Below are positions 1-38,379 of a stretch of DNA of 38,379 bases, piece by piece. Origin of the DNA: an uncultured Desulfosporosinus sp. (GTDB lineage Bacteria > Bacillota > Desulfitobacteriia > Desulfitobacteriales > Desulfitobacteriaceae). Both the position numbers and the translations under genes were made by a program. Within the stretch, counting starts at the first letter, position 1; each line of letters begins with the position of its first letter. The notes under the pieces are model-generated. The model saw only the letters and a list, made by a program, of their open reading frames with translations. It was not told the origin of the DNA and made no database searches. The stretch is from positions 1-38,379 of the forward strand of contig CAKMJS010000167.1 of the NCBI GenBank assembly GCA_927405585.1, written 5' to 3'.

Positions 1-1
1 G

Positions 2-253
2 TATATTGGTCTTGATGGAGCGGGATGGAAAGTTCCTTTAATTGCTTTTATCACATTTGGTACAGTTGTTTTCTTATCGATTAGAGCAAGAGGATTTCTA
101 AGAATTGTTCCATTTATCGTTGCTATATTAGTTGGTTATATCCAAGCGTTCATTATGAGTATCCCTTGGGCAGTCATTGGTGGGATGACAATCATTTTAT
201 ATGGACTAATAGCAGCAAATGGTGTTAAAGTTCTTATTAAGGATACTAAGTAG
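2..253 (+). pseudogene. Uracil permease (NCS2/UraA family) remnant with internal deletion, C-terminal end
   Basis: Reading from base 2, 83 codons and a stop give a very hydrophobic peptide. Its first part (RGFLRIVPFIVAILVGY) matches the middle of UraA-type uracil permeases. Its last part (IPWAVIGGMTIILYGLIAAN, then GVKVLI) matches a segment that in UraA lies more than 100 residues further on. The intervening block, which carries the substrate-site helices and the GYGEN-type motif, is absent, and the reading frame stops just after VLIKDTK, where the family normally has about 90 more residues. I conclude it is an internally deleted, 3'-truncated remnant, not a working nucleobase transporter. 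The upstream part lies outside the window. Confidence 0.65.
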
Positions 254-1156
254 CCCCCGCTGGGAAAAAACTAGAACAATCTGACGAAAAAGCTCTCCGA
301 GGTATTTGCCGGAGAGCTTTTTTTCGAAGGGTTGCTCTCCTGGATTATCGCTTTCCTGGTCTAACTTTTGATCGTAAGCAGTATCTGGAGCAGCTGAGAA
401 ATTTCCAGACTCGGTGTTGATTAGGATAGGTGCAGCAAAGCCCGGCGCGTTCTGTTCCAGGTAGCAGGTGTTGTGCCCAGTGCCAATGATTGAGGAGATG
501 TCTAGGCTGGGGTCTTGATAGGCTGCGGTTAAAAAGGTGGCCACTGTATCGTTGATGATGGCAGCGGGTCTCACGACGCTGCCTAGTCCTTGGCGTTTAA
601 GAGCAGCAGAGAGTAAGTGACCGACGTCTTTTCCAATCACTCCGGACGTCTTTACTTCTTTATTCCAGTTGAGGAGAAACCCTTCTTCAATTTTTCGTTG
701 GCGATAGGGAAAGGAGAAAGCGAAACCTAGAGCGATTGGTTCTAAAGGTTTAGAATTCAACGCAGAATTTCCAGAAGAATTCGTAAGTACTTCTTGAATA
801 AGCCCTGCCAAGAAATCAAAGAGCTCGTCAGCTGTCACGGATGAGGCTCGGTAGTCGCGCCCGGACTCGGGATCTAACAAAGGCCGCCTTACCCTATATA
901 ATTCCTGAAAATCTCCATTTCCTTTCAGCTCGACGACTGCCGCTCGAGCATTAGAGCCTCCAAAATCAAAAGCCAGAAAGGTCCCGACTTCGTTGCCGTT
1001 CGGTGCTTGGAGATAGGAAGGAAGCATCTTAAGTGAGCTAGCACGCCCGCTTAAGCCCTGCTCCATATGTTCCTGAAACCGGGAGGCAATCGTTAAGATC
1101 GTATTCTGGGAGACCGATAATTCGTTTTCCAGTTGAGTTAAAGCTTGCTCTAGCAA
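206..1156 (-). CDS. Hexokinase, 3'-truncated (eukaryotic-type hexokinase family)
   Basis: The protein (316 residues) would phosphorylate glucose with ATP. The N-terminal hexokinase lobe is clear: phosphate-binding FLAFDFGGSNARA near residues 60-72, the catalytic-Asp motif IINDTVATFL, and FEKKLSGKYLGEL near residue 280, which corresponds to the conserved EKMISGxYLGE. Family members run about 430 residues or more; this one loses homology after about residue 301 (SQRGLL). It finishes with a short unrelated tail read antisense through the uracil permease remnant, so the C-terminal nucleotide-binding part is missing and activity is doubtful. It starts 21 bases after the oligo-1,6-glucosidase stop with an AAGGAAGTG-like ribosome site, so it is the last gene of the trehalose/alpha-glucoside operon. 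In that operon it would have used glucose released by the glucosidase. Confidence 0.75.
   Translation of the reverse strand: MLEQALTQLENELSVSQNTILTIASRFQEHMEQGLSGRASSLKMLPSYLQAPNGNEVGTFLAFDFGGSNARAAVVELKGNGDFQELYRVRRPLLDPESGRDYRASSVTADELFDFLAGLIQEVLTNSSGNSALNSKPLEPIALGFAFSFPYRQRKIEEGFLLNWNKEVKTSGVIGKDVGHLLSAALKRQGLGSVVRPAAIINDTVATFLTAAYQDPSLDISSIIGTGHNTCYLEQNAPGFAAPILINTESGNFSAAPDTAYDQKLDQESDNPGEQPFEKKLSGKYLGELFRQIVLVFSQRGLLSILNKNFNTICCY
287..324 (+). terminator. Stem-loop with T-run, terminator-like, lying inside the hexokinase frame
   Basis: Arms AAAGCTCTCCG and CGGAGAGCTTT are perfect complements around a 10-base loop and are followed by a run of T on the plus strand, the form of a rho-independent terminator for the permease remnant. 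The same bases encode the conserved KKLSGKYLGEL segment of the antisense hexokinase, so the symmetry may be partly accidental. Confidence 0.45.
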
Positions 1157-1177
1157 TAGACACTTCCTTTCTATGGC

Positions 1178-2872
1178 CTAATCCAATAAATACACACGCG
1201 CTTCATAGGGGCGCAAGGAAAGTTCCATAAGGTCTTCGGTTGCTATGACAGCTTTAGAGTCCGAATAATTGCCTATCAAAAGTCGGCCGGTCTTAAAGAG
1301 CACCGTTTCTGGAAGGAGAAAAGTGGCGCTCTCTTCGTAGAAGTTTAAAATGACCAAGAGGGTTTCCTCCTCCCAGTGGCGCAGATAGGAATAGATCTGA
1401 GTGTGCTTATGCAAAAGCAGACGATAATTCCCATACACCAAGAGAGGATACTGCTGGCGCAGTGCGATGAGCTTTCGATAATAATGCAAGACGGAGTTCT
1501 GATCGTCATCCGCTTGCTTCACATTAATAGTAGAATAATTAGAATTAAGAGGAATCCAGGGTGTGCCGTCTGTAAAACCAGCATGAAGACTGTCATCCCA
1601 CTGCATCGGAGTGCGGGCGTTGTCCCGGCCCTTTTCGCAAATCATTTCCGTGAGTTCCAGCAGATTTCTGTTGTTGTTCAGACCTTCTTCATACATGTTC
1701 AGCGTTTCGATGTCCCGATAATGATCAATGCAATCGTAACGGACATTGGTCATCCCGATTTCTTCCCCTTGATAAATATAAGGTGTCCCTTGAAGGGTAT
1801 GAAGCAACGTAGCGAGCATTTTTGCCGACTCCACCCGGTAGGTGCTATCATTGCCAAACCGAGAAACCATGCGAGGATGGTCGTGGTTACTGAGAAAGAG
1901 ACTATTCCAACCACTTTCTGCAAGTTTTTTTTGCCAGTCACTAATGATGCGCTTAAAGTCGGCCAGTTCCCAGGCTTTTTTCTCCCACTTACCGCTTGGT
2001 CCATAATCGAGTTCTAACAGCTCAAAGTGAAAGAGCATATTCAGTTCATGACGGTACTCATCAACAAAAAGACGCGCCATCTCAGCGTCAACCCAACGGG
2101 TTTCCCCTACCGTCATAATATCGTATTTGGACAAGACTTTAACATACATTTCTCTGAGGTAATAGCGTAAGCGAGGACCGTTGATGAAGAATTGACCTCC
2201 CCATTGATATGGAGAGCTGTCTATACGAGGAGCATCAGGTAGCTCAGGGTCTTTGGCAATCATGTTAATCACATCCATGCGAAACCCGTTAACCCCTTGA
2301 TCGAGCCACCACCTCATCATATCGTAGATTTCGTAACGCACCAACTTGTTTTCCCAATTAAGATCGGGTTGGTTCTTGGAAAAGACGTGTAAATAGTACT
2401 CCTCGGTCAAGGGGTCATATTCCCAAGCGGAACCACCAAATTCTGAGGACCAATTATTCGGTTCTTTTCCATCTTTGCCCGGTCGCCAGATATAATAATC
2501 GCGGTAAGGGTTGTCTTTACTCGAGCGGGATTCTTGAAACCAGTGGTGTTGGTCTGAGGTATGGTTGACGACGAGATCCATTACTAACTTCATGCCACGG
2601 CTATGCAAGCCGTCCCGTAGTTCCTCCCAATCTGCCATAGTGCCCATCTCATCCATGATGCCCCGGTAATCGCTGATGTCATACCCGTTATCGACATTCG
2701 GAGAACTATACACAGGGCAGAGCCAGAGTACGTTAATTCCTAAATAATGTAGGTAATCGAGCTTGGAGATGACTCCCTTAAGATCTCCTGTGCCATCCCC
2801 GTTGCTGTCTTTAAAGCTGCGAGGATAGACCTGGTAAACAACGCTTTCTTTCCACCACTTTTTGTTTGGCAT
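1178..2872 (-). CDS. malL: Oligo-1,6-glucosidase / alpha-glucosidase (GH13)
   Basis: A cytoplasmic GH13 enzyme of 564 residues, the normal length for Bacillus-type oligo-1,6-glucosidases. It hydrolyses terminal alpha-glucosidic bonds of isomalto-oligosaccharides and related sugars to glucose. The start WWKESVVYQVYPRSFKDSNG is the family signature. The catalytic nucleophile is D200 (GFRMDVIN), the acid/base E257 (MTVGET) and the third carboxylate D331 (LSNHDHPR). The Val after the nucleophile (MDVIN) is the residue associated with alpha-1,6 rather than alpha-1,4 preference. A beta-sandwich C-terminal domain follows the barrel. The ATG directly abuts the TAA of the upstream trehalose synthase/phosphatase gene, indicating translational coupling in one operon. 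A trehalose-6-phosphate hydrolase is possible but less likely given the motif set. Confidence 0.9.
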   Translation of the reverse strand: MPNKKWWKESVVYQVYPRSFKDSNGDGTGDLKGVISKLDYLHYLGINVLWLCPVYSSPNVDNGYDISDYRGIMDEMGTMADWEELRDGLHSRGMKLVMDLVVNHTSDQHHWFQESRSSKDNPYRDYYIWRPGKDGKEPNNWSSEFGGSAWEYDPLTEEYYLHVFSKNQPDLNWENKLVRYEIYDMMRWWLDQGVNGFRMDVINMIAKDPELPDAPRIDSSPYQWGGQFFINGPRLRYYLREMYVKVLSKYDIMTVGETRWVDAEMARLFVDEYRHELNMLFHFELLELDYGPSGKWEKKAWELADFKRIISDWQKKLAESGWNSLFLSNHDHPRMVSRFGNDSTYRVESAKMLATLLHTLQGTPYIYQGEEIGMTNVRYDCIDHYRDIETLNMYEEGLNNNRNLLELTEMICEKGRDNARTPMQWDDSLHAGFTDGTPWIPLNSNYSTINVKQADDDQNSVLHYYRKLIALRQQYPLLVYGNYRLLLHKHTQIYSYLRHWEEETLLVILNFYEESATFLLPETVLFKTGRLLIGNYSDSKAVIATEDLMELSLRPYEARVYLLD

Positions 2873-5116
2873 TTATGACAATCCCTTCAATTGTGTGTTT
2901 TCTTGGGCCAGTTCCTGGAGCATTTTCCTCACCTCTAGATTATCAGCTAGGAAGAAACTGGCCAGAGTTTTGTCTGTGCCAACCCGAATGGTAAAAGTCC
3001 GGGGTGGCAACGCTCTGGGCCAGGAATGCTCAAGTGCGAGGCTGGCAAATAAGTCCTCATCGGTAGTATCATCCCCGATGGCTAGAATAAAATCATAGGG
3101 TTGTGCGAGGGCAAGAGAGAGGCCAGTCGAGCCTTTCGTCACCTCTGAGTTACGAACTTCAATGACTTTGTTGCCCTGTAGTATATGGATATTATGGTTG
3201 GAGGTGAAAGCCATCAACTCGTCCATAAGTTCACGTGCACAGGCCGAGCTCAGCTCCGGATTAGCTTGACGAAAGTGCCAAACCAGAGAAAATTCTTTCT
3301 CTTCAATAAAGGAGCCGGGGAGTCTGTCAACATACATTGTGAGCATCGGTAAGAGCAGGCGTTTCCAAGCGTTGAGTAGAGGTTTGCTTAAGCGCCATTG
3401 CTCTCCACTCCGTTTAACCCAGGCTCCATGTTCAGCCACAAGGGTAATATTTAAGAAACCTAGCCATGTTTCCAGGATCGCACGATCTCTACCACTAATG
3501 ATCACGACTTCTGTCTGGGCGTTCGCTAAATCCTTTAGTAGCTCCAGAAGTTCCTGATCAGGTTTAGCTTGGTCAGGGTTGTCTGTAAATGGAACCAAAG
3601 TTCCGTCATAGTCAAGTAGCAGCAGGCGTTGATCGGCCTGGTCGAACTCAGTGTGTAAGGTCTGTTTATAGTGGGCGAGGGGGAGGGTGCGCGATTGACC
3701 TTTTTGCACCTGCAACAGTTCCTGAATAAAATCTCCTGACCAGCGTACCACGTCGTATTGCTTAAGGCGCTGTTGCATGACTTGGTTGCGCTTTATCTGT
3801 TCAGCCTTTGGCATGCCCAAAGCTTGTTTTAAAGCTTCAGCAATGGCTTCAAGATTGTTGGGATTGATAATCAGAGCCTCTCCCAGTTCTTTTGAGGCAC
3901 CAGCCATTTCACTTAGAATTAGCACGCCTGTTTGATCCCTGCGAGCAGCCACATATTCCTTGGCAATTAAGTTCATTCCGTCTCTAAGGGGAGTAATCAA
4001 AGCGACGTCACTTTGTCGGTACATGGCCAGTAGAGCATCCAACGGCAAAAACTTATATTGGTAGATGATCGGGGTCCAGTTGAGCGTGCCGAAGCGACCA
4101 TTGATCTCGCCGACAAGTTCATCAATCTTCCGTTTCATTTGTTGATAATGTTCAACTCCAACTCGAGAAGGTACCACGATCATCAGCAGAACCACTTGTT
4201 CGTGCCACTGGGAATTATTCTCCAAAAACAACTTATACCCCTGCAGGCGGTTGCTGATGCCTTTACTGTAGTCTAAGCGGTCCACCGAAAGAATGGCCTT
4301 GTACCCGAATAGAAGTTGCTCTAATTCCTTCAAATTTTGCTCAAACTCTGAACCAACAGGGGTTGAGTTGTAGCGTTGGTAGTCAATGCCCATGGGAAAG
4401 GTCTCAACTTTAACCGCATGATCTAGGGCTTGGATTTCCCCGAGCTTGTGTTCATAGCCTACAATTCGCAGCACCGACCGTAAGAAATACTGAGCATATT
4501 CCTGCGTGTGGAAGCCAATCAGATTAGCTCCTAAGAGCCCACGCAAGATGTCTTGACCCCAAGCAGACGGTAGCAGTCGGTAGAGCTCATAGGAAGGAAA
4601 CGGAATATGCAGGAAGAAGCCGATCGGGTTATTAGGAAGCTTTTCCCGGAGCAGACCCGGTAGGAGCATAAGATGGTAATCGTGCACCCAGATGATATCC
4701 CCTGGCTGGACGATCTCTAACACAGCATCCCGAAAAATTTTGTTAACTTCTTGGTACTGAAGCCAATAATCCTTTTCATAGACGGAATAGGAGGGGAAAT
4801 AGTGAAAAAGAGGCCAAATAATTTTGTTGCAAAAACCGAGATAAAATTTGTCCATCGCTTTTTCCGATAAGAAGACCGGAGAAGCGTGCAGATCGACTAA
4901 GACGCTCTTAACTTCCGGTTGTAACTTCTCTGGCACAGTGATACCTGGCCAACCGATCCAGACATACTCAATGTCCTGAGCTGTAGTACTTTTCAACGAA
5001 TCTAAATAAGCACTTAAACCAGAGACAAGTCCCCCAGCACTTTGTTCAAAGCTCAGCTTACCGTCCTTTTGAACTCCGTTCAACGGTAGCCTATTCGAAA
5101 CAATAAGTAACCTCAT
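2873..5116 (-). CDS. Bifunctional trehalose-6-phosphate synthase/phosphatase (OtsA-OtsB fusion)
   Basis: A single 747-residue chain carries both steps of trehalose synthesis. Residues 1-470 are a GT20 trehalose-6-phosphate synthase (start RLLIVSNRLP, glycine loop SAGGLVSGL, WVHDYHL, nucleotide-sugar site LRDGMNLIAKEYVA). Residues 495-740 are a HAD-type trehalose-6-phosphate phosphatase with the nucleophile motif D502-Y-D504-G-T, VIISGRD, and the late acidic motif GDDTTDED. It joins UDP-glucose and glucose-6-phosphate and then removes the phosphate, giving trehalose, a compatible solute. The start follows a good AAGGAGAAAG site. It is the first gene of a three-gene minus-strand operon with the glucosidase and hexokinase. 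Such fusions are common in plants, fungi and some bacteria, and both domains look intact here. Confidence 0.93.
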   Translation of the reverse strand: MRLLIVSNRLPLNGVQKDGKLSFEQSAGGLVSGLSAYLDSLKSTTAQDIEYVWIGWPGITVPEKLQPEVKSVLVDLHASPVFLSEKAMDKFYLGFCNKIIWPLFHYFPSYSVYEKDYWLQYQEVNKIFRDAVLEIVQPGDIIWVHDYHLMLLPGLLREKLPNNPIGFFLHIPFPSYELYRLLPSAWGQDILRGLLGANLIGFHTQEYAQYFLRSVLRIVGYEHKLGEIQALDHAVKVETFPMGIDYQRYNSTPVGSEFEQNLKELEQLLFGYKAILSVDRLDYSKGISNRLQGYKLFLENNSQWHEQVVLLMIVVPSRVGVEHYQQMKRKIDELVGEINGRFGTLNWTPIIYQYKFLPLDALLAMYRQSDVALITPLRDGMNLIAKEYVAARRDQTGVLILSEMAGASKELGEALIINPNNLEAIAEALKQALGMPKAEQIKRNQVMQQRLKQYDVVRWSGDFIQELLQVQKGQSRTLPLAHYKQTLHTEFDQADQRLLLLDYDGTLVPFTDNPDQAKPDQELLELLKDLANAQTEVVIISGRDRAILETWLGFLNITLVAEHGAWVKRSGEQWRLSKPLLNAWKRLLLPMLTMYVDRLPGSFIEEKEFSLVWHFRQANPELSSACARELMDELMAFTSNHNIHILQGNKVIEVRNSEVTKGSTGLSLALAQPYDFILAIGDDTTDEDLFASLALEHSWPRALPPRTFTIRVGTDKTLASFFLADNLEVRKMLQELAQENTQLKGLS

Positions 5117-5227
5117 GAATCTTTCTCCTTCCTATATACAATAATTCAGAGACTTCCAATTCTCCCAGTGGGGGTGGGTATCTCAAATTGACTCCCTTGG
5201 TAATTGCGTAATAACGATGGGCCTCAC

Positions 5228-5260
5228 TTAAAAAACAAAGGAACCGCGTTAGGCGGTTCC
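5228..5260 (-). terminator. Hairpin plus T-run in the leader of the trehalose operon
   Basis: On the minus strand GGAACCGC and GCGGTTCC form a perfect 8-bp stem with a 5-base loop, followed by TTTGTTTTTT. It lies about 110 bases before the synthase/phosphatase start, in the position of a leader attenuator, or it ends transcription arriving from the right. No antiterminator or T-box specifier stem could be recognised around it. Confidence 0.55.
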
Positions 5261-5453
5261 GGACTTCGGCTTTGTCGATAAGAAACAACAGGGAGAAAGT
5301 ACAAAAATTACTTATTTTACCTAACAACTTAATAATAACATTGAGGTTGCCTCATGTCTAGTTAAATAGTGGTAATATTTTATCATTTTTTATCGTATTA
5401 GATGTTTAAGAAGTCGATCCAACTAATAATATCTGGGTTATAGTTTTCTTTTT

Positions 5454-5462
5454 TGATATAAT
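5454..5462 (+). promoter_or_regulatory. Extended -10 promoter for the PrpR-type activator
   Basis: TGATATAAT is a perfect extended -10 element (TG, one base, TATAAT) 32 bases before the activator's ATG. No convincing -35 box was found, as is usual for extended -10 promoters. The remainder of 5117-5493 holds only the minus-strand hairpin, the synthase ribosome site and AT-rich sequence. Confidence 0.45.
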
Positions 5463-5493
5463 AGCTTGAAGAATATTCCTGCTGGAGGTTAGT

Positions 5494-7344
5494 ATGATTA
5501 CTATCATTTACGCTGTACCGGAGAATCATGGGACAGTTGATCGAATTGTTAAAACTAAAGCAAATAAGGATGTTACCTTTCAATTGGTTGAGAAAGTCGA
5601 TATTCAGGCCTTGATTGATTCTGACTACGAAAATAATATAGTCATTGCCCGTGGCATTAGCTATACTACGCTGAACAAGAAATTTAAACATGGGCGTGTT
5701 ATCGAGCTCGCTGTGACTGGTTATGATATCATGCGTGGCATAGAAGAATGTAAAAATAGATTCAACGCTATAAATATTGCAGTGATGTTATCGGAAAGAA
5801 TCGTGATTGAGAAAGAGTTCATCGAGAATATCTTAAATGTAAACCTCATGGTATTTGGGGTCAGAGATCATGCCCATGTAGCCGAGATTTTTAGCAAGAT
5901 CAATGAAATGGAGATTGATGCTATTTTAGGAGGACTCTCAGCATACCGACGAGCGATTAGTGACGGTATTAATTGTGTAGGAATCACCGTTGGTTATGAA
6001 GCGCATAAGATAGCTATTTATGAAGCTTTTAGTGTAGCTAATGCAATTATTGAAGAACGAAAGAAAAGCGAACTTTTTAAAATCATTTTAGAAAATGCCA
6101 ATGATGGTATCCTGGCAGTTGATAATATGGGGAATATTACTGCCAATAATCAGGCTGTCTTGAAAATCCTTAATGTCTCCCCAAATAGAATTTTAACAGG
6201 CAGTCATATTTCCTTAGTTTCTCCTAAATTAAATGACTTGCACTATTTGTCCAATGAATACCAAGAAGTTAATATTTTAAAAGATATTAATAGTAAAATG
6301 ATAGTCATTAATACCAGGCCAATCAAGGTAGATAAGAAGATTCTTGGCTCTGTTTTACTAATTCAGAATGTTGACAAACTGCAAAAAACCGAGATTGAAA
6401 TTCGTCAAAAGCTGTTTAAAAAAGGACTAGTGGCGAAATACGATTTTGAAGACATTATAGGCAACAGTGACGGTATTCTAAAAACCATTATGATCGCCAA
6501 AAAATACGCCGATGCCCATGCTAATGTCCTTATTATCGGCGAAACAGGGACGGGGAAAGAACTTTTTGCGCAAAGCATTCATAAAAGGAGCAAAAGGAAG
6601 AATCAACCATTCGTGGCGATCAATTGCGCAGCAGTACCCGAACAATTATTAGAAAGCGAACTTTTTGGTTATGTGGAGGGAGCTTTTACTGGAGCAACCA
6701 AAGGGGGGAAGGCTGGGTTGTTCGAGCTGGCGCATAAGGGGACTCTTTTTCTAGATGAAATAGCAGAGCTTCCTATGGGACTTCAGGCGAAGCTTTTAAG
6801 GGTACTACAGGAACAAGAAATACGAAAATTAGGGGATCATAAGATCATTCCCGTTGATGTAAGAATCATTGCAGCATCAAACGTTGATCTTCAGCAAAAA
6901 GTGGAAGACAATAAGTTTCGACAAGACCTCTTGTATCGTCTGGATATTTTAAGGCTCAACATACCCCCGCTTCGATATCGCAAGAATGATATCAAAGAAA
7001 TTACCAAAGGTTTTCTAGCTGACTATGACTATGAAGATCACGGTCAACCCCGCATTAATATGACGGATGAAGCAATTATTGAGCTTATCAAGCATGATTG
7101 GCCAGGGAATATCAGGGAATTAAGAAATATTTGTGAAAGGCTGATCGTATTAGCTACGAATAATCAAATAACTGGGATGGAAGTAAAAGAGATATTTCAT
7201 AGTTTGCTCAAAGGCACGACAGTAACCTATGATAGAGAAGACGAGATGGTCGAAAAGACCAAAATAATGACCCGCAAAGAGACAGCAGAAATGCTTGGAA
7301 TAAGCCGCACGACCTTGTGGAGAAAGTCCAAACTAAACCATTAA
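5494..7344 (+). CDS. Sigma-54-dependent transcriptional activator, PrpR type (PrpR_N-PAS-AAA+-HTH)
   Basis: An enhancer-binding protein of 616 residues. The N-terminal ~180 residues match the PrpR_N sensor of propionate-type activators (IVIARGISYTTL, AILGGLSAYRRA, VGITVGYEA). A PAS domain follows (about 190-300). The AAA+ domain has Walker A GETGTGKE at 349-356, sigma-54 contact motif GAFTGA at 396-401, Walker B LFLDEI and the arginine-finger region. A short Fis-like helix-turn-helix ends the protein (ETAEMLGISRTTLWRK). It would open sigma-54 promoters in response to a small acid or acyl ligand. The nearest suitable promoter is at 10209-10225 before the PdxA-like gene, so this is its likely activator. 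The CDS is followed by a strong terminator. Confidence 0.92.
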   Translation: MITIIYAVPENHGTVDRIVKTKANKDVTFQLVEKVDIQALIDSDYENNIVIARGISYTTLNKKFKHGRVIELAVTGYDIMRGIEECKNRFNAINIAVMLSERIVIEKEFIENILNVNLMVFGVRDHAHVAEIFSKINEMEIDAILGGLSAYRRAISDGINCVGITVGYEAHKIAIYEAFSVANAIIEERKKSELFKIILENANDGILAVDNMGNITANNQAVLKILNVSPNRILTGSHISLVSPKLNDLHYLSNEYQEVNILKDINSKMIVINTRPIKVDKKILGSVLLIQNVDKLQKTEIEIRQKLFKKGLVAKYDFEDIIGNSDGILKTIMIAKKYADAHANVLIIGETGTGKELFAQSIHKRSKRKNQPFVAINCAAVPEQLLESELFGYVEGAFTGATKGGKAGLFELAHKGTLFLDEIAELPMGLQAKLLRVLQEQEIRKLGDHKIIPVDVRIIAASNVDLQQKVEDNKFRQDLLYRLDILRLNIPPLRYRKNDIKEITKGFLADYDYEDHGQPRINMTDEAIIELIKHDWPGNIRELRNICERLIVLATNNQITGMEVKEIFHSLLKGTTVTYDREDEMVEKTKIMTRKETAEMLGISRTTLWRKSKLNH

Positions 7345-7386
7345 AGGAAAGAGAACTTATTCGGTGTTATAAAGCCATAAATTAAA

Positions 7387-7436
7387 CGTGTTGAAATCGA
7401 GGGATTAGGATTTACCTCGATTTCAACACGTTTTTT
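7387..7436 (+). terminator. Rho-independent terminator after the PrpR-type activator
   Basis: Two perfect 16-base arms (CGTGTTGAAATCGAGG and its complement) flank a 12-base loop and are followed by TTTTTT. It sits between convergent genes and may also stop the LysR transcript from the other side, though the minus-side T-run is weaker. Confidence 0.88.
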
Positions 7437-7443
7437 CATTAAT

Positions 7444-8307
7444 CTATAGTTTACTATTGCCTACAAAATCCACAAAATTTTGGACAAAAGGTATTTTATA
7501 GGAATTGTTGTTGCAAATCATCCACGTATTACGCGTAAAAGGTATATTTCCCTTAGTGTGCATACGTTGTTTATATAACCCAACAGTACCCTCAATGAAC
7601 TCCGGTACAAGAAAAATACCGTAGCCCAGCCCATTAGCTATCATTTCACGACAGGTGTCTCCATGATTGACCACCAACCCCTTGAGAGGTGGTACTGAAA
7701 AATGTTCATACCACCAATGATCTAAGAATTTAATGGTTAACGGGTCCATTAGGTATTCAATGCGGGGAATATTCGGTAAATCATTAAGTAGGACTTCTTT
7801 TTTGGTAACGATATAACCTGGGTCAACTGAGATTAGGTGTTTCAGTCCTTTGAACTCATGATCTCCTCTAATAAATCCGATGTGTAGCTCCTTTAGATTG
7901 ACCATTTTTAAAACATCACTGCTTAAGCCACTTATTATCTCATAGTGAATCTTGGGATACAGGGTTTGATATTGATTTAATAGAGAGGGAAGTTGAAAAC
8001 GCCCATACGAATTGTTGACACCAATTTTTAAGGTACCCTCATTGCCGTCATTCATTTCCATAACTTGTTGATGTATTTCTTTAAACGCACTGAGCATTAC
8101 CGCTGCTTTTTTTGCCAAGTACTCTCCTTGTGCTGTAAGGACGATGCCTTTTGGATTACGGATCGCAATGGTTGTGTTGAATTCCTTTTCGATTTGTTGC
8201 AGACGCTTTGTCAGGCTGGGTTGGGTCATAAACAAGAGTTCAGCAGCCTTAGTGATATTTGGTTCACGATATAACATATTGAGAATTGCCCAATCACTAT
8301 CCTTCAT
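7444..8307 (-). CDS. LysR-family transcriptional regulator
   Basis: A 287-residue DNA-binding regulator when started at the ATG ending at 8307. That start is preceded by GAAGGAGCG at good spacing and gives the standard LysR beginning MKDSDWAILNMLYREPN. The winged helix-turn-helix is at about residues 17-40 (ITKAAELLFMTQPSLTKRLQ). The rest is the periplasmic-binding-protein-like effector domain (GTLKIGVNNSYGRFQLP and following). A longer open frame reaches 8496, but the extra 63 residues do not resemble the family and would nearly touch the opposite gene. It is divergent from the SAF-domain oxidoreductase at 8520, with a 212-bp shared region, so it probably controls that gene and itself. Confidence 0.88.
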   Translation of the reverse strand: MKDSDWAILNMLYREPNITKAAELLFMTQPSLTKRLQQIEKEFNTTIAIRNPKGIVLTAQGEYLAKKAAVMLSAFKEIHQQVMEMNDGNEGTLKIGVNNSYGRFQLPSLLNQYQTLYPKIHYEIISGLSSDVLKMVNLKELHIGFIRGDHEFKGLKHLISVDPGYIVTKKEVLLNDLPNIPRIEYLMDPLTIKFLDHWWYEHFSVPPLKGLVVNHGDTCREMIANGLGYGIFLVPEFIEGTVGLYKQRMHTKGNIPFTRNTWMICNNNSYKIPFVQNFVDFVGNSKL

Positions 8308-8397
8308 AGAAAACGCTCCTTCGATTAGAGTTCTACATTCACGTTCATCTACGATACGCTCAAGGAATGAGTCCATGAAATTTTGGAATGGCTTCTT

Positions 8398-8462
8398 ATG
8401 ACATAATGCTATTATACATACAAGCTCACCTGCAATACAATACAGATAACGTAACGTTCTGA
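8398..8462. promoter_or_regulatory. Candidate LysR operator region between divergent genes
   Basis: The 212-bp divergent spacer holds two small dyads of the kind LysR regulators use. One is an ATAATGCTATTAT segment near 8403-8415, offering T-N11-A spacings. The other is AACGTAACGTT, an 11-base palindrome near 8449-8459. Neither was tested against a matrix and the core promoters are not obvious. Confidence 0.25.
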
Positions 8463-8519
8463 AAATTCCGTGGAAATAACGGTCATGATAAAACATGAAA
8501 ATAAAGGAGATTAAAGAAA

Positions 8520-9932
8520 ATGTTCTATCATCATTTATTTGAAAAGTTTGCTAAACAAAGCCATGTAAAAGCGGCCTTAATCGGGGGAGGGAATTATGGC
8601 ACAGCAATCGTTACACAATCTTTATTCAACAAATATCTTACAATTAATGCGGTTGCGGATACGAACATTGAAAATGCCAAAAAGTCTTATCGGGAAACAA
8701 ACATTCCCGATGAGGACATTTGCCTGTGCAACACTGTGGCTGAAGCGAAAGAGGCCATTGAACAAGGGAAATACGTCGTTACCAGTAATCCAGATATTCT
8801 TTTTCAGCTAGAGGTTGATGTTGTTGCTGAAGCCACGGGAAACCCTGAAGCAGGCGCCTACCATGCCCAATTGGCGCTTGAAAACAAGAAACATATGGTG
8901 ATGATTACCAAGGAGACGGACTCGGTGATTGGTCCAGTCCTGCATCAAATGTTTAAACAAAAGGGGTTGGTGTATACCCCTGTTGATGGCGATCAACCTG
9001 CTCTGTTGATGCAGTTGGTCGAATGGGCACGTCTGATCGGTCTAGAGGTCGTAAGCGCCGGGAAATCACGCGACGGAGAATACATCTATGATGAAAAAGA
9101 AGGAACGGTAACGCACCCAGCGGAAGAGAAAAAAGGTATTCCTGTACCAGTCGTTGTAAAGATTTCACCGGAAGATGCCAAGTACCTCGAATTTATACCC
9201 GAAGGCAAAGGCGAGGAGTACTTACGGAAGAGAAAGGAAATTCTAAGCGGGCTTCCTCAAGCTGCAGGATTCGACTATTGTGAGATTGTGATGATGGCCA
9301 ACGCCACAGGGCTTATTCCGGATACAGAAACCCTACATCGGGGAAGCCTGAGGGTGAATGAGGTCCCTATCGTTTATTGCAGTAACGAAAATGGCGGCAT
9401 ATTTGGTGGAGAGGGCAGAATCGATATCATTAACTGCTTACGCCGTGAAGACGAAGCCAGTATGGGCGGCGGGGTTTACCTAGTTGTCAGAAGCAAGAGT
9501 GCATACTCTCAGAACATCTTGACATCAAAAGGCCTTATTGGGAATTATGATAATTCGGTTGCCGTTCTTTGTCATCCCTATCATCTCTGTGGGGTGGAGT
9601 CGTCGACTTCCCTGATGAGTGCAGCGATGCTTGGCGTGGATACTGGATCCAAAGAATACGTTCACCGCTTTGATCTCGCACGGAGAGCGGTCAGGGATCT
9701 TTCCGCAGGAACTCTTTGTGGCAACGACCGTGATCCGAATATGGCGTCATTTATTACTCCAGCGGCCACCAAATCCGGAATCAACCCCATACCAGCCCAT
9801 ATGCTCAATGGGAATAAACTTAAAGTGAATGTAAAGGCTGGAGAGGTCATTACTTATGATATGGTTGCGGAGCCTGAGCAATCTGTACTTTGGGAAATAA
9901 GGAGTCAACAGGAGGATTATTTTCTCAAGTAA
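8520..9932 (+). CDS. NAD(P)-dependent oxidoreductase of the homoserine-dehydrogenase-like SAF-domain family
   Basis: A soluble protein of 470 residues. A Rossmann nucleotide site is clear at residues 19-30 (ALIGGGNYGTAI), followed by VVAEATGNPEAGAYHA and MITKETDSVIGP, typical of the homoserine-dehydrogenase-like NAD-binding fold. The middle is a catalytic domain with YTPVDGDQPALLMQLVEWA and NENGGIFGGEG. The C-terminal ~70 residues (GINPIPAHMLNGNKLKVNVKAGEVITYDMV) form an SAF domain, a fold shared with sialic-acid synthases, altronate dehydratases and FlgA. Homologues are often annotated loosely as homoserine dehydrogenase or FlgA. The substrate is not established; context suggests an acid-sugar or hydroxy-acid intermediate. 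It lacks the ACT and homoserine-binding features of true homoserine dehydrogenase. The divergent LysR gene is the probable regulator. Confidence 0.8.
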   Translation: MFYHHLFEKFAKQSHVKAALIGGGNYGTAIVTQSLFNKYLTINAVADTNIENAKKSYRETNIPDEDICLCNTVAEAKEAIEQGKYVVTSNPDILFQLEVDVVAEATGNPEAGAYHAQLALENKKHMVMITKETDSVIGPVLHQMFKQKGLVYTPVDGDQPALLMQLVEWARLIGLEVVSAGKSRDGEYIYDEKEGTVTHPAEEKKGIPVPVVVKISPEDAKYLEFIPEGKGEEYLRKRKEILSGLPQAAGFDYCEIVMMANATGLIPDTETLHRGSLRVNEVPIVYCSNENGGIFGGEGRIDIINCLRREDEASMGGGVYLVVRSKSAYSQNILTSKGLIGNYDNSVAVLCHPYHLCGVESSTSLMSAAMLGVDTGSKEYVHRFDLARRAVRDLSAGTLCGNDRDPNMASFITPAATKSGINPIPAHMLNGNKLKVNVKAGEVITYDMVAEPEQSVLWEIRSQQEDYFLK

Positions 9933-10025
9933 TCTCAAGTATGATGAAGCTCTTTGTTGAAGGGAATTTCTAATAGATCGTTTTTGTAGTGTCACCAGAA
10001 AATATAAAATTCGTGCTAATAAGCA

Positions 10026-10095
10026 TTGAAACAAGTGAAACGTTTGGAACGATTATATGTTTCAAATGCAGATATTAATGTTTCATTTGTTCCGA
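10026..10095. promoter_or_regulatory. Cluster of TGAAAC/GTTTCA half-sites, probable sigma-54 upstream activator sites
   Basis: Two 18-base imperfect arms in inverted orientation (10026-10043 and 10078-10095) share TNGRAACAARTGAAACRT, centres about 52 bp apart. Between them TTTGGAAC (10043-10050) and GTTTCAAA (10059-10066) form another dyad. The cluster is 115-185 bp upstream of the -24 element at 10209, the usual place for an enhancer-binding protein. The likely binder is the PrpR-type activator. The rest of the 361-bp gap 9933-10293 shows no gene. Confidence 0.5.
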
Positions 10096-10208
10096 TATGA
10101 TTTCTTTAATTTCGTTAAGCCAAGATTTTTTGCAAGGTTGCTTAAGCCGGAAGGCAGTCTCCTTACCCTTTTAGAGAATATTTCCTCTGTTTTGATGTTT
10201 TCAAACAA

Positions 10209-10225
10209 TTGGCATTGATATTGCA
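10209..10225 (+). promoter_or_regulatory. Sigma-54 (-24/-12) promoter before the PdxA-like gene
   Basis: TTGGCATTGATATTGCA fits the consensus TTGGCACN5TTGCA, with GG and GC separated by exactly 10 bases. It is about 70 bp upstream of the gene start and would drive the catabolic operon beginning at 10294. Confidence 0.8.
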
Positions 10226-10293
10226 ATAATAGATATAGATACAATCATCAGTTCATCATTTTAAACAAATATAGCTTAAACGGAGGATAAGAG

Positions 10294-11325
10294 ATGACAG
10301 AAAAATACTTACATGGTAAACCGGTAATCGGCGTTACTTTAGGGGATGCATCAGGGATAGGCCCAGAGATTGTTGCGAAAGCAGCGGCTAAGGGGTTATT
10401 GGAACAATATGCGCAACCGATTATCGTTGGGGATGAACGAGTATTGAAGCGAGGTATGGAAATCGCCAAGGTTACTTTCGAGTATAAAGTAGCTTCCACG
10501 ATCGAAGAGGCTGTTAAGCTGAGTGGAGTAGTGCTTTTAGATACCCGGAGTATCGATGCTTATAGAGTTGAACTCGGTGAAGTAAATCCCCTCTGCGGAA
10601 AAGATTCAGCCACCAATATCGGTTCTTGTGTGGAATATTGTAAACAAGGTCACATTGAAGGAATCAGTTTTGGCCCCAACAATAAAAAGGCGATGAAATT
10701 AGCTGGCTTTGCTTTGCATGGTGCAATTGATCTTCTTTCAAATTTCTTTGAATTTAAGGGTTCTCGCGGAGAAATGAATGTCTTAGATCACGTTTTTTGG
10801 ACCTCGAGGGTCACGAGCCATATCCCAATAAAAGACGTGAGCCAAAACCTGACGATTGAGGGCATCTTGAATTCGATTGATTTAGTTCATAAGACATTGA
10901 AGCGTGCCGGAGTTAACAATCCTCGCATTGCCGTTGCGGCTTTGAATCCTCATGGAGGAGAGGGCGGAACGTGCGGGCTTGAAGAGATAGAAATCATCAA
11001 TCCGGCAGTCGAACAGTTAGAGTCCAAGGGGATCAATGTCCAAGGTCCTTTTCCAGCGGATACGCTCTTTATCAAACTTTTTAAGGGCGAATTTGATGTT
11101 GCTGTGACGATGTTCCATGATCAAGGACAAATTGCCATGAAATTAAAAGGGTTTGATAATGGAGTTACAGTGATGGCTGGGCTACCCTATCCTGTTACAA
11201 CGTGCTCCCACGGCACTGCCTTTGATGTTGCTGGAAAGGGAATTGCCAATCCTGGTGCTTGGGAAAACGCCTACATATTAGCGGCTAAAATGGCTGGTTT
11301 AGATCGAATAAATAGACATGGATGA
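10294..11325 (+). CDS. PdxA-family dehydrogenase with altered substrate pocket
   Basis: A 343-residue protein of the 4-hydroxythreonine-4-phosphate dehydrogenase (PdxA) superfamily, which includes D-threonate-4-P dehydrogenase (PdxA2) and terephthalate-diol dehydrogenases. These enzymes oxidise a hydroxyl next to a carbon that is then decarboxylated, using NAD(P). Seen here: TLGDASGIGPEI at the start and the three metal-ligand histidines H176 (TSHIPI), H220 (LNPHGGEGG) and H275 (MFHDQG), plus K283. Residues that hold the substrate and its phosphate in E. coli PdxA are changed: GHTE becomes GAID (143-146), Asn283 becomes T292 and Arg292 becomes V301. No acid-sugar kinase gene is nearby. I infer a non-phosphorylated substrate and probably not a vitamin B6 role. 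First gene after the sigma-54 promoter; ribosome site GGAGG. Confidence 0.85.
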   Translation: MTEKYLHGKPVIGVTLGDASGIGPEIVAKAAAKGLLEQYAQPIIVGDERVLKRGMEIAKVTFEYKVASTIEEAVKLSGVVLLDTRSIDAYRVELGEVNPLCGKDSATNIGSCVEYCKQGHIEGISFGPNNKKAMKLAGFALHGAIDLLSNFFEFKGSRGEMNVLDHVFWTSRVTSHIPIKDVSQNLTIEGILNSIDLVHKTLKRAGVNNPRIAVAALNPHGGEGGTCGLEEIEIINPAVEQLESKGINVQGPFPADTLFIKLFKGEFDVAVTMFHDQGQIAMKLKGFDNGVTVMAGLPYPVTTCSHGTAFDVAGKGIANPGAWENAYILAAKMAGLDRINRHG

Positions 11326-11357
11326 ATGGACATGCCTATCTAAGGAGTGATTAAAAC

Positions 11358-12242
11358 ATGAAACTTGGTTTTATTGGTTTAGGACAGATGGGCAAGCACA
11401 TCGCTATGAATATGCTCAAGAGTGGCGCTGAGCTCATGGTCAATGATACAAGAACCGATCACTTTTCCGCATTCAAAGAAAAAGGAGCTCAAACTACTAC
11501 TGAGTTGCTGGAAATTGTTCCTGCCGATATTATTTTCCTCTGTCTTCCGGACAGTACTATCGTCCAAAAAGTATTACTGGGAGATAAAGGGCTTGTCAAG
11601 CATCTCAGAAAAGGTCAGATTGTCGTGGACTTCAGTACGATCAAATATGCCACAACCTTAGAAATTGCCCAAGCTCTGGATGAGAAAGAGGTTAAATTTA
11701 TAGATGCCCCTGTCTCAGGAATGGAGGCCCGGGCGATCGACGGTACCCTCACTGTCATGTGTGGAGGCAAAAAAGATGTCTTTGATGAGATGATGCCTTA
11801 CTTTGAATGTATGGGCAATAAGATTCTCTACATGGGTGACACGGGAAGTGGTCAACTAACCAAACTGATCAACCAGCTATTGTTTGATATTAACGTAGCG
11901 GCTCTGGCTGAAATTCTCCCCATGTCTGTAAAGATGGGGCTCGACCCTGAGAAAGTCGGTGAGGTGGTAAACAGTGGAACAGGCAGAAGTTATGCCTCTG
12001 AGTTTTTCGTTCCCCGTATCTTAAAGGATAGCTTTGTGGATGGATACCCCTTGAAAAATGCCTACAAAGACTTGGTCAGCGCTGCGGAAATTGGTGCAAA
12101 TCTTTGTATACCCATGCCGGTACTCAGTGCGGCGACCAGCACTTACCAAATGGCCTTACTGAAAGGTCAGGGTGAAAAAGACAAAGGGAGTATGATTGCG
12201 GTCTTCGAGGAGTTGTTAGGAGTTCGTTACAGAAGTCAATAA
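11358..12242 (+). CDS. Beta-hydroxyacid dehydrogenase (3-hydroxyisobutyrate / tartronate-semialdehyde reductase family)
   Basis: A 294-residue NAD(P)-dependent enzyme that interconverts a beta-hydroxyacid and its semialdehyde. The dinucleotide site GFIGLGQMGKHIA starts at residue 4. The substrate-carboxylate motif is DAPVSGMEARAIDGTLTVM and the catalytic Lys motif is GSGQLTKLINQLL, with Asn four residues after. The family motif is normally DAPVSGG; here the second Gly is Met, which could affect which acid is bound. Length and domain order are like GarR, GlxR and L-threonate dehydrogenase. It lies 32 bases after the PdxA-like gene with an AAGGAG site, in the same operon. The exact substrate is not readable from sequence. 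Confidence 0.88.
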   Translation: MKLGFIGLGQMGKHIAMNMLKSGAELMVNDTRTDHFSAFKEKGAQTTTELLEIVPADIIFLCLPDSTIVQKVLLGDKGLVKHLRKGQIVVDFSTIKYATTLEIAQALDEKEVKFIDAPVSGMEARAIDGTLTVMCGGKKDVFDEMMPYFECMGNKILYMGDTGSGQLTKLINQLLFDINVAALAEILPMSVKMGLDPEKVGEVVNSGTGRSYASEFFVPRILKDSFVDGYPLKNAYKDLVSAAEIGANLCIPMPVLSAATSTYQMALLKGQGEKDKGSMIAVFEELLGVRYRSQ

Positions 12243-12288
12243 GAAGTTTGGGGAATCTCGGGATTGGTTAAAGATAAGGAGCAAAAGT

Positions 12289-13101
12289 ATGAAGTTGGCA
12301 TATACCATCTGTACGCCTGACACAAGCGGTAAGTACCTTGCCTATCGGGGAGAACTCAAGAGAATGTTTGCTTCCCTAAAGGAGATTGGCTACCAGGGTG
12401 TAGAGGCTTTCGTCCGTGATCCTAGGGATATGGACCAAGACGAATTTTGCCGATTGCTTATGAGTTATGATCTGGAATTAGCGGCTGTGGGAACAGGACC
12501 GGTTGTCGCAGAGGACAAAATTTCATTTACTTCGCCCGACGAACGTGACAGAAACGAGGCGTTTGAACGAGCGAAGGCAGCGGTTGACTTTGCCGCAAGG
12601 CTTGGGGCGCAAGTGAACATCGGGAAATTACGTGGGGATGTAAATAAAGGAGACCTAGTCCAAGGCAGAGAGTGGAGAGACCAAGCCTTTAAGCTAGTCT
12701 GTCGATACGCAGCCTTAAAAAATACTACCATAACCTTGGAACCCCAGTGTCGATTTGCCATAGACAATCTCAATTCCACGCAGGAAGCCTTAGGCTGGGT
12801 TAAGCAACAACAACTTTCCAATTTGATGATCATGATGGACGTTTTTCATATGAATATTGAGGATAAATCCCAAGCGGCGAGTTTTATTGATGCTAAGGAC
12901 TATAATCTTCATATTCATTTTGCAGATAACAATCGAGGCGTGCCGGGAACGGGCAACATAGATTTTGTGGATGCAATCCGAGTTTTGAAAGCTTTAGGTT
13001 ATAACCGCTATATCTCTTTGGAGATTGATCAGATTCCAGACTGCTATAGCGCTGCGAAGGCAGCATTTAAGTACTTGAATCGTCTGATACAGGAAGTATA
13101 G
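12289..13101 (+). CDS. Xylose-isomerase-like TIM barrel protein (sugar phosphate isomerase/epimerase, hydroxypyruvate-isomerase-like)
   Basis: A 270-residue TIM-barrel protein of the AP-endonuclease-2 superfamily, which covers hydroxypyruvate isomerases, OtnI-type isomerases, tagatose epimerases and IolE/IolI. The metal-binding residues are in place: Glu in ITLEPQ, Asp and His in MMDVFHMNIED, His in HIHFADNNRG and Glu in SLEID. The segment PGTGNIDFVDAIRVLKALGYN is the usual late-barrel signature. It ends the run PdxA-like, hydroxyacid dehydrogenase, isomerase, and therefore probably converts a keto or aldehyde intermediate in the same pathway. The family alone does not fix the substrate. Confidence 0.8.
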   Translation: MKLAYTICTPDTSGKYLAYRGELKRMFASLKEIGYQGVEAFVRDPRDMDQDEFCRLLMSYDLELAAVGTGPVVAEDKISFTSPDERDRNEAFERAKAAVDFAARLGAQVNIGKLRGDVNKGDLVQGREWRDQAFKLVCRYAALKNTTITLEPQCRFAIDNLNSTQEALGWVKQQQLSNLMIMMDVFHMNIEDKSQAASFIDAKDYNLHIHFADNNRGVPGTGNIDFVDAIRVLKALGYNRYISLEIDQIPDCYSAAKAAFKYLNRLIQEV

Positions 13102-13349
13102 CCACATTAAGTGCACCTCTGTTGACTCGATGTTCAACTTGAGTTGGACGAGTTCATTGTCAAAAGATGGTTGTTATCAATGCAATGAGAACATCCGTTA
13201 AATCTAAAGTTCTTTATTCCCAGACGTTAAATTAAATCAGTTGTGAGATGAAGGGGGGATGTGGATCGGGGGATATGGGAAATAGGTTTCTTAGTACCGC
13301 AAATCCAAATCAAAAGCAACAAATAATAAGAATTAAAGGAGTTAAAGAG

Positions 13350-14348
13350 ATGAAAAAGAATATTCGACGGATGGCAATGGGAATGGCGTGTCTATTTTTA
13401 TTATCCACACTGGTCGCTTGTAACAAACCAGCAGCGACGCCTGAAGCCGCTGCATCAAAGTATCCTGAAAAACCCTTTGAGATGATTGTACCTATGAGTG
13501 CCGGAGGCGGTAGTGATGTTTTTATTCGTACTCTGACAAAAGTTGTTGCGGATAACAAACTTTCTCCACAGCCCATGGTTGTCGTGAATAAACCTGGTGG
13601 TTCAGGGTCTATTGGTTGGTCCTATGTAGCCAATGATCATAAAGGAAATCCTTATGAGTTAAGTACGGTTAGCTCCAGCTTCTATACAGGCCCTCTATCA
13701 GGCCAATCTCCTGTATCTTATAAAGATTTTACCCATATTATGGCCTTATGCGTTGACCCTAATCTCTTGCTGGTAAGTGCTGATTCCAAGTATCAAACCT
13801 TGCAAGAGTTACTAGCGGACGCAAAAGCTAACCCTGAAAAGATTAGCGCTGCAGGCTCCAGCGGACTCTCCGTCGATGCCATTACCTTCTATTCGCTCCA
13901 AGAAAAGAGCGGTACTAAAATGAAGTATGTACCCTTCGGCGGCGGTGGAGAAGTGATGACATCGATTATGGGAAAACATACCACTTACGGCTTCTTAGGA
14001 CCCAGTGAAGCAGCTGCTCAGATCGAAGCAGGGAAATTAAGAGCTTTGGCAGTTACTACAGCAGATCGTGTCTCTGGAGAACTGAAAGATGTTCCGACTT
14101 TGAAGGAATTGGGATATGACATTGTCATGGCTCAAACTCGAGGAATTGTGGCACCTACTGGGATCTCTGCTGAACAGGTCAAGTATCTAGAAGATGTGTT
14201 TACGAAGGCTGCAGCAACTCCAGAATGGAAAAAGTTTGTAGCTGACAATTTTATGGAAGAAACTATTATGAATTCAGAACAATTCACAAAAGAAAGTGAA
14301 AATATTAGTAAGATGTTCGAAAAGTATCTTAGCGTCATCGGAAAATAG
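13350..14348 (+). CDS. tctC: Tripartite tricarboxylate transporter substrate-binding lipoprotein TctC (Bug family)
   Basis: A 332-residue extracytoplasmic solute receptor. The ATG at 13350 follows AAAGGAG, gives a positively charged signal peptide (MKKNIRRMAMG) and a lipobox LVAC with the lipidated C24. An in-frame start 34 codons earlier would bury the signal and is rejected. The mature protein has the Bug-family pattern (YPEKPFEMIVPMSAGGGSDV, VVNKPGGSGSIGW, GLSVDAITF, VPFGGGGEVMTSIMG, TSVP-like DVPTLKELGYD). It would bind a carboxylate outside the membrane and hand it to TctAB, which are encoded after two inserted genes. The 248-bp gap before it shows no sigma-54 consensus. Confidence 0.92.
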   Translation: MKKNIRRMAMGMACLFLLSTLVACNKPAATPEAAASKYPEKPFEMIVPMSAGGGSDVFIRTLTKVVADNKLSPQPMVVVNKPGGSGSIGWSYVANDHKGNPYELSTVSSSFYTGPLSGQSPVSYKDFTHIMALCVDPNLLLVSADSKYQTLQELLADAKANPEKISAAGSSGLSVDAITFYSLQEKSGTKMKYVPFGGGGEVMTSIMGKHTTYGFLGPSEAAAQIEAGKLRALAVTTADRVSGELKDVPTLKELGYDIVMAQTRGIVAPTGISAEQVKYLEDVFTKAAATPEWKKFVADNFMEETIMNSEQFTKESENISKMFEKYLSVIGK

Positions 14349-14376
14349 TTTTAGAGATTGACTAAAAGATTGACTA

Positions 14377-14406
14377 AGAGGAGGCGATTCTCATGCCGCT
14401 TCCTCT
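14377..14406 (+). other. Stem-loop just downstream of tctC
   Basis: Arms AGAGGAGGCG and CGCTTCCTCT pair along 10 bases with one G-U pair around a 10-base loop. No strong T-run follows. Such intergenic hairpins often protect the receptor mRNA or attenuate read-through, keeping the binding protein more abundant than the membrane parts. Confidence 0.4.
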
Positions 14407-14518
14407 ATTTAATCCCACTTTTGATTATCACAAACAAAATACAATCTGAACAAGGTCAAATATAGTCCACAACAGAGGAAAGTATGGATGGTTGAACTTG
14501 ATCAAGGGGGAATAAGAA

Positions 14519-15334
14519 ATGTTAGTTGATAAGGACAGATGTAGTGGCTGTGGCAAATGCTTGCCATATTGCCCCTATAATGCAATAAGTATTGTTGATG
14601 AAATTGCGGTTATTGATCAAGTCCTCTGTGTTGAATGTGGAAACTGTATCCGGCATAGGTTTGCAAAATGCGCAGATAAGGCTATTTATCAGGAGTCGTC
14701 AGCTGCTGTAATTATAAAGAAATCTTCTAACAAAGTGTATCGATGCCCGAATAGCGCGATTTATGAGCCTTTAGAACAGGTTGCAGGAACCCCCAGAGAA
14801 GTCCGGCGTTTTTTCAGTAATCCAGCAACATCGCACAAGCTCACGGGTGTGCCGGGCCGTGGAACGGAAGAGGTCAAAACGAATGATGTTACAGCGAGGG
14901 TTAGTCGTGGAGAAATTGGAATTGCCCTCGAAATGGGTCGTCCTTGCCTCGGCACCAATTTCGCTGAGGTTGAAAAAGTCACGATGGCCTTGGCGAAGCT
15001 TGGTGTGGAATATGAAGAAGGCAATCCTCTCACTCATTTAATGGAGGATCGTAGCAAAGGTACTTTTAAAGAAGAGTACAAACAAGAGAGAGTGATTTCT
15101 GCAATTGTTGAATGTCGTACCGAGATTGAAAATATGGAAAAGATTTTGGAAGCGGCCAAAGAAGTCGCGAAAGAGTTAGATACAGTATTCTCTCTTGATC
15201 TCATATGCTGTTTTGATGAAGATGGAACGATTCCAGTTCTTTCTAGACTCGACAAGTTGGGAATGACTCACCGAGCAAATGCAAAAATCAATCTAGGAAT
15301 GGGTAGGCCCTTAGTGATAAAGAGAGAGGCTTAG
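14519..15334 (+). CDS. Ferredoxin-headed protein of unknown function, copy 1 (pair with 15352)
   Basis: A 271-residue cytoplasmic protein. The first ~85 residues are a ferredoxin module: C8, C11, C14, C18 form a standard [4Fe-4S] motif, and C37, C40, C43 with C51 or C76 a second, irregular one. The remainder (about 90-271) belongs to no family I can name. It contains GRGTEEVKTNDVT (113-125), GIALEMGRP, NPLTHLMED and a C-terminal NLGMGRPL. A paralogue lies at 18046. Compared with that copy this one has about 30 extra residues between the second cluster Cys triplet and the final CPNSAIYEP, with an AIY motif repeated. It sits between tctC and tctB and is followed after 17 bases by the MTH-family gene, suggesting a two-subunit iron-sulfur enzyme or electron carrier acting on the imported substrate. 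The function is unknown. Confidence 0.8.
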   Translation: MLVDKDRCSGCGKCLPYCPYNAISIVDEIAVIDQVLCVECGNCIRHRFAKCADKAIYQESSAAVIIKKSSNKVYRCPNSAIYEPLEQVAGTPREVRRFFSNPATSHKLTGVPGRGTEEVKTNDVTARVSRGEIGIALEMGRPCLGTNFAEVEKVTMALAKLGVEYEEGNPLTHLMEDRSKGTFKEEYKQERVISAIVECRTEIENMEKILEAAKEVAKELDTVFSLDLICCFDEDGTIPVLSRLDKLGMTHRANAKINLGMGRPLVIKREA

Positions 15335-15351
15335 GGGGTGTAAATAAGTAG

Positions 15352-15981
15352 ATGACGCATTCATTACATCGTAGAGGGACCGATGAATACCTAAAAAATG
15401 ACTTTACCCTGCTGGTCACAGCAGCCTCCGGAGTTAACCATATTGGTTCAAGGGAGGGAATGAGTAAGATTCTTGATGCGGTCTGGGAGATAGGTCCAAC
15501 TAATATCGGCTCTAATGAAACAGGAACCACCCTTTCAGGCGTAACACTTGAGCAAATCCGCTCTGGATTCACAAAGGTTCCGCGTATACGTTGTAACTTT
15601 GGCAGCAAAGGAAAAGCATTTGCTGCCATTAAGAAGCTACAAGAATTAGATACAGGAATGTCGGTAACCCTTTCCGGCCCAATTGAAGCCACCTTGGCAA
15701 TGTGTAAAGAGTATGGAATTAAACCGCACTCAATTAACTTATCACTGGATGTTTGGGGCAAAAAGGATAAGCTGCCTGCCGAAGAAGTTCTAGAATTAAT
15801 GACAATGTGTGGACATGGCCTGGTCGGCAGAACTTTAATTGAAGAAACCATGGAAAAAGTTAGACAAGGAAAATTGTCTCCCCAGAAAGCCACTGTAAAA
15901 ATTAGTCCTCTTTGTATATGTGGTATATATAACACCGATCGGGCAGAAAAGCTATTCGAGAAATGTGTCCCTAGCAAATAG
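15352..15981 (+). CDS. MTH-family protein of unknown function, copy A (full length)
   Basis: A 209-residue soluble protein I cannot assign. It starts MTHSLHRRGTDEY and has GPTNIGS (49-54), an SVTLSG strand, PHSIN (125-129), and a C-terminal module with MCGHG (C153) and CICGIYNTDRA (C188, C190). The Cys/His content of that module suggests a metal or Fe-S site. Two relatives lie in this window: 18771, which lacks the C-terminal module, and 27814, which lacks the PHSIN part. It follows the ferredoxin-headed gene and precedes tctB. CGHG resembles the proline racemase motif only superficially. I infer that it works with the ferredoxin-headed partner on the transported acid. Confidence 0.78.
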   Translation: MTHSLHRRGTDEYLKNDFTLLVTAASGVNHIGSREGMSKILDAVWEIGPTNIGSNETGTTLSGVTLEQIRSGFTKVPRIRCNFGSKGKAFAAIKKLQELDTGMSVTLSGPIEATLAMCKEYGIKPHSINLSLDVWGKKDKLPAEEVLELMTMCGHGLVGRTLIEETMEKVRQGKLSPQKATVKISPLCICGIYNTDRAEKLFEKCVPSK

Positions 15982-16009
15982 TTGGATAAGCAAGGAGGTC
16001 GTAAGTCAA

Positions 16010-16462
16010 ATGCGTATTGCAAATCGTATTGTGAGTGTTCTAATTATTGTATTTGGGATTTTCTTAACACTACAATCAAAAAAATTCGACTATATGGTTG
16101 ATGGAACGCCAGGACCGGGGTTTATGCCTTATTGGTTAGGGATTGCCATAGCCTTAGTGGCGCTCATTCCTTTAATTAAAACATTTACACAGTTTGCGAG
16201 CAAACTCGATAATCCCTTTCAAACCGGTGATTTCAAGAACTTCTTCATTGTGATCGGGAGTTCTATTGTGGTAATGATTATAACTCCGGTGACAGGACTT
16301 CTTATAGCCTTGAGTTTAATGGTTGGAGTTATTGCAAGACTTATGGGAACGAAGAGCTGGAAAACAGTGATTGGATTAACCATTTGTACTCCGATTTTAT
16401 TATTCGGAATCTTTGTCATGATTCTCAACGTTCCGTTGCCCAAAGGTATTTTTGGATTTTAA
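16010..16462 (+). CDS. tctB: Tripartite tricarboxylate transporter small membrane subunit TctB
   Basis: A 150-residue membrane protein with four predicted membrane segments, the usual form of TctB. The early motif DGTPGPGFMPYWLG is characteristic of the family. The start at 16010 follows AAGGAGG at a slightly long spacing of 11 bases; an in-frame start 30 codons earlier would overlap the preceding gene and adds non-family sequence. It stabilises or assists TctA in proton- or sodium-coupled carboxylate uptake. Twelve bases separate it from tctA. Confidence 0.88.
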   Translation: MRIANRIVSVLIIVFGIFLTLQSKKFDYMVDGTPGPGFMPYWLGIAIALVALIPLIKTFTQFASKLDNPFQTGDFKNFFIVIGSSIVVMIITPVTGLLIALSLMVGVIARLMGTKSWKTVIGLTICTPILLFGIFVMILNVPLPKGIFGF

Positions 16463-16474
16463 GGAGGTGGCAAG

Positions 16475-17980
16475 ATGGAAACATTAGAAAATTTACTTTT
16501 TGGTCTTTCGGTAGCTAGTGATCCTATAAATTTATTGTATTGTCTGGTTGGAGTGGTTTTCGGCACACTTGTGGGTGCACTTCCCGGCTTGGGACCTGCT
16601 GCAGGAATCGCTGTACTCCTTCCCTTAACTTTTGGAGCTGATCCAATAGCAGGAATTATTTTACTGGCTGGAATCTATTATGGTGCTATGTATGGGGGAT
16701 CAATTACCTCAATTCTTATTAATACGCCTGGTGATTCTGCAGCCGTTATGACGACGCTCGATGGTTACCCCTTAGCGAAAAAAGGAAGAGCTGCGCAGGC
16801 TCTAGGTATGGCGGCTTTTGCTTCCATTATCGGTGGAACAATCTCTGTTATAGCCTTTATGTTCTTAGCCCCTGCGCTAGCCACCTTTGCAATTAGGTTT
16901 GGTCCGCCCGAATACTTTGCACTGATGGTCTTGGGTCTTACCACCATTGCAGGTATGACAGGTAAGTACCCTTCAAAAGGATTTATATCCGCCTTGGTGG
17001 GTTTGTTCTTTGCCACAGTGGGCTTGGATTTGATGCAAGGTATTCCCCGCTTTACGTTTGGGTCTATGCATTTATATGAAGGAATAGATTTCATTCCTGT
17101 AGCGATGGGCCTCTTCGGTATTGCGGAGATTCTTACCTGCGGAACAAGTGAATGTGAAATAAAGATAGATAAGAAGGATGTTACCTGGCGTAAACTCCTC
17201 CCGTCTAGAGAAGATTGGAAATTTTCTATGCCCCATATTTTTAGAGGTACAGGAATTGGCTTCTTTATCGGGATGCTTCCCGGTGCTGGTGCCACGATTG
17301 CTTCCTTCATCTCCTATGGGGTCGCGAAGAAGACGTCAAAACGTAGTGAAGAGTTCGGAACAGGTGTTATCGAAGGGGTGGCCGCTCCGGAATCGGCGAA
17401 TAATGCTGCTTCCATCGGCGCGATGGTACCGATGTTGACCTTGGGTGTTCCAGGCTCGGGAAGCACAGCCATTATGCTTGGCGCACTGATGATGTTCGGT
17501 TTACGGCCTGGACCTATGCTTTTTGAACGTAACCCTGATTTTGTCTGGGGTCTTATTGGCAGCATGTATATTGGCAATATCTTTCTGTTACTATTAGCGA
17601 TTCTTGCTGTACCCTTATTTATTAAAATTCTCAATGTTCCAAGACCAGTCTTAAATGCAACAGTAATGAGCTTTATCCTAATTGGATCCTACAGCCTGAG
17701 TAACAGCATGTTTGATGTCGGATTAACGATAGCTTTTGGAGCTTTGGGCTTTTTTATGAAGAAGATGGACTTCCCGGCAGCCCCCATGGTCTTGGCGTTA
17801 GTACTTGGGGCTCTTCTAGAAACTTCTTTGAGACAATCGATGATTATCTCTGGCGGAAATCCCATGATTTTCTTCACACGACCCATCTCTGGATCCATCC
17901 TGGTTATTTCGATTCTAGCGATCCTTTATCCGATGATTAAGAAGGCAATTCAGCACTTCCTAAAGAGTAGAACAGCGTAA
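16475..17980 (+). CDS. tctA: Tripartite tricarboxylate transporter large membrane subunit TctA
   Basis: The 501-residue main permease of the TTT family, with about 11-12 membrane segments and the normal family length. Hallmark loops are present twice: GALPGLGPAAGIAVLLPLTF near residue 35 and GMLPGAGATIASFISYG near residue 265, along with YGGSITSILINTPGDSA and PESANNAASIGAMVPMLTLG. It moves the receptor-bound carboxylate inward. AAGGAGGTGG is its ribosome site. The next gene (ferredoxin-headed copy 2) starts 65 bases later, so the unknown pair flanks the permease on both sides. Confidence 0.95.
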   Translation: METLENLLFGLSVASDPINLLYCLVGVVFGTLVGALPGLGPAAGIAVLLPLTFGADPIAGIILLAGIYYGAMYGGSITSILINTPGDSAAVMTTLDGYPLAKKGRAAQALGMAAFASIIGGTISVIAFMFLAPALATFAIRFGPPEYFALMVLGLTTIAGMTGKYPSKGFISALVGLFFATVGLDLMQGIPRFTFGSMHLYEGIDFIPVAMGLFGIAEILTCGTSECEIKIDKKDVTWRKLLPSREDWKFSMPHIFRGTGIGFFIGMLPGAGATIASFISYGVAKKTSKRSEEFGTGVIEGVAAPESANNAASIGAMVPMLTLGVPGSGSTAIMLGALMMFGLRPGPMLFERNPDFVWGLIGSMYIGNIFLLLLAILAVPLFIKILNVPRPVLNATVMSFILIGSYSLSNSMFDVGLTIAFGALGFFMKKMDFPAAPMVLALVLGALLETSLRQSMIISGGNPMIFFTRPISGSILVISILAILYPMIKKAIQHFLKSRTA

Positions 17981-18045
17981 TCCATGAGACGGAGGAAAGT
18001 ACCCTTTAAACCGTTTAACTCTTCAAGATCAAGGAGGACCTGAAC

Positions 18046-18768
18046 TTGAAAATCAACCAAGAATTGTGTGTCGGATGTGGGCAATGTCTGCCCTATTGTC
18101 CGATGGGGGCAATAGAGAGGGGAAAAGATACTTCTCGAATCAACTGGGATGAATGTGTCGAATGTGGAATCTGTATTCGTCAGGTTAAATGCCCCGTCAA
18201 AGCAATTTATGAACCTAAAGAGACCCTGGAGTGGCCACGTTCTGTAAGGAAAGTATTCAGTGACCCTACATCAAAACATGAGAACACTGGTGTTCGGGGT
18301 AGGGGCACCGAAGAGGTAAAAACCAATGATGTGACAGCAAGATTTAAACGGGGATTCTTTGGTATTGCCCTAGAGTTTGGTCGTCCAGGCGTGGGAACTC
18401 GTCTAGGAGATGTAGAAATGATTACCAAGGTCTTGGCCGAAGAAGAGATCGTCTTTGAATCGGCTAACCCACTAACCTTTCTCATGGAAGATCCTCGAAC
18501 TGGGATCATAAAAGCAGACGTAAGAAATGAAAAAGTTCTCTCTGGGATCGTAGAATTCGTAATCCCCCAGGAAAATCTGGAGAGAGTCTGTACGAAAATA
18601 GTTGATACGGCCAGCAAAGCCAAATGTATTTTTTCTTGGACAATAATCACCCGTTTCGAACCAGACGGCACATTACCGGTTGTGGCGAGATTAGAGAATA
18701 TAGGCATTAAGACGTCCAAGAATATGAAAGTTAATGTTGGGCTAGGACGGCCTCTGAGGGAGGACTAG
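18046..18768 (+). CDS. Ferredoxin-headed protein of unknown function, copy 2 (pair with 18771)
   Basis: A 240-residue paralogue of the protein at 14519. It starts with TTG, chosen because AAGGAGG lies just upstream and the frame begins KINQELCVGCGQC. Clusters: C8, C11, C14, C18 and C37, C40, C43, C49 (the last followed by Pro). The shared unknown domain follows, with GRGTEEVKTNDVT at 85-97, GIALEFGRPGVGT, NPLTFLMED, GIVEF and the terminal VGLGRPL. DNA identity to copy 1 is visibly lower than protein similarity, so the duplication is not recent. Only two bases separate its stop from the MTH-family copy B, implying coupled translation and a stable partnership. Confidence 0.8.
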   Translation: MKINQELCVGCGQCLPYCPMGAIERGKDTSRINWDECVECGICIRQVKCPVKAIYEPKETLEWPRSVRKVFSDPTSKHENTGVRGRGTEEVKTNDVTARFKRGFFGIALEFGRPGVGTRLGDVEMITKVLAEEEIVFESANPLTFLMEDPRTGIIKADVRNEKVLSGIVEFVIPQENLERVCTKIVDTASKAKCIFSWTIITRFEPDGTLPVVARLENIGIKTSKNMKVNVGLGRPLRED

Positions 18769-18770
18769 AA

Positions 18771-19190
18771 ATGACGCATTCAATGCACCGTGTCGGATCA
18801 GACGAATCGTTTCAAGAGGATTATGTAGTGATGTCCAGACCTGCCATGGGAATCAATCATGTGGGGTGTACGCCAAAAATTCAGCGAACACTGGAGATTA
18901 TCTTTGCAGAGGGTCCTACCAATATTGGGTCACTCACCACTCAAGAGAACATGACAATGGGTCTTGACCCCCAAAAACTGATCGCAAAAACAGAAGATAA
19001 CTCTCCGGTCATGTGTTGTTTCCACGAACGTTCAAAAGTGGTCAATGTCTTAAAGCGTCTTAAGGAAGAAGAACTAGGGCTGTCTGTGGTTGTAACTGGC
19101 CTCCTCGATAATGTCCAAAGTATTTGCCAGGAAGTTGGGTTAACGCCCCATTCAGTGAATATCTCTCTCGGGTTCCATGGTCAGGATTAG
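18771..19190 (+). CDS. MTH-family protein, copy B, lacking the C-terminal CGHG module
   Basis: A 139-residue relative of the protein at 15352. It keeps MTHSMHRVGSDE, GPTNIGS (49-54), LSVVVTG and PHSVN (126-130), then stops at GFHGQD, exactly where copy A goes on into the roughly 70-residue module with MCGHG and CICG. Either the module was lost or the short form is a natural subunit. An 8-base tandem repeat begins two bases after its stop. It may be a regulatory or structural partner of ferredoxin-headed copy 2. Confidence 0.72.
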   Translation: MTHSMHRVGSDESFQEDYVVMSRPAMGINHVGCTPKIQRTLEIIFAEGPTNIGSLTTQENMTMGLDPQKLIAKTEDNSPVMCCFHERSKVVNVLKRLKEEELGLSVVVTGLLDNVQSICQEVGLTPHSVNISLGFHGQD

Positions 19191-19192
19191 AA

Positions 19193-19248
19193 CTGAGAGA
19201 CTGAGAGACTGAGAGACTGAGAGACGCTGAGACGCTGAGACGCTGAGA
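19193..19248 (+). repeat. Short tandem repeat, 8-base unit, seven copies
   Basis: Four perfect copies of CTGAGAGA are followed by three of CGCTGAGA, all in register (56 bases), and then a decayed CTGATATTCTGAGAG. The two unit types differ by a rotation-like change. The array starts two bases past the stop of MTH copy B and is likely to vary in length by slippage. Confidence 0.9.
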
Positions 19249-19320
19249 CTGATATTCTGAGAGTCTTAGGGACTTATTAACTCATGACAAATAAAACGAC
19301 CTTTATAAACAGAATAAATA

Positions 19321-19360
19321 TATAAAACGGGTATCATAACTCGTTTTATATAATTTTTAG
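19321..19360 (+). terminator. Weak terminator-like stem-loop before the AbrB-type gene
   Basis: TATAAAACG and CGTTTTATA form a 9-bp stem around 12 bases, followed by TAATTTTTAG. The AT-rich stem makes it weaker than the other terminators in the window. It probably ends the transporter operon. The remainder of 19249-19419 shows nothing else. Confidence 0.45.
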
Positions 19361-19419
19361 GCAAATGTTTTAAAAATACAATAGACCACGATTATTTCAG
19401 GAAGAAGGATTTAAAGGGA

Positions 19420-20454
19420 ATGAATCTTATTGTGCAAGTCAGTATGATTATTGGTTTAGCATTAGTTAGTTACTGGGTTTTTACCAAACTTCATCTGCCT
19501 GCTCCAATAATTATGGGCCCGATGGTCTCGATTGGTATTTGCCAGATACTCGGTGCAGGATTTCAGGAATTTGCGATGAGCATAATCAATGTATTTCAGA
19601 TTATCATCGGTATGTCCATTGGTTCAAAGATTAACCATAAGAATCTTCGTGACATTAAAAGCATCTGGAGAGCCTCCCTGGTCATTGCCCTATATACATT
19701 AGCCTCGACGGCAATCATGACCTTATTAATTCGAAATTTGACCAGTGATTTTCACACCGCTTTATTTTCTGCCGCTCCCGGAGGAATTACTGAGATGACT
19801 GTCTTGGCCCTTTCTTATGATTCTGAGATAGCGATCGTTTCGACTTTCCAATTTGTACGTCTGATGGTGATTGTCACTATCATTCCGTTGCTTGCAAAAT
19901 CTGTCAAAGGAAAATACATTCCTCTGCCTACAGAAGGCTCCAAGGTGATAACCAATAAAACAGGTGCTTCACTACGCAGAGTCATAACTTATTCGGCTGG
20001 GATCTCGGGAGGACTCATTCTTATCACTGTGGGTTTCCCCGGGGGAGGAGTGGTTGGTGCGATGATTGCGATGGGATTAGCAAATGTTCTCTTGCGAGAA
20101 CGATTTGTATTTCCCCGTAAGGTAATGAATTTCGCCTTAATCGGAGTGGGTATAACCATTGGCCTTGAATTTTCCCCACTCATGCTTCAAAAGATTCAGG
20201 AGATGATTTTGCCCATCGCTGGTTTTTCTATGCTTGTCGTGATGGGCAATCTGTTGGTTGGGTGGTTTATACGTTATATGACCCATTGGGATACTGTTAC
20301 CTGCTTACTAGGCTCAGCTCCGGGAGGACTTACCCAGATGTTGGTCCTCGGGGAAGAAATGGAAGCCGATTCACTGAAAATAAGTATTATGCAATTGGTT
20401 CGGATGCTAACCATTGTCCTGAGCATTCCGTTCATCGCAGCGTTATTAACTTAA
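19420..20454 (+). CDS. AbrB-family integral membrane protein
   Basis: A 344-residue membrane protein with about nine or ten hydrophobic segments, in two similar halves. Each half carries an APGG(I/L)T(E/Q)M motif (SAAPGGITEM and SAPGGLTQM), the hallmark of the AbrB membrane duplication family (not the AbrB DNA-binding protein). Many members are labelled ammonia monooxygenase or AbrB transcriptional regulator without evidence. They often sit beside TTT or TRAP transporter genes, so a carboxylate export or uptake role is plausible. It follows the Tct genes and precedes an Ldh2-family dehydrogenase. Confidence 0.82.
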   Translation: MNLIVQVSMIIGLALVSYWVFTKLHLPAPIIMGPMVSIGICQILGAGFQEFAMSIINVFQIIIGMSIGSKINHKNLRDIKSIWRASLVIALYTLASTAIMTLLIRNLTSDFHTALFSAAPGGITEMTVLALSYDSEIAIVSTFQFVRLMVIVTIIPLLAKSVKGKYIPLPTEGSKVITNKTGASLRRVITYSAGISGGLILITVGFPGGGVVGAMIAMGLANVLLRERFVFPRKVMNFALIGVGITIGLEFSPLMLQKIQEMILPIAGFSMLVVMGNLLVGWFIRYMTHWDTVTCLLGSAPGGLTQMLVLGEEMEADSLKISIMQLVRMLTIVLSIPFIAALLT

Positions 20455-20556
20455 AGCGAAGTGTAGGTCCGGGCTTATTCGCACAACTAAGGCGACCGCC
20501 TCCACTAGGGTTTGGCGCCTGCCAAGTTTCTTTTATACAAAGAAGGAGTGGATCAA

Positions 20557-21618
20557 ATGAGTACGTTAAAGACGATTGCCGTTGGTGACCTAGAAGAATT
20601 TATGCGTTCAGCCTTTTCTCTAAGTGGCGTTCCAGAGCTAGGGGCAGAGATCGTGACAGAAAATCTCATCATAGCTGAGATGAAAGGGATTTCGAGCCAT
20701 GGGTTAAGCCGTTTCCCTGTGTACTTGCAGCGTATCCAGAAAGGGTTGGTAAACCCAAACCCCCAAATAAACTGCAAGAGGGTGTTGCCTGGTGTGCTTG
20801 CTGTCGATGGAGACAATGGGTTGGGTTCTGTAGTGATGATGCAGGCGCTGAATGAAGGTATGGCAGTAGCGGATGAGATAGGGATTTGCGCATTGGGAAT
20901 TAAACAGAGCAACCACTTTGGAATCTCCACTTATTATTGTGAAAAAGCAGCTGATCAAGGATATATTTCTATACTTCTGACGAATGCCCCTCCAGCAACG
21001 CCGCCTTTCGGTGGTAAGGAGCAGTATTTTGGAACTAATCCTATCGCTTTTGGAATGCCGCGAAAGAACAGACCTCATATTATCGTAGATATGGCCACCA
21101 GCGTAGCAGCCAGAGGGAAAATTATCAGGGCAGCTCAAAAGGGTGAGCCAATTCCAGAAGGTTGGGCCTTGGACAAGGACGGTTATCCGACGACGGATGC
21201 CAAAGCTGCGCTCGAAGGAGTTCTACTCACAATAGCCGGACCAAAAGGATCGGCCTTAAGCCTAGCCATTGAATTTTTTGCAGGGGTGCTTACGGGAGCG
21301 GGTTATGGAAAAGGGGTTGCTTGGCAATACAGCGCTAGCCAAGAACCGGCTAACGTGGGTCATTTTATGATAATTGTCAAAGCGGATAGTTTTATGGAAG
21401 GGTCAGAATACGAAGAACGGACAGAAACGTTTATTTCAGAGATTAGAAACTTATCTCTGGCACCTGGATTTAAGACGATCAAGTTACCCGGCGAACGAGA
21501 ATGGGAAAGAGAACAAACGATCGTTGATCAAGGGATTGCCATGGAGTCTGATCTCAGAGAACAGTTTATGTCTATCGCGGAAAAACTTAACCTGAAAACA
21601 GAGATTTTTAAGGCTTAG
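20557..21618 (+). CDS. Ldh2 / malate-L-lactate dehydrogenase family oxidoreductase
   Basis: A 353-residue NAD(P)-dependent 2-hydroxyacid dehydrogenase of the family with malate, ureidoglycolate, sulfolactate and 2,3-diketogulonate dehydrogenases. Visible signatures: the catalytic region ISSHGLSRFPVYLQRI, NHFGISTYYCEKAADQG, FGTNPIAFGMPR and AGPKGSALSLAIEFFAGVLTG. It lacks the Rossmann GxGxxG and uses the distinct Ldh2 fold. The start at 20557 has GAAGGAG upstream; an alternative start 15 codons earlier is non-family sequence. It would oxidise or reduce a 2-hydroxyacid from the imported compound. Substrate unresolved. Confidence 0.9.
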   Translation: MSTLKTIAVGDLEEFMRSAFSLSGVPELGAEIVTENLIIAEMKGISSHGLSRFPVYLQRIQKGLVNPNPQINCKRVLPGVLAVDGDNGLGSVVMMQALNEGMAVADEIGICALGIKQSNHFGISTYYCEKAADQGYISILLTNAPPATPPFGGKEQYFGTNPIAFGMPRKNRPHIIVDMATSVAARGKIIRAAQKGEPIPEGWALDKDGYPTTDAKAALEGVLLTIAGPKGSALSLAIEFFAGVLTGAGYGKGVAWQYSASQEPANVGHFMIIVKADSFMEGSEYEERTETFISEIRNLSLAPGFKTIKLPGEREWEREQTIVDQGIAMESDLREQFMSIAEKLNLKTEIFKA

Positions 21619-21683
21619 ATGTTTATGCCATTATTAACTGATCATGGGAGTTACTCTGGGTGATGCATAAGAGGAGGTAAAAG

Positions 21684-22187
21684 ATGAACTGCGAAGCGAT
21701 CAAAGACCAATGTTGTTGTGGTGAAGAATCAGATCAACAAAAGTATATTAGAATTGCTGAAATTATTGACAATTATAAAAACAGAGAAGGTAGTCTTACC
21801 CAGGTTCTGTATATATCACAAACAATTTATGGCTACCTGCCACTGGAACTACAAATATTTATAGCCAAAGGAATGGATACACCACTTGCAGAGGTTTCTG
21901 GGATTATTACCTTCTCTAATTTCTTCTCGACACAACCGAGAGGAAATCATACGATCAAGGTTTGCATGGGTACAGCGTGCTATGTAAGAGGGGGCAAAAA
22001 ACTTGTGGACCGTCTGGAAAATATCCTGAGTATCCAAGTCGGAGAGACTTCTGAGGATCGGAAATATAGCTTAGAAGTTGCCCAATGCCTCGGTGCCTGT
22101 GGTCTGGCACCTGCCATGATGATTGATGAGGTTTTATATAAACAAGTGAGTCCTGATAGATTGAAAGCCATCTTGGCTAAGTATTAA
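21684..22187 (+). CDS. NuoE/HydC-like [2Fe-2S] subunit of an electron-bifurcating hydrogenase
   Basis: A 167-residue thioredoxin-fold [2Fe-2S] protein. The cluster ligands are C94, C99, C135 and C139 (CMGTAC and CLGACG). It corresponds to the 24-kDa subunit of complex I and to HydC/HndA of trimeric [FeFe] hydrogenases. A Cys-rich start (NCEAIKDQCCCG) is unusual and may bind metal or be incidental. An AGGAGG site precedes it. It lies 31 bases ahead of the NuoF-GltD fusion, forming with HydA a three-gene unit that passes electrons between NAD(P)H, ferredoxin and protons. Confidence 0.92.
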   Translation: MNCEAIKDQCCCGEESDQQKYIRIAEIIDNYKNREGSLTQVLYISQTIYGYLPLELQIFIAKGMDTPLAEVSGIITFSNFFSTQPRGNHTIKVCMGTACYVRGGKKLVDRLENILSIQVGETSEDRKYSLEVAQCLGACGLAPAMMIDEVLYKQVSPDRLKAILAKY

Positions 22188-22218
22188 AAGCAGGAAAGTT
22201 TAGGGGTGAAGATGAAGG

Positions 22219-25200
22219 ATGACCGTTATTAAAAGCCTAGAGGATCTTGACGTAATAAAACGACGATATCGGGCAGAGCTTTCTAACTATAAATATCAAG
22301 TACTTGTTTGTGGTGGTACAGGCTGTATTTCAGCTCAATGTGGTGCTGTGAAAGATACACTTATCAAACAAGTTGTGGAGCATCAGTTACAAGAGCAAGT
22401 CGCTGTAATCGAGACAGGGTGTATGGGACTATGTGACGTGGGACCTGTGTTGCTGATCTTGCCTGGTGAGATCGTGTATACGAAAGTGAATCCTAGCAAA
22501 ATGGTTGAAATCTTTGAATCTCATATCATAAACGGAAATATCAAAGAAGAGTATACCTTCTTCGATCATGCCCTCGAGCAGCATATTCCTAAACTTAGCG
22601 AAATCAGTTTCTTTATAGACCAGATCAAGATCGCTTTAAAAAACTGCGGACGGATTGATTATGCTTCAATAGTGGCTTACATTGCTCAGGATGGATACTT
22701 TGCGCTTGCCAAAGCGTTACATTTGATGAGTAATCAGCAAGTGATTAACGAACTCAAGAAATCCAGCCTAAGTGAACGTGGAGGCGACGGGTTCGCGGTG
22801 GGGATTCGCTGGGAAGCAGGCTGGAACGCGAAGGATGACCAAAAGGTTATTATCTGCAACGCTGACGAGGGAGATCCTAAAGCAAGCATCGACAGAAGTA
22901 TTCTGGAAGGTGACCCACACGGCGTCATTGAAGGTATGATCCTGGCCGGCTATGCTATGGGCGCCACTAAGGGGTATATCTATGTTAATAGTGAATATCT
23001 TCTGGCAGCCGAACGTCTCGAAGCAGCAATCCTCGAAGCACGTAACTACGGATTATTGGGAGGGGAAGTTTTTGGAACCGATTTAGAGTTTGACCTTGAA
23101 ATTCGGATGAGTGCTGGTACCTATGTCAAGGGAGAAGAAAGCTCTCTCCTGGCTTCGATGGAAGGAAAACGTGGAGAACCACTAGAGAAGCCGTCCTTTC
23201 CCTTTGAGCCAGGACTATTTGCTAAGCCGACCATTATTCATACTGTTGAGACGTTAATGCATGTGCCTCCCATTATTCTTAGGAGCGGGCACTGGTATAC
23301 CCAGTATGGTACAGAGACCGATAAAGGGACCAAAGTGTTCGCTCTGTCGGGAGATATTGTGAACAAGAGTTTAGTTGAAGTGCCAATGGGGATGAGCCTA
23401 GGAGATATTCTTTATAAACTTGGTGGAGGAGTTCCGAAGGGCAAGGCGTTTAAAGCTGTTCAGGTAGGAGGTTCTACCGGCGGATGCCTTTCCAATCAAT
23501 TTTTAAACGCGTCGATTGATAAATCTACGTTGTCTCAACTTGGTGTGAGCATGGGCTCAGGCAGCCTTAGGGTCATGGACGAAGATACCTGTATGGTAGA
23601 TACGGCTAGAAAGCTGATGGAATTGATTCGAGATCAATCCTGCGGTAAATGTGTCCCTTGTCGAATTGGAACGAAACGAATGCTGGAGATTGTAGAGCGT
23701 ATTTCGAAGGGTAACGGTCAGCAAGGTGACCTCGAGCTCCTAGAAGAACTCGGTGCTTCCATTCAACAATCATCGATCTGCTCTTTAGGTCAAACTGCGC
23801 CAAACTTTATTCTCAGCACGATTCAGTCTTTCCGTGAGGAATTCGAAGAGCATGTTCACTCTAAGTACTGCCGTGCTGGGGCCTGCACTGATCTAGTAAG
23901 CTCTCCTTGTGAGAATGCTTGCCCAGCAGGTATCAACGTTCCGGGATATATGGCTTTAATATCAGAAGGAAGATATATAGATGCTTATTACCTGATCAAG
24001 CAAGAAAACCCTTTCCCAGCGGTTTGTGGCAGAATCTGTACTCATCCCTGTGAAAGCAAGTGTCGGAGAGGGCAGCTTGATGAGCCGATTGCGATCGCCG
24101 ATCTGAAACGATTTGTAGCTGATTATGCGTTTGAACACGAGGATCATGCCAGAAAGGACATTGTCCTTCCCAAAAACGGGAAAAGTATTGGAATTATTGG
24201 AGCAGGTCCTTCAGGTCTGACTTGTGGATATTATCTGTCGAGACTTGGCTACGAGGTCGATATCTACGAAGCGCACGCACTGGCTGGCGGAGTCTTAGCG
24301 TATGGTATCCCTGAATATCGATTACCCAATGATATTCTTACCCGTGAAATTAACCTAATCGAACAGCTTGGGGTTAATATTCATCTCAATGCGGAGGTCG
24401 GTAAGATGATCTCGTTTGGAGAGTTAAGGGAGAAGCATGACGCGATCTATATCGCTACCGGAAGCCAGAGCTCGAACAAGCTTAATGTGCCTGGTGAAGA
24501 GCTAACCGGAGTAGTTCCTGGGTTTGACTTTCTACGGGCTGTCAATCTTGGCCATGAAGTTCAGGTAGGTCAGAGTGTAGCTGTCATTGGCGGTGGGAAT
24601 ACGGCGATTGATGCAGCTAGAACCGCTTTACGAATGGGCGCAAACGTCAAGGTGCTCTATAGACGATCCCTTGAAGATATGCCTGCTGATCCAAAAGAAA
24701 TCCGAGAGGCTATCGAAGAAGGCATAGTAATCATGCCTTTGGTGGCTCCGCTAAAGTTTATCGGTCAAGAAACGGTCGAGGAAATTGAGTGTGTCCAGAT
24801 GGACCTCGGATCATTTGATTCCGGCGGTAGAAGGAGACCCATCGTCAAAGAGGGGTCCAATTTCACAATTAAAGTTGATATGGTGATTCCAGCCGTCAGC
24901 CAATCCTCGGACTTGTCGTTTATTAATCGTAATGAAGTGGGTATTACAGAATGGGGCACTCTAATGACTGATAAGGATGGCATGATGACAACCCTAGCAG
25001 GTGTATTCGCCGGTGGAGACGTGGCGAGAGGATCTGATGTGGCCATCATGGCCATAGCGGATGGGAAAAAGGCGGCTGTAGCGATGGATCGTTTCCTAGG
25101 TGGTAAAGGGATCCTTAACAAAGGTGAAGCGATTGAGTTTCCCCCTGCAAACGATGACGATGACCTATTAGATCATGAACGTTATGCTATGGAGATTCTA

Positions 25201-25305
25201 GCACCAGGGACCAGAAAAAACTCCTTTAGTGAAGTTGGCAGAGGTTATCACAAGCTTAAAGCAATTGCCGAATCAATGCGGTGTTTGCGCTGTGACAGGA
25301 GGTAG
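22219..25305 (+). CDS. NuoF/HydB-like flavoprotein fused to a GltD/NfnB-like NADPH oxidoreductase
   Basis: A 1028-residue fusion. Residues 25-115 are a thioredoxin-like [2Fe-2S] domain (CGGTGC, TGCMGLCDVG). Residues about 160-430 are the NuoF FMN/NADH domain and SLBB domain (NADEGDPKASIDR at 214-226). The [4Fe-4S] motif SCGKCVPCRIG has C475, C478 and C481. From about 560 on there is a GltD/NfnB-type half: two-cluster Cys region (CENACPAG from C564; CGRICTHPCESKC), FAD site GIIGAGPSG near 660 and NADPH site VIGGGNTAIDAA near 790, ending CLRC. HydB normally ends in a small two-cluster ferredoxin domain; here that place is taken by the GltD module. This suggests a complex linking NADH, NADPH, ferredoxin and H2, reminiscent of the Sporomusa-type Nfn (Stn) transhydrogenase joined to a hydrogenase. 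Confidence 0.9.
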   Translation: MTVIKSLEDLDVIKRRYRAELSNYKYQVLVCGGTGCISAQCGAVKDTLIKQVVEHQLQEQVAVIETGCMGLCDVGPVLLILPGEIVYTKVNPSKMVEIFESHIINGNIKEEYTFFDHALEQHIPKLSEISFFIDQIKIALKNCGRIDYASIVAYIAQDGYFALAKALHLMSNQQVINELKKSSLSERGGDGFAVGIRWEAGWNAKDDQKVIICNADEGDPKASIDRSILEGDPHGVIEGMILAGYAMGATKGYIYVNSEYLLAAERLEAAILEARNYGLLGGEVFGTDLEFDLEIRMSAGTYVKGEESSLLASMEGKRGEPLEKPSFPFEPGLFAKPTIIHTVETLMHVPPIILRSGHWYTQYGTETDKGTKVFALSGDIVNKSLVEVPMGMSLGDILYKLGGGVPKGKAFKAVQVGGSTGGCLSNQFLNASIDKSTLSQLGVSMGSGSLRVMDEDTCMVDTARKLMELIRDQSCGKCVPCRIGTKRMLEIVERISKGNGQQGDLELLEELGASIQQSSICSLGQTAPNFILSTIQSFREEFEEHVHSKYCRAGACTDLVSSPCENACPAGINVPGYMALISEGRYIDAYYLIKQENPFPAVCGRICTHPCESKCRRGQLDEPIAIADLKRFVADYAFEHEDHARKDIVLPKNGKSIGIIGAGPSGLTCGYYLSRLGYEVDIYEAHALAGGVLAYGIPEYRLPNDILTREINLIEQLGVNIHLNAEVGKMISFGELREKHDAIYIATGSQSSNKLNVPGEELTGVVPGFDFLRAVNLGHEVQVGQSVAVIGGGNTAIDAARTALRMGANVKVLYRRSLEDMPADPKEIREAIEEGIVIMPLVAPLKFIGQETVEEIECVQMDLGSFDSGGRRRPIVKEGSNFTIKVDMVIPAVSQSSDLSFINRNEVGITEWGTLMTDKDGMMTTLAGVFAGGDVARGSDVAIMAIADGKKAAVAMDRFLGGKGILNKGEAIEFPPANDDDDLLDHERYAMEILAPGTRKNSFSEVGRGYHKLKAIAESMRCLRCDRR

Positions 25306-25311
25306 GAAAGT

Positions 25312-27090
25312 ATGATAAACCTAATCATTAACGATAAACCGGTTTCTACTATGGCGGGATTAACCATTTTAGAAGCAGCTAAGCAAAACAAGATTGATAT
25401 TCCGAACCTTTGCAACCTTGAAGGAGTTCACAAGTTTGGGGCTTGTAGATTATGTGTCGTAGAAGTTGAAGGCTCCAAAAACCTGCAAGCGTCTTGCATG
25501 GTTCAGGTCAGCGAAGGAATGGTCGTTCATACCAACACGGATAACGTCCGCAAAGTCAGGAAGAATCTCTTCGAACTCATGATTTCCAACCATCCTCAAG
25601 ATTGTCTGCATTGTGAGCGCAACTTGAAGTGTGAATTACAGGCTATGGGTAAAAGGTTAGGCGTGACCCAGGACCGTTTTGCTGGGCAGTCTTCTGGCGG
25701 TACCAACGATAGTTCTCCGGCCATCACCCGTGACATGGCGAAATGTATTCTCTGTCGACGATGCGTTACTGCCTGTAACGAGCTTCAGAATGTTGGGATT
25801 CTGAACGCCCAGAATCGTGGCTTCGAGACAGTCGTTGGCACAGCGATGGAGTTACCTCTCAATACAGTTAATTGCACTTACTGTGGTCAGTGTACGGCTG
25901 TATGTCCGGTGGGCGCACTTAAAGAGACCGATGCTCTCCAATCTGTTTGGGAGGCTATTAACGACAAGAGCAAGCGTGTTATTGTCCAGGTGGACCCAGC
26001 AGTAAGAGTGGCAATCGGTGAAGAGTTTGGGTATGCCTCAGAGACGCAGCTCACCGGCCAATTAATAGCCGGTCTGCGAGAAATTGGTTTTAATGATGTT
26101 TTTGATACGAATTTTGCGGCTGACCTGTCAGTCATCGAAGCTAGTACGGAATTCCTAACCAGAATGAAACATTCGCTTGATAGTCTAGAGGTAAGCCTGC
26201 CGGTGATGACAAGCTGTAGTCCGGCTTTGATTAAGTATGTCGAGCATAATTATCCAGAAAGGCTTGATAACCTTTCCACCTGCAAATCCCCGCACACCAT
26301 GTTGGGTGCTTTGGCTAAATCCTATTATGCTGAAACGATAAAGGTCGACCCACAGGATATGTATGTCGTATCGATCATGCCTTGTACTGCCAAGAAATTT
26401 GAAATTTCTAGACCGGAAATGAAGAACAATGGCCTGCCCAATGTTGATGCGGTTCTAACAACCAGAGAACTTGCTAGGATGATCAAAGAAGCAGGAATCG
26501 ATCTCCGAAATTTGGATGAAGGCCAATTTGATCAACCGTTCACACGTTCTTCAGGTGCAGCAGAACTATTCGGAGTCTCTGGTGGAGTTATGGAAGCGAC
26601 AATCCGTACCATTTACGAAAGGGTGACAGGCCGTGAACTTCCCTTTAGCACGCTTCAGGTTACTCCGATGATTGAAGCAGATCAGATTCAGGACATCGAG
26701 TTGAGACTTGATAATCCAGTTGAAGCGTTTCAATTCCTAGAGGGTGTTACGCTTAAAGGTGCGGTCGCTAGCGGACTGCGTGGTGCTAAAATATTATTGG
26801 ATCAAATCTCCAAGGGAGAATCTCCCTATCATTTCATCGAAGTCATGGGATGCCCTGGCGGCTGTATTAGTGGTGGCGGTCAGCCCCGACCAACCACGCC
26901 CGAAATTCGGCAACAACGCTGTCTAGCGATTTACCAAGAAGATGAAGGCAAAGCTTTTAGAAAAGCGCATGAAAATATGGATGTAATCGAGCTCTATAAG
27001 GATTTCCTGAAAGAGCCAAATGGCCAGAAATCTCAAGATTTGCTGCATACTCATTACACGAAACGTGGTAAGTTCAATGAACTCAGTTAA
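25312..27090 (+). CDS. hydA: [FeFe] hydrogenase catalytic subunit HydA (trimeric, bifurcating type)
   Basis: A 592-residue cytoplasmic hydrogenase, typical length for HndD/HydA of multimeric enzymes. Domain order: plant-type [2Fe-2S] (C34, C45, C48, C62); His-Cys3 [4Fe-4S] site (H94, C98, C101, C107); two [4Fe-4S] clusters (C145, C148, C151, C155 and C188, C191, C194, C198); then the H-cluster domain. Its motifs are TSCSPAL (C302, S303), MPCTAKKFE (C358) and EVMGCPGGCISGGGQP (C514, C518), plus the small C-terminal region. The first motif is TSCSP rather than TSCCP and lacks the usual Trp. It starts 6 bases after the fusion gene. It reduces protons or oxidises H2, coupled to NAD(P) and ferredoxin. 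Maturation genes HydEFG are not in the window. Confidence 0.93.
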   Translation: MINLIINDKPVSTMAGLTILEAAKQNKIDIPNLCNLEGVHKFGACRLCVVEVEGSKNLQASCMVQVSEGMVVHTNTDNVRKVRKNLFELMISNHPQDCLHCERNLKCELQAMGKRLGVTQDRFAGQSSGGTNDSSPAITRDMAKCILCRRCVTACNELQNVGILNAQNRGFETVVGTAMELPLNTVNCTYCGQCTAVCPVGALKETDALQSVWEAINDKSKRVIVQVDPAVRVAIGEEFGYASETQLTGQLIAGLREIGFNDVFDTNFAADLSVIEASTEFLTRMKHSLDSLEVSLPVMTSCSPALIKYVEHNYPERLDNLSTCKSPHTMLGALAKSYYAETIKVDPQDMYVVSIMPCTAKKFEISRPEMKNNGLPNVDAVLTTRELARMIKEAGIDLRNLDEGQFDQPFTRSSGAAELFGVSGGVMEATIRTIYERVTGRELPFSTLQVTPMIEADQIQDIELRLDNPVEAFQFLEGVTLKGAVASGLRGAKILLDQISKGESPYHFIEVMGCPGGCISGGGQPRPTTPEIRQQRCLAIYQEDEGKAFRKAHENMDVIELYKDFLKEPNGQKSQDLLHTHYTKRGKFNELS

Positions 27091-27123
27091 CTAAAGTTAA
27101 GCATTGACCCAAAGGGGGCAAAC

Positions 27124-27195
27124 ATGGTTCCTCACTACCATACGATTTATGCTGAAGCGAACGATCGGACAACCGAGATTAAAGTAAGAGCTTAG
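27124..27195 (+). other. 23-codon open frame with good ribosome site before the CODH-like gene
   Basis: An ATG at 27124 follows AAAGGGGGC and encodes MVPHYHTIYAEANDRTTEIK and three more residues before TAG. It overlaps, in a different frame, the open frame of the CODH-like domain, which lacks a good start of its own. It may be the true beginning of that gene split off by a frameshift, or a fragment of something else. No family recognised. Confidence 0.3.
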
Positions 27196-27211
27196 CTACT
27201 TCAAGCCGCAG

Positions 27212-27772
27212 TTGGCTATACCCAAACGTGATCAGGGCAAGATTCTCTCCTCCGAGGAGATTCACGAGGTTGAACTAAGCAGCTTAGACTTCGAACAAAT
27301 AAAGACAAACCTACAAACAGGTCAACTTAAAGGAATCTGTATCTTAGGGGGTGGGACCAATCTCAAAGTCACACAGGATGCTTTAGTCTGTGAAGCGGTG
27401 GCAAAAATTGCACCAAAGGATGTCTTATGTCTAACTTACGGCAATACTGCTGTCACGTTAGGGAGATACGGATATCTTTCAGGGAAGTCTCCCATGATCA
27501 AATGTATCGGCACAGAACTTGACGTCGTGACACTCCTTGATTTAGTCGAATCCATCGGAACGGAAAAAGTTATTGCCCTTTTCCCAGAGCTGACCACTCC
27601 ACGGGATGTTATTGTGGCTTTGGCCTTGGCAGGAGTAGGCGTAAAGGTGCTTACTGCTATTGACTTACCCGTAGGGGGCAGTGAAGAGGTGGCCCAGAAA
27701 ATAGGCGCGCTCATTACAACCTGTGCGCCTTCTGAATACGTGAATCAAGGTTTGACATTATTAGAGTTATGA
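27212..27772 (+). CDS. CODH/hybrid-cluster-protein-like C-terminal domain, cluster ligands lost
   Basis: The 186 residues resemble the C-terminal Rossmann domains of carbon monoxide dehydrogenase CooS. LKGICILGGGTNLKVTQD corresponds to the CooS segment with GCNNPKVxQD; DVLCLTYGNTAVTLGRYGYL to the segment with TTGCxAxxLxKAGL; and LPVGGSEEVAQKIGALI to LPVAGSAPEWMSEKAVAIG. The Cys residues at the first two places, which hold cluster C in real CODH, are Gly and Asn here, and the first two thirds of the protein are absent. The only start in frame is a TTG without a ribosome site; the frame is open from 27188. It is therefore either a frameshifted remnant or a repurposed domain. It precedes MTH copy C where a ferredoxin-headed gene would be expected by analogy with the other two copies. 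Confidence 0.55.
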   Translation: MAIPKRDQGKILSSEEIHEVELSSLDFEQIKTNLQTGQLKGICILGGGTNLKVTQDALVCEAVAKIAPKDVLCLTYGNTAVTLGRYGYLSGKSPMIKCIGTELDVVTLLDLVESIGTEKVIALFPELTTPRDVIVALALAGVGVKVLTAIDLPVGGSEEVAQKIGALITTCAPSEYVNQGLTLLEL

Positions 27773-27813
27773 TGCGCCTTCGTCGAATCCAAGTGAAAGG
27801 AGCCTGTGAATAA

Positions 27814-28359
27814 ATGACACATACTTTGCATCATTGTCAAGGCACAGAGGGAGATACAGGGCAGGCTTTACTGACGTTCACAATGACTGCTAAGGGTTTT
27901 AATGAGCAGGATTCTAAGAGAGTCTTGTCTGAATTTTTAAGAATACTCAATAAATACCCAACAAGTAAGATTGAAGGCTTAGACACCTCTACCATCCAAG
28001 CTGTGTTTATAGATAAAGAAGCGATTTTGAAAGCAGTCAAAGAACTGAAGGAAGGCAACCTTGGCATATCGATTACGGTTACAGGGATAGTAGAAAAAGA
28101 CTACTCAGTCGGAATCTGCTTTAAGAACTCCAAACTCCCAGAGGAGGAGATTCTAGAAATAATTACGATGTGTGGGCACGGAATGGTATCACAGCATTTA
28201 GCTCGTCAGGCGTTACTGGATATGAAGAGAGGACTTTTCAGTCCTCAGCAAGCAGCGGTATTTCTAGCAACGCCCTGCATTTGTGGTGTATTCAATCCTA
28301 TAAGAGCTCAGCGTCTACTAGAAGAACTGGCTGAAATCTGGTACTACGATGAGATCTAG
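27814..28359 (+). CDS. MTH-family protein, copy C, lacking the central PHSIN segment
   Basis: A 181-residue relative of the proteins at 15352 and 18771. It starts MTHTLHHCQGTEGD, keeps the GISITVTG strand and a full C-terminal module with MCGHG (C120) and CICGVFNPIRAQRLLEEL (C155, C157). It lacks about 20 residues around the PHSIN motif, and the GPTNIGS motif is degenerate (YPTSKIEG). An AAGGAG site precedes it. Together the three copies show that the C-terminal Cys/His module and the PHSIN segment are separable parts. Function unknown. The next bases hold broken genes, so this copy may itself be decaying, although its reading frame is intact. Confidence 0.7.
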   Translation: MTHTLHHCQGTEGDTGQALLTFTMTAKGFNEQDSKRVLSEFLRILNKYPTSKIEGLDTSTIQAVFIDKEAILKAVKELKEGNLGISITVTGIVEKDYSVGICFKNSKLPEEEILEIITMCGHGMVSQHLARQALLDMKRGLFSPQQAAVFLATPCICGVFNPIRAQRLLEELAEIWYYDEI

Positions 28360-28393
28360 AGGAAGGGGAGGGGAGACTTGGTATACCTAATAA

Positions 28394-28498
28394 TATAATC
28401 ATGAAACAATTCGTTATGATCAGTTGTTAATCGCTCCAGGCTCCCGCCCCGTAGTTCCCGCTTGGGTTGACCTTACTATTAAGAATTGGCTCAATTTG
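28394..28498 (+). pseudogene. Scrap of a pyridine-nucleotide-disulfide oxidoreductase
   Basis: Reading from 28394 gives YNHETIRYDQLLIAPGSRP followed by VVPAW, matching the segment before the second nucleotide domain of NADH oxidase-type flavoproteins (YDxLVIATGSRPxxP). No start, Rossmann GxGxxG or remaining domain is present, and an in-frame stop precedes it. It runs into the IlvD scrap in another frame. Confidence 0.4.
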
Positions 28499-28782
28499 TA
28501 AAAAGCGGCATCACGGCAGCGGGTGGAACGCCTGTTGAATTCCATACGATTGCCGTCTGTGATGCCATAGCACAAGGAATGGGTATGCACTATTCTCTGG
28601 CAAGCAGAGAAATTGTTGCGGCAGAAATCGAAATCATGGTTAACCTCAAGATTAGTGAGGAAGAATTCGCGGAACGCTTGAGTAAACTTCTTCCCCAGGC
28701 TCCCCCTGTAAAGAAAGGATTTTTAGGAGTATACAGCCGAAATGTGGGGCAGGCCAATCAAGGAGCGATCCTAGATAAATAG
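28486..28782 (+). pseudogene. Dihydroxy-acid dehydratase (IlvD/Edd family) remnant with large internal deletion
   Basis: The 98 residues join two distant parts of IlvD. Residues 6-44 ([20 protein letters not shown] through [16 protein letters not shown]) match the N-terminal region of the dehydratase. Residues from about 50 ([39 protein letters not shown]) match its last 50 residues. Several hundred residues between, and the first ~45, are absent, including the Fe-S cysteines and the substrate site. The frame survives, but the only start is a TTG right after a stop and without a ribosome site. The intact ancestor would have dehydrated a dihydroxy acid or sugar acid, which fits the aldolase gene that follows. 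Confidence 0.6.
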
Positions 28783-28864
28783 AATGAGTGTAAATAATAA
28801 TTCTATAGATAATCCCTTGAGGATATAAGAGGGTAAAAATTAGAAAATGTGAGGAGTTAAAAGT

Positions 28865-29752
28865 ATGTTTAAACTGAAGGGAGTATATGCTCCGATCCCA
28901 ACCCCATTTATTGAGGACGAGATTGCCTATGACAAACTGGCCGAGAATATGAAATTTTGGCTTGATTCCAAACTAACAGGGATAGTGGTCTTGGGTTCTA
29001 ACGGCGAATTTGTGGTATTAAGCCGTGAAGAAAAAATGAAATTAATTAGCGCAGTCTGTGAATTAGCGAAAGGGAAGAAACCTGTGATTGCTGGTACTGG
29101 GTGCGAGTCAACTAAAGAGACTATTGAACTGACCAAGTTTGCCGCACAGGCGGGTGCCGCAGCCGCCTTAATTTTAAGTCCAAATTATTATAAAAGAGCG
29201 ATGACGGATGATCTGAACAAGAGTTTCTACCTAGAAGTTGCTGAGGCTAGTCCAATTCCAATCATCTTGTACAATATGCCAGGTAACTCTGGAATCAATC
29301 TTTCCTCTAAGCTAGTCGCCGAGTTATCCAAGCATCCTAATATCATCGGCTTGAAAGATTCTGGCGGTAATATTGTGCAGATCGCAGAGATTATAAACAC
29401 CAGTTCTTCGGACTTTGCTGTATTCGCGGGGTCTGCCAGTTTCCTTTATCCGAGTCTGGCTCTCGGAGCAACTGGTGGAACCCTTGCTCTCGCCAACGTA
29501 TTACCTAACGAATGTGCTGAAATTGAAGAGTTGGTAGAAGCGGGTAAACATGCCGAAGCTAGAGATCTCCAACTCAGGCTTTTAGATATCAATAATGCAG
29601 TGACAGCTCGCTGGGGAATCGGTGGTCTGAAGGCAGCTCTGGAGCTTCAGGGACTGTTTGGAGGAGAACCTCGCAAGCCACTATTGTCCTTAGGAGAAAA
29701 TGAGAGAACGATGTTAGCAGAGATTTTGGCTAAAGCTAAACAATCTGCTTAA
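28865..29752 (+). CDS. DapA-superfamily aldolase, 4-hydroxy-2-oxoglutarate aldolase-like
   Basis: A 295-residue class I aldolase. The Schiff-base lysine is K164 (IIGLKDSGGN), the catalytic Tyr is in ILYNMPGNSG, and the pyruvate-binding loop is GSNGEF. Several segments match mitochondrial 4-hydroxy-2-oxoglutarate aldolase (HOGA) more closely than DapA: GTGCESTKETIELT, SPIPIILYN, FAGSASFLYPSLALGA, GGTLALANVLP and NAVTARWGIGGLK. Such enzymes split 4-hydroxy-2-oxoglutarate to pyruvate and glyoxylate or cleave related 2-keto-3-deoxy acids. A strong ribosome site precedes it and a hairpin terminator follows. It is probably the aldolase step of the acid catabolic pathway rather than lysine synthesis; the precise substrate is not proven. 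Confidence 0.88.
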   Translation: MFKLKGVYAPIPTPFIEDEIAYDKLAENMKFWLDSKLTGIVVLGSNGEFVVLSREEKMKLISAVCELAKGKKPVIAGTGCESTKETIELTKFAAQAGAAAALILSPNYYKRAMTDDLNKSFYLEVAEASPIPIILYNMPGNSGINLSSKLVAELSKHPNIIGLKDSGGNIVQIAEIINTSSSDFAVFAGSASFLYPSLALGATGGTLALANVLPNECAEIEELVEAGKHAEARDLQLRLLDINNAVTARWGIGGLKAALELQGLFGGEPRKPLLSLGENERTMLAEILAKAKQSA

Positions 29753-29786
29753 GGTAAGAACCCCCCCCAAGGGGCTAACCGACTAG

Positions 29787-29839
29787 AAAATCTGGGTTGT
29801 AACGAAACTTGTTTTCAAGTTGGTTACACCCCCGATTTT
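29787..29839 (+). terminator. Long hairpin after the aldolase gene
   Basis: Nested arms pair: AAAATC with GATTTT, GGG with CCC, TGTAAC with GTTACA and AACTTG with CAAGTT around TTTT, with small bulges. It ends in GATTTT, a modest T-run. A run of eight C (29761-29768) lies just before it. Confidence 0.55.
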
Positions 29840-29936
29840 CAGGAATTTGAGTACTTTTTCAAGCATTAATACAAATTTGATAATTGGGCATTCTAAGAAT
29901 GTTTCCGGCAAAAAAATGAATGAGGAGGACTGGCAT

Positions 29937-30251
29937 ATGAGAAGATTGGCTGCAAGCATTTTGGCTTTGGCTTTCTTGGTTCTAAGCGCCGCGCCTGCCT
30001 TAGGGGCTGTTGATCAAGTCAAATTGAATGAGATTAAAGCTCTCACTCAACAGATGACAAGCATCAAAGTCCAGATTATTGACAAAAAAGTGGAGGCCGG
30101 AATTCTGGATCAAACAAAAGCCGAAAAAATCAAAAAAGCCATGCAAGAACGTCAATTAAAAGTCGAGCAGGACATTGAAAAAGGCGAATTTCATGGTTTT
30201 GGGCACAAAAAAGGCTGCGACCGTAAAGATTCTGCTCAAAAAACAGAGTAA
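29937..30251 (+). CDS. Small secreted DUF2680-type protein
   Basis: 104 residues from the ATG at 29937, which follows GAGGAGG at good spacing. A signal peptide (MRRLAASILALAFLVLSAAP, cut near ALGA) leads a charged, helical mature part with QIIDKKVEAGILDQTKAEKI, typical of the DUF2680/YckD family of exported proteins of Firmicutes. The end is rich in Lys, His and one Cys (GFGHKKGCDRKD). An in-frame start 39 codons earlier overlaps the terminator and would bury the signal, so it is rejected. Function unknown. Confidence 0.78.
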   Translation: MRRLAASILALAFLVLSAAPALGAVDQVKLNEIKALTQQMTSIKVQIIDKKVEAGILDQTKAEKIKKAMQERQLKVEQDIEKGEFHGFGHKKGCDRKDSAQKTE

Positions 30252-30288
30252 CTCATTCATTGCTACCCCATGTCGGATAACATCATAA

Positions 30289-30326
30289 AGGAGCGAACCC
30301 TATAGAATGTAGGGTTCGCTCCTCTT
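30289..30326. terminator. Strong stem-loop between convergent gene ends
   Basis: AGGAGCGAACCCTA and TAGGGTTCGCTCCT form a perfect 14-bp stem with a 7-base loop. T-rich sequence (CTCTTAACTT) follows on the plus strand and TTTATG on the minus strand, so it can serve the DUF2680 gene and the old HD-GYP gene from the right. Confidence 0.75.
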
Positions 30327-30474
30327 AACTTAACAACTCAACGAATTTATTAACCAGCGTGGGATCAAACTGAGTTCCACTGAACCTGACAATTACCATC
30401 AGGGCATCTTCTTTGGAAAGGGCTTTTCGATGTATCCAATCCGAAATGTGCTTGAGGTCGGGCGAAGACGCTCT
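30325..30474 (-). pseudogene. C-terminal scrap of an HD-GYP phosphodiesterase-type protein
   Basis: On the minus strand, after an in-frame TGA, comes SPDLKHISDWIHRKALSKED, then ALMVIVRFSGTQFDPTLVNK and FVELLS with a stop. The pattern of a helix with KALSKEDAL followed by SGTQFDP is the end of the HD-GYP cyclic-di-GMP phosphodiesterase domain. The catalytic HD and GYP residues and all upstream domains are missing, so this is only a remnant. No gene was otherwise seen in 30252-30601. Confidence 0.6.
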
Positions 30475-30492
30475 TCATCAATAATTATCCGA

Positions 30493-30523
30493 TTGGTACT
30501 AATCAGCCTGATTATGCTATAAT
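30493..30523 (+). promoter_or_regulatory. Extended -10 promoter for the YcxB-like gene
   Basis: TGCTATAAT (30515-30523) is a perfect extended -10. A TTGGTA at 30493-30498 lies 19 bases upstream, slightly long for a -35. The gene starts 78 bases further on. Confidence 0.45.
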
Positions 30524-30601
30524 TATGGCGAATTTATTAATGTAATACGAAGTGGGAGACATAGGAGACAACTACGTGAAGCTACAAAAGGAGAAATTCT
30601 G

Positions 30602-31144
30602 ATGAAAATGAAATTTGAGTATGAACTGACTAAAGAAGACTTAATTGATTTCAATTTGTTCCATATTATGTATGCTAAGTCAACAAGGCGGTCGGCCTAT
30701 ATCCAACGGTATATTCTGTCGTTATTACTGATCGTTATCCCCATCTTCCTAGGCCAATGGTCGATTGTGCGATTTGAGTACGGCCTAGCGATATTCCTAG
30801 CTTTTTACGTTTATTGGGTTGTATTCTACCCGAGACGTTTAAGAAAGATCGTCTCAAAAAGGATTACTAAGCTGCTAAATGATGGGGAAAAAAATATTGT
30901 GATCGGTGCTCATAGCTTATCGATATCTGAAGAGGGTATTGTTGATCAAAGCAAACACACGAAAGCAAAGACTCGGTTTAAGGAAATCGAAGATATTCTG
31001 GAAAACAATGCGCATATCTATATTTATGTAAGTGAGAATTCAGCGCATATTATTCCTTTAAGAATATTTCTCAACGAAGCTGAAAAACATGACTTCTTAG
31101 CACTTATCCAACAGAAGATTGGTCGAAAAGCAGGAACGGCTTAG
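30602..31144 (+). CDS. YcxB-like membrane protein
   Basis: A 180-residue protein with two membrane helices at about 38-75 (YILSLLLIVIPIFLGQW and YGLAIFLAFYVYWVVFY) flanked by basic residues. A cytoplasmic C-terminal domain with alternating strands follows (ISEEGIVDQSKHTKAKTRFK, HIYIYVSENSAHIIPLRIF). This is the layout of the YcxB-like family, whose function is unknown. It lies 24 bases before the sigma-54 activator and may be co-transcribed with it from the extended -10 promoter. Confidence 0.75.
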   Translation: MKMKFEYELTKEDLIDFNLFHIMYAKSTRRSAYIQRYILSLLLIVIPIFLGQWSIVRFEYGLAIFLAFYVYWVVFYPRRLRKIVSKRITKLLNDGEKNIVIGAHSLSISEEGIVDQSKHTKAKTRFKEIEDILENNAHIYIYVSENSAHIIPLRIFLNEAEKHDFLALIQQKIGRKAGTA

Positions 31145-31168
31145 ATAGTATAAGGGGGGACGCCTAGA

Positions 31169-32887
31169 ATGCTGATCTCGGAATTTAAGGACAATTATTG
31201 GAATGAAATCCTAGATTCCATGCATAACGGCGTGATAGTAATTAATCGGGAGGGGCTAATCGTAGTTGTCAATCAGGCTGCTGCAGAAATGATGAATTAT
31301 CCCAAGCAAAAGGCTCTGGGAATACGAATCGATATAGCCATGCCAAACACTAAATTGCTTAATGTGATGGAAACCGGTCTGGTAGAATATAACCAGCGTA
31401 TGGAGATCGCTAATCGGGTCATCATTTCCAACCGAGGGCCCATTAAAAAAGGGAATGTCATCATCGGCGCTGTGGCTGTATTTCAGGATATTTCCGACTT
31501 TGAAGCACTTTCCGATCAATTGGACACTGTTAAGACGATCAATAAAGAGTTAGATGCCATTATCGAGTCGTTAGACGACGGTATTGTCGTGTCCAACAAC
31601 AAGGGGTTTATTCTCAGGGTGAATCACGCTTATCAGCAGATGACAGGAATAAGCTCTCAGGAATATGTTGGAAAACATGTCCGGGAATTAGTTAAGGAAG
31701 GTTACATCAGACGATCTGTGACAGAAATGGTCGTGGAGAGGAATTCCAAGGTAACAATTCTTGATATTCGAAATAATAAAGAGTTACTATTGTCGGGCAA
31801 CCCTGTGTACGATGAAGATGGGGAATTAGTTAGGGTGGTAACGGCTATTCGGGACGTTACCCAGCTAAATTCTCTTAAGGAGCAATTAGCAGAATCAGAA
31901 GAGACTAAGAATCGCTATTATCAAGAATTAGAGCATTTACGTTCCCAACAACCCTTTAGAAAGATCATAACGAACAATCCAGAGATGAGACAAAAACTGG
32001 ATTTAGCCTATCATGTTGCCCACGTGGATTCGACCGTGCTGATTTTGGGTGAGTCCGGTGTCGGGAAGGAGTTAATCGCCCAACTAATCCATCGGGCTAG
32101 TAAGCGTTCCAAAGAGCCCTTTATAAAAATAAACTGTGGGGCGATCCCTGCCAATTTGCTGGAATCTGAATTTTTTGGGTACGAACCAGGATCCTTTAGC
32201 GGCGCGTTAAAAGAAGGAAAACCTGGCTTGTTTGAATTGGCCCAGGGCGGAACTCTGTTTTTGGATGAGGTAGGAGAAATACCCCTTGACCTTCAGGTGA
32301 AAATTCTCCGTGTGTTACAGGATAGAGAAATCACCAAAGTCGGGGGCAAAAAAGCGATTAAGTTAGATGTCAGAATTGTGGCCGCTACAAACCGCGATCT
32401 GCAAGTAATGATTCAAGAGAAGAGCTTTCGTGAGGACTTGTTCTACCGGTTAAATGTCGTCCCAATTATTCTCCCCCCGCTAAGAAATCGAAAAGAAGAT
32501 ATTTTGCCCTTAGTCACCGAATTCTTGGCCAAGTTCAATCAGCGATACGGCTACCAAAAATGGATTCATCCAGATGTGATGGATCGGCTGTTGAATTATG
32601 ATTGGCCGGGCAACATACGAGAACTGGAAAATACTATCGAGAGGTTGGTTGTAACCAGTCGTGAGGAATGTATTATGCTTGAAAATCTTTCAGGCATCCC
32701 TACCGGAGCGTCCTATCCAAGCGATCAGCCCATATCTTCCTTGAAAAAGGTGTTGGAGAGTGAGGAAAAACGATTAATTCTTGAGGCCTATCAAAGATTA
32801 CGAAGCACCCGCAAAGCAGCCGTTGTCTTAGGAATCAGCCAATCGTCCCTAGTTAAGAAATTAAGTAAGTATAACATCGTTATATAA
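31169..32887 (+). CDS. Sigma-54-dependent activator with two PAS domains (PAS-PAS-AAA+-Fis HTH)
   Basis: A 572-residue enhancer-binding protein. PAS domains lie at about 10-115 (DSMHNGVIVINREGLIVVVN) and 125-235 (IIESLDDGIVVSNNKGFILR), then a short coiled linker. The AAA+ domain has Walker A GESGVGKE at 294-301 and Walker B LFLDEVGEI. The sigma-54 contact loop reads GSFSGA (341-346) instead of GAFTGA, but the rest of the domain looks complete. A Fis-type helix-turn-helix closes the protein (TRKAAVVLGISQSSLVKKL). Two terminators follow and a sigma-54 promoter opens the methyltransferase operon 340 bp downstream, which this protein probably controls in response to a ligand of its PAS domains. 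Confidence 0.92.
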   Translation: MLISEFKDNYWNEILDSMHNGVIVINREGLIVVVNQAAAEMMNYPKQKALGIRIDIAMPNTKLLNVMETGLVEYNQRMEIANRVIISNRGPIKKGNVIIGAVAVFQDISDFEALSDQLDTVKTINKELDAIIESLDDGIVVSNNKGFILRVNHAYQQMTGISSQEYVGKHVRELVKEGYIRRSVTEMVVERNSKVTILDIRNNKELLLSGNPVYDEDGELVRVVTAIRDVTQLNSLKEQLAESEETKNRYYQELEHLRSQQPFRKIITNNPEMRQKLDLAYHVAHVDSTVLILGESGVGKELIAQLIHRASKRSKEPFIKINCGAIPANLLESEFFGYEPGSFSGALKEGKPGLFELAQGGTLFLDEVGEIPLDLQVKILRVLQDREITKVGGKKAIKLDVRIVAATNRDLQVMIQEKSFREDLFYRLNVVPIILPPLRNRKEDILPLVTEFLAKFNQRYGYQKWIHPDVMDRLLNYDWPGNIRELENTIERLVVTSREECIMLENLSGIPTGASYPSDQPISSLKKVLESEEKRLILEAYQRLRSTRKAAVVLGISQSSLVKKLSKYNIVI

Positions 32888-32896
32888 ATCTTAGGA

Positions 32897-32917
32897 GGCC
32901 CCCTTGGGGGCCTTTTT
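32897..32917 (+). terminator. Rho-independent terminator 1 after the activator
   Basis: GGCCCCC and GGGGGCC form a perfect 7-bp GC stem with a two-base TT loop by simple reading, followed by TTTTT. The real loop probably opens by a base pair. It lies 10 bases after the stop codon. Confidence 0.88.
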
Positions 32918-32940
32918 CGTATTTATGAGAAGTACAAGTA

Positions 32941-32972
32941 AAGAGGTACCTGAGGGTACCCCTTTATTTTTA
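32941..32972 (+). terminator. Rho-independent terminator 2, in tandem
   Basis: AAAGAGGTACC and GGTACCCCTTT pair with one mismatch around a short loop, followed by ATTTTTACTT. A second terminator so close insulates the downstream sigma-54 operon from read-through. Confidence 0.7.
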
Positions 32973-33093
32973 CTTCTAGGCAGTTCCTCAAAAGGATCAT
33001 CCAGGGATAAGCGAATCAGGAATCGGTCATATTACTTTGTGGACTGTAAGAAATAAACAAATTTTGAACACAAAAGGAATCATACGATCGCAA

Positions 33094-33188
33094 AGTGAAT
33101 CACTCCTAGAAAGTGAGTCTCTATCCAACGTACAAGTAGGATAGGATTGATCCATACCATCACACGGGTGATCAAGAATGGAATCACC
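33094..33188. promoter_or_regulatory. Dyad elements upstream of the methyltransferase promoter, candidate activator sites
   Basis: Three dyads occur: AGTGAATCACT (33094-33104), CTATCC with GGATAG (33121-33126 and 33139-33144), and GGTGAT with ATCACC (33167-33172 and 33183-33188). They lie about 40-135 bp upstream of the -24 element, a place expected for an enhancer-binding protein. Which one is bound cannot be told. The gap 32888-33286 otherwise holds only the terminators and the promoter. Confidence 0.35.
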
Positions 33189-33226
33189 AAGAGTGCAAGA
33201 ATCCAGTCATTTCAGAGTTTTCGGAA

Positions 33227-33242
33227 TGGCATGAATCTTGCA
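33227..33242 (+). promoter_or_regulatory. Sigma-54 (-24/-12) promoter of the corrinoid methyltransferase operon
   Basis: TGGCATGAATCTTGCA matches TGGCACN5TTGCA, with GG and GC exactly 10 bases apart. It lies 45 bp before the first gene and downstream of a sigma-54 activator gene and two terminators. Confidence 0.82.
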
Positions 33243-33286
33243 AATATACTTGTGCTGTAACTCATTTTCAAAAAGGAGGGAAGTAT

Positions 33287-34480
33287 GTGACAAACCGTGA
33301 GCGAATTCTAGCTGTCTTACGCGGCGAACCCTGTGATTGTTTACCTTATGTCCCGCGTCTGGACTTATGGTACAAATCCAATAAGATTCGGGGAACTCTA
33401 CCAGATAAGTATTGCAATGCAACCCTGACCGAAATAGTAGATGAATTGGGAGTAGGCTATCATAGTATTGTTCCGGATTTTTTGGATTTCACGGATCCGC
33501 TGGATGAAGTAGATCGGGCATTAGGCATTTACCGTCTGCGAACCTTACCCTACCGGACTGTGTTAAGGGGAATAAAACGCAATATTTCCTATGAAGGGGA
33601 CTATACTACGGTCGAGTACCTAACCCCCAAGGGCAACGTCCGAACAAAAGTACTTTATGATGAATCTATGCGTCAAGCGGGCATTACCATTACCCATGTG
33701 GTGGAACATGCCATTAAAAGCGTCGAAGACTACGAAGCGGTTGCCTATATCTTTGAAAACGCTGTCGTTGAGCCAACCTATGACCGCTATCTAGTGGCCA
33801 AGGAAGAAGTTGGGGACAGAGGCGTGGCGGTGGCTTTCGTCAGCTTGGCAGGCTCACCTATGCATCTAATCCAAAGGGAATTGATGGACTATACACTTTT
33901 CTTTTATGAGCTTCACGATCACCCCGCAGAGCTCAGGAGGCTTGCAGACCGGATAGGAACTTATTTTAAGAGAGTGTTTAACGTTGTAGCGCAGAGTCCA
34001 GCGGATGTCGTCCTCTACGGGGCGAATTATGACGCCAAGATTACCTGGCCACCCTTTTTTCAAGAGTACATTACACCCAGTCTGGCAACAGCTGCCGATA
34101 TCCTTCACGCACAGGGGAAGTTTCTTTTGACCCATACGGATGGGGAAAATAAAGGTCTACTTTCAGCCTATGTGGACAGTAAAATTGATATTGCCGATTC
34201 GATCTGTCCTTCCCCAATGACGTCATTATCCCTTCGGGAAGTACGAGAGGCTTTCGACAGTAAAATTACTATTTGGGGAGGGATACCCTCCATTAGTGTC
34301 CTGGAAAATACCATGAATGATCAGGAATTTGAAGCCTACATGGAAGACTTACTAATCCAAGCTGGTAAAGGAGATCATCTAATTCTAAGCATAGCAGATA
34401 CAACGCCACCCAACGCTAAGTTTTCTAGAATTCAAAGAATTGCCGAACTGGCTAGAGACTTTGGTCCCATAAAGCCTTAA
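33287..34480 (+). CDS. Uroporphyrinogen-decarboxylase-family protein, probable corrinoid methyltransferase 1
   Basis: A 397-residue UroD-fold protein. It starts with GTG after AAAGGAGG; an ATG two bases earlier would stop at once. The beginning TNRERILAVLRGEPCDCLPYVPR is the typical UroD-family N-terminus. The family includes MtaA/MtbA and methoxyl methyltransferases, which move methyl groups to or from corrinoid proteins through a zinc site, often H-x-C...C. Here H283 (THTDGE) and C307 (SICPSP) are candidate ligands, but no Cys sits two residues after the His, so the metal site differs or is absent. It is the first gene of a five-gene operon with a pterin methyltransferase and a corrinoid protein. 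Confidence 0.82.
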   Translation: MTNRERILAVLRGEPCDCLPYVPRLDLWYKSNKIRGTLPDKYCNATLTEIVDELGVGYHSIVPDFLDFTDPLDEVDRALGIYRLRTLPYRTVLRGIKRNISYEGDYTTVEYLTPKGNVRTKVLYDESMRQAGITITHVVEHAIKSVEDYEAVAYIFENAVVEPTYDRYLVAKEEVGDRGVAVAFVSLAGSPMHLIQRELMDYTLFFYELHDHPAELRRLADRIGTYFKRVFNVVAQSPADVVLYGANYDAKITWPPFFQEYITPSLATAADILHAQGKFLLTHTDGENKGLLSAYVDSKIDIADSICPSPMTSLSLREVREAFDSKITIWGGIPSISVLENTMNDQEFEAYMEDLLIQAGKGDHLILSIADTTPPNAKFSRIQRIAELARDFGPIKP

Positions 34481-34549
34481 GTCTGGCCTTCGTTCACGCA
34501 CTTCTACAGTCTTGCGTTGCTTCATGACCATTAAAAAGGAGGTTAGCAT

Positions 34550-35344
34550 GTGTTAGTGATCGGAGAACTGATAAATTCCTCGCGTAAGGCGATTGCCCAA
34601 GCTATAGAACAAAGAGATAAAGACTATCTCCAGAATCTAGCGCTACGCCAGGCCGACGCAGGAGCGGACTACATCGATGTCAATGCGGCAGCCGCCAGCA
34701 ACGAGATTGAGAGTATGATTTGGCTGGTAGACCTTATCCAAGAAGTAACGAATAAACCCCTATGTATTGATAGCCCCAGTCCTGCTGCTCTGGAAGCGGG
34801 GTTAGCAAGATGCAACAAAAGCGCCATGATTAATTCAATTTCTGCAGAGAAAGATCGCTGGGAAAGAGTTCTGCCCCTAATCCAGAAATACAAGCCGAAA
34901 GTAGTTGCCCTCTGTATGGATGATTCAGGTATGCCAGAAACCGCCGAGCAGCGAATAAGGGTTGCTGACGTTCTGGTAGGGGGCCTTGTCGCAGCCGGGG
35001 TTTCGGAAGATGATATCTACCTCGATCCCTTAGTAAAACCCCTTGGGGTCAACCATGAGTTTGGCATGGAAATACTGCTTAGTACCTATGCTTTAACCCA
35101 CAAATACCCGCGAGTTCATGTTGTTTCCGGATTGTCAAATGTGTCTTACGGAATGCCTGAAAGACGCCTTTTAAACAGAGCTTACATGGTGATGGGTATA
35201 GCCATGGGAATGGACGCTTTTATTCTTGATCCTTTAGATCAAACCATCATGTCGACGCTGGCGGCCTCACGAGCCTTAGCCGGTCAGGACGAGTATTGCA
35301 TGGACTACATTGCAGGGGTACGCTCAGGCAAGGTCAAGGCTTAA
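34550..35344 (+). CDS. Methyltetrahydrofolate:corrinoid methyltransferase (MtrH/AcsE-type pterin-binding protein)
   Basis: A 264-residue TIM-barrel pterin-binding enzyme. Signatures: VIGELINSSRKAI at the start, ADAGADYIDVNAAA, CIDSPSPAALEAGL, MINSISAEKDRWERVLPLI, YLDPLVKPLGV and GLSNVSYGMPERRLLNRAY. These are the hallmarks of AcsE and of MtvA-type O-demethylase proteins, which pass the methyl group between a corrinoid protein and tetrahydrofolate. Length is normal. It starts with GTG after AAAGGAGG; the ATG two bases upstream is followed by an early stop. It links the operon to the Wood-Ljungdahl methyl branch. Confidence 0.9.
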   Translation: MLVIGELINSSRKAIAQAIEQRDKDYLQNLALRQADAGADYIDVNAAAASNEIESMIWLVDLIQEVTNKPLCIDSPSPAALEAGLARCNKSAMINSISAEKDRWERVLPLIQKYKPKVVALCMDDSGMPETAEQRIRVADVLVGGLVAAGVSEDDIYLDPLVKPLGVNHEFGMEILLSTYALTHKYPRVHVVSGLSNVSYGMPERRLLNRAYMVMGIAMGMDAFILDPLDQTIMSTLAASRALAGQDEYCMDYIAGVRSGKVKA

Positions 35345-35366
35345 AAAAATAGGTGGGATGTCAATC

Positions 35367-36065
35367 ATGGAGAAGCCCGAAAACAAGCAAGTCGTCATAG
35401 CCTGTGATGTTCTTAGGCGGCAATTGGAAGCACTGGGAGAAACACCTTACAAGTTCGAGTATTTGGATGCAGGACTGCACCGTACACCTCCAGTCCTAAC
35501 GGAAACTCTTCAAGAGATGATTAATTCTCAGAGCGATGCCGACTTGATTATACTGGGGTACGGGTTATGCAGCCGGTCAATTGTCGGTCTTCGGGCCCAG
35601 TCTCATCAGATAATGGTTGTGCCGAAAATAGATGATTGTATTGGGCTAACCATGGGATGTCGGTCAAGTTATTACAAAGAGTTCGCCCAAAACCCGGGTA
35701 GCTATTATTTTACCAAAGGCTGGATAGAAGCTTCCGAAGACCCGCTCAAGGAATATCACAAGGTGGTCGCAAAATACGATCAGGAGACTGCGGATTGGAC
35801 CATCAAGGAAATCCTTAAACATTACAAGCGAGCAGTACTCATTAAACACATACAGGAAGTGGATGAGCCCTCAGAAGCTTATGTCAAGCATTTCGCAGAG
35901 TTCTTTAATTTGAAGTATGAAGAAATGTACGGCACTCTGGATTACGTGAAGAAGCTGCTTTTCGGACCATGGGATGACGATTTCGTGGTAGTCGAGGGTG
36001 GTAAGGAGATCACGGATGAAATGTTCCAGAACCGCCATGAGTTTGAAATAAGCGAATCATTATAA
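35367..36065 (+). CDS. DUF1638 protein of the methyltransferase operon
   Basis: A 232-residue soluble protein from the ATG at 35367, which has AGGTGG 10 bases upstream; an ATG nine bases earlier is too close to that site. The start VVIACDVLRRQLEAL, then DADLIILGYGLCSRSIVGLR, IDDCIGLTMG and YYFTKGW, is the DUF1638 pattern. The family occurs beside corrinoid methyltransferases and reactivation genes, but its reaction is not known to me. Conserved Cys residues in GYGLCS and IDDCIG could bind metal or corrinoid. It sits between the pterin methyltransferase and the second UroD-type enzyme. Confidence 0.8.
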   Translation: MEKPENKQVVIACDVLRRQLEALGETPYKFEYLDAGLHRTPPVLTETLQEMINSQSDADLIILGYGLCSRSIVGLRAQSHQIMVVPKIDDCIGLTMGCRSSYYKEFAQNPGSYYFTKGWIEASEDPLKEYHKVVAKYDQETADWTIKEILKHYKRAVLIKHIQEVDEPSEAYVKHFAEFFNLKYEEMYGTLDYVKKLLFGPWDDDFVVVEGGKEITDEMFQNRHEFEISESL

Positions 36066-36082
36066 CGGGAGGTAACGATACT

Positions 36083-37189
36083 ATGACAATGACACCGCGT
36101 GAACGGGTGATGACGGCACTTCATAGAGGAGAACCCGATCAAATACCCTGGATGGAAAACGACATCGAGGAAGCGCTCCAGTACGAGATTATGGGCAGAA
36201 CAGATTTTACCCCTCCGGAATTATGCGAAAAACTAGGCTTAAGCGCGTTTGGTGCCCATTATCCGACCGGTGAAGTTTCCGATGGTCAGGGAATGGTAAC
36301 TAAGGAGACCTATAAAGAAAGCTATTACAACCCTAAAAAAGTAACCTTTGATTTCTTCCCTCCTTGGATTGCTAAAATGGGGACGGATCCAGCTACCGGC
36401 CGAACCTATATCGAAAAGGGGCTCTTAACCTCGGAAGATTCTTTAGCCTTGTTTGATGAGTTCTTGCCCGACCCCCATAACCCAGCAAGATATGAAAAAA
36501 TTGCCCAGTGGATTAAGCAGTATAAAGGGGATTACGCTGTCTTTGCTCGTATTCGCTTGGGTGCAGCTTCGACCCTCGAAAGCATGGGACTTGAAGAGTT
36601 TAGCTATGCGCAAATGGACAATCCCGAATTAATCCAAAAAGTCATGGGACGGTTTGCCGAATGGTCAGCAGCTGTGGTAGACCACCTGAATGAAATGGAT
36701 TTTGATTTCTTTTGGGCCAATGACGATCTCGCTGGAAACCATGGTCCCTTCATGTCGCCCAAGGTATTTCGTGAATTGATGCTGCCCAGCATGAAAATCG
36801 TGGCCGACAGAATTAAGAAACCATGGATTTTCCACAGTGATGGCAATCTCTTCCCAATCATGGAGGATCTGCTGTCCTTAGGAATGACGGCAGTCCATCC
36901 TATCCAACCCTGTGCCATGGACATGGGCAAGATGAAGCAAGAATATGGCGGTCGGGTAGGAATTGTCGGTAATATTGATTTAGATTATACCCTGCCCCTG
37001 GGTACAATAGACGAAGTGGACGCAGAAGTGCGTAAAAGAATCATGACAGCTGGCCCGGGTGGAGGCTACATTGTCAGTAGCGCCAACAGTCTGACGGATT
37101 ATTGTAAGCTGGAAAACGTCCTAGCCATGAGTAAAGCAATTAAAAAATATGGAAAATATCCATTAGATGGAGGGGAAACAAATGTCTAA
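36083..37189 (+). CDS. Uroporphyrinogen-decarboxylase-family corrinoid methyltransferase 2 (MtvB/MtaA-like)
   Basis: A 368-residue UroD-fold methyltransferase. It starts MTPRERVMTALHRGEPDQIP, and has FWANDDLAGNHGPFMSPKVF, H251 in FHSDGNLFPIMEDLLSLGM, AVHPIQPCAMDMGKMKQEYG, GIVGNIDLDYTLPLGT and PGGGYIVSSANSLTDYC. This is the pattern of methyltransferases that demethylate methoxylated or methylated substrates and load the corrinoid protein, such as MtvB. It overlaps the next gene (the corrinoid protein) by 8 bases, which suggests direct partnership. It is only distantly similar to the UroD-type protein at 33287, so the two probably act at different steps or on different substrates. Confidence 0.87.
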   Translation: MTMTPRERVMTALHRGEPDQIPWMENDIEEALQYEIMGRTDFTPPELCEKLGLSAFGAHYPTGEVSDGQGMVTKETYKESYYNPKKVTFDFFPPWIAKMGTDPATGRTYIEKGLLTSEDSLALFDEFLPDPHNPARYEKIAQWIKQYKGDYAVFARIRLGAASTLESMGLEEFSYAQMDNPELIQKVMGRFAEWSAAVVDHLNEMDFDFFWANDDLAGNHGPFMSPKVFRELMLPSMKIVADRIKKPWIFHSDGNLFPIMEDLLSLGMTAVHPIQPCAMDMGKMKQEYGGRVGIVGNIDLDYTLPLGTIDEVDAEVRKRIMTAGPGGGYIVSSANSLTDYCKLENVLAMSKAIKKYGKYPLDGGETNV

Positions 37190-37823
37190 TCTCTTAGCAG
37201 AAATTCAAGAGGCCGTGATTAACGGCCAAGCGCCTAAGGTAAAAGAACTAACTCAAGCGGGTCTGGATGCAGGTCAAACCCCACAAGAAATCCTGAATGA
37301 AGGATTAATTCCAGCCATGAAAATAGTCGGAGAGAAATTTCAAAAAGGTGAGTTTTATATTTCAGAAATGATGATCTCTGCTCGGGCTATGTACGCCGGG
37401 CTCAATCTAGTCAAGCCTTTACTAATTGCCCAAAAAACGGAGAGCAAGGGTAAAGCCATCGTGGGTACGGTGCAAGGAGATCTACACGACATTGGTAAGA
37501 ATCTGGTCTGTATGATGATGGAAGGGGGTGGATATGAAGTCATAGACTTAGGTGTTAATATTACATCGGAACAGTTTTTGGAAGCGGTCAAGGAGCATAG
37601 TCCCGACTTTGTCATGATGAGTGCCCTGTTAACCACCACAATGGAGTCCATGGCTAAAGTGATACAAGTATTGGCTGACAATGGACTGCGAGACAAGGTT
37701 TTAATTGGAATCGGAGGAGCACCGGTTACACAGCGCTTTGCAGATTCTATAGGCGCAGACTTCTATGCTTCCGATGCGGGAGAGGCGGTTAGTAAAGCGA
37801 ATTCGCTCTTATTAGAAAGATAG
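37182..37823 (+). CDS. Corrinoid (B12-binding) methyl-carrier protein, MtvC/MtbC family
   Basis: A 213-residue cobalamin protein. Residues 1-85 form the helical cap domain (TPQEILNEGLIPAMKIVGEK, FYISEMMISARAM). Residues 90-213 form the B12-binding Rossmann domain with D100-L-H102-D-I-G105, GGGYEVIDLGVNI and GIGGAPVTQRFADSIGADFY. H102 is the lower cobalt ligand. It carries the methyl group as methyl-Co(III) between the UroD-type methyltransferase and the pterin enzyme. The start at 37182, with GGAGGGG upstream, lies inside the end of the preceding gene. Confidence 0.93.
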   Translation: MSNLLAEIQEAVINGQAPKVKELTQAGLDAGQTPQEILNEGLIPAMKIVGEKFQKGEFYISEMMISARAMYAGLNLVKPLLIAQKTESKGKAIVGTVQGDLHDIGKNLVCMMMEGGGYEVIDLGVNITSEQFLEAVKEHSPDFVMMSALLTTTMESMAKVIQVLADNGLRDKVLIGIGGAPVTQRFADSIGADFYASDAGEAVSKANSLLLER

Positions 37824-37895
37824 TAAGAGGAAAGAGGAGTTGAGCAATACTAAATTGCTAAGGGTTTCCAAAAGATGATAAGGAGGATTTAGAAA

Positions 37896-38379
37896 ATGAG
37901 ATTTTTAAGCAAAAAGAGAACGTTGAGTCTAATTTCCATGATGCTCATTCTAACCCTGTCAGTGGTAGGCTGTAGCTCTGCACCAAAAAGCACAGGAACC
38001 CAGGCTGACCCGGCAAAAGTGATTACTTGGAAATTGACCACCAGTTGGTCAACCGGAATTCCACTTTATACAGAGACAGCTCAGTATTTCACCAAAGAAG
38101 TGGACAAAATGAGTAATGGACGCCTTAAAATAGAGACCTTCCCCGGCGGAGCAATTGCGCCTGCGCTCGAAGTGTCTGAAGCAGTCCGTACGGGGGTTGC
38201 TCAAGCAGGTCACCTGTGGCCTGGTTATGATATCGGGAAAGACCGTACTTCGGCATTGTTCGGCGGATACGCTGGAAGCGGTACATCAGAGGAAATGATT
38301 CACTGGCTCTATAACGGCGGGGGTTATGAACTCTGGAAAGAATGGCGCTTAGCAAAATTTGACTTAATCGGCATGCCGA
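37896..38379 (+). CDS. TRAP transporter substrate-binding lipoprotein, DctP family (partial)
   Basis: The start of a receptor cut by the window end; 161 residues are visible. The ATG follows AAGGAGG. A lipoprotein signal peptide ends at C26 (LSVVGC). Mature sequence ITWKLTTSWSTGIPLYTETA, NGRLKIETFPGGAIAPALEV and GVAQAGHLWPGYDIG is typical of DctP receptors of TRAP transporters for organic acids. It lies 72 bases after the corrinoid protein and probably delivers the methylated substrate for that operon; membrane subunits would be expected just beyond the window. Confidence 0.88.
   Translation, partial: MRFLSKKRTLSLISMMLILTLSVVGCSSAPKSTGTQADPAKVITWKLTTSWSTGIPLYTETAQYFTKEVDKMSNGRLKIETFPGGAIAPALEVSEAVRTGVAQAGHLWPGYDIGKDRTSALFGGYAGSGTSEEMIHWLYNGGGYELWKEWRLAKFDLIGMP

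Follow-up and report, generated by a model that had tools for sequence, protein, structure and literature searches.

The 2[4Fe-4S] bacterial ferredoxins are the nearest described counterparts of one member of the gene pair reported here, designated F, whose head resembles the clostridial ferredoxin 1fca in structure (Z, 8.2; 1.2 Å over 54 residues). F differs from these ferredoxins in an extra domain of ~180 residues that has no consistent family match, and the heads of the Acidobacterial, Gemmatimonadota, and F1-type proteins carry inserts before the last cysteine. The PII-like (SbtB and CPII) and ACT domains have a general beta-alpha-beta-beta-alpha-beta arrangement in common with F and its partner, A, without a significant Foldseek match, and, to our knowledge, neither a ferredoxin head nor the Cys domain of A is part of those families. 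The tripartite tricarboxylate transporters (TTT; TctABC) are frequent operon partners, of which F and A are not constant subunits. Three kinds of protein that flank some F-A pairs resemble the CooF, CODH, and FNOR sets of CO oxidizers; the CODH-like ones differ in scoring below the CODH model cutoff and in having few cysteines in common with one another. No description of the F-A pair was found in the literature, as judged by title and abstract.

Two pairs, F1-A and F2-B, lie in the window, by which we mean the whole 38,379-nucleotide stretch analyzed, from an uncultured Desulfosporosinus sp. (Table 1). The first lies between tctC and tctB and the second follows tctA, with 17 and 2 bases between partners, respectively, so that the layout of two pairs in the same gene order around tctB-tctA, as given in an earlier sequence-only reading, is borne out, together with the motifs GIALExGRP and NPLTxLMED in F1 and F2 and MTHS, GPTNIGS, and PHS(I/V)N in A and B. 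That reading did not include a third A-like gene of the same window, A3. A fourth A, with its own F, is found elsewhere in this genome (contig C134). The window has 22 sigma-54-like sites where 16.3 are expected, and 12 of 100 shuffles reach as many; since this is not above chance, only its position favors the site at 10210.

Table 1. Features of the window in and around the F-A pairs
Feature	Coordinates	Strand	Remarks
PrpR-type sigma-54 activator	5494..7344	+	
DRL/SAF-domain oxidoreductase	8520..9932	+	
Sigma-54-like -24/-12 site	10210..10225	+	1 mismatch; upstream of pdxA
PdxA-type dehydrogenase	10294..11325	+	
Beta-hydroxyacid dehydrogenase	11358..12242	+	Nearest models tartronate-semialdehyde reductase, below cutoff
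Xylose-isomerase-like TIM barrel	12289..13101	+	Nearest IolO 5-keto-L-gluconate epimerase, below cutoff
tctC	13248..14348	+	Solute-binding protein of TTT transporter
F1	14519..15334	+	271 aa; 2[4Fe-4S] ferredoxin head and unnamed domain
A	15352..15981	+	209 aa; ferredoxin-like N-half, helical C-half with Cys motifs
tctB	16010..16462 (about)	+	Small TTT membrane subunit, from position, sequence by eye, and cluster
tctA	16475..17980	+	Large TTT membrane subunit; PF01970
F2	18046..18768	+	240 aa, TTG start; second F subunit, partner of B
B	18771..19190	+	139 aa; equals N-half of A only, without Cys domain
AbrB-type membrane protein	19420..20454	+	
Ldh_2 family dehydrogenase	20512..21618	+	
NuoE-like, NuoF/GltD-like, and [FeFe]-hydrogenase HydA subunits	21684..27090	+	Possible electron outlet
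CODH/prismane-like gene remnant (last third)	27212..27772	+	Longer in D. lacus (463 aa)
A3	27814..28359	+	Third A-like gene, without F partner
IlvD/Edd-type dehydratase remnant	28486..28782	+	561 aa in D. lacus
DHDPS family protein	28865..29752	+	

The ferredoxin head of F1 comprises residues 1 to about 84 and is followed by the unnamed domain at residues 88 to 271 (GRGTEEVKTND...GRP). Fer4 (PF00037) matches F1 (E, 2e-10) and F2 (E, 6.5e-11) above its cutoff, in two stretches each, and eight cysteines are invariant in all 64 aligned F rows, which remain from 131 profile hits after removal of redundant, short, and partial sequences. Among these 64 members, the best Pfam match to the C-terminal domain is RecA_C (E, 5e-4; 2 members), and no family matches consistently. 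The profile of this domain gave its best PDB match (E, 0.0097) to the glycerate kinase 2b8n; we rejected kinship with that enzyme, as the match covers 55 residues, which is too short. With a single sequence, the E value was 0.31. Foldseek returned nothing for F in the PDB at an E value of 0.001 or better, and ACT-type rows appear for residues 130 to 232 at a structural Z of about 7. Homology between A and F was also rejected (hhalign probability, 0.5%).

The partner protein A consists of an N-half with a ferredoxin-like alpha/beta arrangement at residues 16 to 110 and a helical C-half with TMCGH at residues 151 to 155 and CxCG..N at residues 188 to 194. The MCGH...CxC motif, with three invariant cysteines, is kept in 63/63 full-length A rows (62 of 137 profile hits, filtered like those of F, plus the A of the window). 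A and B match no Pfam family at an E value of 1 and no NCBIfam model. Across the 63 members, the best Pfam E value is 0.0028 (DUF749; 5 members) without a consistent family, and NCBIfam matches are scattered and weak, the best among the top 25 of 37 families (an aminoadipate kinase model; 2 members) having an E value of 1e-4, below the curated cutoff. The A profile reached an E value of 0.11 at best against PDB sequences, Foldseek found nothing for A in the PDB, nor did the search of a viral structure library, at 0.001 or better, and plasmids held no match to A. Structural neighbors of residues 16 to 110, which have a very common arrangement, include designed proteins (Z of 8.3 in the best row) along with SbtB of the PII-like type (Z, at most 8.0) and ACT domains of aspartate kinase (Z, at most 7.1). 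The inability of the sequence-only reading to name a family for A or for the non-ferredoxin part of F1 therefore persists after these profile and structure searches, which gave no convincing match to a characterized family in Pfam, NCBIfam, or the PDB.

An F gene lies directly upstream of 65 of 69 A genes when A starts are trimmed (62 of 69 with untrimmed starts), a set that excludes the A on a short contig (L037 of genome G249), where F overlaps A, and two partial places (C1 and C5 of genome G065). The gap is 30 bp or less in 60 of the 65 pairs. Distances among F and among A sequences correlate with an r of 0.80, compared with 0.16 for the largest of 2000 shuffles, which do not remove shared ancestry. 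A was found in 26 of 398 sampled genomes (species) of the phylum, and several divergent F-A paralogues can occur in one genome. Since F and A belong to no curated family, are nearly always neighbors, and often adjoin genes for the import and breakdown of organic acids, with a ferredoxin in F, they probably form an undescribed iron-sulfur enzyme. Neither a clear match of both proteins to a characterized enzyme nor a lack of conserved pairing in other genomes, the two outcomes that the sequence-only reading had named as contrary to it, was found.

The co-occurrence with tct genes is conserved as well: a TctA gene lies within 8 kb of 35 of 59 A places (1.46 expected), or of 29 of 50 clusters when A places within 10 kb are counted once. 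Only 33 of 98 TctA rows are near an A, and 4 of the 26 A-bearing genomes have no TctA. In 60 distinct same-strand runs, which include close relatives and for which partner families were taken from representatives, the partners are TctA (31 runs), TctC (30), zinc-dependent alcohol dehydrogenase (Zn-ADH; 9), aldehyde:ferredoxin oxidoreductase (AOR; 5), Ldh_2 (5), and, in 6 runs each, beta-hydroxyacid dehydrogenase, PdxA, DHDPS, CooF-like, CODH-like, and FNOR proteins. In another genus the gene order is PdxA-dehydrogenase-TIM-IlvD-TctC-F-A-TctB-TctA-F-B-DHDPS, an operon that looks like a sugar-acid pathway. Lactate racemase genes occur in four loci (L060, L086, L087, and L093), one representative of which was confirmed. 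Other F-A pairs have no TTT genes in their surroundings and lie next to MFS, TRAP, or ABC genes or belong to a CooF/CODH-like/FNOR operon; examples of runs free of transporter genes are CooF-CODHlike-F-A-FNOR at L078, L131, L132, and L134. Because the operons vary in this way, no single substrate suits all of them.

A search of 45 genomes of the family at an E value of 1e-60 or better found CODH-like genes at 10 places, every one of them within the gene run of an A. These proteins have about 420 to 525 amino acids, and besides the N-terminal motif CxxCxxGPCR..CG the eight that were aligned have just two more cysteines in common. The two that were scanned with the CODH model TIGR01702 do not qualify as Ni-CODH (82.5 bits at L012 and 74.2 bits at L078, against a cutoff of 478), and we take the CODH-like proteins to have no cysteines at the C-cluster positions, although L067 and L070 keep GCNN and GCAA. 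The label "mini-CooS" was considered and set aside for them; mini-CooS reportedly has a complete cluster motif (PMC8776680), which most of the present proteins seem to lack. The CODH-like fragment beside A3 has a dN/dS of 0.19.

The likeness between F1 and F2 (48% identity; E, 3e-53; residues 75 to 265 of F1) and between A and B (31% identity; E, 7.4e-24) is far beyond chance. The description of F1-A and F2-B as paralogous pairs stands insofar as both sets of proteins are homologous, but B is an incomplete paralogue that ends at about residue 139 of A, without the Cys-bearing last third. Likewise, the pairs are related, as "duplicated" implies, but the tandem duplication may not be recent. A quick tree assigns F1 and F2 to separate clades, both supported, but a joint clade was not rejected by the AU test (p, 0.319). 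The suggestion that the second pair is an equivalent enzyme of other specificity is unlikely, since the Cys domain, invariant in the full-length relatives, is gone from B; a complex of three pieces or a second copy with an accessory role is the better fit.

B has a dN/dS of 0.12 against D. lacus. A relative in another genus keeps the Cys domain, and B is full length (206 aa) in G650, a genome that yielded no more than two A genes; the truncated B occurs where A3, or its C-half, is present. Besides the window's genome, three named ones have a separate Cys-domain gene 9 to 10 kb downstream, in which conservation is good in the Cys half (dN/dS, 0.06 to 0.07) and looser in the other (0.28 to 0.29). 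This split-subunit pattern is seen in four genomes, possibly through one shared event, and the contig of LH_M27 ends before the place of the third piece. A3 itself has an altered N-half, in which R7, D17, G53, and H126 are lost, and a C-half with every invariant of the Cys domain. Pairwise estimates against D. lacus gave a dN/dS of 0.06 for its C-half (dN, 0.081; dS, 1.38, which is high) and 0.29 for its N-half (dN, 0.208; dS, 0.71), still below 1, which, like the 0.19 of the neighboring CODH-like fragment, tempers the contrast between the halves. With the C-half value, a simple dead pseudogene is unlikely for the C-half. A3 looks like the type of A found in CODH operons and was therefore not made by splitting B. 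We infer that F2, B, and the A3 piece may together make up a second complex, with the Cys domain provided in trans.

A two-subunit Fe-S enzyme acting on an imported carboxylate is, in our view, the best reading of the pair, its reaction being deduced from context. It is favored because of the near-constant pairing, the eight invariant cysteines of F, the invariant MCGH...CxC of full-length A, and the nearby genes for carboxylate transport, NAD-linked hydroxyacid dehydrogenases, and electron transfer. Our tentative proposal, which we hold at somewhat less than even confidence, is that F and A together form an undescribed iron-sulfur redox enzyme of two subunits, with imported hydroxy- or sugar-acid carboxylates as its substrates. 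After import, such a carboxylate would be bound in a pocket, perhaps at the interface, made up of R114, E117, E118, K120, N122, R141, E198, and K256 of F and H3, H6, R7, D17, N29, and H126 of the N-half of A. The three cysteines of A, perhaps with His155, would bind a site-differentiated [4Fe-4S] cluster or another metal at the active site, and the two clusters of F would exchange electrons with soluble ferredoxin, with FNOR, or, within the window, with the HydABC-type hydrogenase. Divergent paralogues within one genome would differ in their substrates. Of the two complexes of the window, F1-A would be complete, and F2-B, which has no Cys domain, might receive it in trans from A3. As a counterpoint, no family or fold match gives an independent sign of catalysis, and a ferredoxin head with ferredoxin-like domains could also suit a redox sensor.

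The substrate cluster of [4Fe-4S] hydro-lyases is ligated by three cysteines. Full-length A likewise has three invariant cysteines, and a non-redox hydro-lyase, epimerase, or isomerase, in which the A cluster serves as a Lewis acid, like those of aconitase and dihydroxyacid dehydratase, and the F head only supports or tunes it, would also suit a context that, with its IlvD and DHDPS-type protein, is sugar-acid-like, and the lactate racemase genes of the four loci. We nevertheless consider this unlikely: the two-cluster head is invariant throughout F, the CooF, CODH-like, and FNOR partners suggest electron flow, and the IlvD of some of these operons already covers a dehydration step there. Pfam and NCBIfam scans gave A no sequence-family match to such hydro-lyases (aconitase, IlvD, and fumarase).

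Less probable still is a PII/SbtB-like regulator of a transporter or pathway, in which ligand binding would fall to the ferredoxin-like domains and redox sensing to the Fe-S centers. The SbtB and ACT neighbors of A, the ACT-type rows of F, and the adjacency to several transporter types would agree with it, but the fold arrangement is so common that Z values under 8 may mean nothing, Foldseek gave no PDB match at the threshold used, some pairs lie in the transporter-free runs named above, and the invariant Cys/His motif has more the look of a site for catalysis or for a metal. The most improbable alternative is a factor for maturation or reactivation that inserts a cluster or metal into the partner enzyme of each operon, since the small proteins with Fe-S motifs, the varied enzyme partners, and a weak Foldseek row of F with McrD (rank 25; E, 0.049) are set against the want of any one client enzyme common to the operons, the Acidobacterial runs L017 to L019 with an MFS gene as upstream neighbor and without any listed enzyme cluster, and the several divergent paralogues per genome.

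Should F and A be the redox enzyme proposed here, a step in carboxylate or sugar-acid breakdown would be the work of an enzyme family nameless in Pfam and NCBIfam, although A is present in more than two dozen of the sampled species. The recurrent pair beside TctABC would gain a function, substrates could be assigned more readily to orphan TTT transporters, and the F-A-linked CODH-like proteins that appear to have no CO-oxidizing cluster would be explained. A further-reaching and rather doubtful suggestion is that F-A represents a new class of two-subunit Fe-S enzymes for the carboxylate metabolism of anaerobes, with a separable catalytic cluster domain in the C-half of A, such that in Desulfosporosinus and Gracilibacter the first enzyme would have two polypeptides (F1 and A) and the second three (F2, B, and the A3 cluster domain). 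The separable Cys domain would offer a direct handle for reconstitution.

Two copies of a two-gene unit lie in the window. The first gene of each, F, encodes a 2[4Fe-4S] ferredoxin head and an unnamed C-terminal domain; its partner, A, combines an N-half of ferredoxin-like arrangement with a C-half carrying a cysteine domain (MCGH...CxC), and B, the partner in the second pair, corresponds to the N-half alone. The sequence-only reading had described these as paralogous pairs in the order tctC-F1-A-tctB-tctA-F2-B, and its coordinates, intergenic gaps and paralogy all held: F1 and F2 share 48% identity (E = 3e-53), and A and B share 31% (E = 7.4e-24). The genome contains four A-family places at an E value of 3.2e-18 or better (a fifth row, at E = 0.39, was left out of the count): A, B, a gene at 27814-28359 without an F partner (A3), and a gene on contig C134 accompanied by its own F. 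Tandem repeats of short units (ACTGAGAG followed by GAGACGCT, period 8) occupy 19192-19252, between B and an AbrB-type gene.

Paired F- and A-type genes in the window
Gene	Position	Remark
F1	14519-15334	Gap to A of 17 bases
A	15352-15981	Partner of F1
F2	18046-18768	Gap to B of 2 bases
B	18771-19190	Partner of F2

Searches of Pfam, NCBIfam, PDB, and Foldseek bore out the earlier statement that no family could be named for the non-ferredoxin parts. Pfam and NCBIfam returned ferredoxin-type matches confined to the head of F and no match to A or B, and individual scans of 63 A sequences and of 64 C-terminal domains of F gave weak, scattered matches only. PDB sequence searches with A and F found no firm match, nor did Foldseek searches of PDB at an E value of 0.001 or better with the AlphaFold2 models of A (pLDDT, 92.9; pTM, 0.88) and F (pLDDT, 84.7; pTM, 0.82; residues 48 to 69 and 267 to 271 under 50). 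With VIA-align, residues 16 to 110 of A recovered only the common ferredoxin-like arrangement, the best row being a designed protein (Z, 8.3), with PII-like SbtB at up to Z 8.0 and ACT rows at up to Z 7.1. The head of F aligned with 1fca (Z, 8.2; 1.2 Å over 54 residues), and residues 130 to 232 of F aligned with ACT-type rows at a Z of about 7. The last third of A was modeled only within the whole protein, and we therefore make no claim of a new fold there. Comparison of A with F detected no homology between them, and literature searches, largely without subscription papers, found no paper on the pair. F-A thus has no curated family, and no solved relative was found outside the ferredoxin head.

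Of 398 genomes sampled from the phylum, 26 carry A-family genes, that of the window among them; at most seven candidates were scored per genome in this search, so that A copy numbers are minimum values. Within the family, 8/45 genomes carry them. In the acidobacterial phylum they occurred in 2/247 genomes (the query genome and one partial match) and in the Gemmatimonadota group in 2/150, the query genome among the two. Named carriers comprise two Desulfosporosinus, two Gracilibacter metagenome-assembled genomes (MAGs), three Acidobacteria/Bryobacterales MAGs, and one Gemmatimonadetes MAG. The pairing proposed from the sequence is conserved: F lies directly upstream of 65 of the 69 A genes in the larger loci, with gaps of 30 bp or less in 60/65 and of zero or an overlap in 11/65. 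The four A genes without an upstream F are A3, two extra copies beside an F-A pair (loci L057 and L071), and one in L074, where the contig end cuts F. Searched alone, the C-terminal domain of F matched in 24/25 of the A-carrying genomes. Distance matrices of F and A correlate at an r of 0.80 over 54 nonredundant pairs (largest of 2,000 shuffles, 0.16), a value to which shared ancestry also contributes. In L074 (8751-9185; contig C35 of genome G075), a B-like, 144-amino-acid A adjoins a TctA that starts at profile position 190, possibly through a deletion that joined the two genes. In L126 (1495-1842; Gemmatimonadota group), next to a DctP-like gene identified by eye, a 115-amino-acid open reading frame joins its N-terminal 51 residues directly to the Cys domain, without the middle, which may reflect a deletion or an assembly fault.

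Conservation was counted in rows picked as full length and nonredundant, truncated forms such as B thus standing outside the counts. In 63 rows of A, R7, D17, G53, S104, G136, L141, P142, M152, C153, G154, H155, C188, C190, and N194 are invariant; H3, H6, N29, and H126 are kept in 60 to 62 rows and G191 in 61. In 64 rows of F, the eight ferredoxin cysteines, G113, R114, G115, E118, K120, N122, G140, R141, P170, G181, E198, K256, and G262 are invariant. Judged from sequence, these residues look like a metal site with a charged pocket, a pattern that we take as the sign of an enzyme rather than of an electron carrier alone.

The link to TTT transporters was also recovered. TctA lies within 8 kb of A at 35 of 59 A places in the 26 genomes, versus 1.46 expected from TctA numbers and genome sizes, and at 29/50 when places up to 10 kb apart are merged. 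Of the genomes having TctA, 19/22 contain at least one such neighborhood; 4/26 A-carrying genomes have no TctA, and in the reverse view only 33/98 TctA rows are near an A. Counted over 60 distinct runs of same-strand genes, some of them from close relatives, the partners seen most often are TctA (31), TctC (30), a TctB cluster (17), GntR-like proteins (13), Zn-alcohol dehydrogenase (9), and a second TctB cluster (7), followed by β-hydroxyacid dehydrogenase, PdxA, DHDPS, CooF-like, CODH-like, and FNOR-like proteins (6 each) and AOR, Ldh_2, AbrB-type, and M29-peptidase-like proteins (5 each). Representatives of most clusters were scanned for these labels; GntR, TctB, and TRAP were assigned by eye, as was an MFS-type gene upstream of the pair in three acidobacterial loci.

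A second setting involves a CODH-like protein, whose profile, at E = 1e-60 or better, matched 12 rows that make up 10 gene places, spread over 7 of the 45 genomes of the family. All seven carry A, and by-eye comparison put each place within the gene run of an A; genome G650, from another genus of the family, has A and no match to the profile. A CooF-like/CODH-like/F/A/FNOR operon lies on C134 (locus L012, 4574-10427) and in L130 to L134 and L137, with Zn-alcohol dehydrogenase in some. Most of these CODH-like proteins keep the N-terminal Cys motif alone, and those of L067 and L070 keep GCNN and GCAA. The protein is a CODH relative that may not oxidize CO.

B retains H3, H6, R7, D17, N29, and H126 of the N-half of A and ends before the Cys domain. 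Its dN/dS against D. lacus is 0.12 (A, 0.06; F1 and F2, 0.08; neighboring TctA, 0.07; TctB, 0.16; HydA, 0.13). The truncation is probably derived, because the counterpart in G650, which has a similar gene order, has 206 amino acids and a complete MCGH...CxCG part.

A3 keeps every invariant residue of the C-half and has lost R7, D17, G53, and H126. Against D. lacus, dN/dS is 0.06 for its C-half (dN, 0.081; dS, 1.38) and 0.29 for its N-half (dN, 0.208; dS, 0.71), and against a second Desulfosporosinus it is 0.07 and 0.28; these ratios come from the Desulfosporosinus comparisons, dS against Gracilibacter not being estimable. The corresponding C- and N-half values are 0.10 and 0.04 for full-length A and 0.09 and 0.07 for the C134 gene. 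Whole A3 (0.16) and the neighboring CODH-like fragment (0.19) are thus both still under constraint. A row of shortened genes at 27212-28782 (the last third of the CODH-like gene, A3, and IlvD pieces) corresponds to CooF-CODH-like-A3-FNOR-IlvD in D. lacus, where A3 is flanked by the CODH-like and FNOR genes and a full-size IlvD gene follows. The window has lost CooF, FNOR, the first part of the CODH-like gene, and most of IlvD, and seems to hold an operon caught mid-decay through internal deletions. A3 groups by eye with the CODH-operon type of A and, given this setting, was not cut off from B; what has been retained is instead a Cys domain from a second operon in decay.

A separate C-half-type piece is present in 4/4 truncated-B genomes with long enough contigs (the window genome, D. 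lacus, SRJS8, and Gracilibacter BRH_c7a). In BRH_c7a it is a 121-amino-acid gene directly after hydrogenase genes, its neighbors being judged by eye and size. LH_M27 also has a truncated B, on a contig that ends before a third piece would be visible, and G650, with full-length B, yielded two A genes only. From the four genomes with such a piece, which may reflect one event, we infer that the A3 Cys domain may now serve F2-B.

Elsewhere in the window, a methyltransferase-type cluster (33287-37823), with a DctP gene after it, probably serves methyl-group catabolism; it encodes a pterin-binding protein, a corrinoid-binding protein, DUF1638, and two proteins of the URO-D family. Sigma-54-like sites (TGGCAT-N5-TTGCA) at 10210-10225 and 33227-33242 each lie just upstream of a gene cluster, and sigma-54 activator genes are found at 5494-7344 and 31169-32887.

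The G650 operon reads PdxA-β-hydroxyacid dehydrogenase-TIM-barrel epimerase-like-IlvD-TctC-F1-A-TctB-TctA-F2-B-DHDPS, with similar gene order in Gracilibacter and Desulfosporosinus, and resembles a sugar-acid pathway. A DRL/SAF-domain oxidoreductase (8520-9932) heads the sugar-acid-like operon of the window and recurs in the two named Desulfosporosinus loci. Electrons of low potential could exit through the products of HydABC-type genes in the window and through FNOR in other loci. F-A might instead be a maturation factor, a PII-like redox sensor, or a non-redox Fe-S hydro-lyase or epimerase; the sugar-acid-like operon together with the possible electron outlets favors a redox step by F-A. Our best reading of F-A is an Fe-S oxidoreductase made of new protein families, which would carry out a redox reaction on an imported hydroxy acid, the clusters of F acting as a wire for electrons that could leave at low potential through the products of the HydABC-type genes in the window or through FNOR elsewhere.
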